A stretch of DNA of 64,000 nt. It comes from Ascidiaceihabitans donghaensis. Lineage in GTDB: Bacteria > Pseudomonadota > Alphaproteobacteria > Rhodobacterales > Rhodobacteraceae. Position 1 is the first letter of the stretch; each line of letters opens with the position of its first letter. The translations under genes were made by a program, and so were the position numbers. The stretch lies in the NCBI RefSeq assembly GCF_900302465.1, contig NZ_OMOR01000001.1, positions 930,001 to 994,000 on the forward strand. The letters are read 5' to 3'. This document shows positions 1 through 64,000 of the stretch, piece by piece. The notes under the pieces are model-generated. The model was not told where the DNA came from. It worked only from the letters and a program-made list of their open reading frames with translations, and did no database searches.

Positions 1-30
1 GACACAAATTGTGTCTATGCATGACACAAC
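1..30. promoter_or_regulatory. Palindrome GACACAA-A-TTGTGTC with an extra half site
   Basis: Bases 1-15 form a perfect 7+1+7 inverted repeat (GACACAA A TTGTGTC). A further copy of the arm GACACAA lies at 23-29. It sits upstream of the Hint-domain gene and just before a CtrA-type box, so it could be an operator for that gene. It touches the window edge, so it could equally belong to an upstream gene not visible here. The binding protein is unknown. Confidence 0.4.
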
Positions 31-37
31 CTGTTTG

Positions 38-52
38 TTAACGATTTCTTAA
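38..52 (+). promoter_or_regulatory. CtrA-type box TTAA-N7-TTAA
   Basis: The sequence TTAACGATTTCTTAA matches the full CtrA recognition pattern TTAA-N7-TTAA exactly. It ends 33 bases before the start codon of the Hint-domain gene at 86. CtrA is the conserved alphaproteobacterial response regulator. Control of the gene by CtrA is inference from motif and position. Confidence 0.6.
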
Positions 53-85
53 TAAAACAAAAAACTAAGAGGCAGGCACACGGCA

Positions 86-1153
86 ATGGAAACGGGCTTT
101 CGAGGCACGTTTGTTATTTCCTGGTCGCAAACAGAAGTGGACGGTCTAGAGGCCGCGTCATTGCACACTCTCAATGTAGGTGCGGCGTGGTCCTGGAATG
201 GCGATGCACTCCGGGTGGACGGCCCGGCTGATGTTTTGCGTCTGGACAGAGCAGACGGGTCGGAAAACTTGCGCAAACGGGCAGCACGCATGGTGCATCG
301 TCTTGTTGGCGCAGCAATGGAACACAAACCCCTTGGGGCGTTGGACACAAGCGATGACGAGGCGCTTATGGTCGACAACAGCTTCGTAGTGACGGACGGG
401 GCGCAAAGCTACACAGTGACGATGATTGATGTTGGCAAGGGCGGGCAGCCTTTGTTGATGTTCATGGATCAAATGCCACCACGCAATGTCGATTTGTGGG
501 TGGTGCACCATACCCTTGGCGCGGTTGCCGAAAACCCGATGAGCCCGCAAAGCGGCGGTGTCATTTGCTTTACGCCAGGCACACGCATCCAGACCCCTGA
601 TGGCGCGAAAATGATCCAGGACTTGCGGATCGGCGACAAGGTTCAGACCAAAGACAATGGCGCTCAGGAAATTTTATGGGCGGGCAGTCGGCGCATGACG
701 GGTGCGAGGTTGTTTGCGATGCCCCATCTGCGTCCGATCCGTATCGGAGCTGGCGCTTTGGGTGTGGAACGCCCGGATCAAGAGCTGTTGGTCAGCCCTG
801 CGCACCGTTTGTTGATTCAGGGCGAACACGCGCAGGCCCTGTTCAACACACGCGAGATTTTGGTCGCCGCTAAGGATTTGGTCAACGGCGGCAACATTCA
901 GGTCGATCTGAATGTGCCAAGCGTGACGTACATCCATATTTTGCTGAAAAACCATCAGGTTCTTTGGGCAAATGGCGTAGAAACAGAAAGCTTCCACCCG
1001 GCAAACGCAGCTTTGTCTACGTTGGACGACAGTGACCGTGTCCGTCTGCTGGCGGGCTTTCCAGACCTTGAATACGACCCGCATACCTATGGTGGATATG
1101 CGCGGCGCAACCTGTCTGCATCCGAGGCCGCGATTCTGCGGCATGCGGCGTAG
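86..1153 (+). CDS. Hint-domain protein (intein/hedgehog-type fold)
   Basis: This 355-residue protein belongs to the Hint-domain family that is common in Rhodobacterales. The Hint domain starts at Cys161 in the motif CFTPGTRIQT, followed by IGDKVQT and a later block SPAHRLLI; it ends near the ANGVETESFHP segment. Residues 1-160 form an uncharacterised N-terminal part, and no signal peptide is obvious. The Cys start of the Hint fold is present, but the C-terminal His-Asn of self-splicing inteins is not visible, so self-cleavage is uncertain. The ATG at 86 follows an AGAGGCAGG stretch. The gene stands alone, with a CtrA-type box upstream and a terminator downstream. The substrate or role is unknown. 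Confidence 0.85.
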   Translation: METGFRGTFVISWSQTEVDGLEAASLHTLNVGAAWSWNGDALRVDGPADVLRLDRADGSENLRKRAARMVHRLVGAAMEHKPLGALDTSDDEALMVDNSFVVTDGAQSYTVTMIDVGKGGQPLLMFMDQMPPRNVDLWVVHHTLGAVAENPMSPQSGGVICFTPGTRIQTPDGAKMIQDLRIGDKVQTKDNGAQEILWAGSRRMTGARLFAMPHLRPIRIGAGALGVERPDQELLVSPAHRLLIQGEHAQALFNTREILVAAKDLVNGGNIQVDLNVPSVTYIHILLKNHQVLWANGVETESFHPANAALSTLDDSDRVRLLAGFPDLEYDPHTYGGYARRNLSASEAAILRHAA

Positions 1154-1167
1154 CTCAGGTAACCTTG

Positions 1168-1198
1168 GGCCGGGGTGTGATCCACTCCGGCCTGTTTT
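1168..1198 (+). terminator. Rho-independent terminator of the Hint-domain gene
   Basis: A 10-bp stem (GGCCGGGGTG paired with CACTCCGGCC, one G-U pair) with loop TGATC is followed by TGTTTTC. It lies 14 bases after the stop codon of the Hint-domain gene. Confidence 0.75.
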
Positions 1199-1302
1199 CA
1201 TCTTTGTGGTTCATTTGTGGTGGTCATGGGCAAAGCCCTTGAATGGCAGCGATGAGTCCAAGATGACCAATGCAGCGGGTGGCATGAATGTCAGCTGCGA
1301 AC

Positions 1303-1779
1303 CTAGCTTTCGCTCTCTTGTGTCGATGCCTCTTCAAGGCGTGTCCTGAGCAGATCAATGACTTTTTGCGCTGTCATGAGATCATCCAGAGAAAGCCCCG
1401 TGGATAGCTCATTGACCCATGGATTCTGCCTTAGAATTGCAGCTTCATAGAGGGTTTTGCCTTTCTGTGTAAGAACAACAAGATGCGCACGCTTGTGGTG
1501 GGGGTTTGGTTCGAAACCAATAATCCCCTCCTTGTGCATCTCATTCACGATCCGCTGAACACCTTGCCTGTGAACACCCATAGTTCGGGCGTGCGCCGCG
1601 ACTGATTCTGGCTGATCCGCATATGCGATGGCGCCGAGAATTTGCCATCGGGCACTTGTCAGACCAAGGCCCGACACGAGCCGGTCGCCCTCGATCAGCA
1701 AGCGTCCATTAAGCCGAAACACATCCAGAATCAGCGCGGTTACGGCTTCTCCCTGTTCTGTTCGACGTTCTTGTGGCAT
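1303..1779 (-). CDS. MarR-family transcriptional regulator
   Basis: The 158-residue protein has the MarR winged-helix layout: LTSARWQILGAIAY as the first helices, then a recognition region around HARTMGVHRQGVQRIVNEM, then a wing with GFEPNPHHKRAHLV and LTQKGKTLYEA. MarR proteins are usually dimeric repressors that respond to small phenolic or lipophilic ligands. The ATG at 1779 has an AAAGGAA ribosome site. It is divergent from the ABM-domain gene at 1881, and the shared 100-bp gap holds a TTGACAAC palindrome, so autoregulation plus control of the divergent pair is likely. The ligand is unknown. Confidence 0.9.
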   Translation of the reverse strand: MPQERRTEQGEAVTALILDVFRLNGRLLIEGDRLVSGLGLTSARWQILGAIAYADQPESVAAHARTMGVHRQGVQRIVNEMHKEGIIGFEPNPHHKRAHLVVLTQKGKTLYEAAILRQNPWVNELSTGLSLDDLMTAQKVIDLLRTRLEEASTQESES

Positions 1780-1795
1780 GTGGTGTTCCTTTAAA

Positions 1796-1848
1796 TTGAC
1801 AACGTGTTGTCAATATGGTTTTTGAGATCTAGATATGACAACGTGACA
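1796..1848. promoter_or_regulatory. Probable MarR operator pair
   Basis: TTGACAAC-GT-GTTGTCAA at 1796-1813 is an 18-bp inverted repeat. The ten bases TGACAACGTG inside it recur at 1836-1845, within TGACAACGTGACA. Both lie in the divergent gap between the MarR gene and the ABM-domain gene. Inverted repeats of this size in a divergent marR gap are the usual MarR binding sites; the assignment is inference from position. Confidence 0.65.
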
Positions 1849-1880
1849 CCAAATATCAGCGCTGCACAAGGAGCATCGAA

Positions 1881-2249
1881 ATGGTCAACATCAAACCTCT
1901 GGACCCTGATTTCCACATCGAACAGCAATTGGGCATCGAAGCCGGGCCTGTTGTTCTTATCAACCTTTTCACGGTCGATCCGGTTGATCAGGACGCTCTG
2001 GTTGAAGCTTGGGCAAGCGATGCGCAATGGATGAAGAAACAGCCGGGGTACATCAGCACCCAACTGCATAAAGCTATTGGGGATGGCAGCATGTATCTAA
2101 ACTATGCTGTTTGGGATTCCGTAGCAGACTTTCGCACCGCCTTTGCGAACCCTGAATTTCAGCAACATCTCAGCCACTATCCCTCAAGCGCGGTGACATC
2201 GCCCCATCTGTTCGAAAAGATCGCTGTGCCCAATTGCTGCACAGCCTAA
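1881..2249 (+). CDS. Antibiotic biosynthesis monooxygenase (ABM) domain protein
   Basis: The 122-residue protein has the small ferredoxin-like ABM fold: VVLINLFTVDPVDQDALVEAW, then MKKQPGYISTQLHKAIGD, then YLNYAVWDSVADFRTAF. ABM proteins include cofactor-free monooxygenases and related enzymes, but many members have no known reaction. It is the first gene of a likely two-gene unit with the membrane protein at 2289, divergent from the MarR gene, which suggests response to a toxic or signalling small molecule. The ATG at 1881 follows an AAGGAG ribosome site. Confidence 0.85.
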   Translation: MVNIKPLDPDFHIEQQLGIEAGPVVLINLFTVDPVDQDALVEAWASDAQWMKKQPGYISTQLHKAIGDGSMYLNYAVWDSVADFRTAFANPEFQQHLSHYPSSAVTSPHLFEKIAVPNCCTA

Positions 2250-2288
2250 CGATCATCTTTGGCGGGGCGGGCGACTTGGAGGAATACG

Positions 2289-2723
2289 ATGAAAACAAAA
2301 CTACACGCCACGGCGGGAGGCATCGGGTTTCTCATGATCCTCGTCTTCTGGACGTCGACAATCACCAGCGAACTTTTCGCAAGCCACGAGACCGTTGCAG
2401 AAATCAAAGCCCTCGTTCTGAGGGGAATGTATATTCTCATACCCGCGATGGTCATTGCCGGCGGATCGGGCATGTCTTTGGGACGGAGGCGCAAGGACCC
2501 AATGACCAAAGCAAAGAAACGGCGTATGCCGATGATCGCGCTGAACGGTTTGCTGGTCCTTTTGCCTGCTGCTTGGTTTTTGGCGGGTAAAGCTGCAGCA
2601 GGCGAGTTCGATACTTTATTCTACATCGTACAATCGGTTGAATTGATTGCCGGTGCCGCAAATCTGACCATGATGGGGCTGAACATTCGCGATGGCCTCA
2701 AAATGACCGGTAAGCTGCGCTGA
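2289..2723 (+). CDS. Small integral membrane protein, function unknown
   Basis: The 144-residue protein has four likely membrane segments: GGIGFLMILVFWTSTITS, YILIPAMVIAGGSGMSLG, LNGLLVLLPAAWFLAG and a C-terminal one around LIAGAANLTMMGLNIRDG. A charged loop RRRKDPMTKAKKRR separates helices 2 and 3. I chose the ATG at 2289 because GGAGG lies 6 bases before it. It follows the ABM gene by 39 bases and is probably under the same MarR control. I do not recognise a named family. Confidence 0.75.
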   Translation: MKTKLHATAGGIGFLMILVFWTSTITSELFASHETVAEIKALVLRGMYILIPAMVIAGGSGMSLGRRRKDPMTKAKKRRMPMIALNGLLVLLPAAWFLAGKAAAGEFDTLFYIVQSVELIAGAANLTMMGLNIRDGLKMTGKLR

Positions 2724-2834
2724 GCGCGCCTAATTAGCTATAGTGGCCAAAGTTATGGGCAGAAAGCCGACAGTTAGTTGACGCAGCGAATGATCCGCCG
2801 TCCGGCACCGCAGACCCTCAGCACAACACGCAGT

Positions 2835-3392
2835 TCAATCGCTTATGAGCGTCTTTATGATGGCTTTCGCACTGTCTGAAGCCCAATCGGCATCGCCGCG
2901 CAATCGCGCAATCTCACGGCCTTCGGGGTCGATGATCACTGTGATCGGCAGACCAAACACGCCCATCTGGCTGGCCAGTTGTTGTTTGGGGTCCTGATGA
3001 CGCGGCAGGTTGTTGATGTTTGTTTCGGCAAAGAATTTTTGTATTCCAGCGGGTGAATTGCGCCCTGTGGCTATGGTCACGACTTCAAAATCATCGCCGC
3101 CAAATTCGGTTTGCAATTCCGACAGCATGGGCATTTCCTTGCGGCACGGTGCACACCAGGTTGCCCAGAAGTTCACCAAAACATGCTTGCCGCGAAAGGC
3201 GCTCAGGGACATATCGCCTGCCCCGTCAGCCAATTGAAAGGCTTTGTTCGGCACGGCCTCGGGGCTGCTATGAAATACCAGTTTTTTCATGTCGCCGGTG
3301 CGCAAGGCCGCTGCGGCGTCCACATCGGACAAGGCAGGGTTTGCGAAGACGGCAAGGGCCGTATAAACGAGCGCAGCAACAGTAGTTTTCAT
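2835..3392 (-). CDS. TlpA-family periplasmic disulfide reductase
   Basis: The 185-residue protein has a signal peptide (residues 1-22) followed by an AhpC/TSA-thioredoxin domain. The active-site motif is WCAPC at residues 79-83 (Cys80 and Cys83), with RKEMP behind it and the cis-proline motif FGLPI near residue 149. TlpA/ResA proteins pass electrons to periplasmic thiols, for example in cytochrome c or copper-site assembly. The ATG at 3392 has a GAGGGA ribosome site. It is divergent from argH with only 23 bases between the start codons, so the argH promoter must lie inside this gene or the two promoters overlap. Confidence 0.9.
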
Positions 3393-3415
3393 ATTCCCTC
3401 CGAAGGGTCAGGCAG

Positions 3416-4807
3416 ATGACAGACAATACCTCGAACACCATGTGGGGCGGCCGCTTTGCCGCTGGTCCCGATGCGATTATGGAAGCAATTAATGCATCCA
3501 TCGGATTTGACCAGCGCATGGCAGCCCAGGATATCGCAGGCTCGCGCGCCCATGCCGCTATGTTGGGCGCCACGAACATTTTGACAGATACCGATGTTGA
3601 AGCGATCCGTGAAGGCCTGCTCACGGTCTTGTCAGAAATTGAGGGTGGAGATTTCAAGTTTTCCACTGCTTTGGAAGACATCCACATGAATGTGGAAAGC
3701 CGTCTGAAGGAAATCATCGGCGAACCTGCGGGACGCTTGCACACAGGGCGTTCGCGCAACGATCAGGTGGCCACAGATTTCAAATTGTGGGTGCGCGATC
3801 AGTTTGATGCGGCAGAAGCCGGTTTGTTGGCTTTGATCCACGCCCTTTTGGGGCAGGCCGAAGCTGGCGCGGATTGGGTTATGCCCGGTTTCACACACCT
3901 GCAAGTCGCCCAGCCCGTCACATGGGGGCATCACATGATGGCCTACGTCGAAATGTTTGGCCGCGATCTGTCCCGCGTCCGCGACGCGCGTGCGCGTATG
4001 AACACTTCGCCTTTGGGTGCGGCGGCCTTGGCGGGCACGTCCTTTCCGATTGATCGCCACATGACGGCCAAGGCGCTGGGCTTTGATGCCCCTGCCGCCA
4101 ATTCTTTGGATGCCGTCAGCGACCGCGATTTTGCGCTTGAGTTCCTGAGCGTGGCCAGCATCAGCGCCATGCATCTGTCGCGTTTTGCCGAAGAACTGGT
4201 GATTTGGTCATCTGCCCAGTTCCGCTTTGTGGCTTTGTCGGACCGCTTTTCCACAGGCTCTTCGATCATGCCGCAAAAGAAAAACCCCGATGCCGCGGAA
4301 TTGATCCGCGCCAAGGTGGGGCGCATTTACGGGGCCAACACCGGGTTGATGATGGTGATGAAGGGCTTGCCGCTGACCTATTCCAAGGACATGCAGGAGG
4401 ACAAAGAACAGGTCTTTGACGCCGCAGACAGTTGGATGCTGGCGATGGCTGCGATGGAAGGCATGGTCAAAGACATGACCGCCAACCGCGAAAGCCTTGC
4501 AGTGGCCGCAGCCTCAGGGTTTTCGACCGCGACCGATCTGGCAGACTGGCTCGTACGTGTTTTGGGTATGCCATTTCGCGATGCGCATCACGTGACGGGC
4601 ACCCTTGTTGGGATGGCGGAATCTAAAGGATGTGATCTACCTGACCTTAGTCTTGATGATATGCAATCGGTACATCAGCACATCACCGCTGACGTGTTTG
4701 ACGTGTTGGGCGTGCAAAACTCGGTCAATTCGCGTATATCCTATGGCGGGACTGCACCTGCACAGGTGCGTGAACAGATCAAACGGTGGAAGGAAATTCT
4801 GGCATGA
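3416..4807 (+). CDS. argH: Argininosuccinate lyase
   Basis: The 463-residue protein catalyses the last step of arginine synthesis, splitting argininosuccinate to arginine and fumarate in the cytosol. The family signature [12 protein letters not shown] is at residues 281-292 with the catalytic Ser in the mobile loop. [12 protein letters not shown] (110-121) and the general-base region [10 protein letters not shown] (158-167) are also present. Length is normal for the family. It starts a run of small envelope genes and is followed by lysA 2 kb downstream, an order typical of Rhodobacterales. The next gene overlaps its stop codon (ATGA). Confidence 0.97.
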
Positions 4808-4980
4808 AACTGACCTTTGGGCTGATATTCGCAGTTGTATTGGCGGCCTGCGGCGCCGATGGCGAACCGGTACAGCCGAACCTGAGCGCCGGTGTCAGTG
4901 TCGGATCGGGCGGCGTGAATGGCAATGTCGGCGTGTCCGTACGCAAAGGCCCGGTCAGCATAGGATGGAACATCTTTTGA
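4804..4980 (+). CDS. Small lipoprotein, possibly LptM/YifL-like
   Basis: The 58-residue protein starts at an ATG that overlaps the argH stop codon (ATGA), so it is translationally coupled. It has a lipoprotein signal with lipobox VLAAC (Cys16), then [11 protein letters not shown] and a Gly/Val-rich tail. The pattern Cys-Gly-x-x-Gly-x-Pro-x-x-Pro and the placement near lysA resemble LptM (YifL), a lipoprotein that assists the LPS translocon. The match is short and the identification is inference. An upstream in-frame ATG at 4786 would place the signal peptide internally and is not chosen. Confidence 0.65.
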
Positions 4981-5138
4981 TGCGCTTTGCTGCGATATTG
5001 ATCGTTCTGGGTGTCGGAGCGTGTGATCCGGGCGGCGGTGGTCCTGCGTATACGTCAGACAAGCAACAGCCTTCCAAATATGAACCCGGCGTCACAGTGT
5101 CGGGCCATGCCACGGTGGGCGTCAAAAGGTCGTTCTGA
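4980..5138 (+). CDS. Small lipoprotein, function unknown
   Basis: The 52-residue protein starts at an ATG sharing a base with the previous stop codon (TGATG). It has a short lipoprotein signal ending in GVGAC (Cys15), followed by a Gly-rich stretch and EPGVTVSGHATVGVKRSF. The segment GVTVSG-ATVGV echoes the [16 protein letters not shown] part of the preceding lipoprotein, so the two may have arisen by duplication. It is directly followed, without a gap, by the DUF2834 gene. Confidence 0.6.
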   Translation: MRFAAILIVLGVGACDPGGGGPAYTSDKQQPSKYEPGVTVSGHATVGVKRSF

Positions 5139-5456
5139 ATGTCTTTACTGCGTATGATTTATCTTGCCCTTGCCATTTGGGGGGCAATCCACCCGATGTA
5201 TTACTTCATCACGTGGTTCAACGAAAATGGCTATGATATCATGGCTATGGTCGATGCGTGGCACGTCAATGCGGCATCCAGCGGTCTGGTGTGGGATCTG
5301 ACGATTGCGGCTGTGACGTTGACGGTCTGGATCATTGCGGAGGTGGCTGTGCGGCGCAATTGGATGGCGCTGATCGCTATTCCCGCCACCTTCTGCATCG
5401 GGGTTTCATGCGGGCTCCCACTGTATTTGTTTTTACGGACGCGGCCTGTGGCGTAA
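5139..5456 (+). CDS. DUF2834 membrane protein
   Basis: The 105-residue protein matches the DUF2834 pattern, with the N-terminal helix LALAIWGAIHPMYYFITWF, a second helix SGLVWDLTIAAVTLTVWIIAEVAV and a third at residues 77-98 ending in GLPLYLFLRTR. It is an inner-membrane protein of unknown function. The start codon directly follows the preceding stop, so it belongs to the argH unit. No catalytic motif is visible. Confidence 0.8.
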   Translation: MSLLRMIYLALAIWGAIHPMYYFITWFNENGYDIMAMVDAWHVNAASSGLVWDLTIAAVTLTVWIIAEVAVRRNWMALIAIPATFCIGVSCGLPLYLFLRTRPVA

Positions 5457-5469
5457 AACTGCGTTCGTT

Positions 5470-5497
5470 CAAATTGGAAACAATACTGCCCAATTTG
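5470..5497. promoter_or_regulatory. Inverted repeat CAAATTGG-N12-CCAATTTG
   Basis: Perfect 8-bp arms lie at 5470-5477 and 5490-5497, just after the DUF2834 gene and 67 bases before the ATP-grasp gene. No T-run follows, so an operator for the ATP-grasp gene is at least as likely as a terminator. Confidence 0.35.
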
Positions 5498-5563
5498 CGC
5501 CATTATTTCTGAATATATGTGTGTGCGACAGATATTTTTGACGCAACGCAAGACGGAAATCCC

Positions 5564-6724
5564 ATGGCAGACGCAAGCATAGATACAGCCCAGTCCTCAT
5601 TGTTGGAGGCCCCAACCGAAACGGCGACCCCGCAGACACCGGCCATCGTTCAGGTTGCAAAAGAATATGGCGTGTCACCTGTGCGCCAAATGCGCGATAT
5701 CATGGGGCTGCGGTTCGGTGCGCGCAAAATGAGTGGGGCAGAATACTACAGTTTGCGGCTGTTTGACCCAGCACGTGCAAACAAAGCATCATTTACAGGA
5801 CAAAATGGCATCAACGCACTGAACACGTCGATGAACCCGCCCATGGCGGTTCCGACACGCGCGTTTGTGGGCAACAAACTGCTGTACACAGAACTATTGG
5901 CGAAGTTGGGCATTGCCACATCACACACTCAGGCGTTGGTCAGTACGTTTCGCACACTGGGAACGCTACCAGTTCTGAAAGACGCGCAAACGCTCGTCGA
6001 TTTCTTGCGAAACGATGCCAAATATCCGCTGTTTGGCAAACCGCATCACGGATCGTTGTCTGAAGGGTCGGTGCGTATCAACGGGATCGACGGTGACGAA
6101 TTGCTGATGGCCAACGGCCGCCGCATCGGGGTCGAGCAGTTTGCAAAGGATGTGTTCGCACAGTATCCAGGCGGCTTTATGATACAGACGGCATTGGACC
6201 CACATGCGGATATGGCCCGGATTGCAGGGCCAGCGGTGGGATGCGTCCGTGTGGTGACTGTCAATGACGGGACCGGCGCGAAACCGGCTTATGCGCTATG
6301 GAAAATGCCTGCGCCGGACGCGATGTCCGACAACTTTTGGCAACACGGCAGCCTATTGGCGATGCTGGATCTGGCCAGCGGCACAGTGACCACCTGCCAT
6401 CGGGGCGCGGGCCTTGAGATGGAAGCCTTCGATGATCATCCGGTTTCTGGTGTCGCTGTGGTTGGGCAAACCTTGCCGTTTTGGGCAGAGACGCTTCAAA
6501 TGGCCACCGACGCGCATGCGGTCTTTCCTGAATTCGGCGTTTGTGGATTTGACATTGCGGTAACGCCAGATGGCCCCAAGGTTTTGGAATGCAACGATAA
6601 TCCATCGCATATGCTCTATCAGCTTGCTTCAGGCAAAGGCGTTAACAACGCTGACTTGGCCCCGGTTTGGGCGGCTGTTGCGACAAGACAAACAAAACAA
6701 TTGGCCCGGTTGAAGGGCAAATGA
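5564..6724 (+). CDS. ATP-grasp-like protein (sugar-transfer-associated type)
   Basis: The 386-residue protein resembles the ATP-grasp group of the ATPgrasp_ST family, related to alpha-L-glutamate ligases. Support comes from FGKPHHGSLSEGSVRI (nucleotide-binding lysine and glycine loop region), EFGVCGFDIAVTPDGPKVLECNDNP (metal-binding Glu/Asn of the ATP-grasp C-domain) and an N-terminal alpha-helical part. Such enzymes join a carboxylate to an amine or thiol using ATP; the substrate here is unknown. The ATG at 5564 gives MADASIDTAQ; an earlier start at 5519 is possible but adds an unconserved-looking leader. A strong terminator follows. Confidence 0.75.
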   Translation: MADASIDTAQSSLLEAPTETATPQTPAIVQVAKEYGVSPVRQMRDIMGLRFGARKMSGAEYYSLRLFDPARANKASFTGQNGINALNTSMNPPMAVPTRAFVGNKLLYTELLAKLGIATSHTQALVSTFRTLGTLPVLKDAQTLVDFLRNDAKYPLFGKPHHGSLSEGSVRINGIDGDELLMANGRRIGVEQFAKDVFAQYPGGFMIQTALDPHADMARIAGPAVGCVRVVTVNDGTGAKPAYALWKMPAPDAMSDNFWQHGSLLAMLDLASGTVTTCHRGAGLEMEAFDDHPVSGVAVVGQTLPFWAETLQMATDAHAVFPEFGVCGFDIAVTPDGPKVLECNDNPSHMLYQLASGKGVNNADLAPVWAAVATRQTKQLARLKGK

Positions 6725-6761
6725 CGGCTTACTGACCCTCCAAGTCAGACTAGCTGCCAAG

Positions 6762-6794
6762 CGGCGTACCCTTTGCACGGTACGTCGTTTTTTT
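6762..6794 (+). terminator. Rho-independent terminator after the ATP-grasp gene
   Basis: A 9-bp stem (CGGCGTACC with GGTACGTCG, one G-U pair) and an 8-base loop are followed by seven T. It closes the argH-to-ATP-grasp stretch and separates it from lysA. Confidence 0.85.
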
Positions 6795-6887
6795 CCGCGC
6801 TGTGCTTCCAGTGCGTTTCTTGACCGGCGTTGTATTGATACGCCTTTGGGGTTGTCGGGTTTCTGGATTCGTGGCTAATGCGGTGCC

Positions 6888-8153
6888 ATGGATCATTTTC
6901 TTTACAAAGACGGCGCTTTGCACGCCGAAGATGTCCCTGTGGCTGAGATTGCCGCCGCTGTGGGCACGCCGTTTTACGTCTATTCGACTGCGACCTTGCT
7001 GCGCCATTTCAAGCTGTTTGACGAGGCTTTGGAGGGCATGGACCACCTTGTGTGTTACGCCATGAAAGCGGCAAGCAATCAGGCGATTCTTAAAACGCTG
7101 GGCGACGCTGGTGCGGGTATGGACGTGGTGTCGGGCGGCGAATACCGCCGGGCGCGGGCTGCGGGTGTGCCGGGCGAGCGTATCGTGTTTTCAGGTGTGG
7201 GCAAAACGGCCGAGGAAATAGAGTTGGCGTTGACCGGAGGTATCCGTCAATTCAACGTGGAATCCGAACCTGAAATGGAAGTGCTGAACGCTGTCGCCTT
7301 GCGGCTGGGCAAAGTGGCACCTATCACCATTCGGGTGAACCCCGATGTCGACGCAAAAACGCATGCGAAAATCGCAACTGGCAAATCCGAAAACAAATTC
7401 GGTATTCCGATTTCACGGGCCAAAGAGGTCTACGCATTGGCCGCGACCATGAAAGGTCTGCAAGTGATCGGCATCGACGTGCATATCGGAAGTCAATTGA
7501 CAGACCTGCAACCCTATGAAGACGCCTACAACAAAGTGGCAGAATTGACGCAAGAACTGCGCGCCGAAGGTCACACCATCACGCGTTTGGATCTGGGCGG
7601 TGGCTTGGGCATTCCCTACCACCAATCCAACGAGGCCCCGCCACTGCCCAGCGACTATGGCGCTTTGGTCAAACGCACTTTGGGCCATCTGGGGTGCGAA
7701 ATCGAAATAGAACCGGGCCGCTTGATCGCGGGCAATGCGGGGCTCATGGTCAGCGAAGTGATCTACGTCAAAGAAGGCGAAGATCGCGAATTTCTGATCA
7801 TTGATGGTGCAATGAACGATCTGATCCGGCCCGCAATGTACGATGCACACCACGATATCATCCCCGTGGTAGAACCAGCGCCCGGCGCAGAGCCTGCGAC
7901 CTACGATATTGTCGGTCCCGTTTGCGAATCTGGCGACACTTTTGCAAAGCACCGCGACATGCCGGAAATGAAGGCAGGCGAACTGGTCGCCTTTAGATCT
8001 GCCGGTGCTTATGGCGCTGTCATGTCGTCTGAATACAATTCCCGACCCCTTATTCCGGAAGTTTTGGTGCATGGCGATCAATTCGCGGTTATCCGCCGAC
8101 GTCCGACCTTTGACGAAATGATAAATCGAGATACCATTCCAGAATGGCTCTAG
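6888..8153 (+). CDS. lysA: Diaminopimelate decarboxylase
   Basis: The 421-residue PLP enzyme makes L-lysine from meso-diaminopimelate, the last step of lysine synthesis. The PLP lysine is Lys60 in CYAMKA. Phosphate-binding LDLGGGLG is at 235-241, the substrate-binding EPGR at 275-278 and the catalytic CESGD at 346-350. It is a fold-type III barrel plus beta-domain enzyme acting as a dimer. The ribosome site is weak. The TIGR02302 gene follows by 39 bases, the usual Rhodobacterales arrangement. Confidence 0.97.
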   Translation: MDHFLYKDGALHAEDVPVAEIAAAVGTPFYVYSTATLLRHFKLFDEALEGMDHLVCYAMKAASNQAILKTLGDAGAGMDVVSGGEYRRARAAGVPGERIVFSGVGKTAEEIELALTGGIRQFNVESEPEMEVLNAVALRLGKVAPITIRVNPDVDAKTHAKIATGKSENKFGIPISRAKEVYALAATMKGLQVIGIDVHIGSQLTDLQPYEDAYNKVAELTQELRAEGHTITRLDLGGGLGIPYHQSNEAPPLPSDYGALVKRTLGHLGCEIEIEPGRLIAGNAGLMVSEVIYVKEGEDREFLIIDGAMNDLIRPAMYDAHHDIIPVVEPAPGAEPATYDIVGPVCESGDTFAKHRDMPEMKAGELVAFRSAGAYGAVMSSEYNSRPLIPEVLVHGDQFAVIRRRPTFDEMINRDTIPEWL

Positions 8154-8192
8154 GCGTCGGTTTGCGTCGGAAGGGGTCGGAGAGTTTACCAA

Positions 8193-10790
8193 ATGGCTTC
8201 TTTTTCGAAACATGACATTGCCCGCAGCATGAAGTCACTGGTGTGGCCTTTGCGCCTGACGTGGTTTGGCATGGTTTCGGAAAACCTGATGCGCGCCTTG
8301 TGGCCACTTATGACGGTGGTGATGGCCGTGCTCGCCTTCTTGATGATGGGCCTGCACGATATTGTGCCGCTTGAAGCGATATGGATCTGCGCGGTTGTTG
8401 CGGGCGCCTTTGGGGCAGTTGCGCTGTTTTATGCGTTTCGTAAATTTCGGCTGCCCAGTCGTGAACAGGCTCTTGCACGACTTGATGCAAGCCTGCCCGG
8501 GCGGCCCATTCAGGCGTTGCGTGACAGTCAGGCAATCGGTGCAGGCGATGCGGCATCCACAGCCGTTTGGCGTGCGCATCAGGCGCGGATGGCGGCGCGG
8601 GCCGAAGCGGCAACACCTGTGGCGGGCGATTTGCGTATAGCGGACCGTGACCCTTATGCGTTGCGCTATGCGGCTTTGTTGGCATTGGTGGTGGCTGTCT
8701 TTTTCGGATCATTGACCCGTGTTGGGTCGGTGACAGATCTTGGGGCAGGTGGCACAGCGCTTGCCAACGGCCCTGTTTGGGAAGGCTGGCTGGATGCGCC
8801 GCGCTATACCGGAAAGCCCACAATCTATTTGAACGACATTCCTGAAGGTCCGTTGTCGGTGCCTTCTGGCAGTTTGATCACGTTGCGGATGTACGGCGAA
8901 GTGGGCGCATTGACCCTGTCGGAAACAGTATCGGGCCGCACCGAAGTCCCCCCTGCGTCCAACAGCGAACAAGACTTCACAATCTTGCAAGACGGCACGA
9001 TCGCCATCAACGGCCCAGGTGGCCGGGTGTGGGACATTGCTGTGGTTGAAGACGCAGCCCCGCGGGTCGCAGTGCTCGCCGATCCTGAGGCGTCCGCCCT
9101 TGGTCAAATGACATTGCCGTTCGCTGCCAGTGATGACTACGGCGTTGAAGCAGGCGAAGCACGCATCGCGTTAGACCTGACGGCAGTGACCCGCACACAT
9201 GGACTTGCGGTCGCACCCGAAATGCGTGGCGAAATCGTTGTGCCTTTGCCGATGCCGATCTCGGGGGACCGCACCGAATTCGAAGAAAATCTGGTCGAGG
9301 ATTTTTCAGAGCATCCCTGGTCCAATCTACCTGTCACAATCACGCTTACGGCGCTTGACGCATCTGAACAGGTCACACAAACCGATCCTCGGGCGATCGT
9401 TCTGCCCGGACGCAGGTTCTTTGACCCTGCGGCGGCGGCGATCATCGAACAACGGCGCGACCTTTTGTGGTCGCGCAGCAATGCCGGACGCGTGGCGCAG
9501 ATTTTGCGGGCTGTGGTGCACCGCCCCTCAGATATTATGCGGTCCGAAGTCACGGCATTGCGTCTGCGCCAAGTGATCCGCAGCTTGGAAACCCAAGCCA
9601 GACTAGAACTGGATACGCAGCAGCAAGAGGCCATCGCAGCCGACCTTTGGGCATTGGCGCTTGAGCTGGAGGAAGGCGATTTGCAAGACGCATTGGAACG
9701 CATGCGCCGTGCGCAGGAACGCCTAAGTCAGGCAATGCGCGACGGCGCATCTGATGCGGAAATCCAAGAGTTGATGCAAGAACTGAGCCGTGCCACCGAA
9801 GACTACATGAACCAGCTGCGCCGAGAGGCCCAACAACGTGGTTCTGATGAGGAAAATGGCGCAGAGCAGCGTCAGAACTCTGATGATGCGATGACGCTGA
9901 CGCAAGATGACATCCAGCGCATGATGGACCGTATTCAGGAGTTGATGGAACAGGGCCGTATGGCCGAAGCCGAAGAAGCGTTGCGTGAATTCCAGGAAAT
10001 GATGGAAAACATGCAAATGTCGCAACAACAGGGGGGCGAAGGCTCTGCTGGCGAACAAGCTATGGAAGACCTGTCAGAATCGCTGCGCAACCAGCAAGGG
10101 CTGAGCGATCAGGCGTTTCGTGATCTGCAAGAACAGTTCAACCCAAACGCTCAAACCGGCGAAAGTCAGGGCAACGAGGGGCGAAATGGCGGTCAGGGGC
10201 AGGGCCAAAGCCATGAGGGGCAAGGCGGCGAAGGCGAAGAACAAGGCCAGCAACAAAGCGAAGGCGGCACACAGTCGGGACAATCTGGTGCAGGCGAACA
10301 GTCGTTGGCAGATCGCCAGCAAGCGTTGCGGGATGAATTGAACCGTCAGCAAGGCAGTTTGCCGGGTGCGGGAACGCCTGAAGGTCAAGCTGCACGCGAC
10401 GCATTGGACCGTGCCGGCCGTGCGATGGACGACGCGGCGGAAAGCTTGCGCAACGATGATCTTGCCGGTGCCATCGATGATCAGGCGCAAGCTATGCAGG
10501 CCTTGCGCGACGGGCTACAAGCGTTGGGCGAACAGCTGGCGCAAGAAAACGAACAGCAACAGCAGGGCCAAGGCAACGCAGAAGCCAACCGCCAAGCCCA
10601 AAACACTGACCCATTGGGCCGCAACCAAGGCAATGGCGAAGGTGGCAGCAGCGACGGTGAATTGCTGCAAGGCGAAGATGTGTATCGCCGTGCACAGGAT
10701 CTGCTAGACGAAATCCGTCGCCGTTCGGGTGAAAACGAACGCAGCGAGGTGGAATTGGATTACCTCAAACGCCTGTTGGATCGCTTCTGA
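8193..10790 (+). CDS. TIGR02302 / DUF4175 membrane protein
   Basis: The 865-residue protein matches the alphaproteobacterial TIGR02302 family of unknown function. It begins with two close membrane helices (residues about 33-52 and 60-79) and a third near 152-170 (YAALLALVVAVFFGSL). A large periplasmic-type domain follows, then coiled-coil segments (LIQELMEQ-like, about residues 480-620). The C-terminal region, about 620-830, is very rich in Gln, Gly, Glu and Asn. The ribosome site is GGAGAG. Its position behind lysA is conserved in the group. A role in the cell envelope is only inferred from the topology. Confidence 0.9.
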   Translation: MASFSKHDIARSMKSLVWPLRLTWFGMVSENLMRALWPLMTVVMAVLAFLMMGLHDIVPLEAIWICAVVAGAFGAVALFYAFRKFRLPSREQALARLDASLPGRPIQALRDSQAIGAGDAASTAVWRAHQARMAARAEAATPVAGDLRIADRDPYALRYAALLALVVAVFFGSLTRVGSVTDLGAGGTALANGPVWEGWLDAPRYTGKPTIYLNDIPEGPLSVPSGSLITLRMYGEVGALTLSETVSGRTEVPPASNSEQDFTILQDGTIAINGPGGRVWDIAVVEDAAPRVAVLADPEASALGQMTLPFAASDDYGVEAGEARIALDLTAVTRTHGLAVAPEMRGEIVVPLPMPISGDRTEFEENLVEDFSEHPWSNLPVTITLTALDASEQVTQTDPRAIVLPGRRFFDPAAAAIIEQRRDLLWSRSNAGRVAQILRAVVHRPSDIMRSEVTALRLRQVIRSLETQARLELDTQQQEAIAADLWALALELEEGDLQDALERMRRAQERLSQAMRDGASDAEIQELMQELSRATEDYMNQLRREAQQRGSDEENGAEQRQNSDDAMTLTQDDIQRMMDRIQELMEQGRMAEAEEALREFQEMMENMQMSQQQGGEGSAGEQAMEDLSESLRNQQGLSDQAFRDLQEQFNPNAQTGESQGNEGRNGGQGQGQSHEGQGGEGEEQGQQQSEGGTQSGQSGAGEQSLADRQQALRDELNRQQGSLPGAGTPEGQAARDALDRAGRAMDDAAESLRNDDLAGAIDDQAQAMQALRDGLQALGEQLAQENEQQQQGQGNAEANRQAQNTDPLGRNQGNGEGGSSDGELLQGEDVYRRAQDLLDEIRRRSGENERSEVELDYLKRLLDRF

Positions 10791-10826
10791 ACGCACCAAG
10801 GCCATCTGTGACAAAAACAGGTGCGC

Positions 10827-11642
10827 CTATTGCGATTGGGATGCCGCCGTTGCGTCCAGCCATTTCAGCATGTCTTGCACTTTGACGTCCAGCCAGACGC
10901 GTGCTTGATCGATCACGCCAATGTACCCAGCCAGAAGATCATCCAACGCAGGCACTGTTTTGGCCAAGGCAGGTGCGAAAATGTACAATGCCGCCAGCGC
11001 AACCGCGATCATAACAACAAAGAAAAAGCCGCGCTTGAACCCGCCACGCTTGCGACGGTTGGGTTCGGATGCCGCTGCTGCGGCGTCACCGGAAATTTGG
11101 CGATCACCAGTAGAACGCAAGGTAGAATTTATTTCTTCGATGTCGGGCAACAGATCACGGCGTGACCCGACAGCGGCGGCTGCCACATCGGGCTGCGGGT
11201 CTTCACCACGCATACGCGCCATCCTGTCCCGGGCTTCGCGGGCACGCTTTGCAGCTTCGTCTTCGGTGTCAGGCAGGCCCAGTTCCGGCTGACTTTCCAA
11301 AGGGTCCGCATCCTGAACCCGTGCGGCCGTTTCTAGTTCTGCTTCTTGGCGCAAAATATCCGACACCTGCGGGTCCAATTCCTGCCGCGTCGGGGCAGGG
11401 CCGGACGGCGGCGCAGACGGTGAAATATCTACGTGTTCTTCATCCGAGGCAGGCGGTATCGTGGCCTCTTTTACGTGGGCTTCGGTCTCGGATTCCGGCT
11501 CCGGTTCGGCAGGCATGTGATCGGGATGGTGCTGAAACCAGGTTTGGCCGCAGTTGGAACATTGAACGTCACGACCCTCGGTGGGAACGACGTCCAAAGG
11601 GACTTCATATTGCGCATCGCAATTCGGACAAATCAGTCGCAT
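10827..11642 (-). CDS. MJ0042-type zinc-ribbon membrane protein
   Basis: The 271-residue protein starts with a zinc ribbon, ICPNCDAQYEVP and VQCSNCGQTWFQ, with two CxxC pairs (Cys5, Cys8, Cys28, Cys31). A long acidic, Pro/Glu-rich linker follows, and then one membrane helix near residues 203-222 (FFFVVMIAVALAALYIFAPAL). This N-ribbon plus single-helix layout is common next to ftsE in alphaproteobacteria; the function is unknown. It converges on the TIGR02302 gene (36-base gap) and diverges from ftsE. Confidence 0.85.
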   Translation of the reverse strand: MRLICPNCDAQYEVPLDVVPTEGRDVQCSNCGQTWFQHHPDHMPAEPEPESETEAHVKEATIPPASDEEHVDISPSAPPSGPAPTRQELDPQVSDILRQEAELETAARVQDADPLESQPELGLPDTEDEAAKRAREARDRMARMRGEDPQPDVAAAAVGSRRDLLPDIEEINSTLRSTGDRQISGDAAAAASEPNRRKRGGFKRGFFFVVMIAVALAALYIFAPALAKTVPALDDLLAGYIGVIDQARVWLDVKVQDMLKWLDATAASQSQ

Positions 11643-11805
11643 TTTGGTGCCTGCCGCATAAAGTGCCTCATGAGTTTCTTGGATCGCACCTTATGTCGGC
11701 GGAATTGCACAGAAAAGTGCTAAGTTTGACGTGATGGGTCCCAGAGGCGGATTGCATGCCAAGTGCTGCTAAGGCACAACAGGTGCGAAGAAGTGGGGAC
11801 GGCGT

Positions 11806-12483
11806 GTGATCGATCTTGAAAATGTGGCCTATAGCTACGGCGGCGGAGAGCTTTTGTCGGACATTTCCGTCAAACTGGCGCCGGGATCTTTCCACTTTCT
11901 GACAGGACCGTCCGGGGCCGGCAAAACGACGTTTTTGAAGCTGTGTTATGGTGCGCTGTTGCCAACAGCGGGACATGTGCGGGTGTTTGATGCAGATGTG
12001 CGTGGCCTTGATCGGGATGATGTTGCCAACGTACGCCGCAAGATCGGTGTTGTGCATCAGGATGTGCAGTTCTTGGATCATTTGCCGGTGGCCGACAACA
12101 TTGCGCTGCCTCTGACCGTTTCGGGGAAGGCTGCCGATGCTCATTCCGCGGATCTGAGTGAACTGATGCAATGGGTTGGTCTGACAAACAGGGCCGCGGC
12201 ATTGCCGCCCGAATTGTCGGGCGGGGAACGCCAACGTGCGGCGGTGGCGCGGGCCGTCATTATGTCCCCTGACGTGGTTTTGGCAGATGAGCCGACCGGC
12301 AACATCGATTGGGAAATGTCGCAGCGTATTCTCAAATTGTTGCTTGAGTTGAACAAAATGGGGAAAACCGTTTTGATCGCAACGCATGATCTGTCTTTGA
12401 TCCGCGCTGCCAAGGCCGAAGTGCAAGCACGGGTTTTGCGCATTTCCAACCGTCGTATCCAATTGGCAGGGGCGGATTTGTGA
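11806..12483 (+). CDS. ftsE: Cell division ATP-binding protein FtsE
   Basis: The 225-residue ABC ATPase has Walker A GPSGAGKT (34-41), the signature LSGGERQ (137-143) and Walker B VVLADEPT (157-164). FtsEX is a divisome complex that senses ATP and controls peptidoglycan hydrolases at the septum. It starts with GTG at 11806, preceded by GGGGA. The stop codon overlaps the GTG start of ftsX (GTGA), so the two are coupled. Confidence 0.95.
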   Translation: MIDLENVAYSYGGGELLSDISVKLAPGSFHFLTGPSGAGKTTFLKLCYGALLPTAGHVRVFDADVRGLDRDDVANVRRKIGVVHQDVQFLDHLPVADNIALPLTVSGKAADAHSADLSELMQWVGLTNRAAALPPELSGGERQRAAVARAVIMSPDVVLADEPTGNIDWEMSQRILKLLLELNKMGKTVLIATHDLSLIRAAKAEVQARVLRISNRRIQLAGADL

Positions 12484-13385
12484 AGGTTGATTTCAAACTT
12501 GTCGGCGCATTGATCGCAGGAGACACGCAAGCCGACCGTATTGTGCCGCCCACAGGCTTCACAGCGCAGCTGACGCTTTTTGCAGCAGGGGCGATGGCGT
12601 TTTTGGCCGTTTTCGCACTGGCTTTGTCTTTGGCGGCCGGGCGTTTGGCCGAACGCTGGGGGGACGAACTGGCGCGGACATCGACAATACGCATCGTCGC
12701 ACCTGTGGGCCAAGTGGATGCACAAACGGACGCGGCCTTAGCGGTTCTAAGCACAACGGCAGGGGTCGCGTCTGCGCGTGCCTTGACGGATGAGGAACAA
12801 GAGGCGCTGCTTGCGCCTTGGTTTGGGGCGGATTTGCAATTGGACAGCCTGCCGGTGCCGCGTTTGATTGAGGTGATTGAAGCGGCAAGCGGCTTTGATG
12901 CAAATGGATTGCGCTTGCGATTAAGTGCTGAGGTGCCGGGCGCGTTTCTGGATGACCATACCCGCTGGCGCGCACCTTTGGTAGAAGCCGCATCGCGATT
13001 GCGGTTGTTGGGATGGGTGGCTTTGGTTTTGATTGCTACAGCCGTCGCAGCGATGGTGACCCTTGCTGCGAATGCGGCCCTTGCCGCCAATGCGCAAGTG
13101 ATCGCGGTGTTGCGCCTTGTGGGCGCGACAGACCGATACATTTCGCAAGCCTTCGTGCGTCGGTTCACATTACGGGCTTTGGTTGGTAGCGTGATTGGCA
13201 TGGTTTTGGGCATGATTGCAGTTGTTCTATTGCCGTCGTCAGGGGATGCGTCAGGCTTTTTGACCGGCCTCGGATTTCAGGGCATGTCATGGTTGGTGCC
13301 ACTCTTTGTGCCTGTTCTTACTGCCGGGGTCGCGTTGATGGCGACGGCCTTTGCGTCCCGTCGCGCGTTGGAGGCGCTAAGTTAA
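12480..13385 (+). CDS. ftsX: Cell division protein FtsX
   Basis: The 301-residue permease-like protein has the FtsX layout: a first helix (about 33-53), a periplasmic domain, and three C-terminal helices (about 176-198, 225-250, 268-290) ending in FASRRALEALS. The segment IAVLRLVGATDRYI is the coupling region typical of the MacB/FtsX family. It uses a GTG start overlapping ftsE. It works with FtsE to activate septal cell-wall hydrolysis. The stop overlaps the next start codon (TAATG). Confidence 0.93.
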   Translation: MKVDFKLVGALIAGDTQADRIVPPTGFTAQLTLFAAGAMAFLAVFALALSLAAGRLAERWGDELARTSTIRIVAPVGQVDAQTDAALAVLSTTAGVASARALTDEEQEALLAPWFGADLQLDSLPVPRLIEVIEAASGFDANGLRLRLSAEVPGAFLDDHTRWRAPLVEAASRLRLLGWVALVLIATAVAAMVTLAANAALAANAQVIAVLRLVGATDRYISQAFVRRFTLRALVGSVIGMVLGMIAVVLLPSSGDASGFLTGLGFQGMSWLVPLFVPVLTAGVALMATAFASRRALEALS

Positions 13386-14119
13386 TGGTTCAATGGCTGC
13401 GGTCTTTGGTGTTTGTGGTGCAAGGCGCCGTCGCAATGCTGGTGCTGGGAATAGTATTCGCGCCTTGGGCAATATTCAGCCCCGTGGGTGCACGAACGGC
13501 CTGTAAAACCTATTGCCGTTGGATTTTCTGGACAGCACGTTGGATGATCGGACTGACGACCGAAGTGCGGGGCCCCGTGCCCACAGACGAGGTCGTTATC
13601 GCTGCTAAACATCAGTCTTTCCTGGACATCATGATGATTTTTTATGCGGTGCCGGTGCCAAAATTTATCATGAAGCGCGAACTGTTATGGACGCCGATCA
13701 TCGGGATTTACGCCAAGCGTCTGGGGTGTGTGCCAGTGGCACGTGGCAAACGCGGGGCCGCCATTGCCAAAATGGTAGCTGACGTGAAAGCCGGACGCGC
13801 TATGCCCGGCCAGTTGATTATCTACAGTCAGGGCACACGCGTGAAACCAGGTGTAAAAGTGCCCTATAAAGTAGGATCTGCGGTTTTGTACCAACAGCTG
13901 GAACAACCCTGCGTGCCTGCTGCCACCAATGCTGGCTTGTTCTGGCCGAAGGGTGGGATTTTGCGCAAACCTGGCCATGCTGTTGTGGAGTTTCTTCCCA
14001 CCATCGCACCCGGCGTGTCGCGGGATGCTTTCATGGCCGAACTCGAGGAGGTTGTGGAAACCAATTCTGATCGCTTGATGCAAGACGCGGGGTTTAAACC
14101 GAATGCAATTCGTCAATGA
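13385..14119 (+). CDS. plsC: 1-acyl-sn-glycerol-3-phosphate acyltransferase
   Basis: The 244-residue enzyme acylates lysophosphatidate to phosphatidate at the inner membrane. An N-terminal helix (about 6-31) is followed by the HX4D motif in KHQSFLD (His76, Asp81). The second PlsC block reads IYSQGTR (146-152) where the consensus is FPEGTR, so the usual Glu is Gln. The ATG at 13385 shares a base with the ftsX stop. The placement behind ftsEX suggests coupling of membrane lipid synthesis with division. The next gene overlaps its 3' end by 17 bases. Confidence 0.9.
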   Translation: MVQWLRSLVFVVQGAVAMLVLGIVFAPWAIFSPVGARTACKTYCRWIFWTARWMIGLTTEVRGPVPTDEVVIAAKHQSFLDIMMIFYAVPVPKFIMKRELLWTPIIGIYAKRLGCVPVARGKRGAAIAKMVADVKAGRAMPGQLIIYSQGTRVKPGVKVPYKVGSAVLYQQLEQPCVPAATNAGLFWPKGGILRKPGHAVVEFLPTIAPGVSRDAFMAELEEVVETNSDRLMQDAGFKPNAIRQ

Positions 14120-14705
14120 CATTGAAAGCCTAGAAGCGCTTTACGGCTCTGTGGGCGTTGCCGCCACCCGCAAGGTTGCGCGGCGCATGACCCCTTTGTA
14201 TCGCAAGTGGATCATGGCATCGCGCTTATGTGTGCTAAGCACCGTTGGGCCAGATGGTACCGATGGCAGCCCGCGCGGTGATGACGGCCCTGTCGTTGCC
14301 GAATTGGATCCGGGCACGCTGGCCATGCCGGATTGGAGAGGCAATAACCGGTTGGATTCGCTGCGTAATATTGTGTTGGATGGCCATGTATCTTTGATGT
14401 TCGTGGTGCCGGGGTCGAACAATGTGGTGCGCGTCAACGGGCATGCTAAACTGACAACAGATGCAGTGTTGAAAGCCCGTTTTGAGAAGAAGGGCAGACA
14501 ACCTGCCACCGTCATCGTGATCGAAATCTCGGAAATTTACACCCAATGTGCCCGCGCATTGATGCGTGCCGAAACATGGATGCGCGACGATAGCGCAGAT
14601 TTGCCAAGCGTCGGAGACATTCTTGCGGAAATGACCGATGGGGAAGAAGGCGGTGCGCCTTACGATCAAGCATGGGGTTCACGTGCCGCGCAAACCATGT
14701 GGTAA
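14103..14705 (+). CDS. Pyridoxamine 5'-phosphate oxidase-family flavoprotein
   Basis: The 200-residue protein resembles the FMN-dependent PPOX-type group (MSMEG_1061-like), with a split-barrel fold. Visible blocks are ASRLCVLSTVGPDGTDGSPRGD, LAMPDWRGNNRLDSLRNI and LMFVVPGSNNVVRVNGHAKL, typical of FMN-binding PPOX proteins. The substrate is unknown; a true PdxH role is unlikely because its substrate-binding C-terminus is absent. The ATG at 14103 lies inside the plsC end, which indicates translational coupling to the ftsEX unit. Confidence 0.85.
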   Translation: MQFVNDIESLEALYGSVGVAATRKVARRMTPLYRKWIMASRLCVLSTVGPDGTDGSPRGDDGPVVAELDPGTLAMPDWRGNNRLDSLRNIVLDGHVSLMFVVPGSNNVVRVNGHAKLTTDAVLKARFEKKGRQPATVIVIEISEIYTQCARALMRAETWMRDDSADLPSVGDILAEMTDGEEGGAPYDQAWGSRAAQTMW

Positions 14706-14768
14706 GCAGGGCGCTTTCACGCACCCTGCTTGGATGTTTTGACCGCATGTGGTGGGCCAAGGCCCACC
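14704..14768. terminator. Two hairpins between convergent genes
   Basis: The first is AAGCAGGG at 14704-14711 paired with CCCTGCTT at 14724-14731. The second is GGTGGG at 14751-14756 paired with CCCACC at 14763-14768. They fill the gap between the PPOX gene and the convergent lpd gene. Neither has a long T-run, so termination strength is uncertain. Confidence 0.5.
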
Positions 14769-14776
14769 TTACCGCT

Positions 14777-16165
14777 TTATGCGTGGATTGCACCACTGCC
14801 GCAGGCCAAAGCGGCTTCTCGTACCGCTTCGGAGTATGTCGGATGCGCGTGACACGTCATTGCTAGGTCTTCGGCAGACGCGCCAAATTCCATTGCCACG
14901 CAAATCTCGTGGATCAGATCCCCAGCAGCAGGGCCAACGATATGTGCGCCCAAAATGCGATCGCTGTCCTTGTCAGCCAGAATTTTGACAAAGCCGTCAC
15001 CTGCGAAATTCGCTTTGGCCCGACCATTGCCCATGAAGCTGAACTTGCCCACTTTATAGGCGCGCCCCGCGTCTTTTAGCGTTTCTTCTGTTTCGCCGAC
15101 ATTGGCCACCTCTGGATGGGTGTAAATGACACCCGGAATGACAGAATAGTTTACGTGGCCATGTTTGCCGGCAATCTGTTCGGCTGCTGCCATACCTTCG
15201 TCTTCGGCTTTGTGCGCCAACATTGGGCCGTCAATGACGTCACCGATGGCGTAGATGCCTTTGATGTTTGTTTGCCAGTCTGCGCCCACTTTAATCTGGC
15301 CACGTTTGCTGATCTCAAGCCCTAAAGCATCAAGTCCCAGACCATCGGTGAAGGGTTTGCGTCCTGTGGCAACCAAAACTGCATCGGCTTCCAGCACATG
15401 TTCGCTGTCATCTTTTCGCAGTTTGTAATGTACCTTCGCTTTGCCTTTGGCTGTTTCCGTTTTCTGCACGGCCGCACCCATCACAAATGTCAGCCCCTGT
15501 TTTGTCAGCAGCTTTTGGAAGGTGCGCTGGACTTCAGCGTCCATTCCCGGGGTCACGGCATCCATGAATTCAACCACGGTGACTTCGGAGCCAAGGCGGG
15601 AATACACGCTGCCCAGTTCAAGGCCGATAACACCGGCCCCGATCACTACGAGTTTCTTGGGTATTTTGTTAAGTTCCAGTGCCCCTGTCGACGTGACCAC
15701 GATCTTTTCATCGACTTCAACACCCGGCAGTGAAGCAGGTTCCGAGCCGGACGCGATGATGATGTTTTTGGCTTCGTGCACCTCATCGCCGACTTTCACT
15801 TTTCCGGCTTCCGGGATCGAAGCCCAGCCTTTCAACCAGTCTACCTTGTTCTTTTTAAACAAAAATTCTATGCCTTTTGTGTTTTGGCCGATGGTATCTG
15901 CCTTGTACGTCAACATCTGTTTCCAATCGACCGAAGGGCTTTTCCCTTTCAGACCCATGGCCGCAAAATTGTGTTCTGCTTCGTGTAGCATGTGGCTGGC
16001 GTGCAGCAGGGCTTTGGATGGGATACACCCTACATTCAAGCAGGTGCCACCCAAAGTGTCGCGCCCTTCGACACATGCTGTTTTCAGTCCAAGCTGCGCA
16101 CAGCGAATTGCGCTGACATAGCCGCCGGGGCCTGAGCCGATGATGATAACGTCGTAGTTGGCCAT
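14777..16165 (-). CDS. lpdA: Dihydrolipoyl dehydrogenase (E3)
   Basis: The 462-residue flavoprotein reoxidises dihydrolipoamide for the 2-oxoglutarate dehydrogenase complex encoded just upstream in the same direction. The FAD-binding GSGPGGY is at 10-16, the redox disulfide CLNVGC at Cys42 and Cys47, the NAD-binding [12 protein letters not shown] in the middle, and the C-terminal HPTYSE with His441-Glu446. Length is normal. It is the last gene of the suc block. A GC-rich repeat-like hairpin separates it from the MAPEG gene. Confidence 0.97.
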
Positions 16166-16196
16166 GAGATGTGGTCCTTTGCGTCTGAAGGGGTTT

Positions 16197-16250
16197 TGGG
16201 CGCTGCCCCCGGCGCTTTCGCGCCTCCCCCGGGATGTTTTAGAAAAAAGA
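16197..16250 (+). repeat. GC-rich intergenic repeat upstream of lpdA
   Basis: The block reads GGGCGCTGCCCCCGGCGC, then TTTCGCGCC, then TCCCCCGGGATGTTTTAGA and AAAAAGAG. It contains the small hairpin GGCGC-TTTC-GCGCC. It resembles the block at 32057-32108 (GGGGCACTGCCCCAGACCCC then GAGATATTTTTGGCGAAAAG). I read both as members of one intergenic repeat family seen in Rhodobacterales; this is by eye, not by alignment. Confidence 0.45.
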
Positions 16251-16252
16251 GT

Positions 16253-16651
16253 TTAAAAGAGTGCTGCCGCCAGCATCACGAAAGTTGCGGAAAAGCCGAT
16301 CATCCAGATGTAGGAACGCCAAGGCGTCCATCCAAATGCATAGGCCGGCACATAGAGCACGCGTGCGGCAAGGTAGGTGTAGGCGCACACGGCGGTAAGT
16401 GTTGTGGATTGTGCACTGACAGAAACAACCACACAGGCGATCGAGAACAGAATTAAACCTTCGAAGTGATTGTTGAGTGCGCGGTACAGTCTGGCCGTTC
16501 GCGGGCTGACTTCGCCTTCAAAGTTCAGATTGTCGCGGTTTCCAAGTGTTTGCCGTGTGCCCAATTCAAGATTTGCAGGCACCGACATCAATACAAACTG
16601 TATCACTTGCAAAAGGCCCGCCAGCGTCAGAGCGGTAAGTTCATGTGTCAT
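16253..16651 (-). CDS. MAPEG-family membrane protein
   Basis: The 132-residue protein has four membrane helices and the MAPEG pattern: an N-terminal helix ALTLAGLLQVIQFVLMSV, then RLYRALNNHFEGLILFSIACVVVS, with the family's Asn-x-x-Glu, and RVLYVPAYAFGWTPWRSYIWMIG. MAPEG proteins are membrane enzymes in glutathione or eicosanoid metabolism, though bacterial ones are mostly uncharacterised. I chose the ATG at 16651, which overlaps the stop codon of the L,D-transpeptidase gene (ATGA). Confidence 0.85.
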   Translation of the reverse strand: MTHELTALTLAGLLQVIQFVLMSVPANLELGTRQTLGNRDNLNFEGEVSPRTARLYRALNNHFEGLILFSIACVVVSVSAQSTTLTAVCAYTYLAARVLYVPAYAFGWTPWRSYIWMIGFSATFVMLAAALF

Positions 16652-17184
16652 ATTGCATCCACTATCGTGATGGGCGTGCCATTGGGTACATGTGCCCATA
16701 TTTCACGCATTTGTTTATTTGTGACCGCTATGCAGCCGTCTGTCCAATCCCAAGCCAAGTGTAGCTTGTTCAACCATCCCCAGCCATTAGGAAGACCGTG
16801 GATCATTATGTTTCCGCCGGGGGCTGTATCGTTGGCCGCAGCCCGGGCTTTGTCGTCGCTGTTTGGGTAGGAAATGTGCAAACTGAGATGCGCGATGGAA
16901 TCTGCATTCCGCCAATCAATAATATACTTGCCCTCGGGGGTGCGTTCATCGCCTTCTTGGGTCTTGTGACCGCTTGGCGCGGCACCAAGAGAAACATCAT
17001 AACGTTTAAAGGTGCCTCCATTTCGTAGAAGATGCAGCTCGCGCGTTGATTTGATGACCAACACCTCATGCGCCTGGTGTTGTTTGGCGACGGCCGGTGG
17101 CGGTGTTTGTGGCTGTGACGTGCTGATGACAACAACAAAAAACAGGCTCACAACGATGGCGGCGAAAACAGCGATGCGTTTCAT
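16648..17184 (-). CDS. L,D-transpeptidase (YkuD) family protein
   Basis: The 178-residue protein has an N-terminal signal or anchor helix (6-21) and a YkuD domain. Diagnostic motifs are TPEGKY, IMIHGLPNG (His129) and WTDGCIAVTN with the catalytic Cys151. These enzymes make 3-3 crosslinks in peptidoglycan or attach proteins to it. The start MKRIAVFAAI at 17184 overlaps the stop of the upstream zinc-ribbon gene (ATGA), so three genes are coupled: ribbon, transpeptidase, MAPEG. Confidence 0.88.
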   Translation of the reverse strand: MKRIAVFAAIVVSLFFVVVISTSQPQTPPPAVAKQHQAHEVLVIKSTRELHLLRNGGTFKRYDVSLGAAPSGHKTQEGDERTPEGKYIIDWRNADSIAHLSLHISYPNSDDKARAAANDTAPGGNIMIHGLPNGWGWLNKLHLAWDWTDGCIAVTNKQMREIWAHVPNGTPITIVDAI

Positions 17185-17426
17185 GTGTGCTGCGCCTTTT
17201 TCCCAGCCACGTTCGACCATAAAACCGTGTCGTCATGTGGGCAGCGCAAAGTGCCGTCCTTGTTGCCGTCATCGCGTTTGCCTTCGACGCAATCCCCGAT
17301 TGAGCGGTACGTGCGATACGGCGTGTCCCCTTTTTGGGAGCCCGGCCCGACGCCGACAACTGTTGAAATCTGTTGTACAAAGCCGCAATTGGGGCAGCGC
17401 AGATTTGCAGGTTGCAGGTATGCCAT
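17181..17426 (-). CDS. Small zinc-ribbon-like protein, function unknown
   Basis: The 81-residue protein has two likely metal-binding blocks: LRCPNCGFVQ near the start and DGTLRCPHDDTVLW near the end, plus a lone Cys in SIGDCVEGKRDD. No membrane segment is seen. It is coupled by ATGA to the L,D-transpeptidase gene, which is the main support for it being real. The ribosome site is weak. Confidence 0.6.
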   Translation of the reverse strand: MAYLQPANLRCPNCGFVQQISTVVGVGPGSQKGDTPYRTYRSIGDCVEGKRDDGNKDGTLRCPHDDTVLWSNVAGKKAQHT

Positions 17427-17559
17427 TTCCCTATGCCCTGACGGTCGCGCAACAGGAAACGCGGGCGTGTTGGCGCTTCGACAAAAAAGACGGCGCTTCG
17501 GGTTGTTTCTTCAAGGCGCACATTACAGGCATGACGTCTGTTGTTCCGTGTTTGGCACG

Positions 17560-18447
17560 TCAAAGCGCGCGGTTAGGGATGGTCCAGTCTTTGCGCAATT
17601 GCAGGCTCGCGCTTTCGTAGATTTCAAAGTCGTCTGCGTAGACGCGTTCGATCAATGCCATTTCCGAAGTATACGTTTGGCGTTCAGGCTGAGCGTTCAA
17701 TCTTGCCTGGGATGTTTCCTGTGCCAAGGCAGGTCGCCCAAGATTGTGCGCCAGTGTATCCAACCCTTCAGCCAAATCATCGACGCGAAAAACCAGATGG
17801 GGATCAAGCAGTTCAAGGGACATGTTCATCGCCTGAGGGCGAAAATGGGGATCGGCCAATCGCCCTGCTGTGCGCACCATTGCCGCTTCTTGTTCCACGT
17901 AATGCAGGAACTTCGAAAACCCGGTTTGTGTGTAGGGATCGTTGTCCCAGTCAAACCCCAAAACATTCATGCGAACCCGATCTGCATAGAACTGCCGAAG
18001 AGATTTTTTCTGGGTGAAGCAAATAAAATGGAAAGACGAAGCGGCGCGTTCAACCGGATTGCGGATCACGGAAAAGCGAAAAGCTTTGTCCAAAGCTTCT
18101 ATGCTGTTTTCGAATTGCGCCAATTGATAAAAAACTTGCGCCTTATCTAGGTTCTGAGGCGATTGATCAGCCCAATCGGCGATATTCTCATCCATATGGG
18201 CGCTTAGCTTGACCCCGAAGGTCAATTCATAAAGCGCGGCATACGTGGACGTTGTTGCGGATTTTTGGTTTTCCGCATAGGCCCATGAGCCATCGGCTGG
18301 CATAACAATCCTTTGCATCACACGCTTTGCGTGACGCACGTCGACCAGCCGGTCGGGATAGCGTTCAGCCGACAACCGAAGATTTCGGTTGCGTTGCTGT
18401 CCGCTGAACGGTGGCTGGTCGAAGAAGGGTTTGGGGTTCGGAAACAC
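17560..18447 (-). CDS. Sulfotransferase-family protein
   Basis: The 295-residue protein has the two PAPS-contact blocks of the sulfotransferase superfamily: a 5'-phosphosulfate loop AENQKSATTSTYAAL (58-71) and a 3'-phosphate block FSVIRNPVERAASSF (125-139). The usual 'K-x-G-T-T' loop is degenerate here (QKSATTS), so activity is not certain. The acceptor, possibly a surface polysaccharide, is unknown. The GTG start follows the odhB stop codon with no gap, which points to co-transcription with the 2-oxoglutarate dehydrogenase genes, an odd place for such an enzyme. Confidence 0.78.
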   Translation of the reverse strand: MFPNPKPFFDQPPFSGQQRNRNLRLSAERYPDRLVDVRHAKRVMQRIVMPADGSWAYAENQKSATTSTYAALYELTFGVKLSAHMDENIADWADQSPQNLDKAQVFYQLAQFENSIEALDKAFRFSVIRNPVERAASSFHFICFTQKKSLRQFYADRVRMNVLGFDWDNDPYTQTGFSKFLHYVEQEAAMVRTAGRLADPHFRPQAMNMSLELLDPHLVFRVDDLAEGLDTLAHNLGRPALAQETSQARLNAQPERQTYTSEMALIERVYADDFEIYESASLQLRKDWTIPNRAL

Positions 18448-19941
18448 TCAGAGGTCCATCAGCAACCTGCGCGGATCTTCCAGTGCTTCTTTGACACGCA
18501 CAAGGAAGGTGACGGCCCCTTTGCCATCCACGATGCGGTGATCGTAGCTAAGCGCGAGGTACATCATCGGGCGGATCACAACTTGTCCTTTGATCGCCAT
18601 AGGGCGATCCTGGATCTTGTGCATGCCCAAAATGCCCGATTGTGGGGGGTTCAGGATTGGGGAAGACATCAACGATCCGTACACACCACCGTTGGAAATG
18701 GTAAAGGTGCCACCTTGCATTTCCGCCATGGACAATTTGCCGTCACGCGCCCGCGCACCTTTTTCAGCAATAGCTTTTTCGATAGCGGCAAAGCTCATGG
18801 CGTCGGCGTCGCGGATCACCGGCACAACAAGACCGGACGGCGTACCGGCGGCGATGCCCATGTGCACGAAGTTTTTATATACCACATCGGTTCCGTCAAT
18901 CTCGGCGTTGACCTCTGGCACTTCTTTCAAAGCATGCACACAAGCCTTTGTGAAGAAGGACATAAACCCAAGTTTCACACCGTGCTTTTTCAAAAACAGG
19001 TCTTTGTATTCGTTGCGCAGCGCCATCACTTCGGTCATGTCGACCTCGTTGTATGTGGTCAGCATGGCAGCTGTGTTTTGGCTGTCTTTGAGACGCTTGG
19101 CGATGGTCTGACGCAAGCGGGTCATTTTGACGCGCTCTTCGCGGGATGCGTCATCTGCGGACACAGGTCCGCGCGGGGCCGCAACCGGTGCCGGGGCGGA
19201 GGCCGCAGCGGCGACGGCTTTTGCGACGTCATCCTTCATGACACGACCATCGCGGCCTGTACCTGTGACTTGATCGCGCGATACACCAGCTTCGGCCATA
19301 GCTTTCTTGGCTGACGGGGCATCTTCTACGTCTTTGGACGAAGAGGATCCCGTCGGCGCAGGGGCAGCAGCGGGTGCCGCCGCAACCGCACCAGAGGAAG
19401 ATATCACTGCCAATTTGGCTGTGGCATCCACTGTTGTGCCTTCTGGGGCAGAAATTTCTGCCAGAACGCCGGCAGCAGGTGCAGGAACTTCTACGCTGAC
19501 TTTGTCTGTTTCAAGTTCGCACAGCATTTCATCTTGCGCGACGCTGTCTCCGACGGCTTTGAACCATGTGGAAACTGTGGCTTCTGTGACGCTTTCTCCC
19601 AAAGTGGGAACCATAACATCTAAACTGTCGCCACCGGATGGCGCTGGCGCATCCGCTTGCGGTTTTTGTTCCGCGGCCGGGGCCGCGGGCGCGGCAGCTT
19701 CGCCACCTTCGGCGATTGTGGCCAGCAGCGCGTCAACGCCTACTGTTTCGCCTTCAGCAGCCACGATGTCGCCCATCGTGCCTGCTGCGGGGCTTGGCAC
19801 TTCGACGGTGACTTTGTCTGTTTCCAGTTCACACAGCATTTCATCGATCGCGACTGCATCACCCGGTTTCTTGAACCATGTGGCAACAGTGGCTTCCGTG
19901 ACGCTTTCGCCCAATGTGGGCACCCGTACTTCAGTTGTCAT
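18448..19941 (-). CDS. sucB: Dihydrolipoyllysine succinyltransferase (2-oxoglutarate dehydrogenase E2)
   Basis: The 497-residue E2 core passes the succinyl group to CoA. It has two lipoyl domains with lipoylated lysines in ELETDKV at Lys43 and Lys147, separated by Ala/Pro-rich linkers. A peripheral subunit-binding domain (about 213-243, [11 protein letters not shown] and [13 protein letters not shown]) and the catalytic domain follow, ending with [14 protein letters not shown] near residue 463 (catalytic His). Two lipoyl domains exceed the single one of E. coli SucB but are seen in this group. It follows sucA by 3 bases. Confidence 0.96.
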
Positions 19942-19944
19942 GGA

Positions 19945-22905
19945 TCAGTTTCCTTTGATGGTCAGCGCGTCGTCAACGAGGGCTGCTTGTTGTGCTTTGT
20001 GGATGGAGGCGAGGCCCGTGGCAGGGGATGCGGATGTCGCACGGCCCACGTAAACGGGACGCTTGTGTTTGGCGTCGATGCGTCCCAGAACCCATTCTAT
20101 GTTTGGTTCGATAAAGGTCCAAGCGCCCTGATTTTTGGGCTCTTCCTGGCACCAGACCACTTCGGCATTCTTGAACCGTTCCAATTCGCGTACGGCGGAT
20201 TGGGCAGGGAAGGGATAAAATTGTTCGACCCGCAGCAAGTAGATGTCGTCGATGCCGCGTGCGTCGCGTTCTTCCAGAAGGTCGTAGTACACCTTGCCAG
20301 AACACATAACGACGCGTTTGATCTTTTCGTCTGCGACCAGCGTGGTGTCGGAATTGCCGTGTTGTGCATCGTCCCACATCAGGCGGTGGAAGGACGATCC
20401 GGTGGTGAATTCGTCTGCTTTGCTGACGGCCAGCTTGTGACGCAACAGTGATTTAGGTGTCATAAGGATTAGCGGTTTGCGGAAGGACCGATGCAACTGA
20501 CGACGCAGAATGTGGAAATAGTTTGCGGGCGTTGTGCAATTGGCAACGATCCAGTTGTCTTGGCCACACATTTGCAAAAAACGTTCGAGGCGTGCGGACG
20601 AATGTTCCGGCCCTTGGCCTTCAAACCCATGTGGCAGCAACACGACCAAACCTGACATGCGCAACCATTTGCTTTCGCCCGAGCTGATAAATTGGTCGAA
20701 CATAATCTGCGCACCGTTGGCGAAATCCCCAAATTGCGCTTCCCAAAGGGTTAACGCATTCGGTTCCGCCATCGAGTATCCGTATTCAAACCCAAGCACG
20801 GCATATTCTGACAGCATTGAATCGATAACTTCGTAATGCGCCTGTCCCGCACGAACGTTGTTCAAAGGGTAATAGCGTTCTTCGGTGTTCTGGTTCACCA
20901 GTCCCGAATGGCGTTGCGAAAAGGTCCCACGGGTGGAATCCTGACCTGCCAACCGTACCGGGTATCCTTCGGTTAACAAGGATCCAAAGGCCAATGCCTC
21001 GCCGGTGGCCCAATCAAAGCCTTCGCCAGTTTCAAACATCTTTGCTTTGCTGTCCAGCAAACGCCCGACGGTTTTGTGCAGTGGGTAATCCGCGGGCGGT
21101 GTGGACAAAGCTTTGCCAACATCCGCCAAAGTTTCCGGATCAATCGCGGTGTTGCCACGCACATAATCGTCCTTGTTGCGGTCCAGATGTGACCACTTAC
21201 CATCCAGCCAGTCGGCTTTGTTCGGTTTGTAGTCTTTGCCCGCCTCGAATTCGGCGTTCATCTTGGCTTGGAACGCGGCTTTCATGTCCTCGATTTCACC
21301 TTCTGGGATCAGGCCATCACGCACCAGACGTTCTGTATAAAGGCTAAGCGACGTCTTTTGTGTTTTGATCTTTTTGTACATGATCGGGTTGGTGAACATG
21401 GGTTCGTCACCCTCGTTGTGCCCAAACCGACGGTAACAAATGATGTCGATAACAACATCTTTGCGGAATTTTTGACGGAACTCTGTGGCAACTTTGGCTG
21501 CATGTACCACTGCTTCTGGATCATCACCGTTCACATGGAAGATCGGGGCTTCGACAACCAGCGCGTTGTCCGTGGGGTAAGGGCTTGAGCGTGAAAAATG
21601 CGGTGCAGTTGTAAAGCCAATCTGGTTGTTCACAACGATATGCATGGTACCGCCGGCTTTGTGGCCTTTCAGACCGGACAGGGCGAAGCACTCTGCGACC
21701 ACGCCTTGGCCAGCAAAAGCTGCATCGCCATGTAACAATATTGGCATGACGGATGTGCGTTCGTCGTCTTTGTATTGGTCCTGTTTGGCACGAACTTTAC
21801 CCAAAACAACCGGGTTTACCGCTTCCAGGTGGCTGGGGTTGGCAGTCAAAGACAGGTGAACAGTGTTGTTGTCGAATTCACGGTCAGAGGAGGCGCCCAG
21901 ATGGTATTTCACATCTCCGGAGCCGTCTACGTCTTCAGGCTTGAAGCTGCCGCCTTGAAATTCGTTGAAAATGGCACGGTAGGGTTTCTGCATGACGTTT
22001 GCCAAAACAGACAAACGACCACGGTGCGGCATGCCGATCACGACATCGCGTACGCCAAGGCTGCCACCGCGCTTGATGATCTGTTCCATCGCGGGGATCA
22101 GGCTCTCGCCGCCATCAAGACCAAAGCGTTTGGTGCCCATGTATTTGACATGAAGGAACTTCTCAAAACCTTCGGCTTCAACCATCTTGTTCAGGATCGC
22201 TTTACGTCCCTCGCGGGTGAATTGAACCTCTTTGCCCAAACCTTCGATGCGTTCTTTGAGCCAACCCGCTTCTTCGGGGTTGGAGATGTGCATGTATTGC
22301 AGCGCAAAGGTGCCACAGTAGGTACGCTTCACGATGCTGAGGATTTCACGCATCGTGGCGACTTGAAGACCTAGAACGTTGTCGATGAAGATAGGACGAT
22401 CCATATCGGCTTCTGTGAAGCCATAAGATTTTGGGTCGAGTTCCGGGTGCGGTGTCTGATCGCGCATGCCCAAGGGGTCAAGGTCAGCGACCAGATGGCC
22501 TCGGATGCGGTACGCGCGAATGATCATCAATGCCCGAATGCTGTCCAGCACAGCACGTTTCACTTGGTCATCACTGATCGAGACACCTTTTTCGGTGGCC
22601 TTGTCCTTGATCTTTTTACCGGCATCTTTGACTTCGGCCTCCGGGGCCCATTCGCCCGTCAATGCAGCCGTCAGATCATCGGCTGGCATTGGCGGCCAGT
22701 CACCACGCGCCCAGCTGGGGCCTTGTGCTTCCCGTTTGACGCTGACATCGTCATCGCCCATGGCCTTGAAAAAGGCCTGCCAACTCTCATCCACTGCCGA
22801 CGGGTCGTTGGCGTAGCGCGCATACATCTGTTCAAGATATTCGGCGTTATGCCCCTGCATGAAGCTGGAGGCATGGAACTGGTCGTTGGCTGGATGGTCG
22901 GTCAT
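19945..22905 (-). CDS. sucA: 2-oxoglutarate dehydrogenase E1 component
   Basis: The 986-residue thiamine diphosphate enzyme decarboxylates 2-oxoglutarate and loads the lipoyl arm of E2. N-terminal FMQGHNAEYLEQMY is the family start. GMPHRGRLSVLANV (phosphate/ThDP region), HGDAAFAGQGVV and RRFGHNEGDEP follow, with DSTRGTFSQRHSG and a C-terminal transketolase-like domain ending in YVGRATSASPATGL. Length is typical for alphaproteobacteria. A hairpin separates it from sucD by 93 bases, which may allow separate dosing. Confidence 0.97.
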   Translation of the reverse strand: MTDHPANDQFHASSFMQGHNAEYLEQMYARYANDPSAVDESWQAFFKAMGDDDVSVKREAQGPSWARGDWPPMPADDLTAALTGEWAPEAEVKDAGKKIKDKATEKGVSISDDQVKRAVLDSIRALMIIRAYRIRGHLVADLDPLGMRDQTPHPELDPKSYGFTEADMDRPIFIDNVLGLQVATMREILSIVKRTYCGTFALQYMHISNPEEAGWLKERIEGLGKEVQFTREGRKAILNKMVEAEGFEKFLHVKYMGTKRFGLDGGESLIPAMEQIIKRGGSLGVRDVVIGMPHRGRLSVLANVMQKPYRAIFNEFQGGSFKPEDVDGSGDVKYHLGASSDREFDNNTVHLSLTANPSHLEAVNPVVLGKVRAKQDQYKDDERTSVMPILLHGDAAFAGQGVVAECFALSGLKGHKAGGTMHIVVNNQIGFTTAPHFSRSSPYPTDNALVVEAPIFHVNGDDPEAVVHAAKVATEFRQKFRKDVVIDIICYRRFGHNEGDEPMFTNPIMYKKIKTQKTSLSLYTERLVRDGLIPEGEIEDMKAAFQAKMNAEFEAGKDYKPNKADWLDGKWSHLDRNKDDYVRGNTAIDPETLADVGKALSTPPADYPLHKTVGRLLDSKAKMFETGEGFDWATGEALAFGSLLTEGYPVRLAGQDSTRGTFSQRHSGLVNQNTEERYYPLNNVRAGQAHYEVIDSMLSEYAVLGFEYGYSMAEPNALTLWEAQFGDFANGAQIMFDQFISSGESKWLRMSGLVVLLPHGFEGQGPEHSSARLERFLQMCGQDNWIVANCTTPANYFHILRRQLHRSFRKPLILMTPKSLLRHKLAVSKADEFTTGSSFHRLMWDDAQHGNSDTTLVADEKIKRVVMCSGKVYYDLLEERDARGIDDIYLLRVEQFYPFPAQSAVRELERFKNAEVVWCQEEPKNQGAWTFIEPNIEWVLGRIDAKHKRPVYVGRATSASPATGLASIHKAQQAALVDDALTIKGN

Positions 22906-22967
22906 GACTTTCCCTTTCGGGTGTTGATGTCAGATTGCACCCTTGATGGGGTACTGTGTCGGATTGA

Positions 22968-22996
22968 CCCCCGGCCCTTCAGCCGATGGTCGGGGG
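22968..22996 (-). other. Intercistronic hairpin between sucD and sucA
   Basis: CCCCCGGCC at 22968-22976 pairs with GGTCGGGGG at 22988-22996 (one G-U pair). It starts 3 bases after the sucD stop codon on the minus strand. On that strand no T-run follows, so it looks like a processing or mRNA-stabilising hairpin or partial attenuator. On the plus strand TTTT follows. Confidence 0.5.
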
Positions 22997-22998
22997 TT

Positions 22999-23886
22999 TT
23001 AGCCTTTGGCGATGGCTTCTTGCACGGCCTCGCCCAGCGTAGCAGGGCTATCGGCAACTACGATACCAGCGGCTTTCATTGCTTCGATTTTGTCTTCCGC
23101 GCCGCCTTTGCCGCCTGCAACAATCGCGCCGGCGTGACCCATGCGGCGACCGGGAGGGGCCGTGCGGCCTGCGATGAAACCAGCTGTTGGTTTCCAACGG
23201 CCTTTCTTTTTCTCATCTGCGAGGAACTGGGCCGCTTCTTCTTCGGCAGAGCCGCCGATCTCACCGATCATGATAATGGACTGGGTTTCATCATCTGCCA
23301 GGAACATTTCCAAAACGTCGATGTGTTCGGTTCCCTTGATGGGGTCACCACCGATGCCCACAGCCGAAGACTGACCAAGGCCAAGATCGGTTGTCTGCTT
23401 CACGGCCTCATACGTCAAAGTGCCGGAGCGGGACACAACACCACAGGTCCCACGCTTGTGGATGTGGCCAGGCATGATACCAATTTTGCAGGCGTCGGGC
23501 GTGATTACGCCAGGGCAGTTCGGGCCGATGAGGCGCGACTTGGAGCCTTCCAGAGCGCGCTGTACTTTCATCATATCCAGAACCGGAATGCCTTCGGTGA
23601 TGCACACGATCAGCGGCATCTCGGCATCGATGGCTTCCAGAATGGAATCGGCTGCAAATGGCGGTGGTACATAGATCACGGACGCATTGGCTTCGGTCAC
23701 ATGCATCGCTTCATGGACAGAGTTGAACACGGGCAGGTCCAAATGGCTTTGGCCCCCTTTGCCCGGCGTTACACCGCCGACCATTTTCGTGCCGTACGCG
23801 ATGGCTTGTTCTGTGTGGAATGTCCCCTGAGAGCCGGTCAGGCCCTGACAGATGACTTTGGTGTTTTCGTCGATGAGAACTGCCAT
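22999..23886 (-). CDS. sucD: Succinyl-CoA synthetase alpha subunit
   Basis: The 295-residue subunit binds CoA and carries the phosphohistidine. The N-terminal [15 protein letters not shown] is the CoA-binding Rossmann start; [10 protein letters not shown] and [10 protein letters not shown] are family motifs; the phosphohistidine is in RMGHAGAIV near residue 248. It makes ATP (or GTP) from succinyl-CoA with SucC. Unusually for non-Rhodobacterales, sucC and sucD are separated by two envelope-protein genes. Confidence 0.97.
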
Positions 23887-23910
23887 GTGTTGTTTTCCTT
23901 CGTGTGTATT

Positions 23911-24294
23911 TCAGTGCCGTGTGAGGGCGGTGTATGAGGCGCCGCGAAAAGGTGCGGCGGATGTGTTTGATGTGGGCAAAATGGTTTGGCTGTGTGTTTG
24001 AAACGCCGCGGCATCTTCAAAGACCACCTCGTCCAAAGGGACTTCGGCGTTGGCAACCGGTGCAGTCACGCGCACGGTGTGAGGCGCGCCAGATGTTGTA
24101 TAGTGCTGGCTACGACGCGCGTCTAAAGCGGCGGCTTCCTGACCAAGACCCAGAGGTGGAAAATAGCTTTCTTCAGTCAATTCGCCTTTCGGAACATGCA
24201 CACATCCCGACAGCAATAGCCCGATGCCGGCGACAGCCATTGCCTGTTTTATGGCGATGTTTTTCGCGAGCGCAGGTTGAATTTTCAATATCAT
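23911..24294 (-). CDS. Lipoprotein inside the suc operon, function unknown
   Basis: The 127-residue protein begins MILKIQPALAKN, with a signal helix AVAGIGLLLSGC (lipobox LLSGC), then a short unstructured-looking domain without recognisable motifs. The ATG at 24294 overlaps the stop of the upstream secreted-protein gene (ATGA), so it is coupled. It lies 24 bases before sucD. I do not recognise a family. Its conserved-looking position between sucC and sucD is the main clue. Confidence 0.65.
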   Translation of the reverse strand: MILKIQPALAKNIAIKQAMAVAGIGLLLSGCVHVPKGELTEESYFPPLGLGQEAAALDARRSQHYTTSGAPHTVRVTAPVANAEVPLDEVVFEDAAAFQTHSQTILPTSNTSAAPFRGASYTALTRH

Positions 24295-24857
24295 GCTTTG
24301 GCTTCCAGACGCGTTTGCCAATCATCAGGCAGGCGGTCTACTGCGATGAAGGTTTGTGTCAAACCGGCAGCGTCGCGCGTTCCAACATGGACTACAGCAA
24401 TCCGTCCGCGCAGCAGAACGCGGCCTTCGATAAGGGCGGTGCCTTTTAAAGGAACATGGGTTTCAGGCAGTGCAATTTGCGTCCCGAATACGGGTGGTTC
24501 TGCCATTTTTGACCGCAAAGCCACGATGGCGACTGTTGTGTGTTGGCCGGGCCAAGCAACTTCGCAGCGCCGTTCGATCATGTTTGGTGCTTCTGGGGCA
24601 GGCGCACGTGTCGTGTCCCAGAAAGTCAATTCAAAGGGTAGGGGCGACCCCGCGGCCTTTTCCATGTTTTGACGTGCTTGATCCGGAGATTGCCCTGCTT
24701 TGAAGCAAAATCCTGTAAAGGCTGCGATCGCCGCATCCGTGGCCGTCGCCAAATGAGGTGTAGTCAGGCCATCAGCTTGCTTTGCCTGCTCGGCAGACAA
24801 AGCAAAAGCTGACACAATAGAAACTACAGCCGCAATTGAGAGGGCACCAGAGCGCAT
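24291..24857 (-). CDS. Secreted protein inside the suc operon, function unknown
   Basis: The 188-residue protein has a signal peptide (MRSGALSIAAVVSIVSAFALSA), then a domain with two Cys (GFCFKAGQ and ERRCEVAW) that could form a disulfide. The start codon lies 4 bases after the sucC stop, and the lipoprotein gene overlaps its end. No family is recognised. It is an envelope protein made together with the TCA enzymes SucC and SucD. Confidence 0.68.
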   Translation of the reverse strand: MRSGALSIAAVVSIVSAFALSAEQAKQADGLTTPHLATATDAAIAAFTGFCFKAGQSPDQARQNMEKAAGSPLPFELTFWDTTRAPAPEAPNMIERRCEVAWPGQHTTVAIVALRSKMAEPPVFGTQIALPETHVPLKGTALIEGRVLLRGRIAVVHVGTRDAAGLTQTFIAVDRLPDDWQTRLEAKA

Positions 24858-24861
24858 TGGC

Positions 24862-26055
24862 TTAGCCTTTAACCGCTTTCACGATCTTTTGCGCACCATC
24901 TTTCAGATCATCTGCTGCGATGACATCCAGACCGGAGGAGTTGATGATCTCTTTGCCTTGCTCCACGTTTGTGCCTTCCAAACGCACGACTAAGGGCACT
25001 TGCAAGCCGACTTCCTTTACAGCGGCGACCACACCTTCTGCGATAACATCGCAGCGCATGATACCACCAAAGATGTTGACCAGAATGCCTTTGACGTTTG
25101 GATCAGAGGTGATGATCTTGAATGCCTCGGTGACTTTTTCTTTGGTTGCACCACCCCCTACGTCCAGGAAGTTCGCAGGTTCTGCGCCATACAGCTTGAT
25201 GATGTCCATGGTCGCCATAGCCAAGCCTGCGCCATTGACCATGCACCCGATTTCACCGTCCAAGGTGATATAGTTCAAGTCGTATTTGGATGCTTCAAGT
25301 TCTTTTGCATCTTCTTCCGTCTCATCACGCAATTCGTTGATGTCGGCGTGGCGATACAGGGCGTTGCCGTCAAAGGACACTTTGGCGTCGAGCACTTTCA
25401 GATCACCGCTGTCAGTGACGATCAGCGGGTTGATTTCCAGCATTTCCATGTCTTTTTCGTTGAAGGCTTTGAACAAGAGACCCATCAACGCGACACACTG
25501 CTTGACCTGTTTGCCTTCCAGTCCCAGCGCAAATGCGATGCGGCGGCCATGGAATGCTTGATACCCTGACGCCGGGTCAACGGAGAAAGACAAGATTTTT
25601 TCAGGTGTTTCAGCTGCCACTTCTTCGATGTCCATTCCGCCTTCGGTAGAGCACACAAAGGATACGCGAGATGTCTGGCGATCAACCAGCAATGCAAGGT
25701 ACAGTTCGGTTTCGATACCGGAGCCGTCTTCGATGTAGATGCGGTTGACTTGTTTGCCCGCCGGACCCGTCTGGTGCGTGACCAATGTGCGGCCCAACAT
25801 TTTTTTGGCTTCCTCGGCAGCTTCTTGAACGGACTTGGTCAAGCGCACACCGCCGGCTTCGCCTGCGTCAGCTTCCTTGAACTTGCCTTTGCCGCGTCCA
25901 CCGGCATGGATTTGGGCTTTGACCACCCACAGCGGGCCGTCCATCTCGCCTGCGGCGGATTTGGCGTCTTCGGCTTTCAAAACAACGCGACCGTCAGAGA
26001 CCGGCGCCCCGTAGCTGCGCAAAAGAGCTTTGGCTTGGTATTCGTGGATGTTCAT
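24862..26055 (-). CDS. sucC: Succinyl-CoA synthetase beta subunit
   Basis: The 397-residue ATP-grasp subunit starts [16 protein letters not shown] and carries [15 protein letters not shown] (nucleotide-binding loop), EINPLIV, and the CoA-ligase part with [15 protein letters not shown] and [15 protein letters not shown]. It pairs with SucD. It is the first gene after a 600-bp gap holding the best promoter of the region and the twin TGTGATCACA sites, so it heads the sucC-orf-orf-sucD-sucA-sucB transcription unit. Confidence 0.97.
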
Positions 26056-26132
26056 GTGTCTTCAGTCCCGTTTGGCTGCATTTACCTGTCGGTATACGAT
26101 TATCCATGAAGGTGGGGTAAACGGGAAAATAG

Positions 26133-26162
26133 ATTATAGCATGTATTTCACACTGATTTGAA
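26133..26162 (-). promoter_or_regulatory. Likely sucC promoter
   Basis: On the minus strand a perfect TATAAT (26138 down to 26133) is preceded, 18 bases upstream, by TTCAAA (26162 to 26157), a 4-of-6 match to the -35 consensus. The start codon of sucC is 78 bases downstream of the -10. The twin palindromes lie just upstream, with centres about 46 and 67 bases before the predicted start site, a position typical for activators. Confidence 0.5.
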
Positions 26163-26165
26163 GCA

Positions 26166-26199
26166 TTTGTGATCACAATAAAAAATCGTGTGATCACAA
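26166..26199. promoter_or_regulatory. Twin palindromic operator upstream of sucC
   Basis: TTGTGATCACAA (26167-26178) and TGTGATCACA (26189-26198) are perfect palindromes with centres 21 bp apart, two helix turns. The same pair with the same spacing occurs upstream of sdhC at 33597-33627. The GT-N4-AC core resembles the (N)GT(N)xAC(N) pattern of FadR-type GntR regulators, but the protein is not known. Confidence 0.75.
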
Positions 26200-26630
26200 A
26201 CTGGCAGGGGGCAATTCAGGAAGTTTGGTTTTAGATAATTTTTTGCGGTCAGTCTTAAGTTCCAGTTGCAACAGGCTTGGGAACGCCGAATCAAAGCAGT
26301 CATACACAAAATTGAAGCCAGCACACATTAAGTCACTCGTTCTTGCCTTTGCGTGGATATATCTTTTGACGGGACAGGTCGCCGCAGATTCTTCAGGAAT
26401 TCATTTTACCCTAAGACCAAAGATCGTGTCACGTCCGCAGATCTTGATGCTATTCTTACCTATCAGGACGAACGTACTCCACTCTGTGTGATTGCAAACC
26501 TTTGCATTCCACACAGAATAAGTGCCCGGGGTTGGGTTTTGCGACCCAGTTTCGAACACAGTGTGGTGGTGATTCAAGACGGGTTAGGGCTTTCATCAAT
26601 CGCTCTGCGGTAACTTAACGACTAACGATC
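26200..26630. other. Non-coding stretch between mdh and sucC, possible gene remnant
   Basis: No convincing gene is present in these 430 bases. One plus-strand frame has a signal-peptide-like stretch at about 26320-26395 (LVLAFAWIYLLTGQVAA) and a different frame continues with an open, protein-like stretch to 26613 (TSADLDAILTYQDER). This could be a decayed gene with a frameshift, or chance. There is no good ribosome site. Confidence 0.3.
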
Positions 26631-26659
26631 AAAAAAGGCCGCTGGTTGCAGCGGCCTTT
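26631..26659 (-). terminator. Rho-independent terminator of mdh
   Basis: GGCCGCT (26637-26643) pairs with AGCGGCC (26650-26656), extended by A-T pairs to AAAGGCCGCT/AGCGGCCTTT. On the minus strand it ends in six T. It lies 24 bases after the mdh stop, so mdh and sucC are separate transcription units. Confidence 0.85.
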
Positions 26660-26682
26660 CGTGCGTTTTAACTGCGTTGCAT

Positions 26683-28561
<1,879 letters not shown>

Positions 28562-28605
28562 AGCGCAGATCTATCGCTGACCTGCCATCGAAGCTGCCGA
28601 GACAT

Positions 28606-28634
28606 AAAAAAAGGCGGATGCAAACACCCGCCTT
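28606..28634 (-). terminator. Rho-independent terminator (minus strand)
   Basis: AAGGCGG (28611-28617) pairs with CCGCCTT (28628-28634). On the minus strand a run of seven T follows. It ends the small secreted-protein gene at 28689-29021 and may also stop TauE transcripts. Confidence 0.75.
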
Positions 28635-28688
28635 CCAAATCTGGTAGCATCACTATCGCGGACACAAGCGCTTCAATTTGCAGCTTTT

Positions 28689-29021
28689 TTAAGCGTCGTT
28701 GCCTTTCGCGGGCAAAGCTTCGACCAAGGGTTCAAATGCTTGGCCAGATGCCACAAGGCAGGTCACGCCATTTGGCGATGTGATGGTGATGGTCCATGTG
28801 CCCGATGCATCAGAGGCAAAAACCTCAACAACAGAATTGTTTGCGCCAAGGCCCATGGATTGGCGCGTCTCACCGTACCCGTCTGCCAAACGGTCCACCA
28901 CGATTTCTCGGGGACCGCAATTGCGGGCATTTTGTGCAACGGCGTCGGTCGCGACCGTCAAGTAAAGACCTGTTGTAACGGTCAGTGCACCCAGATGCAG
29001 GATTTTGTTTTTGCGTTTCAT
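28689..29021 (-). CDS. Small secreted protein, function unknown
   Basis: The 110-residue protein has a signal peptide (MKRKNKILHLGALTVTTGLYLTVATDAVAQ), then NARNCGPREIVVDRLADGYGETRQSMGLG and GTWTITITSPNGVTCLVASGQAFE. Two Cys residues may pair. I recall similar small proteins in Rhodobacterales but no function. The start at 29021 places the signal peptide at the N-terminus. Confidence 0.75.
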   Translation of the reverse strand: MKRKNKILHLGALTVTTGLYLTVATDAVAQNARNCGPREIVVDRLADGYGETRQSMGLGANNSVVEVFASDASGTWTITITSPNGVTCLVASGQAFEPLVEALPAKGNDA

Positions 29022-29343
29022 GTTGTTCAGCCTTTTGTCAAAAAGCGTCACCCGCAGTCATCAAGCCCTTGCCGGATATCCGGCGATGACCGGGCGGCCC
29101 CGGTTCCAATCGCGTATCGATTGCCCCTTCCGCAAAGGTTCAGCGGCTTTGCTGAAACGGCCCTCCCGGTGACATCCGATGACAGGACTTTGCGCCAACA
29201 GGGCTGAAACAATGGTTAACGCTGCGTCCGCTGGTTGTTTTCAATTTGATTTTTGCCGCAACGCAGCGAAAAGCGCTTGTACTTTTTGACAACGAATGTA
29301 CTTGTTCTGCGCAATATTATGTCCTTACCGAAAGCTGCTTCTC
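29022..29343. other. 322-bp divergent intergenic region upstream of mcl2
   Basis: This gap separates the small secreted protein from mcl2. It holds a perfect 14-bp palindrome GCCGGATATCCGGC (29071-29084), a TTCAGC/GCTGAA dyad near 29138-29156, a GTTAAC half site at 29215-29220 and a TTGACA at 29286-29291 that could be the -35 of mcl2 (no clear -10 at normal spacing). No coding sequence is supported. Confidence 0.45.
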
Positions 29344-30195
29344 ATGACCCTTGCACGTCCATTGCGTTCTGTTTTGTATATTCCTGCGTCGAAGCCTCGT
29401 GCTTTGGACAAGGCCCGCGGATTGCCCGTGGATGCGATCATTTTCGATCTGGAAGACGCAGTCAGCGTGGACGAAAAAGAGGCATCCCGCGCCATATTGG
29501 CCGAAGCTTTGGCCCAAGACGGCTACGGCGGTCGTATGAAAGTCATCCGGATCAATGCGTTCGACACGCCATGGGGCAAAGCCGATGCAGAGGCGGCCGC
29601 AAAAATGGGGGCAGATGCAATCTTGTTGCCAAAAGTATCCAGCCCCGCAGACCTTGATGCGCTGGCCGAGATCACAGGGGACATCCCGTTGTGGGCCATG
29701 ATGGAAACGCCCGCCGGTATGATTAACGCAGCTTCCATTGGGGCGCACCCAAAGTTGCAAGGCATGGTAATGGGCACCAACGACTTGGCGAAGGAATTGC
29801 AAACCCGCCACCGGGCCGACCGCTTGCCCCTTCAGGCTGGTTTGGGGCTTTGCGTGCTTGCCGCAAAAGCCAACGGGTGTGTGATCATCGATGGTGTGTA
29901 CAATGCGTTTAAAGACGATGATGGGTTGAAGGTTGAATGCGATCAGGGGCGCGATATGGGATTTGATGGCAAAACGCTGATCCATCCGGCGCAAGTGGAT
30001 GTGACAAACACCGCCTTTTCACCGTCTGATGCCGAAGTGGAACTGGCCCGTCGCCAAATTGAAGCCTTCAACGAAGTGGAGGCAACAGGGCAGGGCGTGG
30101 CTGTGGTGGATGGCAAGATCGTAGAAAACCTGCATGTTGCCACGGCCCGTGATACTCTGGCAAAGGTAGAGGCAATCGCGGCCTTGACCGCCTAA
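29344..30195 (+). CDS. mcl2: CoA ester lyase / (3S)-malyl-CoA thioesterase
   Basis: The 283-residue protein belongs to the HpcH/HpaI-citrate lyase beta family (SVLYIPASKPRALDKA, IFDLEDAVSVDEK, METPAGMINA, MGTNDLAKEL). Length and neighbours match Rhodobacter Mcl2, which hydrolyses malyl-CoA to malate and CoA in the ethylmalonyl-CoA pathway. The block mcl2-nnrU-DUF1737-mch-sdh repeats the R. sphaeroides order as I know it. A lyase role instead of thioesterase cannot be excluded from sequence alone. The ATG at 29344 is chosen over one at 29296. Confidence 0.82.
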   Translation: MTLARPLRSVLYIPASKPRALDKARGLPVDAIIFDLEDAVSVDEKEASRAILAEALAQDGYGGRMKVIRINAFDTPWGKADAEAAAKMGADAILLPKVSSPADLDALAEITGDIPLWAMMETPAGMINAASIGAHPKLQGMVMGTNDLAKELQTRHRADRLPLQAGLGLCVLAAKANGCVIIDGVYNAFKDDDGLKVECDQGRDMGFDGKTLIHPAQVDVTNTAFSPSDAEVELARRQIEAFNEVEATGQGVAVVDGKIVENLHVATARDTLAKVEAIAALTA

Positions 30196-30216
30196 CCCCA
30201 TCTTCGGAGTTCCAAT

Positions 30217-30762
30217 ATGCTATTGATAATCCTTGGTCTGATCCTTTGGACTGGCGCACATTACTGGAAACGACTTGCGCCGGATCACCGCGCGGGATTT
30301 GGCGACAAAGGCAAATTGGTTGTTACAGTGTCCAGCTTTGCAGCGATTGCGTTGATGGTTGTGGGCTACCGCGCCGCCGATTTCATCCATGTCTGGAGCC
30401 CGCCCGAGTTTTTTCGCCATATCAACAATCTGCTGATGCTGATTGCGTTTTTTGTGTTCGGCATGTCCGCCACAACAGGGCGTTTGAAAGGGTATTGGCG
30501 CCATCCCATGCTAATTTCGGTCAAGATCTGGGCGATCGCCCATTTGCTGGTGAACGGTGACCTGGCAGCAATCATTTTGTTCGGCGGCATGTTGGCATGG
30601 GCCGTGGGGTCCGTGATTTTGATCAACAAGGCGGAACCGAACTGGACACGTCCAGAACCCGGGCCTGCATCAAAAGACGTATTGCTGGTTGTGATCACGC
30701 TTGTGACGTTTGGCGTTGCGGCTGGTGTGCACGTCTGGCTCGGCGTGAACCCGTTCGGATAA
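30217..30762 (+). CDS. NnrU-family membrane protein
   Basis: The 181-residue protein has five to six membrane helices and the NnrU pattern: GLILWTGAHYWKRLAP, IALMVVGYRAADFIHVW, RHPMLISVKIWAIAHLLVNGDLA and a C-terminal helix. NnrU was first linked to nitric oxide metabolism; homologues include the isomerase-type 15-cis-zeta-carotene proteins with heme. Here it sits inside the mcl2-mch unit, so its link to that pathway is positional only. It starts 21 bases after mcl2. Confidence 0.87.
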   Translation: MLLIILGLILWTGAHYWKRLAPDHRAGFGDKGKLVVTVSSFAAIALMVVGYRAADFIHVWSPPEFFRHINNLLMLIAFFVFGMSATTGRLKGYWRHPMLISVKIWAIAHLLVNGDLAAIILFGGMLAWAVGSVILINKAEPNWTRPEPGPASKDVLLVVITLVTFGVAAGVHVWLGVNPFG

Positions 30763-30766
30763 GCAC

Positions 30767-30970
30767 ATGAAACTCTATCGATTTTTGTCCGAAGAGGACA
30801 CATCCGCCTTTTGCCATAAAGTAACCGATGCCTTGAACAAAGGCTGGGAACTGCATGGATCGCCGACCCAAACATGGGACCACGCAGCAGGTGTAATGCG
30901 CTGCGGGCAAGCCGTGGTGAAAGAAGCAGATGGCACCTACACATCTGATACCAAACTGGGACAACACTAA
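30767..30970 (+). CDS. DUF1737 small protein
   Basis: The 67-residue soluble protein (MKLYRFLSEEDTSAFCHKV, then LNKGWELHGSPT) matches DUF1737, small proteins with a short beta-hairpin-helix of unknown function. It lies 4 bases after nnrU and 2 bases before mch, so the four genes form an operon. Confidence 0.8.
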   Translation: MKLYRFLSEEDTSAFCHKVTDALNKGWELHGSPTQTWDHAAGVMRCGQAVVKEADGTYTSDTKLGQH

Positions 30971-30972
30971 AG

Positions 30973-32037
30973 ATGAGCGTGACAACCACCATGACCAAAC
31001 CGCAAGCAGTCAAGACCAACGCCGGCCGTTTCTTTGAAGACTACCGTGTCGGAATGGTTATGGATCACGCCGTACCACGCACCGTTTCAGGTGGAGAACG
31101 CGCACTGTATCACGCACTGTATCCAGCACGTCATGCGCTGTATTCCTCGGATCAGTTTGCGCAGAACTGCGGCCTGCCTTTTAGCCCTTTGGATGATATG
31201 GCAGCCTTCCATGTGGTTTTTGGCAAGACGGTTCCAGATGTTTCACTAAATGCCGTTGCCAATTTGGGCTATGCGCAGGGACGTTGGTTGCTGCCTGTTT
31301 ATGCCGGGGACACGTTGCGTTCGCGGTCCGAAGTTATTGGGGTCAAGCAAAACTCGAACGGTAAAACTGGTGTTGTCTATGTGCGCACCACTGGTCTGAA
31401 CCAACGCGATGAAACGGTTATGGAATATGTGCGGTGGGTTATGGTGCGCAAACGCGATGCCGATGCGCCGGCGCCTGAACCTGTGGTTCCTGATTTGCCC
31501 AAAGCGCTGACTGTGTCTGATCTTGTTGTGCCAAGTGGTTTGGATTTTTCCAACTATGATTTTGACCAAGCCGGTGAAGCCCACCGTTGGGGCGACTATC
31601 AGGTTGGTGAGCAAATCGATCACGTAGATGGGGTGACCATCGAAGAAGCCGAACATATGATGGCAACGCGTTTGTGGCAGAACACAGCCAAAGTGCATTT
31701 CGATACATCAGCGCGGCCCGACGGCAGCAGACTGATCTATGGGGGGCATGTCATTTCCATGGCCCGCGCCTTGTCGTTCAATGGTTTGGCCAATGCGCAA
31801 ATGGTTGTCGGTTTGAACGCAGGTGCCCACGCCAATCCGTGTCTTGCAGGTGATACAGTTCGGGCTTGGTCCGAAGTGCTGGACAAAGCCGAAACAGCGG
31901 CCCCGGGTGTGGGTGCTTTGCGGTTGCGTTTGGTGGCCACGAAAGGTGGTGCCCCCTTTAATTTGCGTACAGACGATGGCAAATACGCCCCTGAAGTCTT
32001 GTTGGACTTGGATTACTGGGTTTTAATTCCTGTCTGA
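30973..32037 (+). CDS. mch: Mesaconyl-CoA hydratase (MaoC-like, double hotdog)
   Basis: The 354-residue enzyme has two MaoC-like hotdog halves. N-terminal half: FFEDYRVGMVMDHAVPRTVSGGE, LPFSPLDDMAAFHVVFG. C-terminal half: FDQAGEAHRWGDYQVGEQIDHVDG, YGGHVISMARALSFNGLANAQ. It matches the Mch of the ethylmalonyl-CoA pathway, which converts mesaconyl-C1-CoA and beta-methylmalyl-CoA. Gene context (mcl2 upstream, sdh downstream) supports this. The start may be the ATG at 30973 or the one eight codons... downstream at MTKPQ (30999-31001 region); length is close to the family's either way. Confidence 0.88.
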   Translation: MSVTTTMTKPQAVKTNAGRFFEDYRVGMVMDHAVPRTVSGGERALYHALYPARHALYSSDQFAQNCGLPFSPLDDMAAFHVVFGKTVPDVSLNAVANLGYAQGRWLLPVYAGDTLRSRSEVIGVKQNSNGKTGVVYVRTTGLNQRDETVMEYVRWVMVRKRDADAPAPEPVVPDLPKALTVSDLVVPSGLDFSNYDFDQAGEAHRWGDYQVGEQIDHVDGVTIEEAEHMMATRLWQNTAKVHFDTSARPDGSRLIYGGHVISMARALSFNGLANAQMVVGLNAGAHANPCLAGDTVRAWSEVLDKAETAAPGVGALRLRLVATKGGAPFNLRTDDGKYAPEVLLDLDYWVLIPV

Positions 32038-32056
32038 TCGGGGTTCCTGAGGCAGG

Positions 32057-32108
32057 AACGTGCTGGGGCACTGCCCCAGACCCCGAGATATTTTTGGCGA
32101 AAAGAAGG
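32057..32108 (+). repeat. Intergenic repeat with GGGGC/GCCCC hairpin
   Basis: CTGGGGC (32063-32069) pairs with GCCCCAG (32073-32079), followed by ACCCCGAGATATTTTTGGC and AAAAGAAG. The arrangement parallels the block at 16197-16250. It lies between mch and the DUF4344 gene and may act as a terminator for mch, since a T5 run follows 12 bases after the stem. Confidence 0.5.
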
Positions 32109-32116
32109 GGTGTCTG

Positions 32117-32848
32117 ATGATTTTTCAATTTAAGCGCTGGTGTGCCGTTGTCGGTCTGTGCGCACTGTCTTTCCCTGCTTTTGCACAAAACGATGATGCT
32201 TTTGTGGAAGCGAACCTTTTGTCGGTTTTGTACCACGAACTGGGCCATGCCATCATTGATGTTATGGGGTTACCGGTTTTCGGTCAGGAAGAAGATGCGG
32301 CTGATGTGGCTTCTATTCTTCTTATAAACGATCTGTTTGACGAAGAGGTGGCAACGCGCATCGCCTATGACGCCGCATTTGGTTTTCTGGGCGAGGCGCG
32401 TGCCAAAGACGGCGAACAAGAGGCCTGGTGGGATGTGCACGGTCCTGACTTGCAACGTTTTTATACACTTGTGTGTTTGTTTGCCGGTGCCGATTTTGAA
32501 GCGCGAGATGACATTGCCCGTGACTTGGGATTGCCCGACGACCGTATGGACACTTGCGAAGAGGAATTTGAGTTGGCCTACGACAGTTGGGGCCCTGTTT
32601 TTGATGAACTCGCCGAAGAAGCACCTGGCCAAAGCCTGATCTTTGATGGCGGCGCAACCAGCTTTACAGACCGGCTTGTCGCCGGAGAAGTTGCTGCATT
32701 GAACGAAGATTTTGTCTTTCCCCAATTTATAACCATCCGCGTCGACACCTGTGATGAGCCCAACGCGTTCTATGACCCGCAGCGTGTGGAAATTGTTGTT
32801 TGCGCCGAGTTCGAAGCGTGGTTGCGTGAATTGCCTGTGCCTGGATAA
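32117..32848 (+). CDS. DUF4344 putative secreted metallopeptidase
   Basis: The 243-residue protein has a signal peptide (MIFQFKRWCAVVGLCALSFPAFA) and a zinc-peptidase motif HELGHAIIDVMG (HExxH), followed by FGQEEDAADVAS with a likely third ligand. This is the DUF4344 pattern. Four Cys in the mature part (VCLFAG, DTCEEEF, DTCDEP, IVVCAEF) could form disulfides. The target is unknown. The start is placed at 32117, after the intergenic repeat; ribosome site AAGGGG. Confidence 0.82.
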   Translation: MIFQFKRWCAVVGLCALSFPAFAQNDDAFVEANLLSVLYHELGHAIIDVMGLPVFGQEEDAADVASILLINDLFDEEVATRIAYDAAFGFLGEARAKDGEQEAWWDVHGPDLQRFYTLVCLFAGADFEARDDIARDLGLPDDRMDTCEEEFELAYDSWGPVFDELAEEAPGQSLIFDGGATSFTDRLVAGEVAALNEDFVFPQFITIRVDTCDEPNAFYDPQRVEIVVCAEFEAWLRELPVPG

Positions 32849-32905
32849 TGTGCCGGAACACAATCGTGAGGTGCAAGTCGCCCAAGATCGCGTAGACTTG
32901 ACCTT

Positions 32906-33595
32906 ATGTTGCGTTGCATTGCCCTTGTTTCTTCAATCGTTCCGTTTCGGAGCTTTGCTTGCGAACTGGCACTGGTGTTGGCTGTTGATGTGTCGGGATC
33001 GGTTGACCCGACAGAGTATCGCATTCAGATGAATGGGTTGGCTGCGGGCCTTCGGGACGGAATTGTTATGGATGCGCTTGTTTCCCAACAGGCGCATGTC
33101 ACCTTGATCCAGTGGTCTGGATCGGGACGGCAGCGTCAGACCATGCCCTGGACCGCGCTGCGACAAGAACAAGACGTGTTGGAGTTTGCGCAAGCTGTGG
33201 AACAAGATCCTCGCGTGTGGCGCAACTTTTCCACTGCTATTGGCGAGGCTTTGGCCCTGTCGCGCGATGTGCTGCAGGATGTGCCCCAGTGTGCGCGAAA
33301 AGTGATCGACGTTTCGGGCGATGGTGTGTCCAACGAGGGTGTTTTGCCCACCTCTTTGCGCACTGTGATCCGCCATGAATCCATAACGGTAAATGCGATA
33401 GCCATCGAGACGGATAGTACGGATTTAACCGCGTACTTTTATGAGAACCTTATCATGGGGCCGCAAGCGTTTGTGGTCACAGCTGCGGGCTTTGATGACT
33501 ATCCTGAGCAAATCAGGCGGAAATTACAGCGGGAAACCACCAAGCAAGTGAGCACTTTGGACGAGACTCAGGTTCAATTATTAGAAAATCGTTAA
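32906..33595 (+). CDS. DUF1194 von Willebrand A-like secreted protein
   Basis: The 229-residue protein has a signal peptide (residues 1-18) and a vWA-like fold with the metal-binding DVSGSVD (MIDAS, DxSxS) and later DVSGDGVSNEG. The family is DUF1194. Such proteins usually bind protein partners through a metal ion in the periplasm; the partner is unknown. It ends just before the twin palindromes upstream of sdhC, so the sdh operator begins 1-2 bases after its stop codon. Confidence 0.87.
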   Translation: MLRCIALVSSIVPFRSFACELALVLAVDVSGSVDPTEYRIQMNGLAAGLRDGIVMDALVSQQAHVTLIQWSGSGRQRQTMPWTALRQEQDVLEFAQAVEQDPRVWRNFSTAIGEALALSRDVLQDVPQCARKVIDVSGDGVSNEGVLPTSLRTVIRHESITVNAIAIETDSTDLTAYFYENLIMGPQAFVVTAAGFDDYPEQIRRKLQRETTKQVSTLDETQVQLLENR

Positions 33596-33596
33596 A

Positions 33597-33627
33597 TGTG
33601 ATCACGCGCCGCAAAACTGTGATCACA
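33597..33627. promoter_or_regulatory. Twin palindromic operator upstream of the sdh operon
   Basis: TGTGATCACG (33597-33606, one mismatch at the end) and TGTGATCACA (33618-33627, perfect) have centres 21 bp apart. This is the same pair and spacing as at sucC (26166-26199). The site lies 117 to 147 bases upstream of the sdhC start. No clear -35/-10 is seen; TAATAG at 33645-33650 is a weak -10 candidate. Confidence 0.75.
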
Positions 33628-33743
33628 TTCACGATAAATTAGGGTAATAGGGTCAAAAAACCGCATGCTTTCCCCCTGCGCACTAGGTGACACGGGGCGA
33701 AAAACAGGTACTAAGAGCGCAGGGAACGAAAAAGGACACCGCT

Positions 33744-34127
33744 ATGGCCGACGTGAACCGGGGCAGCCGCCCGCTTTCGCCGCATTTGACGATCTACCGC
33801 CCACAACTGACATCCATGACGTCAATCCTGACGCGGATCACAGGCAACGCATTGCTGATTTCATCGTTGTTGGTGATTTGGTGGTTTTTAGCTGCAGCAA
33901 CATCGCCTGAATATTACGCCGTGGCTAATGGTGTTCTGACAAGCTGGTTTGGCGATATTGTCATGACCTTGTCCGTTCTTGGGCTGTGGTATCATACACT
34001 TGCGGGTGTGCGACATCTGATCTGGGACAACGGCATCGGCCTTGATATTCCGACAGCGGAAAAGTTGGGGTACGCCTGCATAGGTGGTTCCGTTCTTTTG
34101 ACGTTGATCACCATAATTATAGTTTAG
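33744..34127 (+). CDS. sdhC: Succinate dehydrogenase cytochrome b556 subunit
   Basis: The 127-residue membrane anchor has three helices and the family signature RPLSPHLTIYRPQLTS with SILTRITG (quinone-site Ser/Arg). The heme-ligand His lies in LWYHTLAGVRHLIWD. It anchors SdhAB and passes electrons to ubiquinone. ATG at 33744 with AAAGGA upstream; an earlier ATG in frame at 33687 is unlikely. First gene of the sdh operon. Confidence 0.95.
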   Translation: MADVNRGSRPLSPHLTIYRPQLTSMTSILTRITGNALLISSLLVIWWFLAAATSPEYYAVANGVLTSWFGDIVMTLSVLGLWYHTLAGVRHLIWDNGIGLDIPTAEKLGYACIGGSVLLTLITIIIV

Positions 34128-34138
34128 GGGGCGCTGAC

Positions 34139-34510
34139 ATGGCATTTTTGACCGACCGCAAACGCGCTGTGGGCATGGGGTCCGCGAAAACGGGCACAGA
34201 ACATTTTTGGGTGATGAAGGTCAGCGCATTCGGTTTGCTGCTTCTTATTCCCCTGTTTGTCTTCACATTCGGCCCAATGCTTGGCCAGGATTATGAAACG
34301 GTCACGGCGTACTTCGCCCGTCCGTTTCCTGCGATCGTTGCAGGGCTGACCATCGCCGTGACAATGATGCACTTCAAAAATGGTGTGCAAACCATGATCG
34401 AGGACTACGTACATGGTACGGCGCAAAAAATAGCGATCCTTGCAATGATTAGCCTTAGCTACGCTGCCGCCGCGACAGGCCTTTTCGCCGTTGCACGGCT
34501 GGCGCTTTAA
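34139..34510 (+). CDS. sdhD: Succinate dehydrogenase hydrophobic anchor subunit
   Basis: The 123-residue protein has three helices (about 30-48, 60-78, 95-118). IAVTMMHFKNGVQTMIEDYVHG holds the likely heme-ligand His and the Asp-Tyr of the quinone site. With SdhC it binds heme b and ubiquinone. It lies 11 bases after sdhC. Confidence 0.93.
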   Translation: MAFLTDRKRAVGMGSAKTGTEHFWVMKVSAFGLLLLIPLFVFTFGPMLGQDYETVTAYFARPFPAIVAGLTIAVTMMHFKNGVQTMIEDYVHGTAQKIAILAMISLSYAAAATGLFAVARLAL

Positions 34511-34528
34511 CCGACAGGAGGCCTTGAT

Positions 34529-36337
34529 ATGGCTGCTTACGAATACGAAACGCATGAATATGACGTGGTTGTGGTCGGTGCCGGTGGCGCTGGGTTGCGC
34601 GCGACACTTGGTATGGCCGAGCAAGGGCTGCGCACAGCCTGCGTCACCAAAGTTTTCCCGACACGGTCCCACACGGTTGCCGCCCAAGGTGGGATTGCCG
34701 CGTCACTGTCCAACATGGGCCCCGACAACTGGCAGTGGCACATGTATGACACCGTGAAAGGGTCTGATTGGTTGGGCGACACTGACGCGATGGAATATCT
34801 CGCCCGCGAAGCCCCCAAGGCGGTTTATGAGCTTGAGCACTACGGCGTTCCATTCTCGCGCACCGAAGAGGGTAAAATCTATCAGCGCCCCTTTGGAGGT
34901 CACACCACCGAATTTGGTGAAGGCCCTGCCGTGCAGCGTACATGCGCCGCCGCAGACCGCACAGGCCATGCCATTTTGCACACGCTGTATGGGCAATCCC
35001 TGAAGAACAATGCTGAGTTCTACATTGAATATTTCGCAATCGACTTGATCATGTCCGATGATGGTGTGTGTCAAGGCGTCCTGTGCTGGAAACTTGATGA
35101 TGGCACGCTACATTTGTTCAGCGCCAAAATGGTTGTTTTGGCCACTGGCGGTTATGGCCGTGCGTACTTCTCGGCGACGTCTGCACACACCTGCACAGGC
35201 GACGGCGGCGGTATGACCGCACGCGCGGGCCTTCCATTGCAAGACATGGAATTCGTGCAATTTCACCCAACCGGCATTTACGGCGCTGGCTGTTTGATCA
35301 CGGAAGGGGCGCGCGGCGAAGGCGGGTATCTGACAAACTCTGAAGGTGAGCGTTTCATGGAACGCTACGCGCCACAGTACAAAGACCTCGCACCGCGTGA
35401 CTATGTGAGCCGGTGCATGACAATGGAAATCCGCGAGGGGCGCGGCGTTGGGTCCGGGGGGGATCACATCCACCTCAACCTCAACCACTTGCCCAAAGAA
35501 ACGCTGGACCTGCGTCTGCCGGGTATTTCCGAAAGTGCGCGTGTGTTTGCCGGTGTTGACCTGACCAAGGAACCGATCCCAGTGCTGCCAACGGTGCACT
35601 ACAACATGGGTGGCATTCCAACGAACTATTGGGGCGAGGTGCTGGCACCGACGGCGGACGAACCAGATCGTGTGTCGCCGGGCCTTATGGCTGTGGGCGA
35701 AGCGGGCTGTGCGTCGGTGCACGGTGCAAACCGCCTTGGATCAAACTCGCTTATCGATCTTGTGGTGTTCGGTCGCGCGGCGGCGATCCGCGCTGGCAAG
35801 GTTGTGGATCGCGACAGTGCAATTCCAACGCCGAACCAGAAGTCCGTGGATGCCGCGATCGAACGCTTCGACAACACACGCTACGCCAAAGGCCACACGC
35901 CCACTGCGGAACTGCGTCTGGAAATGCAGCAAACCATGCAAAAAGACGCCGCTGTGTTCCGTGCCAAAGACACGCTGGCCGAAGGTAAAGCGAAGATGGA
36001 AGACGTCGCGGCCAAATGGTCGGACGTGGGCGTCACGGATCGGTCCTTGGTCTGGAACTCCGATTTGATGGAAACATTGGAATTGGCGAATTTGCTACCC
36101 AATGCCGTAGCCACGATTGTGGGGGCGGAAGCACGTACAGAAAGCCGCGGGGCGCATGCCCACGAAGACTTCCCCGAACGTGACGACGAAAACTGGCGCA
36201 AGCACTCCTTGATCTGGTTCCAAGGCGAAAACAAAGCCTCTTTGGGCTACCGCGGCGTGCATGTGGCGCCTTTGACCAGCCACAATGACGGTGGGATCGA
36301 TCCCAAGAAAATCGCCCCGAAAGTGCGCACATTCTAA
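34529..36337 (+). CDS. sdhA: Succinate dehydrogenase flavoprotein subunit
   Basis: The 602-residue subunit oxidises succinate to fumarate. FAD binding: [13 protein letters not shown] (13-25); covalent FAD His48 in [11 protein letters not shown]; active-site [21 protein letters not shown] and [13 protein letters not shown]; Arg/His of the substrate site in [17 protein letters not shown]. Length is normal. The stop codon shares a base with the next gene's ATG (TAATG). Confidence 0.98.
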
Positions 36338-36666
36338 TGCGCATCGCAGCACTTGGACTTTGTGTTGTAGCCCTCGCGGGCTGCGACGAGGCCACCAAAG
36401 CGGTGGACGATGTGGCGCGCAAAAGCGCCAAAGCCGCTGTGGCGGAAACCTTGTCCACACGCTTTCCCTTTGTGCCCAAAGCCGCTGTGACCCCGTTCTC
36501 GGACTGCGTTATCGACAACGCATCGGGGCGCGAAATCGGCGAATTTGCAAAAGACGCCGTGGTCGGCGTCGATGAATCTACAGTCGTTCTGGTGCAAAGC
36601 ATCCTGGAACGCCCCAAGACCCAACAGTGCGTAGCTAAAGCCGGCCTTGCCGTGCTGACCGCTTGA
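36337..36666 (+). CDS. Lipoprotein between sdhA and sdhB, function unknown
   Basis: The 109-residue protein has a lipoprotein signal ending VALAGC (Cys16), then a charged helix [19 protein letters not shown] and a domain with two Cys ([10 protein letters not shown] and TQQCVAKAG). It starts at an ATG overlapping the sdhA stop and ends 13 bases before sdhB, so it is fully embedded in the operon. I do not recognise a family. Its placement suggests an envelope role made in step with SDH. Confidence 0.72.
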
Positions 36667-36679
36667 AAGGAGACCAGAT

Positions 36680-37459
36680 ATGGTTCAACTGACACTTCCC
36701 AAGAACTCTCGGATGACCACGGGCAAGACGTGGCCAAAACCCGAAGGCGCAACGAACCTTCGCAAATTCAGCATTTACCGCTGGAATCCGGACGATGGTA
36801 AAAACCCTTCGTTGGATACGTATTGGGTCGATATGGACACCTGCGGACCAATGGTTCTGGATGCGCTGATCAAGATCAAGAACGAGATTGACCCGACCTT
36901 GACGTTCCGCCGGTCCTGCCGCGAAGGCATTTGTGGATCCTGCGCGATGAACATCGACGGGATCAATACATTGGCCTGCATCTACGGCATGGATGAAATC
37001 AAAGGGGATGTGCGCATTTATCCGTTGCCGCACATGTCCGTTGTGCGTGACCTTATCCCTGACTTGACGCATTTCTATGCCCAGCATGCATCTATCATGC
37101 CGTGGCTGGAAACCAAGACCAACCGCCCGGCCAAAGAATGGCGCCAGTCCATTGAAGATCGCAAGAAGCTGGATGGTTTGTATGAATGTGTGATGTGCGC
37201 ATCTTGTTCAACATCATGCCCAAGCTATTGGTGGAATGGCGATCGGTATCTGGGACCAGCAGCGTTGTTGCATGCGTATCGCTGGATCATCGACAGCCGT
37301 GATGAAGCAACGGGTGAGCGTCTGGACGAACTGGAAGATCCGTTCAAATTGTACCGCTGCCACACGATCATGAACTGTGCAAAAACGTGCCCCAAAGGTC
37401 TGAACCCGGCGGAGGCCATCGCAAACATCAAGAAAATGATGGTAGAGCGCCGCGTTTGA
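36680..37459 (+). CDS. sdhB: Succinate dehydrogenase iron-sulfur subunit
   Basis: The 259-residue subunit carries three Fe-S clusters. [2Fe-2S]: Cys80, Cys85, Cys88 and Cys100 ([13 protein letters not shown]). [4Fe-4S] and [3Fe-4S]: [16 protein letters not shown] and [17 protein letters not shown]. It links SdhA to SdhCD. AAAGGAGA precedes the start. The next small gene overlaps its stop. Confidence 0.98.
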
Positions 37460-37737
37460 GCGAAGCAAAGCTTAAATTCGACAACAAAGAAGAGTTCAGG
37501 GCGGCATGCCGCGCCCTGAGCGGCCGCATGCATTACCTGAACCGCGTGGCCATGGGCGAGCAGCGGTTTGCCTGGGAAGTCGCTGACATGATGATGCGAC
37601 TGGGGCGGGTTTTTGAAGATCACTACGACAACAAAGACACCAATGCGCAATTCGGCAGCGGGTATGACAAAGGCGACATCGACAAAGAAGATGCGGCTTT
37701 GGCATTGTTTGCATTGATGTACCCCGAAAAAGACTGA
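37456..37737 (+). CDS. Small protein after sdhB, function unknown
   Basis: The 93-residue soluble protein starts [30 protein letters not shown] if the TTG at 37456, overlapping the sdhB stop (TTGA), is used. This start is inferred from coupling; an in-frame ATG at 37387 would read far into sdhB. It is helical and charged, ending [14 protein letters not shown] recognise no family. It is the last gene of the sdh unit. Confidence 0.55.
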
Positions 37738-37739
37738 AC

Positions 37740-37755
37740 TGCACAAAATCTGCAC
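37740..37755 (+). promoter_or_regulatory. TGCAC-N6-TGCAC repeat upstream of creD
   Basis: TGCAC at 37740-37744 and 37751-37755 form a direct repeat with an 11-bp period, inside the longer repeat CTGCACAAA. The layout copies the E. coli cre tag, TTCAC-N6-TTCAC, which CreB binds upstream of creD. The site ends 71 bases before creD. CreB control here is inference; creB and creC are not in the window. Confidence 0.5.
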
Positions 37756-37826
37756 AAACTGCCCCGGTTTTCTGCGCCCTCAGACCGTATCGCTGACGTT
37801 GCAAAACTTCAGCAAAGGACAGTTAC

Positions 37827-39239
37827 GTGCTTAAATCATCCGGTCTTAGGTTCCTTGTCGTGGGCCTACTCACATTGCTTATGTTCATCCCGTTGGGGTT
37901 CATAGGTGATATTGTCAATTCGCGGTCGCATTATTCAGAAGACACAATTCGTAGTCTGGGTCAGGAATGGGGCGGCGGACAGCTGTTTTCCGGACCGCAG
38001 CTGGTTATCCCTGTCACCGAAGACGTGATTTACAACCGCAAACGCAAGGTGTTGGATCCTGTCACTGGGCAGGCTAAACGCGACAGTAATGATGCAATAA
38101 TTTACGAATATTTTGAGGAAAAGATCACAGAATCACGCCCTTCTGTGTACATGTATCCCGACCAGTTTGATCTGGAGATCACCACACAAACCCAACAACG
38201 CCATCGCGGAATTTTCAACGTACCGGTATATACGGCCGCCGTCGAAGCGCGGTTTGACATGCGGGCAGATGATGCCTCAAAAGCGCTGCAAAACAACGAA
38301 GTGCTGGTGTGGGATCAGGCGGCGCTGCATGTTTATGTGTCACGAAACCGCGCCTTGCGCGGGGCTGCGGTGTTGCAGGCGGACGCCCAAGAACTGACGT
38401 TGGAGCCATTGGCAAACGGACAAAACGGTATTTCGTCATTGGTGGGAGATCCACGAAAAATATCGCAGTACAAGCTGACTTTGGGCGCAAATGGCGCCCA
38501 TACATTGCATGCCAGCGCAGTTGGTCGCACCAGCACGGTGACCTTCAACAGTGATTGGCCTGACCCTAGCTTTACAGGGTCTTTTTTGCCCAACGGCTCG
38601 AACATCAGTGATGGCGGTTTCACAGCCACATGGGAAGTGCCTCATCTCGCACGCGCGTTGCCGCAAGTCTCACGTGAAAATCCGGACGCTGTGGCGCGTG
38701 AAACTGCGACGATGGGGGTGATGTTTATCACGCCAAACGATTTTTACCGCACAATCTACCGTGCCGCCGAATACGGCATTCTATTCATTGCGCTGACGTT
38801 CTTGACGATCCTTTTGCTGGATCGCACATCTGTGCGCCCCGCCCATCCCGTGCAATATGTCATGGTTGGATTGGCCCAGTCTGTGTTCGTGTTGTTGATG
38901 CTGGCCTACGCCGAACAGATCGGCTTTGATCTGGCCTATCTGGCAGCCAGTGGGGCCACCATTGCTTTGTTGGTGATGTTTGCCGCGACTGCGATGAAAA
39001 TGGGCACACGCACCGCGGCGCTTGGCGGGTTGCTGATTGTGCTTTACGCCGTCCTTTATCTGATTTTGCAAAGTGCCGATTATGCTTTGCTGGCAGGATC
39101 TACACTTGCCTTTGTGGCTTTGGCGGGCACAATGTATTTGACGCGAAACGAAGACTGGTACGGGGCTGCAGGTAAAGGCGGTGGGTTGCTGAAGTGGGCG
39201 CTAACTGACCCAAAACCTACGCCATCCAAACCGGAGTGA
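37827..39239 (+). CDS. creD: Inner membrane protein CreD
   Basis: The 470-residue protein matches the CreD (Cet) family: an N-terminal helix (about 6-28), then IVNSRSHYSEDTIRSLGQEWGGGQLFSGP, a large periplasmic domain, and about six C-terminal helices (310-440). CreD is linked to cell-envelope stress and beta-lactam response in other proteobacteria. It starts with GTG at 37827, ribosome site AAAGGA. A direct repeat like a cre tag lies upstream. Confidence 0.9.
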   Translation: MLKSSGLRFLVVGLLTLLMFIPLGFIGDIVNSRSHYSEDTIRSLGQEWGGGQLFSGPQLVIPVTEDVIYNRKRKVLDPVTGQAKRDSNDAIIYEYFEEKITESRPSVYMYPDQFDLEITTQTQQRHRGIFNVPVYTAAVEARFDMRADDASKALQNNEVLVWDQAALHVYVSRNRALRGAAVLQADAQELTLEPLANGQNGISSLVGDPRKISQYKLTLGANGAHTLHASAVGRTSTVTFNSDWPDPSFTGSFLPNGSNISDGGFTATWEVPHLARALPQVSRENPDAVARETATMGVMFITPNDFYRTIYRAAEYGILFIALTFLTILLLDRTSVRPAHPVQYVMVGLAQSVFVLLMLAYAEQIGFDLAYLAASGATIALLVMFAATAMKMGTRTAALGGLLIVLYAVLYLILQSADYALLAGSTLAFVALAGTMYLTRNEDWYGAAGKGGGLLKWALTDPKPTPSKPE

Positions 39240-39342
39240 TTTTAAGTGGCGCTGCGGGCAACCGTGGCGCCACATCGCATCTTTGATTGTAGGTCGTGAT
39301 CAAGTGCGCCAAACTACGTGAAAACCATACAGGATCTGGCCC

Positions 39343-40185
39343 ATGACAATCCCCCAAGACGCCGCTGCCCGAAAGGCAATTTCACCGGTTGTGTGCTACC
39401 CAGTCGAGACATTGCCAGCGCCGGATATGGCGCTGTATGAGCAGGCGAGGACGACTTTGACCAAAGTCTCCGAAGTTGTCGCGCCAGCGCGGGATGCGGC
39501 GACGTTTCGCGTTAAGGCAGGGCAATTCTTCCGGATCAAGTCGATTGAGGGATCGCAAGTTGGTGATTTGAACCTGTGGAGCGCTGATGATTTGCAAGAG
39601 CGGTTTTATTCTGGAAAAACACGCGCCCTGCACGGAACACACATCACAACAGGCGAACGTATGTGGTCTTCGTTCCCGGGGCTTCGGCCGATGGCGACCG
39701 TCACGTACGACACTTTGGGGTGGTACGGCATCGATGAATTTGGCGGGTCCGTTCATGATGTGATTGGCACGCGCTGCGATCCGTATACGCACAACCTGTT
39801 GTCGGGTGGCCACTATCACCACTGTTGTCATTCCAACCTGACCCGCGCGTTGGCGGCGCATCTTGGATGCAGCTTAAAAGAGGCAGAACCCCATGTGCAT
39901 GATGTTCTGAACGTTTTTATGTGCACTGGCTTTACCCGTGATACGGGGCAGTATTTCATGAAAGCCTCTCCTGTACGTCCGGGCGATTACATTGAATTTT
40001 TTGCAGAAATTGATGTGTTGGGCGCGCTAAGTGCATGCCCCGGAGGTGATTGTTCATCTGAACATTCGTCAGATACTGCTGCGTGCCATCCTTTGTTGAT
40101 CGAAGTGTTCGATGCGGACCCTGCCACCCTGAACGGATGGCAGTCACCGGCGATGAATGGCTATGACAGGTCCCACGGACTTTGA
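39343..40185 (+). CDS. DUF1989 / urea carboxylase-associated family protein
   Basis: The 280-residue protein matches the family named after UCA1/UCA2, aminomethyltransferase-related proteins found with urea carboxylase. Blocks include KAGQFFRIKSIEGSQVGDLNLW, HGTHITTGERMWSSF and LSGGHYHHCCHSNLTRAL, with possible metal-binding His/Cys (HYHHCCH) and a further Cys-rich segment CPGGDCSS. Urea carboxylase genes are not seen in the window, so the substrate is open. It converges on deoD with a 4-base gap. Confidence 0.85.
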   Translation: MTIPQDAAARKAISPVVCYPVETLPAPDMALYEQARTTLTKVSEVVAPARDAATFRVKAGQFFRIKSIEGSQVGDLNLWSADDLQERFYSGKTRALHGTHITTGERMWSSFPGLRPMATVTYDTLGWYGIDEFGGSVHDVIGTRCDPYTHNLLSGGHYHHCCHSNLTRALAAHLGCSLKEAEPHVHDVLNVFMCTGFTRDTGQYFMKASPVRPGDYIEFFAEIDVLGALSACPGGDCSSEHSSDTAACHPLLIEVFDADPATLNGWQSPAMNGYDRSHGL

Positions 40186-40189
40186 GGCA

Positions 40190-40897
40190 TTAGGCGGGAA
40201 ACGCAGCTTCGAGTGCGATTTCAACCATGTCGCCAAAGGTTTTTTCGCGATCCTCTGAGGGCAAGGCTTCGCCTGTTTGCAAGTGGTCGCTGACAGTTAG
40301 AACGGCCAATGCGCGACGTCCATGACGGGCTGCAAGCATGTATAGCTCTGCGGCCTCCATTTCGACGCCAAGAATTCCGTGGCGCACCATTTGTTCATCC
40401 AGATCGGGACGTTCCGCGTAGAAAACATCGGATGAATAAATCCCGCCAACATGGGTGGTGGCATCTTTGTGTTTTGCGGCTTTAACGGCCGCTTCAAGCA
40501 ATCCATAATCTGCGCAAGGGGCGAAATTCACTTCGCGAAATATACCGGACGAGGGCGATGTGATGGTGCTTGCAGTCATTGCGATAATCACATCGCGAAT
40601 ACCGACATGTGATTGCATGCCACCACAGCTGCCGATCCGAATGAGGGTTTGCGCGTTGTAGGTGCTGATCAATTCATTGGCGTAAATAGACAGCGACGGC
40701 ATGCCCATACCCGACCCTTGGATCGTGACCCGATTTCCCTTCCAAGTGCCTGTAAAGCCAAGCATTCCGCGCACTTCATTGACAAGTTTTGCATCGTCCA
40801 AGAACGTTTCAGCCGCCCATTTCGCGCGGTAAGGATCGCCCGGCATAAGAACGGTTTCTGCAATGTCTTCGGGGGCTGCGCCAATGTGAACGGTCAT
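40190..40897 (-). CDS. deoD: Purine nucleoside phosphorylase (DeoD type)
   Basis: The 235-residue enzyme splits purine nucleosides with phosphate. Family motifs: MTVHIGA (N-term), [31 protein letters not shown] and VSDHLQTGE. It is the hexameric trimeric-fold type of E. coli DeoD. The ATG at 40897 gives the family length. Another purine-related locus, the BMP-type importer at 53-58 kb, lies in the window. Confidence 0.95.
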
Positions 40898-41038
40898 GGG
40901 TTTTCTTTCTGTTTTGCGGTGGTCCCAACCTGCCTGCATGGGGTGGCAGGGGCAAGAGACAAGTCTGGAATCCCATACTGGCCAATTTCGTGAACGATGT
41001 TCAAATATTGTTCGTCAGTAACAAGGAAAGTGCGAAAA

Positions 41039-41392
41039 ATGAACAAGATGATGAGCTTATGTGCGGTGGCGGTGTTGGGCTTAAGCGCCTGTGATGTCAC
41101 CCATCCGGTCGCCGTTGTAGGACCTGCAAACACAGTGTACCGCGGCACGGCGACAGCGACCTTTCTGGAGGGAGGCTGGTTTCAGGTCAACAACGGCGGA
41201 AATTCATGTCAGGGTCGCTACACTCCGGCCTCAGAAACACGCATGGTGACATTCCCGGTGACCTGTTCAAACGGGCTAAAAGGGGTAGGCACAGCCACCT
41301 ACGAGACACCACGCGCGGGCGGAGGAGAAATCATCATGCAAGATGGCACGAAGTGGCGATTTATCTTTGGGCGTGGCGCCTTGGCGGTTTAA
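41039..41392 (+). CDS. Lipoprotein, function unknown
   Basis: The 117-residue protein has a lipoprotein signal ending GLSAC (Cys18), followed by a beta-rich domain with YRGTATATFLEGGWFQVNNGG, two Cys (SCQG, VTCSNG) and TATYETPRAGGG. The fold looks like a small all-beta envelope domain. It is divergent from deoD and faces the H-NS gene. Ribosome site AAGGAAAG upstream of ATG 41039. Confidence 0.75.
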   Translation: MNKMMSLCAVAVLGLSACDVTHPVAVVGPANTVYRGTATATFLEGGWFQVNNGGNSCQGRYTPASETRMVTFPVTCSNGLKGVGTATYETPRAGGGEIIMQDGTKWRFIFGRGALAV

Positions 41393-41399
41393 TGGACCG

Positions 41400-41430
41400 A
41401 TTGAGACTGCATCGTGAATGCAGTCTCAAT
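41400..41430. terminator. Perfect 13-bp hairpin between convergent genes
   Basis: ATTGAGACTGCAT (41400-41412) pairs fully with ATGCAGTCTCAAT (41418-41430), loop CGTGA. It starts 8 bases after the lipoprotein gene's stop and 30 bases from the end of the convergent H-NS gene. No T-run is present on either side, so it is a strong stem but not a classical terminator. Confidence 0.55.
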
Positions 41431-41459
41431 TCAAAAAAGTAATGTCACTGGCGGTGATC

Positions 41460-41801
41460 TTATTTGATTTCCATTGCTTCAGGCGTCGTGCCCTTTTCAG
41501 TTTCCTCTTTAAACCAATTCGGCTGCCGTCCTTTACCCGTCCATGTCTGTTTTGGATCGGTTGGATTGGCGTAACGTGGTTTGGATGGTTTTGGGGTCTT
41601 GCGCCCGTCTTTCTTTGCAGGGGCCGCTTTCGCGGTGCCGGTCAATTCATCCAAGGTAAAACCGAATTGAGACGCGGCCTTTTCAGCAGCCTTTTGCGCC
41701 GCACGGCGGTCTTTATTTTTCAGCGAAGTCAAAGCCTTTTCAACGTCGGTTCTTAGCTTTTCTAACTCTTTACGTGACATTGATTTGAGATCGATTTTCA
41801 T
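41460..41801 (-). CDS. H-NS-family DNA-binding protein (HvrA/Spb type)
   Basis: The 113-residue protein starts MKIDLKSMSRKELEKLR, has an N-terminal coiled-coil dimerisation part (about 5-45) and a C-terminal DNA-binding domain with KPRYANPTDPKQTWTGKGRQPNWF, matching the H-NS motif T-W-T-G-x-G-R-x-P-x-W. In Rhodobacter, HvrA and Spb of this family tune photosynthesis and nitrogen genes. Target genes here are unknown. It is downstream of ecm on the same strand. Confidence 0.9.
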   Translation of the reverse strand: MKIDLKSMSRKELEKLRTDVEKALTSLKNKDRRAAQKAAEKAASQFGFTLDELTGTAKAAPAKKDGRKTPKPSKPRYANPTDPKQTWTGKGRQPNWFKEETEKGTTPEAMEIK

Positions 41802-41834
41802 CGTTTTGCCCCGTTTTATAATACTATTGCAGTT

Positions 41835-41856
41835 CCGCCTTAATTCATTAAGGCGG
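41835..41856 (-). other. Perfect 9-bp hairpin between ecm and the H-NS gene
   Basis: CCGCCTTAA (41835-41843) pairs with TTAAGGCGG (41848-41856), loop TTCA. It lies 34 bases before the H-NS start and 44 bases after the ecm stop. With no T-run on the minus strand, it may be an attenuator or an operator for the H-NS gene. Confidence 0.45.
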
Positions 41857-41899
41857 CTTGGTGCAACAGTTTCCAGAGTAATTCAATTGCAGGTAGGCG

Positions 41900-43867
41900 C
41901 TATTGGGCTGCGACGGCCTTTGGATCAGCCAAAGTGACAATATCCATCATGATTGTATTCAGCTCAAAGTCTTTTGGCGTGTACACACGGGCAACCCCCA
42001 TAGTGCGCAGTCGCTGTGCGTCGTCATCGGGAATAATTCCACCGACAATTACCGGAATATCGCCCAAACCTGCGTCACGCATTTTCACCATCAAATCTTC
42101 GACAAGAGGAATATGGCTACCTGATAAAATTGAAAGGCCCACAACATGTGCGTCGTCCGATTTTGCCGCAGCGACAATTTCGTCTGGCGTTAAACGAATG
42201 CCTTCATAGGTGATGTCCATTCCGCAATCTCGGGCGCGAACTGCGATTTGTTCCGCACCATTTGAATGGCCGTCCAAACCGGGTTTGCCCACCAAGAATT
42301 TTAGGCGACGTCCCAGTTTGTCGCTGACCAGATCAACGGCTTCACGTAGATGATCCAAGCCTTCGGTCATGTTGGATTGGCCCGCTGCTACGCCTGTCGG
42401 GCCACGGTATTCGCCATGAACAGCGCGCATTTGCGCGGCCCATTCGCCCGTTGTAACGCCCGCTTTTGCCGCAGCGATGGAAGGTTCCATAACGTTGCGC
42501 CCTTCGCTGGCTGCCGCACGTAGATCGGCAAGTGCAGCGTCGACCGCGGCTTGATCGCGTCCGCCGCGCCATTCATTCAGACGGTCAATCTGTTCTTGTT
42601 CGACGGCTGGATCAACCACCATAATGCCGCCGTCTTCGCTCATCAGTGGGGAAGGTTCGCCGCTGGTGTATTTATTGACACCCACCACAATCGTTTCACC
42701 GGCCTCAATTCGATTGAGGCGCGCAGCATTTGAACCAACCAATTGCGCTTTCATATAGTCAATCGCGTCGATGGCGCCGCCCATCGAATCCAAATTGGCC
42801 AGTTCAGACCGTGCACCGTCTTTGAGTTCTTCAACTTTGGCGTCCACGGCAGGGTTGCCATCAAATAGATCGTCAAATTCTAAAAGGTCGGTTTCAAATG
42901 CCATAATCTGCTGCATACGCATGGACCACTGTTGATCCCATGGGCGTGGCAACCCAAGGGCTTCATTCCATGCAGGCAATTGGACGGCGCGGGCACGTGC
43001 CTTTTTGGACAGGGTGACTGCCAGCATTTCGATCAATATGCGGTATACGTTGTTTTCGGGCTGCTGTTCGGTCAACCCAAGCGAATTCACTTGCACGCCG
43101 TAGCGAAAACGGCGGTATTTGGCATCGATGACGCCGTAGCGTTTTTCGCAAATCTCGTCCCACAGATCGACAAAGGCGCGCATTTTGCACATCTCGGTCA
43201 CAAACCGAATGCCGGCATTTACGAAAAACGAAATACGGCCTACCAGTGTTGGGAAATCTTCTGCGGGTACGCGTGGGCGCAATTCATCGAGAACGGCAGT
43301 GGCGGTGGCCAGCGCAAATGCCAATTCCTGTTCTGGTGTCGCGCCTGCTTCTTGCAGGTGATACGAACACACGTTCATAGGGTTCCATTTCGGGACATTC
43401 GTGTAGCAATACTCAGCCACATCCGCGATCATTTTCAAAGATGGTTTTGGCGGGCAGATGTATGTGCCGCGGCTTAGGTATTCTTTGATCAAATCGTTTT
43501 GAACAGTACCTTGAAGACCCGAAACATCGGCGCCTTGTTCCTCAGCGACCGCAATATACAAAGCCAACAACCATGGAGCCGTTGCGTTTATCGTCATGGA
43601 CGTGTTCATTTGTTCCAGAGGAATGTCCTGAAACAATGCCCGCATGTCGCCAAGGTGCGACACGGGAACGCCCACTTTACCAACTTCGCCCCGTGAAAGA
43701 ACGTGGTCGCTGTCATATCCGGTCTGCGTGGGCAGATCGAAAGCCACCGACAGGCCGGTTTGGCCTTTGGCCAAATTCGAGCGGTACAACAGGTTCGAGG
43801 CTTTGGCAGTTGAATGGCCTGCGTAGGTTCGGATCAACCAGGGGCGGTCTTTTTTAACATCTGTCAT
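41900..43867 (-). CDS. ecm: Ethylmalonyl-CoA mutase (MeaA-type)
   Basis: The 655-residue B12-dependent mutase converts ethylmalonyl-CoA to methylsuccinyl-CoA in the ethylmalonyl-CoA pathway. The catalytic barrel begins with RPWLIRTYAGHSTAKASN and LSVAFDLPTQTGYDSD; the cobalamin-binding domain at the C-terminus has LDGHSNGAEQ (DxHxxG, B12-ligand His) and LSGSHIPLVED. Single-chain length and the MeaA-type start distinguish it from MutB-type methylmalonyl-CoA mutase. The ATG at 43867 has GAGG upstream. The pathway partner ccr lies 2 kb away. Confidence 0.93.
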   Translation of the reverse strand: MTDVKKDRPWLIRTYAGHSTAKASNLLYRSNLAKGQTGLSVAFDLPTQTGYDSDHVLSRGEVGKVGVPVSHLGDMRALFQDIPLEQMNTSMTINATAPWLLALYIAVAEEQGADVSGLQGTVQNDLIKEYLSRGTYICPPKPSLKMIADVAEYCYTNVPKWNPMNVCSYHLQEAGATPEQELAFALATATAVLDELRPRVPAEDFPTLVGRISFFVNAGIRFVTEMCKMRAFVDLWDEICEKRYGVIDAKYRRFRYGVQVNSLGLTEQQPENNVYRILIEMLAVTLSKKARARAVQLPAWNEALGLPRPWDQQWSMRMQQIMAFETDLLEFDDLFDGNPAVDAKVEELKDGARSELANLDSMGGAIDAIDYMKAQLVGSNAARLNRIEAGETIVVGVNKYTSGEPSPLMSEDGGIMVVDPAVEQEQIDRLNEWRGGRDQAAVDAALADLRAAASEGRNVMEPSIAAAKAGVTTGEWAAQMRAVHGEYRGPTGVAAGQSNMTEGLDHLREAVDLVSDKLGRRLKFLVGKPGLDGHSNGAEQIAVRARDCGMDITYEGIRLTPDEIVAAAKSDDAHVVGLSILSGSHIPLVEDLMVKMRDAGLGDIPVIVGGIIPDDDAQRLRTMGVARVYTPKDFELNTIMMDIVTLADPKAVAAQ

Positions 43868-43938
43868 AGGGGCCTCATGAATCGGAGAAAGCAATATTCT
43901 TGCGCTTGGGTTGAGATATAAGAAACTTTAGGCAAGTG

Positions 43939-44325
43939 TCAATTCGCTGCGTTGCGGCGTAACCACTTTGACGCCACGGAGATAAGCAACGCCCATCCCA
44001 AAAGGCTTTGGCCAAGGCCGGACAGCGTTCCAGCACTGGCAAAACCGTAAAGCCTGACCACGTCGACGACGCCAGGCGGTGCCTTTACTACGATCTTTGC
44101 CGGCAACCCGTCGATCAAGATCCTGTAATACGCATAATAAACCTGTGGTGATAGCCAAACAAACGCCCACAGGGCGACGCAGGCGCTGACGAAATGCCAA
44201 AAGGGCTTCAGGCGCAGGCGAAACACCGCAAAAATCAAAAACGCCGACAAAGCCAGTGACACAACAGCCAGCCCGATTTGGCCGATGGTGGTCAGGGTGA
44301 AAAATGAATCTTGCGTATACATCAT
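43939..44325 (-). CDS. Integral membrane protein, function unknown
   Basis: The 128-residue protein starts MMYTQDSFFTLTTIGQIG and has four likely helices: GLAVVSLALSAFLIFAVF, FWHFVSACVALWAFVWLS, a middle one near IVVKAPPGVVDVV (weak) and LSGLGQSLLGWALLISVAS. AGGA precedes the tandem ATG codons. It sits between ecm and the acyltransferase gene, divergent from the latter. I recognise no family. Confidence 0.7.
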   Translation of the reverse strand: MMYTQDSFFTLTTIGQIGLAVVSLALSAFLIFAVFRLRLKPFWHFVSACVALWAFVWLSPQVYYAYYRILIDGLPAKIVVKAPPGVVDVVRLYGFASAGTLSGLGQSLLGWALLISVASKWLRRNAAN

Positions 44326-44396
44326 GTTCCTGCATTTTTGCGAACCGGTGGATGGTCGATGCGTATTTATGTTTACCAAAGGCCGTATGCCTGTAA

Positions 44397-45779
44397 ATGT
44401 CATTGGTGATGTTTCAGACCGTAGAAATACCTATCTGGCTATTTGTGCTGATCGTGTTTTTCGCGACGGTGACGTTTGCGTCGCATTTTCTGTTTCCTTC
44501 TGTGCGGTGGTTTTTTCGCCGACGTTTGGAAAAGGCCGTCAAACGCCTGAACAAGCGGCTGACCCGTCCTATTGAGCCATTCAAGCTGGCGCGGCGGTAT
44601 GACATGATCCAGCGCATTATTTATGATCCCCAGGTGACGCAAGCGATTGTGGAATACGCCAAGGAACATGATGTCCCTGAAAATGTAGGCTTTGAAAAAG
44701 CCCGCAAATATGCGCGTGAAATTGTGCCCAGTTTTAGTGCCTTCACCTATTTTGGTCTTGGAATTCGTATCGCGCGTTGGATCAGCAATGGCCTTTACGA
44801 CGTGCGCACAGCGGATGGGCATGATGAACGGTTGGCTGGTTTGCCCAAGGATGCCACCGTCATTTTTATCATGAACCATCGCAGCAATATGGATTATTTG
44901 CTTGTGACTTACCTTGCCGCGCAAGCTTCGGCTTTGTCCTATGCAGTTGGCGAATGGGCGCGGGTTTGGCCGCTGACCCGCTTGATCAAATCATTGGGCG
45001 CCTACTTTATCCGGCGCAAATCGCGAGGCGCACTTTATCGCAAGGTCTTGGCGCGCTATGTGCAGATGGCCACAGAAGGCGGGGTGACGCAGGCAATTTT
45101 CCCCGAAGGTGGGTTAACCCTGAATGGCAAACTGCGCCCGCCCAAGTTGGGTCTGTTGACCTATGTGCTGGATGCCTACGACCCTGAAGGTCGCGACATT
45201 CTATTTGTCCCTGTGGCGATCAACTATGATCGTGTTCTGGAAGACCGGGTGTTGATTGCAGCGGACCAACGGGGGGACCGGCGGTTCGGTGGGAAAGTGT
45301 CGGTGGTTTTCAAATTTGTTTTGCGCAAGGTCTGGCTGCGGTTAACAGGCCGTTTCTTGCGATTTGGGCAAGCTGCAGTGGCTTTCGGAGAACCGGTGTC
45401 GGTCAAAACCTACGGCAGCAAGCCGAACCCTGAAAAACTGGCACAGGATTTGATGGTCGAAATTTCAAGGATTATGCCTGTGATGGAAATTTCGTTGATG
45501 TGCCGCGTGTTTTTGATGGCAGATGGCCCTTTGAACCAAAAGGCACTGGAAGTTGCGGTGAAAAACGTGATGGCGCAGTGTAATGGCCCTGCGCCGATTT
45601 TGCACAATGACAAGATTGAAGATCTTGTCACACGTGCCTGCGCCAACCTGGGTCAACGCAACATCATTGCCCAAGATCAGGGCAGATGGTCTTTGAATTC
45701 CGATGCGAAAGACGTTGCAGCATTTTATTCCAATTCGATCGCGCACTATTTCGACGAAGAGGATGCAGTTGCAGAATAA
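44397..45779 (+). CDS. Membrane acyltransferase, glycerol-phosphate type
   Basis: The 460-residue protein has an N-terminal helix (about 10-28), a helical region, then the PlsBC acyltransferase motifs NHRSNMD (160-166, HX4D variant) and IFPEGG (234-239). The length and C-terminal extension resemble glycerol-3-phosphate acyltransferases of the PlsB-like group rather than the short PlsC type. The precise acceptor is uncertain. It precedes ccr by 135 bases in the same direction. A start four codons later (44409) is possible. Confidence 0.8.
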   Translation: MSLVMFQTVEIPIWLFVLIVFFATVTFASHFLFPSVRWFFRRRLEKAVKRLNKRLTRPIEPFKLARRYDMIQRIIYDPQVTQAIVEYAKEHDVPENVGFEKARKYAREIVPSFSAFTYFGLGIRIARWISNGLYDVRTADGHDERLAGLPKDATVIFIMNHRSNMDYLLVTYLAAQASALSYAVGEWARVWPLTRLIKSLGAYFIRRKSRGALYRKVLARYVQMATEGGVTQAIFPEGGLTLNGKLRPPKLGLLTYVLDAYDPEGRDILFVPVAINYDRVLEDRVLIAADQRGDRRFGGKVSVVFKFVLRKVWLRLTGRFLRFGQAAVAFGEPVSVKTYGSKPNPEKLAQDLMVEISRIMPVMEISLMCRVFLMADGPLNQKALEVAVKNVMAQCNGPAPILHNDKIEDLVTRACANLGQRNIIAQDQGRWSLNSDAKDVAAFYSNSIAHYFDEEDAVAE

Positions 45780-45793
45780 TTTTCTGCGACTGC
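45765..45793 (+). other. 12-bp hairpin at the acyltransferase stop codon
   Basis: GCAGTTGCAGAA (45765-45776) pairs with TTCTGCGACTGC (45782-45793), one T-G pair, loop TAATT. It covers the stop codon of the acyltransferase gene. No T-run follows, so it may be a weak terminator or processing site before ccr. Confidence 0.45.
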
Positions 45794-45868
45794 GGGGTCA
45801 TAAAATTACAATAATGACCTCCGTAGGGTTGCAATGTTACTCGGTGGGCCATATTCCACATTTGAACG

Positions 45869-45888
45869 GCAATGCGATTCTGCATTGC
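45869..45888. promoter_or_regulatory. Inverted repeat GCAATGC-N6-GCATTGC upstream of ccr
   Basis: Perfect 7-bp arms at 45869-45875 and 45882-45888 lie 26 bases before the ccr start codon. A regulator of ccr is known in Methylobacterium (CcrR, TetR family); whether a related protein binds here is unknown. Position close to the start codon fits repressor or leader control. Confidence 0.45.
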
Positions 45889-45914
45889 GGCAAACAGGTA
45901 AAGTGGAGGTTCCC

Positions 45915-47195
45915 ATGGCTTTGGACAATGGCATCGCGCAATATGAAGCACCCGAGAAAGACTTGTACGAAATGGGGGAAATGCCGCCCATGGGTTACGT
46001 CCCTCAGAAGATGTATGCGTGGACCATCCGCCGTGAACGCCACGGTGAACCTGACACAGCCATGATGGAAGAAGTCGTCGACGTGCCAACGCTCGACAGC
46101 CACGAAGTGCTGGTTCTGGTGATGGCAGCAGGCGTGAACTACAACGGTGTTTGGGCGGCTCTTGGTCAACCGATCAGCCCGTTTGACGGCCACAAACAGC
46201 CTTACCATATTGCGGGTTCCGACGCGGCGGGTATCGTTTGGGCTGTTGGTGACAAGGTGAAGCGCTGGAAAGTCGGCGATGAAGTGGTCATTCACTGCAA
46301 CCAGGATGACGGCGATGATGAGCATTGCAACGGTGGCGACCCGATGTTTTCGACCAGCCAGCGCATCTGGGGATATGAGACGCCTGATGGATCGTTTTCC
46401 CAGTTCACAAACGTGCAAGCGCAGCAGCTCATGCCACGCCCAAAGCACCTAACGTGGGAAGAGGCTGCTTGCTACACGCTGACGCTGGCCACGGCGTACC
46501 GCATGTTGTTCGGTCATGAACCCCACGATTTAAAACCTGGCCAAAACGTTTTGGTCTGGGGGGCATCTGGCGGTTTGGGATCCTATGCGATCCAATTGAT
46601 TAACACTGCGGGTGCCAATGCCATTGGTGTGATTTCTGACGAAAGCAAACGCGACTTTGTTATGGGGCTGGGCGCTAAAGGGGTTCTGAACCGCAAAGAT
46701 TATAACTGCTGGGGCCAACTGCCCACGGTGAATACCCCCGAATACGCCGCTTGGTTCAAAGAAGCCCGCAAGTTTGGCGCGGCAATCTGGGAAATCACAG
46801 GCAAAGGCAACAACGTCGATATGGTCTTTGAACACCCCGGCGAAAGCACGTTCCCGGTGTCCACGCTTGTGTGCAAAAAGGGCGGCATGGTTGTGATCTG
46901 TGCGGGCACAACGGGCTTCAACCTGACGTTTGATGTGCGCTACATGTGGATGCACCAGAAGCGCTTGCAAGGATCGCACTTTGCGCATCTGAAACAAGCG
47001 TCTGCGGCCAACAACCTGATGGTTGAGCGCCGATTGGACCCGTGTATGTCCGAAGTTTTTGCTTGGAATGACTTGCCCGCGGCACACATGAAAATGCTGC
47101 GCAACGAACACAAGCCCGGCAACATGTCTGTTCTTGTGCAATCGCCCAAAACCGGTTTGCGTACGTTGGAAGATGTGTTGGACGCCAAAAAGTAA
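45915..47195 (+). CDS. ccrA: Crotonyl-CoA carboxylase/reductase
   Basis: The 426-residue enzyme makes ethylmalonyl-CoA from crotonyl-CoA, CO2 and NADPH, the committed step of the ethylmalonyl-CoA pathway. It is a medium-chain reductase with VNYNGVWAALGQP (substrate site), GSDAAGIVWAVGD, and the NADPH loop VWGASGGLGSYAIQL. FEHPGESTFPVS is a Ccr-specific stretch. I chose the ATG at 45915 with TGGAGG 5 bases upstream. Closed by a terminator at 47226-47260. Confidence 0.96.
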   Translation: MALDNGIAQYEAPEKDLYEMGEMPPMGYVPQKMYAWTIRRERHGEPDTAMMEEVVDVPTLDSHEVLVLVMAAGVNYNGVWAALGQPISPFDGHKQPYHIAGSDAAGIVWAVGDKVKRWKVGDEVVIHCNQDDGDDEHCNGGDPMFSTSQRIWGYETPDGSFSQFTNVQAQQLMPRPKHLTWEEAACYTLTLATAYRMLFGHEPHDLKPGQNVLVWGASGGLGSYAIQLINTAGANAIGVISDESKRDFVMGLGAKGVLNRKDYNCWGQLPTVNTPEYAAWFKEARKFGAAIWEITGKGNNVDMVFEHPGESTFPVSTLVCKKGGMVVICAGTTGFNLTFDVRYMWMHQKRLQGSHFAHLKQASAANNLMVERRLDPCMSEVFAWNDLPAAHMKMLRNEHKPGNMSVLVQSPKTGLRTLEDVLDAKK

Positions 47196-47225
47196 CCTCT
47201 TCAACCGTTCAGGTTGAAATTGAAG

Positions 47226-47260
47226 CGCCCGCGAATCAGTCAAATCTGACGCGGGCGTTT
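47226..47260 (+). terminator. Rho-independent terminator of ccr
   Basis: CGCCCGCG (47226-47233) pairs with CGCGGGCG (47250-47257), with an inner TCAG/CTGA stem, followed by TTT. It lies about 30 bases after the ccr stop. Confidence 0.8.
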
Positions 47261-47374
47261 CGCGTTTCATGGCCACTCATTTGCATTCAGAGACTTACAA
47301 AACGCGGCCTCCCTATTTCTGGGGAGTGGGAATAGGGGAATTTCTTATCAGAAAGCTCGCATGTTATAGTTGTG

Positions 47375-47390
47375 TTAACCAATCGTTAAC
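47375..47390 (+). promoter_or_regulatory. CtrA-type box upstream of the luxR locus
   Basis: TTAACCAATCGTTAAC is a perfect TTAA-N7-TTAA site, made of the direct repeat GTTAACCA. It ends 20 bases before the small ORF that precedes luxR, so it would overlap the promoter. In Dinoroseobacter and Rhodobacter, CtrA and quorum sensing are linked; control here is inference from the motif. Confidence 0.65.
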
Positions 47391-47410
47391 CAACTAAAGG
47401 TGTAGCTGTT

Positions 47411-47617
47411 ATGAGAAGTGACTGGATTTTAGACGTTCTGACGGACTTGAAAACCTTTGCACGTGCAAATGAGCTTATGGCACTTGCCGAACAGCTTGAT
47501 GACACAGCAATCGTTGCCATGGCCGAGATCGCTGCCAAAAATGAAAGGCTACACGGCCGACGCCATGAAAACGATTACGCAGTTGGAAACCATATTGGAG
47601 GAACTGGAGCAAGCTGA
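47411..47617 (+). CDS. Small protein upstream of luxR, function unknown
   Basis: The 68-residue protein starts MRSDWILDVLTDLKTFARAN and continues LMALAEQLDDTAIVAMAEIAA. AAAGGTG lies at a good distance before the ATG. I recall similar small ORFs before luxR genes of Roseobacter-group bacteria. Its 3' part overlaps the luxR start region in another frame (up to 77 bases), so its last residues may not be under separate selection, and the two genes may be translationally coupled. Confidence 0.6.
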   Translation: MRSDWILDVLTDLKTFARANELMALAEQLDDTAIVAMAEIAAKNERLHGRRHENDYAVGNHIGGTGAS

Positions 47618-48287
47618 AGGCGTTGAGGCGCTTCAAACGGCAATAGAACATCTAAGAGACCAGATGGCTGTGGATCACATGGTCTATCATTGGGTGGACA
47701 GTTCAGGTGACCACTATGGCTGTGGCACTTACGCTGACGCCTGGCGCGAACGTTATCTGGAAATGAACTACATCCGTATCGATCCGGTCATTGTCGGGTG
47801 TTTTCAAATTTTTCACGCGGTTGACTGGAAGCGGCTGGATTGGTCATCCAAAGCGTCACGCAGTTTCCGCGAAGATTCGATGAAACACGGCATCGGAAAC
47901 CAGGGGTTCAGTATTCCGATCCGTGGCCCTGCCGGGCAATTCGCGCTATTCACGATCAGCCACACCTGCGACGATGCCTCATGGGAAGCATTTACAAGCG
48001 AAAATCGCCGGGACCTGATCCTGATCGCGCATTTCTTTAATCAACAGGCTCTGGAGCTGGAAAAAGGGCGCAAACCGTTTATTCAGTCGGCGTCATTGTC
48101 ACCGCGTGAAGTCGATGCCATGACGTTGCTGGCTTTGGGACACAGCCGGGCTCAGGTCGCGGATGAATTGTCGATTTCGGAGCATACGGTGCGCGTTTAC
48201 ATCGAAAGTGCGCGCTTCAAACTTGGGGCGATGAACACGACACATGCTGTTGCACGCGCTTTGAGCAGGGGGTTGATCGTGGTGTGA
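47565..48287 (+). CDS. luxR: LuxR-type quorum-sensing regulator
   Basis: The 240-residue protein has an N-terminal acyl-homoserine-lactone-binding domain (VYHWVDSSG, TYADAWRERYLEMNYIRIDPVI with the conserved Trp, Tyr and Asp) and a C-terminal HTH (LSPREVDAMTLLALGHSRAQVADELSISEHTVRVYIE). It should bind the signal made by the adjacent luxI product. The start is uncertain: ATG at 47565 (MKTITQLETI) or at 47541; neither has a clear ribosome site, and both lie inside the small upstream ORF, suggesting coupled translation. Confidence 0.9.
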   Translation: MKTITQLETILEELEQAEGVEALQTAIEHLRDQMAVDHMVYHWVDSSGDHYGCGTYADAWRERYLEMNYIRIDPVIVGCFQIFHAVDWKRLDWSSKASRSFREDSMKHGIGNQGFSIPIRGPAGQFALFTISHTCDDASWEAFTSENRRDLILIAHFFNQQALELEKGRKPFIQSASLSPREVDAMTLLALGHSRAQVADELSISEHTVRVYIESARFKLGAMNTTHAVARALSRGLIVV

Positions 48288-48427
48288 CCCGACACCCCTA
48301 AGAATCGCCCGGACCCCCCCGTTGCGCAATCAATTAATCTATCGTACGGGTTGAATATTACACATTAACACACGCATAGGTAATACTTGCTTCAGGTCAG
48401 TGACCGAATTGGACAAGGAGAGCCCCA

Positions 48428-49066
48428 ATGCTGCGATATGTTTATGCCAACGATCTTTACCAATATCCCCAACTTGCAGCGTCCATGTTTCGCGACCGTG
48501 CAGACCAATTCAAGACCCGTTTGGGCTGGGAGGTTTCTGTGGACGAGCACGGGTTCGAAAAGGACCAATACGACGAGCTGAACCCGCTTTACGTGATCTG
48601 GGAAAACGCAGATGGGTCCCATGGGGGATCGATGCGGTTTTTACCGACAACAGGGCGGACGATGGTTAACGAACATTTCAGCCATGTTATAGGCGGCGGC
48701 GAAGTTCGCAGCCCACTGATCTGGGAATGCACACGGTTTTGTCTGTCTCGCACTGCAAGCAGCCGCATGGCCGCCCTTTTGGTGGTCGCGTGTGGTGAAG
48801 TCATGCATCATTTCAACGTCGAGCACTTTGTTGGTGTTTTTGACGCCCGTATGGTTCGCATTTATCGCATGCTTGGTGCGTCCCCTGACGTACTTGGGCG
48901 GGATGGTGCAGGCCGTGATCAGGTCAGTGTGGGTCTGTGGCACTATGATGCGGCAGATCGCAACAAAGTCCTGCGCCGCGCTGGCGTGTCTCTTGCTTTG
49001 TCCCAGCTATGGTTCGACCGGTCGTTTGGCGCGGATGATGCGCAAGATTTAGCACAAAGCGCCTAA
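48428..49066 (+). CDS. luxI: Acyl-homoserine-lactone synthase
   Basis: The 212-residue enzyme makes an N-acyl-homoserine lactone from SAM and an acyl carrier. The invariant LuxI residues are present: Arg24, Phe28, Trp34, Asp46, Asp49, Arg70, Glu100 and Arg103. AGGAG lies 8 bases upstream of the ATG. The 140-base gap after luxR contains a short palindrome GGTCAGTGACC (48395-48405) but no clear lux box. The acyl chain length cannot be read from the sequence. Confidence 0.95.
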   Translation: MLRYVYANDLYQYPQLAASMFRDRADQFKTRLGWEVSVDEHGFEKDQYDELNPLYVIWENADGSHGGSMRFLPTTGRTMVNEHFSHVIGGGEVRSPLIWECTRFCLSRTASSRMAALLVVACGEVMHHFNVEHFVGVFDARMVRIYRMLGASPDVLGRDGAGRDQVSVGLWHYDAADRNKVLRRAGVSLALSQLWFDRSFGADDAQDLAQSA

Positions 49067-49118
49067 TATTCCGCAAAACCCTGTGGTGGTGTGCGCATGC
49101 CCTCTGTAGGGTCGCGCC

Positions 49119-50660
49119 ATGACCTCTACAGCCATTACATTCTCGGACGATCAGGCGAATGCCTATGACAGCATCGCAGAAATGCTGCGTTTGGCGGGGA
49201 TCGATTTAGACGATAGCTTGCTTTTGCCTCCAAAGGGGACGGCGTCCTCTGTGATGGGTGTCACGGGCAAGGCTGGGTCAGGGAAAACCCTTTTGCTGGC
49301 GGAACTCTATAAGGCGCTTGAAGGCGCCGGTGTTGACGTCGTTTCGGGGGATTACGAAAGCAAAAAGCGCAAGGACAAGCGCACGCTGGCCATTTTGGCG
49401 CCGACGAACAAAGCTGCGTCTGTTTTGCGTTTGCGCGGAGTGCCTGCAACGACGATTCACCGTATTTTGTACACGCCTGTGTATGATCCCGAATATGAAC
49501 GGATCGCAGAATGGCTGGCGGGTAACGGTGAACGCCCCGAAATTGAGGGTCTGACGGACCTTGCATTGGACCGCGCAGCGGCTTTCTATGCGGGTAACAA
49601 ATCTATTCCCGGTGCGCTTGCGGCCGCTGGATTGCGCGGATCCGATTTTATTACCGGCTGGAAGCGACGCGAAGAACCGCTGGACATCGGTTTCATCGAT
49701 GAAAGTTCGATGCTGGACGACAAGCAATTCGAAGACCTGAAAGAGATTTTTCCGACACTTTTGCTTTTTGGTGATCCCGCGCAGCTGGCGCCTGTGAAGC
49801 AGTCAGGTACGATGGTCTTTGACAAACTGCCTGACACGCGCATCCTGAATTTGAACAGGGTACACAGGCAGACCGCAGACAATCCGATCTTGGATTTGGC
49901 TCATGCTTTGGCTGACCCCAGTCTTGAGTTTCACCAGTTTGAAAAGATGGTCGAAGATGCGGCCCAAAAAGATGAACGCGTTGTATGGGGGCAACGTGTG
50001 GAAGTCGATTTGATGGCCCGCAGTCCTGTGTTGGTATGGCGCAATGCCACCCGCATCCGTTTGATCAATGCGTTTCGCAATGTTTATGGTGCGCCGGAAG
50101 ACGCTTTGGCGGAAGGCGAACCTTTGATTTGTGACGGGATTGAGCTGCCGATGAAGCACCGCAAAAAACGTCTCGATCTAGAGGCGCGGGGGCTGATCAA
50201 AGGGGCACAGGTTGTTTACCTGGGCGAAGGCCGTAAACCGGGGTTTTCGCGTTTGCATGTGATGGGTGCCGAAGACCCACAAGTCAGTGCCGCATCTATT
50301 GTTAAAATTGAAAAGCCGGATGAAGAAGAACCCTTTATTCCCTTTGCTGCCCGTATGGGCGCCACGTTTTTGCACGGTGCGGCGGTGACCATTCACAAAG
50401 CGCAGGGGTCCCAATGGGACACTGTTCAAGTGTTCGCCCCCGACTTGTTTGTGGCGGCGCGTATGGGGCGCATGGAAGCGGGGCAACCCCTGTGGAAACG
50501 TCTTGCTTACGTGGCAATAACACGAGCACAAAACCGGTTGATCTGGGTCGTGCGTAACCGTTTGTCGAAGCCCACGGAACCTTTGCGTGTGGATGATTTG
50601 CGCAGTGTGGCGCCTGCACCTTTGACATTGGCTCAAGAAGAACCGGAGGAATTTTTATGA
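49119..50660 (+). CDS. RecD-like ATP-dependent DNA helicase
   Basis: The 513-residue SF1 helicase has Walker A GKAGSGKT (50-57), motif Ia LAPTNKAASVL, Walker B IGFIDESSMLDD, motif III LLFGDPAQLAPV, and C-terminal TIHKAQGSQWDTV and YVAITRAQNRL (motifs V and VI). This is the short RecD2/AAA_30-plus-UvrD_C_2 layout without RecBC partners. It likely acts in DNA repair. It overlaps the SDR gene (ATGA). Confidence 0.9.
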   Translation: MTSTAITFSDDQANAYDSIAEMLRLAGIDLDDSLLLPPKGTASSVMGVTGKAGSGKTLLLAELYKALEGAGVDVVSGDYESKKRKDKRTLAILAPTNKAASVLRLRGVPATTIHRILYTPVYDPEYERIAEWLAGNGERPEIEGLTDLALDRAAAFYAGNKSIPGALAAAGLRGSDFITGWKRREEPLDIGFIDESSMLDDKQFEDLKEIFPTLLLFGDPAQLAPVKQSGTMVFDKLPDTRILNLNRVHRQTADNPILDLAHALADPSLEFHQFEKMVEDAAQKDERVVWGQRVEVDLMARSPVLVWRNATRIRLINAFRNVYGAPEDALAEGEPLICDGIELPMKHRKKRLDLEARGLIKGAQVVYLGEGRKPGFSRLHVMGAEDPQVSAASIVKIEKPDEEEPFIPFAARMGATFLHGAAVTIHKAQGSQWDTVQVFAPDLFVAARMGRMEAGQPLWKRLAYVAITRAQNRLIWVVRNRLSKPTEPLRVDDLRSVAPAPLTLAQEEPEEFL

Positions 50661-51370
50661 AGTCCATCATCATCACAGGTGCGAGTTCAGGGATTGGCCG
50701 TGCCACAGCAGAGCTGTTTTTGGAAGGCGGTTGGCAGGTGGGCTTGATCGCGCGGCGTGGGGAGGTGTTGGAAGACATCGCCAACACATACGATACGGCC
50801 ATTGCTTTGCCAGCGGATGTTACAGACGCTGATGCGATGTCGGCGGCGTTTGCAGCCTTCACATCGCAGGCAGGCAGATTGGATGCCTTGTTCAACAATG
50901 CCGGTATGTTCGGTCCGTCCGCTCCCATTGATGAGGTGCCTTTGGACCAATGGATGCAAGTGTTGAACGTCAATGTGGGGGGCATGTTCATCGCCGCACA
51001 GCTTGCTTTTGCGCAGATGCGTGCCCAAACCCCGCAAGGGGGCCGCATCATCAACAACGGATCATTGTCCGCCCATGTGCCGCGGCCCAATTCAGTCTGC
51101 TATACGACCACAAAACACGCGGTGTCAGGACTTACCAAAACGATTTCGCTGGACGGGCGGGCCTGTAACGTGGCCTGTGGGCAAATTGATATTGGAAATG
51201 CTGAAACGGACATGGTTGCGGCATTAAAGTCCACACAGACTGAGATGCCGACAATGGATGTGCGTCATGCCGCAGAAGCCGTTTTGCATATGGCAGAGTT
51301 GCCGTTGAATGCGAATGTGCAATCCATGACCGTTATGGCGTCGCAAATGCCTTACATCGGGCGGGGATAA
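50657..51370 (+). CDS. Short-chain dehydrogenase/reductase
   Basis: The 237-residue protein has the cofactor loop TGASSGIG (8-15), NNAG in LFNNAGMFGP and the catalytic YTTTK (Tyr-x-x-x-Lys). These are classical SDR features. The start GAGGAATTTTTATG overlaps the helicase stop. The substrate is unknown. It converges on the TIGR02186 gene with a 6-base gap. Confidence 0.9.
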   Translation: MKSIIITGASSGIGRATAELFLEGGWQVGLIARRGEVLEDIANTYDTAIALPADVTDADAMSAAFAAFTSQAGRLDALFNNAGMFGPSAPIDEVPLDQWMQVLNVNVGGMFIAAQLAFAQMRAQTPQGGRIINNGSLSAHVPRPNSVCYTTTKHAVSGLTKTISLDGRACNVACGQIDIGNAETDMVAALKSTQTEMPTMDVRHAAEAVLHMAELPLNANVQSMTVMASQMPYIGRG

Positions 51371-51376
51371 GCGAAC

Positions 51377-52126
51377 CTACTGACGGATCAAACTAAAGAC
51401 CGCAGAGGCGCCCCAACCGGCGGCGATCGCAATCGCAAGTGACATCAGGCCGTACAAAAACGCGTTTTCATGTGCCAGATTGTACAACCAGCGTTCCAAA
51501 CCAACCTTTTTGACTGGAATGCTTGTTGTGTACAAATCCACAATCTGACCGTTGCGTGTCAGGTAAATCTCGGTTTTGTAATCGCCTTCGGTCAAGTTCG
51601 CAGGCAGGGTGATCCGGGTTTGAAACAGGGTGTCCTGCGTCAAGTTCACAGAGCCTTCAAGCGTTTGGTACAGGTTGTTGGCTTCGCGGATGCGGATCAA
51701 AGATTGGATGAACGCGGTGCTGCCACCTTCTGCCGGTCCAACCGACCGGATGGCCCGATTGATGGTGATCCGCGTGTTTATGTCTTCGCTTTCCGCCAGA
51801 ATATCGGCCAAGGGTGCATTCGTGGCAACGGCGTAAAAAGTCGGGGCAATATCAATGTCGACGGATGCCGCATTCACCCAAATCCCAAGTTTTTTGTCTT
51901 TGCGGCGCACGGTGACCGGCTGGTCGGGGCCGGCAACTGTGACGATGACGCCTAGGTCGCCTTCAATCAACGGCCCAACTTCGCGTTTGATCGCGCCAAA
52001 CAGCAAAATTTCAGCACCGTTAAAGGTGGCTGTGATGTCGATTTCATCGCGGCTTTTACCAAGAACGACTTCTTCGGCCATGACAGGCATAGCCAAAAAG
52101 ACAAATGCAAGAAGCAATCTAAGCAT
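51377..52126 (-). CDS. TIGR02186 family membrane-anchored protein
   Basis: The 249-residue protein has a signal peptide (MLRLLLAFVFLAMPVMA), a beta-rich periplasmic part (EEVVLGKSRDEIDITATFNGAEILLFGA) and a C-terminal membrane helix (ENAFLYGLMSLAIAIAAGWGASAVF). It matches TIGR02186, which commonly sits beside TauE/SafE permease genes in alphaproteobacteria, as here: it starts 1 base after the TauE stop. A partner role in transport is inferred from this. Confidence 0.87.
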   Translation of the reverse strand: MLRLLLAFVFLAMPVMAEEVVLGKSRDEIDITATFNGAEILLFGAIKREVGPLIEGDLGVIVTVAGPDQPVTVRRKDKKLGIWVNAASVDIDIAPTFYAVATNAPLADILAESEDINTRITINRAIRSVGPAEGGSTAFIQSLIRIREANNLYQTLEGSVNLTQDTLFQTRITLPANLTEGDYKTEIYLTRNGQIVDLYTTSIPVKKVGLERWLYNLAHENAFLYGLMSLAIAIAAGWGASAVFSLIRQ

Positions 52127-52127
52127 C

Positions 52128-53042
52128 TTAGTGCCCCCCCGCCGCGCCAAGTGAATAGAGCTCGGATGGTTGCAACAATAAATCCAATGCCAGCTTGCCA
52201 CATACTGCCAGCACCATAAGGGCCAGCAAAATACGCAACTGTTCAGCTTTCATTTTGACGCCAATGCGTGTCCCTATCTGGGCGCCAACGACACCGCCAA
52301 CCAGCAAAAGAACGGCCAGAACCACATCAACTGTGTAGTTGGTGGTGGCGTGCAGCATGGTGGTGAATGCGGTCACAAAAATGATCTGGAACAGCGATGT
52401 ACCAACAACAACTTTTGTGGGCATGCCCAGTAGATAAATCATGGCCGGTACCATGATAAAACCGCCGCCTACGCCCATGATGGCTGCCAGAACACCGACG
52501 GCGACCCCCACAATCAGGGGCGGGATGACGGAGATATACAAACCGGACACACGGAACCGCATTTTGAAGGGTAAGCCGTGAATCCAATTGTGCTTTTTGC
52601 GTTTTGGAACAACACCTTTGGATGTCTTACGGATGGCGTTCAAGCTTTCGATGAACATCAACCCGCCAATGACACCAAGGAAAACAACATAGCATAGTTT
52701 GACCAGCAAATCGACTTGGCCCTGCGCTTTGAGGTAGTTGAACACAACGACACCCAACGCGGCCCCTATAAGACCACCAATCAACAAGACAGTGCCCATC
52801 CTTAGATCGACTGTCTTTCGTCTGAAGTGTGCCAGAACCCCGGAAAACGACGATGCCACAATCTGGTTTGCTTCCGTTGCAACAGCGACTGCAGGGGGGA
52901 TGCCAATAAAGAACAACAAAGGCGTCATAAGGAACCCGCCCCCGACACCGAACATGCCAGACAGGATACCAACGATGCCCCCAAGCCCCAAAAGGAGGAA
53001 GGCATTGACCGAGACTTCGGCGATGGGAAGGTAGATTTGCAT
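52128..53042 (-). CDS. TauE/SafE-family membrane permease
   Basis: The 304-residue protein has about eight to nine helices and the two TauE signature repeats GILSGMFGVGGGFLMTPLLFF and GVLAAIMGVGGGFIMVPAMIYLLG. It probably exports a sulfur-containing organic anion or sulfite. The ATG at 53042 (MQIYLPIAE) has AGGAGG just upstream; an earlier in-frame start is weaker. It forms a unit with the TIGR02186 gene. It differs clearly from the shorter TauE at 27806. Confidence 0.88.
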   Translation of the reverse strand: MQIYLPIAEVSVNAFLLLGLGGIVGILSGMFGVGGGFLMTPLLFFIGIPPAVAVATEANQIVASSFSGVLAHFRRKTVDLRMGTVLLIGGLIGAALGVVVFNYLKAQGQVDLLVKLCYVVFLGVIGGLMFIESLNAIRKTSKGVVPKRKKHNWIHGLPFKMRFRVSGLYISVIPPLIVGVAVGVLAAIMGVGGGFIMVPAMIYLLGMPTKVVVGTSLFQIIFVTAFTTMLHATTNYTVDVVLAVLLLVGGVVGAQIGTRIGVKMKAEQLRILLALMVLAVCGKLALDLLLQPSELYSLGAAGGH

Positions 53043-53145
53043 GAACCCTCCTAAACCTGTCCCCCTTAACAAATCAATAGGCGTGCTGCGTTGCAACAAA
53101 CAGGATGGATGGAAACCTCCAAACTGGACTTATCGAAATCGGCTG

Positions 53146-54117
53146 TTACCGCTCTTTGACATAAGGCTCACCGCCCGCGCGTGGCGGAATGGCCTTGCCT
53201 ACAAACCCGGCCAAAATCACCACCGTCATGATGTAGGGCAGGGCGCCTAAAAGCTGACCTTGCACCTTGATCCCGATCACGGTTTCGATCAGATCAGGTC
53301 GTAGTTCCAACGCTTGGAACAGTCCAAACAGCAAAGTTGCATAAAGCGCATACCAAGGGCGCCATTTCGCAAAGATCAACGCGGCAAGGGCAATAAACCC
53401 GCGGCCTGCCGACATGTCTTTCACGAAACCGGCTTGCAATGCGGTGGACAGGTAAGCCCCTGCAATACCACATAAAATACCGCAAATCGCAACGGCCGCA
53501 TACCGTAGGCCCACCACGGAAACACCGGCCGTATCCACCGCCGCAGGGTTTTCACCCACGGCCCGCAAACGCAGGCCGAAACGTGTGCGAAACAGCAACC
53601 ACCATGTGAAAGGCACGGCTGCGAAGGCGACGTAGACCAAAATCGAATGGCCGGAAATAAGTTCGGCGTAGATCGGGCCAAACACCGGCACACCGCTTAG
53701 TGTTTCCGCAAAAGGCAGGGTGATGGGTTCAAACCGCCCCCCCCCAATCAAAGACGGCGTGCGCCCGCCTTGTTTGAACCAGGCTTGGGCGATCAAAACG
53801 GTCAAACCAGCGGCCAAAAAATTTATCGCAACACCTGAAATCAGTTGATTGCCGCGGAACGTGATCGACGCAAGGCCGTGCACAACGCTCAGAACCATGG
53901 ACGCACCAATGCCTGCCAACAACCCGATCCACACGTTTCCTGTAATTGCGGCGATGGCGGCAGACATGAAAGCAGCAGCAAGCATTTTGCCTTCCAGACC
54001 GATGTCGAAGATGCCTGCGCGTTCCGAAAACAAGCCTGCAAGACAGGCCAACAGCAAAGGAACAGCAAGGCGAACCGAAGAATCAAACACTTGAAGAAGG
54101 GTTAGAAAATCCATCAC
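53146..54117 (-). CDS. BMP-type ABC transporter permease (second)
   Basis: The 323-residue permease has about eight to ten helices and matches the branched-chain-amino-acid/nucleoside permease family (LFSERAGIFDIGLEGKMLAAAF, GNQLISGVAINFLAAGLTVL, FGLRLRAVGENPAAVDTAGV). It pairs with the permease at 54114. Start is either GTG 54117 or ATG 54114, both overlapping the upstream stop; GGAGGG lies upstream. Confidence 0.9.
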   Translation of the reverse strand: MMDFLTLLQVFDSSVRLAVPLLLACLAGLFSERAGIFDIGLEGKMLAAAFMSAAIAAITGNVWIGLLAGIGASMVLSVVHGLASITFRGNQLISGVAINFLAAGLTVLIAQAWFKQGGRTPSLIGGGRFEPITLPFAETLSGVPVFGPIYAELISGHSILVYVAFAAVPFTWWLLFRTRFGLRLRAVGENPAAVDTAGVSVVGLRYAAVAICGILCGIAGAYLSTALQAGFVKDMSAGRGFIALAALIFAKWRPWYALYATLLFGLFQALELRPDLIETVIGIKVQGQLLGALPYIMTVVILAGFVGKAIPPRAGGEPYVKER

Positions 54118-55208
54118 ACGTCCCTCCGTCGCAGGGCAAGGAAGATACGTTCCAAGGGCATTCGCACCATGTTATCCAACGCACCGGTGAACAAAATCAC
54201 AAGGGCTTGGATCACCACGATCAATTCGCGCGGGATAGATGTCCAAAGCGCAAGTTCTGCGCCGCCTTGGTAAAGAAACCCGAACAAAATGGCTGCAATG
54301 AACACGCCAACAGGGTGTGACCGGCCCATCAAAGCCACTGCAATTCCGATAAATCCGGCCCCTTCGGTCGAATTCAGGACAAGGCGCTCGGCTTCGCCCA
54401 TGACGTTGTTTATGGCCATCATGCCAGCCAAGGCACCCGAAATGATCATCGCGATCATGGTGATTTTGACAGGGCTGATGCCTGCATATTTGGCGGCACT
54501 TTCGGAATGGCCGTAGGCGCGAATTTCATAGCCGAGCTTGGTGCGCCAGATCAGCACCCACAAAGCGAGACAGGCCAGAATTGCAACGATTAGGGATATG
54601 TTGGCCGGGGCCGCCTTGGAAAAGTTGATCCCAATGGGCGCTAGAATTTCGTGCAAGGACGGCAAATGAACGGTTTCAGAAAACCGTGCGCTGGCAGGGT
54701 CCATGCTGCCTTTCGGGCGCAACTGGTTGACCAACATGTAATTGAGCAAAGCGGCTGCGATGAAGTTGAACATGATCGTTGTAATGACAATGTGACTGCC
54801 GCGTTTGGCTTGCAAATAGGCGGGGACAGCGGCCCAAACAGCGCCGAATGCACCAGCCATAACAGCTGCACCAAGCAACGCAAAAGACCAATGCGGCCAA
54901 GGGATGTAGAGGCACGCCAACGCGACGCCCAGCCCACCCAGCATAGCCTGACCTTCACCGCCGATGTTGAACAGGCGTGCATGAAAGGCGACGGCCACAG
55001 CCAGGCCGGTGAACATGAAGTTGGTTGCGTAATACAGCGTGTAGCCCCAACCGTATGTGCTGCCCAAGGCGCCGCTGACCATAAGTTTCACAGCAGCCAC
55101 CGGATCTTCGCCTATGGCCAGTATCACCAGACAAGAAATGATCGCGGCCAGCAGCAGCGAGATCAAAGGCACAAGAACGACCTCGGCCCATTTTGGCATC
55201 ACATCCAT
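54114..55208 (-). CDS. BMP-type ABC transporter permease (first)
   Basis: The 364-residue permease has about ten helices; family motifs include FHARLFNIGGEGQAMLGGLG and LRAYGHSESAAKYAGISP-type EAA-loop (here IRAYGHSESAAKYAGI). It forms the channel with the 53146 permease. Three bases separate it from the ATPase gene. In PnrA/NupABC-like systems two such permeases, one double ATPase and one BMP protein import nucleosides. Confidence 0.9.
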   Translation of the reverse strand: MDVMPKWAEVVLVPLISLLLAAIISCLVILAIGEDPVAAVKLMVSGALGSTYGWGYTLYYATNFMFTGLAVAVAFHARLFNIGGEGQAMLGGLGVALACLYIPWPHWSFALLGAAVMAGAFGAVWAAVPAYLQAKRGSHIVITTIMFNFIAAALLNYMLVNQLRPKGSMDPASARFSETVHLPSLHEILAPIGINFSKAAPANISLIVAILACLALWVLIWRTKLGYEIRAYGHSESAAKYAGISPVKITMIAMIISGALAGMMAINNVMGEAERLVLNSTEGAGFIGIAVALMGRSHPVGVFIAAILFGFLYQGGAELALWTSIPRELIVVIQALVILFTGALDNMVRMPLERIFLALRRRDV

Positions 55209-55211
55209 ATC

Positions 55212-56732
55212 TCAGGCCCCCACGCCAGCCATTAGCAGGCCCAGCTCTTTTTCGTCGGTTTCATCGGGAAGACGTTCACCCATAATGTGTCCGTCGAACA
55301 TGACCGCGACACGGTCGGACAAAGCAAGAATTTCTTCCAGCTCGACACTGACCAGCAATATCGCCTTGCCTTGGTCGCGCAGGGCCACAATTTGCTGGTG
55401 GATAAATTCGATCGCGCCGATATCAACACCGCGTGTTGGCTGGCCGATCAGCAGCAGGTCAGGATTGCGTTCGATTTCGCGGGCCAGCACAATCTTTTGC
55501 TGGTTGCCGCCTGAAAAGTTCTTGGCCGCCAGCTTCGGGTCGGGCGGGCGGACATCAAACCGCTCCATTTTTTCAATGGTGTCTTGTTTGATGGCGGCGT
55601 TGTTCATCAAAATGCCGGATGCATAGGCGGGTTCATCATGATAGCCGAAGGCAGTATTTTCCCAAGCCATGTAATCCATGATCAAGCCTTCGCGCTGGCG
55701 ATCTTCGGGCACATGGGCGATACCACGTTTGCGGCGCGATTTGCCATCGGAAAGCTTGCCGGTCAGATCGATGGGGGCACCATTCACAGACACTGTGCCA
55801 GAGCCATCCGCGTAGCCCCCAAGCACTTCCAGAAGCTCCGACTGCCCATTGCCTGCGACACCGGCAATGCCTACAACTTCGCCAGCGCGAACTTGCAGGT
55901 TGATGCCTTTCAAGCGCTCAACGCCCTGTTCGTCCACGACGCGCAGGTTTTGTATATCCAACACCACGTCACCGGGGGTGGCTGGGTCTTTATCGACGCG
56001 TAACAATACTTTACGTCCGACCATCAGCTCTGCCAATTGCTCGGGGTTGGTTTGCGCGGTTTTGACTGTGGCGGTCATTTCACCGCGTCGCATCACGCTG
56101 ACGGTGTCGGTGATTTCCATGATCTCGCGCAGCTTATGTGTGATCAGGATGATTGTTTTGCCTTCCTCGCGCAACCGGCCCAGAATACGGAACAACTGGT
56201 CCGCTTCAGCCGGAGTAAGCACGCCGGTGGGTTCATCCAAAATTAGAATTTCGGCCTGTCGATACAGGGCTTTCAAAATCTCGACACGTTGTTGCATGCC
56301 CACGCCGATCTCTTCGATCAAGGCGTCGGGATCGACGTTCAATTCGTATTCGGCGGCCAGATCAACAAGGGATTTTCGGGCCTTGGTCAGTGATGTGGAC
56401 AGCGACCAACCATCTTCTGCACCCAGAATAATGTTTTCCAGCACGGTGAAGTTTTCGACCAGCTTGAAGTGCTGAAACACCATGCCAATGCCTGCGGCAA
56501 TGGCCGCTTGGCTGTCTGGAATGTCCGTCTTACGGCCAGAGATGAAAATATCGCCCTTGTCGGCTTTGTAGAACCCGTAAAGGATAGACATCAACGTGGA
56601 TTTGCCCGCGCCATTTTCGCCGATGATGCCGTGTATCGTGCCGGGCATCACAGAAATTGAGATGTCTTTGTTGGCTTGAACAGGACCAAAGGCCTTTGAA
56701 ATGCCTTTCAGCTCAATCGCGGGGGCTGTCAT
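55212..56732 (-). CDS. ABC transporter ATP-binding protein, two domains
   Basis: The 506-residue protein has two ABC domains. Domain 1: Walker A GENGAGKST (38-46), a degenerate signature IGVGMQQRVEILKAL, Walker B ILILDEPT. Domain 2: loop GIAGVAGNGQSEL and signature FSGGNQQKIVLARE with LLIGQPTRGVD. The degenerate sites are typical of the sugar/nucleoside-type importers of this family. It follows the BMP gene after a hairpin. Confidence 0.92.
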   Translation of the reverse strand: MTAPAIELKGISKAFGPVQANKDISISVMPGTIHGIIGENGAGKSTLMSILYGFYKADKGDIFISGRKTDIPDSQAAIAAGIGMVFQHFKLVENFTVLENIILGAEDGWSLSTSLTKARKSLVDLAAEYELNVDPDALIEEIGVGMQQRVEILKALYRQAEILILDEPTGVLTPAEADQLFRILGRLREEGKTIILITHKLREIMEITDTVSVMRRGEMTATVKTAQTNPEQLAELMVGRKVLLRVDKDPATPGDVVLDIQNLRVVDEQGVERLKGINLQVRAGEVVGIAGVAGNGQSELLEVLGGYADGSGTVSVNGAPIDLTGKLSDGKSRRKRGIAHVPEDRQREGLIMDYMAWENTAFGYHDEPAYASGILMNNAAIKQDTIEKMERFDVRPPDPKLAAKNFSGGNQQKIVLAREIERNPDLLLIGQPTRGVDIGAIEFIHQQIVALRDQGKAILLVSVELEEILALSDRVAVMFDGHIMGERLPDETDEKELGLLMAGVGA

Positions 56733-56763
56733 GGGGTGCAGTCCTAATGATGTCTTGAAATAA

Positions 56764-56791
56764 GGGCCGCGCCAGAATTCCGGCGCGGCCC
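56764..56791 (-). terminator. Attenuator-like hairpin between the BMP gene and the ATPase gene
   Basis: GGGCCGCGCC (56764-56773) pairs perfectly with GGCGCGGCCC (56782-56791), loop AGAATTCC; a U-rich stretch TTATTTC follows on the minus strand. It lies 15 bases after the BMP stop, a common place to lower expression of the transport core relative to the binding protein. Confidence 0.7.
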
Positions 56792-56805
56792 ATTTTGGTT
56801 TGGAA

Positions 56806-57807
56806 TTAGAACGTCAGTGCAGGGCAGCTGTCATTTTCATAGTAGGACGCCACTGTGATGTCGCCTGCGATGATTTTCTTGCGGGCCTCTTCTACGGCTG
56901 CTTTCATCTCGTCGCTGACAAGGGCTGCGTTGTTTTCGTCAAACGCGGCGCCAACGCCATCTTCTGCCAGACCCAACTGGATCACAGACCCGGTTTCCAG
57001 ATCTTCACCGGCTTTCATGGCGTTGTAGACGGCAACGTCAACGCGTTTCATCATTGAAGTCAGCACTTTGCCCGGGTGCAGGTGGTTTTGGTTGCTGTCG
57101 ACACCAATGGACAAAATGTTTTCGTCCGCTGCAGTCTGCAAGACGCCTACACCCGTGCCGCCGGCTGCTGCAAATACAACATCCGCGCCCTGGCTGATCT
57201 GGGCCTTGGTCAATTCGGACCCTTTGACGGGGTCATTCCAAGCCGCAGGGGTTGTGCCTGTCATGTTGGCAATCACTGTCGCATCTGGGTTCACAGCTTT
57301 TACGCCTTGGGCATAGCCGCAGCCAAAGTGACGGATCAATGGCACGTCCATGCCACCGATGAAGCCGACAGTACCGCTTTTGGACGCCATCGCGGCCATC
57401 ATGCCAACAAGGTAAGACCCTTCGTGCTCGGCAAAGCTGACTTGGCGAATGTTGTCGCCTTTGATCCAGCTGACGTCGACGACTGCAAACTTTGTGTCAG
57501 GATAGTCGGGCGCCACTGTGGACAGCGGATCGGCCATGCCAAAGCCCATAGTGACGATTGGGTTCGCTCCGGCTTCGGCAAAGCGGCGCAAGGCCTGTTC
57601 GCGCTGTGCTTCGGATTGCAGTTCGATTTCGCGGAATGTCCCACCTGTTTCTTCAGCCCAGCGTTGTGCGCCGTTGAAGGCAGCTTCGTTGAAGGATTTG
57701 TCGAATTTGCCGCCAAGATCAAAGATCAGCGCGGGTTCAGCCAAAGCGGCTCCAGCCGACAAGGCGATCCCGGCAGCTGCGCCAAGGAATTTCTGCATAA
57801 GGGTCAT
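56806..57807 (-). CDS. BMP-family solute-binding protein (PnrA-like)
   Basis: The 333-residue periplasmic protein has a signal peptide (residues 1-23, cut after ALA) and the BMP-domain signature DLGGKFDKSFNEAAFNGAQRW. Later blocks VGFIGGMDVPLIRHFGCGYAQGVK and FAAAGGTGVGVLQTA are typical. PnrA-type proteins bind purine nucleosides; the ligand here is not proven. The start could be the ATG at 57807 or 57798. A perfect 17-bp palindrome lies upstream. Confidence 0.92.
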   Translation of the reverse strand: MTLMQKFLGAAAGIALSAGAALAEPALIFDLGGKFDKSFNEAAFNGAQRWAEETGGTFREIELQSEAQREQALRRFAEAGANPIVTMGFGMADPLSTVAPDYPDTKFAVVDVSWIKGDNIRQVSFAEHEGSYLVGMMAAMASKSGTVGFIGGMDVPLIRHFGCGYAQGVKAVNPDATVIANMTGTTPAAWNDPVKGSELTKAQISQGADVVFAAAGGTGVGVLQTAADENILSIGVDSNQNHLHPGKVLTSMMKRVDVAVYNAMKAGEDLETGSVIQLGLAEDGVGAAFDENNAALVSDEMKAAVEEARKKIIAGDITVASYYENDSCPALTF

Positions 57808-57865
57808 AAGGTCGTCTCCCAGTTTTATGTTTTGGACCGTGGATCATTGTCCATCCGCCCCTCTC

Positions 57866-57882
57866 GGACACGCAGCGTGTCC
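57866..57882. promoter_or_regulatory. 17-bp palindrome upstream of the BMP transporter operon
   Basis: GGACACGC-A-GCGTGTCC is a perfect inverted repeat with 8-bp arms, 59 bases before the BMP start codon. The 1-base centre rules out a good RNA hairpin loop, so a DNA operator for the nucleoside transporter operon is likely. The protein is unknown. Confidence 0.55.
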
Positions 57883-57938
57883 AGATCAGACCGGAATTAG
57901 GCCGCAGGCGGGCGTTGGGGTCAACCGCTTTTTAAGCT

Positions 57939-58370
57939 TTACAAGGGAATCGGCGTCCCATGCCGCAAGGGCAACGTGGCCCGCATGACGATAGCGTCCA
58001 CTGATGTACCATCGCTGCGTTTATAATAGGCATTCCGACGCGCAACCTCGGCGAATCCGTGGCGCATGTACAACGACATTGCAGGGGCATTGTCTGCGGC
58101 GACTTCTAAAAAGGCCTCATGGGCCTGCGTGCTACCAAGCCAATTTTGCATCAAAATGTGCCCAACGCCCATGCGTTGGGCCCGAGGCAGAACCGCAATC
58201 GTCAACAGCTCTGCTTCTTGGGCGACCGTACGCACAATCGCAAATCCGTGCATGTGGGTCAGGACCGTAACCAAGGGGCTTTCTATCAGGCTTGCGATCT
58301 CTTCTGCGCCCCATGACCGTGATGTCGGAAACGCTGCGGCGTGAATGTCGGCCATTGCCTGCGGTGTCAC
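57939..58370 (-). CDS. rimI: Ribosomal-protein-alanine N-acetyltransferase
   Basis: The 143-residue GNAT protein has the acetyl-CoA loop VLPRAQRMGVGHILM (R/Q-x-x-G-x-G/A) and the C-terminal AYYKRSDGTSVDAIVMR. RimI acetylates the N-terminus of ribosomal protein S18 and is commonly paired with tsaB, as here (ATGA overlap). It ends the nfu-GFA-tsaB-rimI operon. Confidence 0.88.
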   Translation of the reverse strand: MTPQAMADIHAAAFPTSRSWGAEEIASLIESPLVTVLTHMHGFAIVRTVAQEAELLTIAVLPRAQRMGVGHILMQNWLGSTQAHEAFLEVAADNAPAMSLYMRHGFAEVARRNAYYKRSDGTSVDAIVMRATLPLRHGTPIPL

Positions 58371-58951
58371 GGCAAAATCACCGGTGGTGCGTCTTTGGGC
58401 GGTGCTGCATCGGGGGCACGCACGTAAAACGGAGCGGGTGCGGCAGTAGGATTGGGATATCGCAAGGCTGCCAACCGCGCGATGGCGCCAGCCAATGCGT
58501 CAGGTGAAGGATCATCAGGCAAGGATTTCCCTACAGCCTCGATGTCTTTGCGAAGTGCAAGGGCAGGGCCATCTTCTGCCTGCACGTAAACGGCATCGCG
58601 GGGGGCGGGGACTGCTACCAGTGTCCCGTCCGGAAAAAGCATCTGACGCTGTTCAAACCCGTTCACCCCGTAAGCGGGAAGACCTAGCCCCAGTGCCAAA
58701 CCACGCGCGGCAGACACGCCGATGCGGATGCCGGTGAAGTTGCCGGGCCCGACGCCCACGCCAAGCGCCGCAAGGTCTGGAAACCCCAGGCTGTGGCGCG
58801 ACAACACGTCCTGCAGGAAAGGGATCAAGCGTTCTGCCTGCCCTTTGGTCATCGGTTCTTGCACCATTTCAAGCATTTCATCGCCGCAGATTAAAGCTGC
58901 GGCGCAATGTGCGCTGGATGTGTCAAAGCCAAGGATAACAGGACCGGTCAT
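58367..58951 (-). CDS. tsaB: tRNA threonylcarbamoyladenosine biosynthesis protein TsaB
   Basis: The 194-residue protein is a degenerate ASKHA-type partner of TsaD in making t6A37 on tRNAs. It has the TsaB start LGFDTSSAHCAAALI, the helical block LIPFLQDVL and VGVGPGNFTGIRIGVSAARGLALGL. I chose the ATG at 58951, which shares a base with the GFA stop; a TTG one codon earlier is less likely. Confidence 0.92.
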   Translation of the reverse strand: MTGPVILGFDTSSAHCAAALICGDEMLEMVQEPMTKGQAERLIPFLQDVLSRHSLGFPDLAALGVGVGPGNFTGIRIGVSAARGLALGLGLPAYGVNGFEQRQMLFPDGTLVAVPAPRDAVYVQAEDGPALALRKDIEAVGKSLPDDPSPDALAGAIARLAALRYPNPTAAPAPFYVRAPDAAPPKDAPPVILP

Positions 58952-59397
58952 CAATCGTCGCCTAACAAAGTGGTGCGTGCAGAGCCGGTGTGACGTGGCA
59001 TGTCATCTTTCTGATGAAGCCACGACAGCGCATAGTTTGCATGGCTGTGCGTGGTCGGCTCAAGGCTTTCGACTTGATCCCACAGGCCAACAGGCACGTA
59101 TATCTGATCTGGTAAATAGTCATAGGCCGCGGCAACGGCTGCGCCACAGCTTGGACAAAACCATCTGGTGACGCCTTCAGTGACCGTGTTGGCGCGTGTT
59201 GGTGCAGGGGTGATTGTAAGGGTTGTTTCGGCAAAAGCCGCGAATGCCGCCACGGGGGCACCACTTAACCTGCGACAGCTATTGCAATGGCAATAGCTGA
59301 CCACATCGGGCTTTCGGGACGCCGACAAACGGGTATGCGAACAATAACACCGCCCGGTCAGGGGCGGTGCATCGGAATGTTGGGATGTTGAAAACAT
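58951..59397 (-). CDS. GFA/CENP-V-family zinc protein
   Basis: The 148-residue protein has the glutathione-dependent formaldehyde-activating (GFA) zinc pattern: GRCYCSHTRL, CHCNSCRRLSGAP and FCPSCGAAV, giving three Cys clusters. Family members bind two zinc ions and may handle S-hydroxymethylglutathione, but most are uncharacterised. It lies 14 bases after nfu and overlaps tsaB. Confidence 0.85.
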   Translation of the reverse strand: MFSTSQHSDAPPLTGRCYCSHTRLSASRKPDVVSYCHCNSCRRLSGAPVAAFAAFAETTLTITPAPTRANTVTEGVTRWFCPSCGAAVAAAYDYLPDQIYVPVGLWDQVESLEPTTHSHANYALSWLHQKDDMPRHTGSARTTLLGDD

Positions 59398-59411
59398 GCC
59401 GTAGGATCAAA

Positions 59412-59975
59412 TCAGACCGCGACAGGGCGGACTTCTGTGACTTCGGGAATGTAATGGCGCAGCAGGTTTTCGATGCCCATTTTCAGTGTCAATGTAGACG
59501 AAGGGCAACCGGCGCACGCGCCTTGCATATGCAAATAGACGACGCCGCGGTCAAACCCGTGAAACGTAATGTCGCCGCCATCCTGGGCAACTGCCGGGCG
59601 TACGCGGCTGTCTAGAAGTTCTTTGATTTGGCCAACAACAACGCCGTCTTCGCCATCATGTTCGGCATGACCTGACGCCGGCTGATGGTCGCCAGCCATG
59701 ACGGATTGTCCGGATTGGAAATGTTCCATGATCGCGCCAAGCAATGCCGGTTTGATATGGTCCCAATCAACAGCATCGGCTTTCGTGACCGTCACAAAGT
59801 CGGTGCCAAAGAACACGCCAGTGACACCTTCGACGGCAAAGATCCGTGTGGCCAAGGGGGACTTGTCAGCCGCATCTGCCGTTGGAAAATCGGCAGTGCC
59901 CATTTCCAGAACGGTCTGGCCGGGCAGAAACTTCAACGTGGCGGGGTTCGGGGTCGATTCGGTTTGGATGAACAT
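59412..59975 (-). CDS. NifU-like (Nfu) iron-sulfur scaffold protein
   Basis: The 187-residue protein has an N-terminal Nfu domain (MFIQTESTPNPATLKFLPG) and a C-terminal NifU domain with the cluster-binding CAGC (Cys154 and Cys157) in GACAGCPSS. It delivers [4Fe-4S] clusters to apo-proteins, such as lipoate synthase and respiratory enzymes, several of which are encoded in this window (sdhB, for example). A perfect Irr box lies 55 bases upstream of the start, so expression is probably iron-regulated. Confidence 0.92.
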   Translation of the reverse strand: MFIQTESTPNPATLKFLPGQTVLEMGTADFPTADAADKSPLATRIFAVEGVTGVFFGTDFVTVTKADAVDWDHIKPALLGAIMEHFQSGQSVMAGDHQPASGHAEHDGEDGVVVGQIKELLDSRVRPAVAQDGGDITFHGFDRGVVYLHMQGACAGCPSSTLTLKMGIENLLRHYIPEVTEVRPVAV

Positions 59976-60029
59976 GACACTCTCCTAGGGTTGGGACAGA
60001 TATGCGGTCCGCACGGGCTCTCGTCAAGG

Positions 60030-60046
60030 TTTAGAATTGTTCTAAA
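60030..60046. promoter_or_regulatory. Irr box (ICE motif) upstream of the nfu operon
   Basis: TTTAGAA-TTG-TTCTAAA is an exact match to the iron control element pattern TTTAGAA-N3-TTCTAAA bound by the alphaproteobacterial iron/heme regulator Irr. It lies 54 bases before the nfu start codon. Whether Irr activates or represses here cannot be read from the motif alone. Confidence 0.8.
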
Positions 60047-60173
60047 ACCGTAAGGCGCTCCAAATCGCACGAAAATAGTATGTCTTTTTCGCAAAAAAAT
60101 CCCGGAAGAGGTGCCGCACACCAGAGGCAGGTCCCCCTTCAAACGATAGATAACCCGATAAAGACGCAAAAAC

Positions 60174-60629
60174 TCAGGTGATCGCCTCAAGCTTTTCTTT
60201 GCTTAAATCACCCGGAACAATAGTGATCGGGATCGGAAGCGATCCGGAGCTGCGGGACAATTGGGTCACCAAGGGACCAGGACCTTTTTTGTCGGTGCCT
60301 GCGCCCAACACCAAAACGCCGACTTCCGGATCTTCGGCGATTTGTGCAATGATTTCATCAACAGCTTTGCCCTCGCGAATGACCAGCTCAGGATCAACAT
60401 GCTGCTTGTCGCGCATCCATTTGGCGAAAACCTCAAAATGGGCGTGTATGCGGTCACGGGCTTCCTCGCGCATAACTGCGCCAACGCCAATCCAGTGATT
60501 GAACTCTTCCGGCGGGATCACGGCCAGAACCTCGACACCACCGCCTGTGTGCGCGGCACGCAAAGCGGCAAAGCGCATTGCGTTCAAGCATTCTTGGCTG
60601 TCATCCAGCACGACCAGAAATTTACGCAT
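60174..60629 (-). CDS. Universal stress protein (UspA family)
   Basis: The 151-residue protein starts MRKFLVVLDDSQECLNAMRFA and has the UspA ATP-site pattern near the C-terminus (VLVLGAGTDKKGPG, then PIPITIVPG), with the glycine loop altered. It is a cytosolic stress protein. The ATG at 60629 has AGGAGA upstream; an upstream in-frame extension is unlikely. It is separate from nfu (198-base gap). Confidence 0.9.
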   Translation of the reverse strand: MRKFLVVLDDSQECLNAMRFAALRAAHTGGGVEVLAVIPPEEFNHWIGVGAVMREEARDRIHAHFEVFAKWMRDKQHVDPELVIREGKAVDEIIAQIAEDPEVGVLVLGAGTDKKGPGPLVTQLSRSSGSLPIPITIVPGDLSKEKLEAIT

Positions 60630-60752
60630 GATGTTCTCCTGTCTTGACGCGACTGTGACGCACTGCGGTCGCGGTGGCAACGGTGTTGCGAAACTGGCAG
60701 GATAAATTGCGCCGAATTGGACCCAATGCCCCATCGTGGCGGCGCAGTGGTT

Positions 60753-61616
60753 TCATGCTTTGCTGGTGGCCCAATCCCAATACATTTCGCGGACGCGTCG
60801 TGTCACGGGTCCGGCTTGATATGCCACGTCATCGAAGGCTGTGACGGGTGTAACTTTCGACATGTTGCCGCTCATAAAGACTTCGTCGGCACTATCAAAA
60901 TCTTCATAGTTCAGGACGGTTTCGTGCACTTTGACGCCATCCTGAGACAGGTTGATCATGTGGCGTGCACGGGTGATGCCAGACAGGAATGTGCCGTTTG
61001 GAATGGGGGTGAAAACTTCGCCATCCTTGACCATAAAGATATTGGCCGTTGCGGTTTCGGCAACGTTGCCCATCGCATCAAGCGCCAGTGCATTGCCGAA
61101 CCCTTTGGACCGCGCTTCGGTTAACATGCGTGCATTGTTGGGGTACAGGCAGCCAGCTTTGGCGTTTACGACGCTGCTTTCCAGCACCGGGCGACGGAAA
61201 CGGGTGCGTGTCAGTGTTGTTGAGGCACCTGTCGGGGCCATCGGAATTTGTTCCAGACAAATGGCAAAAGCAGTTGTTTCGGGGGCGGGTACGATGGCCG
61301 TTGGATCACCGCCAACCGCCCAGTACATTGGGCGGATGTAGACGGCATCTGTCGCGTCGTAACTGGCCAAGCCGTCCCAAACGATGGCAACCATATCTTC
61401 GGCGGATAGGGTCGGGGCCATTTGCAAAGCTATGGCAGACCGGTTGACGCGTTCGCAATGTGCTTCCAGATCAGGCGCCACGCCATTAAAGTAACGCGCA
61501 CCGTCAAATACAGTTGATCCAAGCCATGATCCGTGGTCCGCGGCCCGCATAATGGGCAGATCACCATCATGCCATGTTCCGTCGAAATAGGTTTTGATTT
61601 TTGTGCCAATTGCCAT
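60753..61616 (-). CDS. ilvE: Branched-chain amino acid aminotransferase (class IV)
   Basis: The 287-residue PLP enzyme of fold type IV has PIMRAADHGSWLGSTVFDGAR, RPMYWAVGGD (Arg for the substrate), the PLP lysine in VVNAKAGCLYPN and NVAETATANIFMVKDG. It interconverts branched-chain amino acids and 2-oxo acids. D-amino acid aminotransferase activity cannot be excluded from sequence alone. ATG at 61616 with GGAGG upstream in the leader. Confidence 0.88.
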   Translation of the reverse strand: MAIGTKIKTYFDGTWHDGDLPIMRAADHGSWLGSTVFDGARYFNGVAPDLEAHCERVNRSAIALQMAPTLSAEDMVAIVWDGLASYDATDAVYIRPMYWAVGGDPTAIVPAPETTAFAICLEQIPMAPTGASTTLTRTRFRRPVLESSVVNAKAGCLYPNNARMLTEARSKGFGNALALDAMGNVAETATANIFMVKDGEVFTPIPNGTFLSGITRARHMINLSQDGVKVHETVLNYEDFDSADEVFMSGNMSKVTPVTAFDDVAYQAGPVTRRVREMYWDWATSKA

Positions 61617-61703
61617 TGCCGTCTCCTCCGATTGGAGGATTTCTAGCATGATTAGGTCATATATCCATACCTAATTGTGAGGCGGGCAATTCCGGTTCCG
61701 ACC

Positions 61704-61949
61704 TTATGATGGATCGTTCAGCGAATAAATGCCTTCAGGCAGGTCCAAAGCGGCTGCCAGGTCGCGCACTTGGGCATGGGACAGCGTTACCAAAACGGCC
61801 CGATCTGCAACAGGATCATACTGCTGCACCGTCACGCATTCAGTGAAGCTGTTGACGATGACATCTTCGCGCAACGCGCTTTTCCCCTCATCCATCAGCG
61901 TGATGATCGTGGAATCGAATTCGTGTTCAATGCTAAACATGACTGCCAT
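61704..61949 (-). CDS. Small conserved-looking protein, function unknown
   Basis: The 81-residue soluble protein begins MAVMFSIEHEFDSTIITLMDEG and has QQYDPVADRAVLVTLSHAQVRDLAAAL. Starts at 61949 or 61940 are both possible; neither has a strong ribosome site. It lies between ilvE and the divergent M48 protease gene. I recognise no family. Confidence 0.55.
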   Translation of the reverse strand: MAVMFSIEHEFDSTIITLMDEGKSALREDVIVNSFTECVTVQQYDPVADRAVLVTLSHAQVRDLAAALDLPEGIYSLNDPS

Positions 61950-62083
61950 GGTGCAGCCGGATGGAATATGATGCAAGTCTGCAGGCAAGGCTTTGCCATA
62001 AGGTGATCACGTCCTTGCGAAGGGGGCTGGCCCTTGGGGGGATGCGTGGTATGCTTCTGTGCGGTTCAAGTGAAAGGGTTAAA

Positions 62084-62800
62084 ATGCTGGGTAAGGTTTT
62101 TTGTGCGATTGGATTGATCGCATTGGTCGCGGCCTGTGACGAAATCCCCACTGATGCGTCTGGGCCGACATCCAGTGCGCCTGCACAGGCGTCAAAAACC
62201 CTGAGAACACCGGATCAGGCGGCCCGTGCTTTTGTACAAGTGACGCAGCGCGTGGAACCTATCGCGGAACGTGAATGCCGCGCACGCACATCGGGCGTAA
62301 ATTGCGATTTTCGCATTATTGTGGACGATCGTCCGAACCAACCGGCAAACGCGTATCAGACGCTGGATAAAAACAATCGCCCTGTCATAGCCTTCACTAT
62401 TGGTCTTATTGCTGAGGCCCGAAATGCGGATGAGCTTGCCTTTGTCATGGGGCATGAGGCGGCCCACCACATTGCGGGGCATATTGGACGTCAGCGTCAA
62501 AATGCGGTCGCGGGAGCTGTAATCTTTGCAGGTCTTGCGACGCTTGGTGGGGCCAATTCTGCGGCTGTTGAAAGTGCAACAGAACTGGGAGCACAAGTTG
62601 GTGCCCGCAGCTATTCCAAAGATTTTGAACTTGAGGCCGACGCGTTGGGGACCATCATCACGCATAAGTCCGGGTACAATCCATTGGTCGGCGCCGAGTT
62701 TTTTAACCGTATCCCTGACCCGGGCGACAAGTTTCTTGGAACACACCCGCCCAATGCAGCCCGCATTCAAACTGTGCGTCGGACTGCCGCAAAACTATAA
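62084..62800 (+). CDS. M48-family zinc protease lipoprotein
   Basis: The 238-residue protein has a lipoprotein signal ending LVAAC (Cys18) and the gluzincin motif HEAAHH (His124, Glu125, His128), with the third ligand Glu in FELEADALGT. A Cys pair (ECRA, NCDF) may stabilise it. It resembles periplasmic M48 proteases such as BepA/LoiP that maintain the outer membrane. The ATG at 62084 follows GAAAGGG; upstream in-frame codons lack a signal sequence. Confidence 0.88.
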   Translation: MLGKVFCAIGLIALVAACDEIPTDASGPTSSAPAQASKTLRTPDQAARAFVQVTQRVEPIAERECRARTSGVNCDFRIIVDDRPNQPANAYQTLDKNNRPVIAFTIGLIAEARNADELAFVMGHEAAHHIAGHIGRQRQNAVAGAVIFAGLATLGGANSAAVESATELGAQVGARSYSKDFELEADALGTIITHKSGYNPLVGAEFFNRIPDPGDKFLGTHPPNAARIQTVRRTAAKL

Positions 62801-62819
62801 ATGTGAAGGGCGATTGCCT

Positions 62820-63107
62820 TTAGAAGAGTGGCCCATTTTCGCCGTGACCCGTACGGCGCATATGGAGTGCCATGCCGATGGTGGACATAATCACCCAGAA
62901 CACTTGAATCATAGCTGAAGCCAGATTGAAGCTGACGGTCAACCCGATCAAAACGGCACTGGCTGCGAGAAGGTTCAAAGCGAAATATGTGATGCTGTGT
63001 CCGTTGATGTAGCGCAAGGTCAGCATGCCATAGTTCAAGACATACAATAGGAAGCCGCCTACGCCGATGGCTTCTAAAATGGTTGATGTTTGAATTGCGA
63101 AGCTCAT
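62820..63107 (-). CDS. CBU_0592-like small membrane protein
   Basis: The 95-residue protein has three helices (ILEAIGVGGFLLYVLNYGML, ITYFALNLLAASAVLIGLT, SAMIQVFWVIMSTIGMALHM) and matches the CBU_0592 pattern with NYGMLTLRYINGHSITYF. Function is unknown. Its ATG lies 155 bases from the divergent YigZ gene, with a strong AAGGAG upstream. Confidence 0.8.
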   Translation of the reverse strand: MSFAIQTSTILEAIGVGGFLLYVLNYGMLTLRYINGHSITYFALNLLAASAVLIGLTVSFNLASAMIQVFWVIMSTIGMALHMRRTGHGENGPLF

Positions 63108-63262
63108 AAAAAACTCCTTTTGAAAACGAGATGAAATTTAAATAATTAAAGTCGCGCAATAAAATCTGCTGCTGTCTAAGACTTAACAGTGTTTTTTGTG
63201 TTTTGAAGGTCCGGTAATCCTTACCAGGACAGCGCCATCCAAGCTGCAAAAGGCAAACACCT

Positions 63263-63625
63263 GTGGAAAAAACGATCGTAAAATTGGGGCATGTCCTGAC
63301 AGACAAAGGGTCGAAATATGCCGTGTCGGGCGTGCCAGCTGCGGATCGCAGTCAAATTGATGCAGCGCTGAAAGCGCTAAAGCGCGACAAATCTTATGCC
63401 AAAGCCACCCACAACACATGGGCTGCCCTGCTTTCAGAGGGTGGAGCTATCAAAGGCGACGATGGTGAAAGTGGCGCAGGGATGGTTATTTTGCGCATGT
63501 TGGAACGTGAGGGGCTGCACAATCATCTGGTTGTTGTCACACGCTGGTACGGGGGCAAGCATTTGGGTGGTGACAGGTTCCGGCATGTCCAGACTTGTGT
63601 AAGGGCTTATCTGGATGCGTTGTGA
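63263..63625 (+). CDS. YigZ/IMPACT-family protein (UPF0029)
   Basis: The 120-residue protein matches the N-terminal IMPACT domain: KATHNTWAALLSEGG, KGDDGESGAGMVILRML and VVVTRWYGGKHLGGDRFRHV. The family regulates translation or stress responses in eukaryotes; bacterial roles are unclear. It lacks the second half of longer YigZ proteins. The start is a GTG at 63263. Its 3' part overlaps the tail of the convergent TrhA gene (63434-63625). Confidence 0.85.
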   Translation: MEKTIVKLGHVLTDKGSKYAVSGVPAADRSQIDAALKALKRDKSYAKATHNTWAALLSEGGAIKGDDGESGAGMVILRMLEREGLHNHLVVVTRWYGGKHLGGDRFRHVQTCVRAYLDAL

Positions 63626-64000
63626 CTGGGTTGCAGCGACTGCCATGAAACAACATGCGGACGCTGATAAGACGAACCCGTGCCAGATCGGATTTTGAAA
63701 TCTAAAACTGGGGCGCGCAAAGACCAGACACCCCAGCGTGTACAACACGCCGCCCGTGGCAATACATCCAAACACAAACGTCCCGAACTGCAGCGCAATT
63801 GGACAGGCCAGCAAAACGCTGACCCATCCCAGCCCAAGATACACTGCCAAAGATCCGCGCCCGCCGGCCCCCCATATGGTTAGCTTTGCCAAAGCCCCCA
63901 AGACGGATATCACCCAGACGATCACAAGAACTGCATAGCTAAATCCGCTGCCCAGCATCAATGCAAGTGGCGTGTAAGTGCCAGCAATTTTTAGGTAAAT
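63434..64000 (-). CDS. TrhA/hemolysin III family membrane protein, 5' partial
   Basis: The reading frame is open to the window edge; the part before 63961 reads IYLKIAGTYTPLALML, the conserved IAGTYTP motif, so the N-terminus lies outside. The visible 188 codons include four to five helices and the family end motif FQNPIWHGFVLSASACCFMAVA. The family (YqfA/TrhA, hemolysin III) is a progestin-receptor-like membrane protein group in lipid homeostasis. Its last about 58 residues overlap the opposite-strand YigZ gene and are unusual. Confidence 0.85.
   Translation of the reverse strand: MYLKIAGTYTPLALMLGSGFSYAVLVIVWVISVLGALAKLTIWGAGGRGSLAVYLGLGWVSVLLACPIALQFGTFVFGCIATGGVLYTLGCLVFARPSFRFQNPIWHGFVLSASACCFMAVAATQSQRIQISPYTSLDMPEPVTTQMLAPVPACDNNQMIVQPLTFQHAQNNHPCATFTIVAFDSSTL

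Follow-up and report, generated by a model that had tools for sequence, protein, structure and literature searches.

The window, by which we mean the whole 64,000-nucleotide stretch of Ascidiaceihabitans donghaensis DNA that was analyzed, carries two sets of TCA-cycle genes, each preceded by a closely spaced pair of palindromes that we refer to as a twin. Behind sucC, on the same strand, follow sucD, sucA and sucB; the twin sits between sucC and mdh, the latter also named by family search. A second twin lies ahead of sdhC, and a third pair is found elsewhere in the genome. Features are listed in order of coordinates.

18448 to 19941, minus strand: sucB, dihydrolipoyllysine succinyltransferase (family search); probably part of one transcript, going by gene order and strand
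19945 to 22905, minus strand: sucA, 2-oxoglutarate dehydrogenase E1 (family search)
22999 to 23886, minus strand: sucD, succinyl-CoA synthetase alpha subunit (family search)
24862 to 26055, minus strand: sucC, succinyl-CoA synthetase beta subunit (family search); first gene behind the twin
26133 to 26138, minus strand: candidate -10 box of sucC, TATAAT; offset not conserved in relatives
26168 to 26177, no strand: predicted proximal sucC operator, TGTGATCACA; promoter-proximal copy
26189 to 26198, no strand: predicted distal sucC operator, TGTGATCACA; 21 bp from the proximal copy
33597 to 33606, no strand: predicted distal sdhC operator, TGTGATCACG; one mismatch against TGTGATCACA
33618 to 33627, no strand: predicted proximal sdhC operator, TGTGATCACA; perfect, 21 bp from the distal copy
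33744 to 34127, plus strand: sdhC, succinate dehydrogenase cytochrome b556 subunit (family search)
34139 to 34510, plus strand: sdhD (assigned by position)
34529 to 36337, plus strand: sdhA, succinate dehydrogenase flavoprotein (family search)
36680 to 37459, plus strand: sdhB (assigned by position and sequence)
G000:C1:3357265-3357939, outside the window, minus strand: akgR (P0001); third GTGATCAC pair ahead of the gene

An earlier note on this DNA had described two perfect palindromes 21 bp apart ahead of sucC, and these are present as described, the spacing being counted from start to start. Its statement that the same twin recurs at sdhC holds for the spacing and for the distance of 7.4 kb between the two twins, but not to the letter, as one base differs in the distal sdhC copy. 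A weaker palindrome, TGTGGTCACA, occurs at 33472-33481, inside the preceding gene and some 125 bp before the sdh twin. A lone TGTGATCACG at 30690-30699 falls inside an NnrU-like frame, with a hydratase-like gene that we take to be mch beginning about 270 bp further on. By eye, genes around the sdh operon (29296-32037 and 41900-47195) resemble those of the ethylmalonyl-CoA pathway, comprising a lyase, a hydratase, a mutase and a crotonyl-CoA reductase, while adjoining frames at 47457-49066 resemble a LuxR-type regulator and a LuxI-type autoinducer synthase.

Single sites are only modestly unusual in the window, where TGTGATCACA with at most one mismatch occurs at 6 places against 2.5 expected and 4 of 100 shuffles scored as high. 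Across the 4.08-Mb genome the perfect 10-mer has 11 copies: two at sucC, one at sdhC, one at a regulator gene and the other seven inside long open frames. Unlike the single 10-mer, pairing of GTGATCAC is far beyond chance. Two copies separated by 3 to 30 nucleotides occur three times in 4.08 Mb, with about 0.03 occurrences expected for uniform bases and none found with the reversed control, and the three lie upstream of sucC, of sdhC and, at very short distance, of the gene for P0001.

This third pair ends 8 nt before the start codon of P0001, a protein of 224 residues with FCD (E 3.6e-17) and GntR (E 6.5e-14) domains, both above cut-off, whose nearest solved relative is McbR (4p9f, E 1e-19). 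The genome holds 14 GntR genes, and only that of P0001 is preceded by such a pair. AkgR is reportedly RSP_0981 of Rhodobacter sphaeroides, according to work by Imam in 2015. P0001 is 74% identical to a protein of Cereibacter genome G046, whose best named relative is from Cereibacter ovatus (94% identity), and the gene order in G046 (sucA-sucD-sucC-mdh-...-sdhCDAB-akgR) is the one that the RSP numbers require. Because of this match, and because the G046 gene occupies the position of RSP_0981, P0001 is by homology and synteny an ortholog of R. sphaeroides AkgR. Passages of PMC4344238 present RSP_0981 as a GntR regulator with predicted control of sucCD (RSP_0967-6), sdh (RSP_0974-6) and the alpha-ketoglutarate dehydrogenase genes (RSP_0965-62), and passages of PMC6365646 give GTGATCAC among the sites of AkgR and term the protein a transcriptional activator. 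The system described here resembles that regulon in its regulator, its sites and its targets: P0001 has GntR and FCD domains, GTGATCAC stands at its putative targets, and these comprise sucCD, sdh and the alpha-ketoglutarate dehydrogenase genes. The earlier note had guessed at a GntR protein, correctly, and its proposal that sucC and sdh share a dedicated regulator gains strong support from a third pair in front of a GntR/FCD gene orthologous to RSP_0981. One difference from G046 is that akgR in our genome is remote from suc and sdh and is preceded by an operator pair of its own, whereas in G046 it is beside sdh and lacks an operator.

The association between regulator and pair extends across the family. 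In a sample of 150 genomes, one per genus and including our own, exact GTGATCAC pairs (3 to 30 bp apart, anywhere in the genome) were found in 135, and the reversed control gave 0 in all. Orthologs of P0001 were likewise present in 135 of the 150, at no less than 63% identity and 265 bits, the next matches stopping at 45% and 168 bits. Both were present in 133 genomes and both absent in 13, with two genomes having AkgR only and two the pair only (Fisher p 6e-15, uncorrected for relatedness). The AkgR-only genomes are G035, which has a sucC twin with two mismatches, and G139, which gave no sucC match; the pair-only genomes are G018 and G105, whose assemblies are broken up into 210 and 320 contigs. 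An order-level sample of 195 genomes, all of which belong to the same family, had the pair in 193 and the control once, in G228. At the level of the class (289 genomes), a pair at 20-21 bp was present in 5 of 5 family members versus 2 of 284 others, G440 and G483, and in G483 it lies inside an open frame. The G440 pair, from another family of the class (L264:992-1028), has a spacing of 21 bp and stands ahead of a GntR-like gene, with a TonB-receptor-like gene on its opposite side (both named by eye). To account for relatedness we used a quick tree of SucC and MDH with 81 rows, in which 10 of 78 inner branches were firmly supported; on it, AkgR requires at least 8 changes and the twin at least 5. 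Using the firm branches, five independent pairs differ in AkgR, and the twin differs in the same direction in about three, in the opposite direction in none and not at all in about two. The direction is consistent and the relatedness-aware test (3 to 0, median p 0.25) is not significant.

Spacing is nearly invariant among relatives. SucC was matched in 145 of the 150 genomes, and upstream regions, not selected by presence of the twin, were taken from 80 of the 144 genomes other than our own, making 81 with the window; these were every even-numbered genome with a match except G118, all odd-numbered AkgR-negative genomes, and the hand-picked G001, G035 and G123. Allowing at most two mismatches and searching spacings of 10 to 60 bp, we found a sucC twin in 66 of 67 AkgR-positive genomes, 58 at 21 bp and 8 at 20 bp, with none at any other spacing in that range. 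The one genome without it is G123, where the best match to SucC reaches no more than 56% identity. AkgR-negative genomes had the twin in 2 of 14 cases (G018 and G105) and were without it in 12. The gene sdhC was found in 56 of the 81 regions, with a twin of at most two mismatches in 48 of 52 AkgR-positive genomes (41 at 21 bp, 7 at 20 bp) and in one of four AkgR-negative ones; the remaining AkgR-positive genomes had a weaker pair at 20-21 bp (G008, G035) or none (G094, G136). Shuffled versions of the regions gave twins in 0 of 1620 (sucC) and 0 of 1120 (sdhC). The Cereibacter genome G046 has 21-bp twins at both genes. The question raised in the earlier note, whether the twin is lost or its spacing drifts freely in relatives, is thus answered in favor of conservation. 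A distance of 20-21 bp corresponds to two helical turns and would place two dimers on one face of the helix.

Promoter geometry shows no such regularity in these data. The sucC twin begins 103-196 bp before the start codon among sampled relatives. The earlier note had put the twin centers near -46 and -67; TATAAT is indeed present, and the centers would fall near -46.5 and -67.5 by arithmetic if transcription starts 7 nt behind it, but this geometry depends on that one hexamer, whose offset is not conserved in relatives. Across 68 sucC and 50 sdhC twins, neither TATAAT nor TTGACA gave a strong peak at a fixed distance, and offset 39, which corresponds to the earlier geometry, was not among the six best. 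The nearest signals were, at sucC, TATAAT-like and TTGACA-like means of 2.47 of 6 at offset 56, and at sdhC, a TTGACA-like 5 of 6 in 11 of 50 twins at offset 68. With no strong peak, a sigma-70 promoter at a fixed distance from the twin was dropped as a model.

The arrangement at akgR itself is of another kind. In our genome the two operators are 13 bp apart, and the upstream one of the two touches a TTGAC as well. Taking the best-matching 30 of 135 orthologs, a palindrome with at most one mismatch precedes akgR in 29, compared with 0 of 30 for an in-gene control stretch; in 27 of these 30, TTGAC starts 17 bp before the palindrome, and in 27 of these 30 the first in-frame start codon is 7-9 nt behind it (L023:1501-1523, L058-L087). 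With its start codon so close behind the operator, the akgR mRNA may have little or no leader. A -10 box placed at a 17-bp spacer would share the final bases of the palindrome, and repressors typically bind in such a position, suggesting putative autorepression. As a rule for the whole family, autoregulation was rejected: against 29 of those best-matching 30 of 135 orthologs, the site was present in only 14 of 81 loci in the set nearest the Cereibacter protein, and was absent from G046. In none of 45 named loci longer than 20 kb did an own site coincide with an exact twin less than 10 kb away: 28 loci had neither feature, 10 had just the twin and 7 just the own site.

Additional pairs are uncommon at the characteristic spacing. 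Besides our own, 18 genomes have three or more pairs, and in the 14 of these inspected most extra pairs are irregularly spaced, those at 20-21 bp beyond two per genome being at fumC in G037 and as a third site at sucC in G122. In G037 (G037:C16, L263:1500-1654), a GTGATCAC twin at 21 bp stands ahead of fumC, encoding class II fumarase, the next step of the TCA cycle; fumC of our own genome lacks a site, the best candidate within 300 bp having 4 mismatches. In G122 (C8:374318-374367), three GTGATCAC sites in 21-bp steps form a triple operator ahead of sucC.

Similar operators are known from other members of the GntR family. FadR-subfamily operators are palindromes with GT and AC boxes, as here, and P0001 has the FCD domain of that subfamily; according to passages of PMC4494728, the gap between GT and AC is usually 3 nt, and 2 in some groups, whereas here it is 4 nt, outside that consensus. 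PS417_07240, a GntR-like regulator of deoxyribonate oxidation in Pseudomonas simiae, likewise has GTGATCAC conserved in front of the gene that encodes it, at -47 to -40 (PMC6365646). Passages of that paper put it at 32% identity to AkgR, too low for an AkgR ortholog, and, unlike the AkgR twins, it serves a different pathway with a single site described.

We propose that the twins at the suc and sdh operons are very probably operators of AkgR, a GntR-family protein carrying an FCD domain. Upstream of the promoter, two AkgR dimers would occupy adjacent sites on the same helix face and bring in RNA polymerase, so that alpha-ketoglutarate dehydrogenase, succinyl-CoA synthetase and succinate dehydrogenase would be raised together. 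At its own gene, AkgR would bind an operator (two in this genome) overlapping the expected -10 place and so limit its own level. With only slightly more confidence than doubt, we further speculate that this constitutes a phase-locked module across the family: dimers would have to sit two helical turns apart to activate, the operator over the -10 place of akgR would bring self-repression, and the lower TCA cycle would be held at a set level by a unit that may be copied (fumC in G037) or extended (the sucC triple in G122).

Many GntR/FCD proteins are repressors, and an alternative hypothesis is that AkgR binds the twins to repress both operons until a ligand lifts repression. The repressor-like place of the akgR operator is consistent with this, and a twin could cover a transcription start at sucC or sdhC. 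However, the sucC twins lie well upstream of the start codon, unlike the akgR site, and passages of PMC6365646 class AkgR of R. sphaeroides as an activator, making repression at suc and sdh unlikely. It is less likely still that the main reader of the twins is another GntR/FCD paralog rather than P0001. Paralogs at 38-45% identity are widespread among genomes of the family, the distant Pseudomonas regulator is proposed to use GTGATCAC (passages of PMC6365646), and the pair in G440 fronts a GntR-like gene in another family; yet no other GntR gene in our genome has such a pair in front, and the twin tracks P0001 orthologs, with several genomes negative for both AkgR and twin (G049 and G100 among them) matching weaker GntR relatives.

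The remaining alternative is that the palindromes arose by chance or serve a CRP/FNR-like protein that recognizes similar half sites. TGTGA...TCACA resembles the half sites of CRP, and the single 10-mer is frequent enough in the genome, mostly within open frames, to lend chance some credit. In CRP sites, however, the half sites are 6 bp apart, whereas here they are joined, and the pair counts set against the reversed control and the shuffled promoter regions are such that we reject both readings as extremely improbable.

Regulator, site and targets are already in print, and this genome is a further instance. The literature searched gave no description of a double site with fixed spacing, nor of an operator covering the -10 region of akgR; the primary AkgR paper was outside that search and may describe them. 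The 10-mer as a literature term returned no paper on the subject by title. The analysis traces a regulator known from reports on R. sphaeroides through 135 of the 150 genera sampled from the family and links a highly conserved promoter element with its putative protein, though the two are megabases apart in this genome. The contrast between upstream twins of fixed spacing and a site over the -10 region would offer cheap, sharp tests of how a single GntR/FCD protein might act as both activator and repressor.
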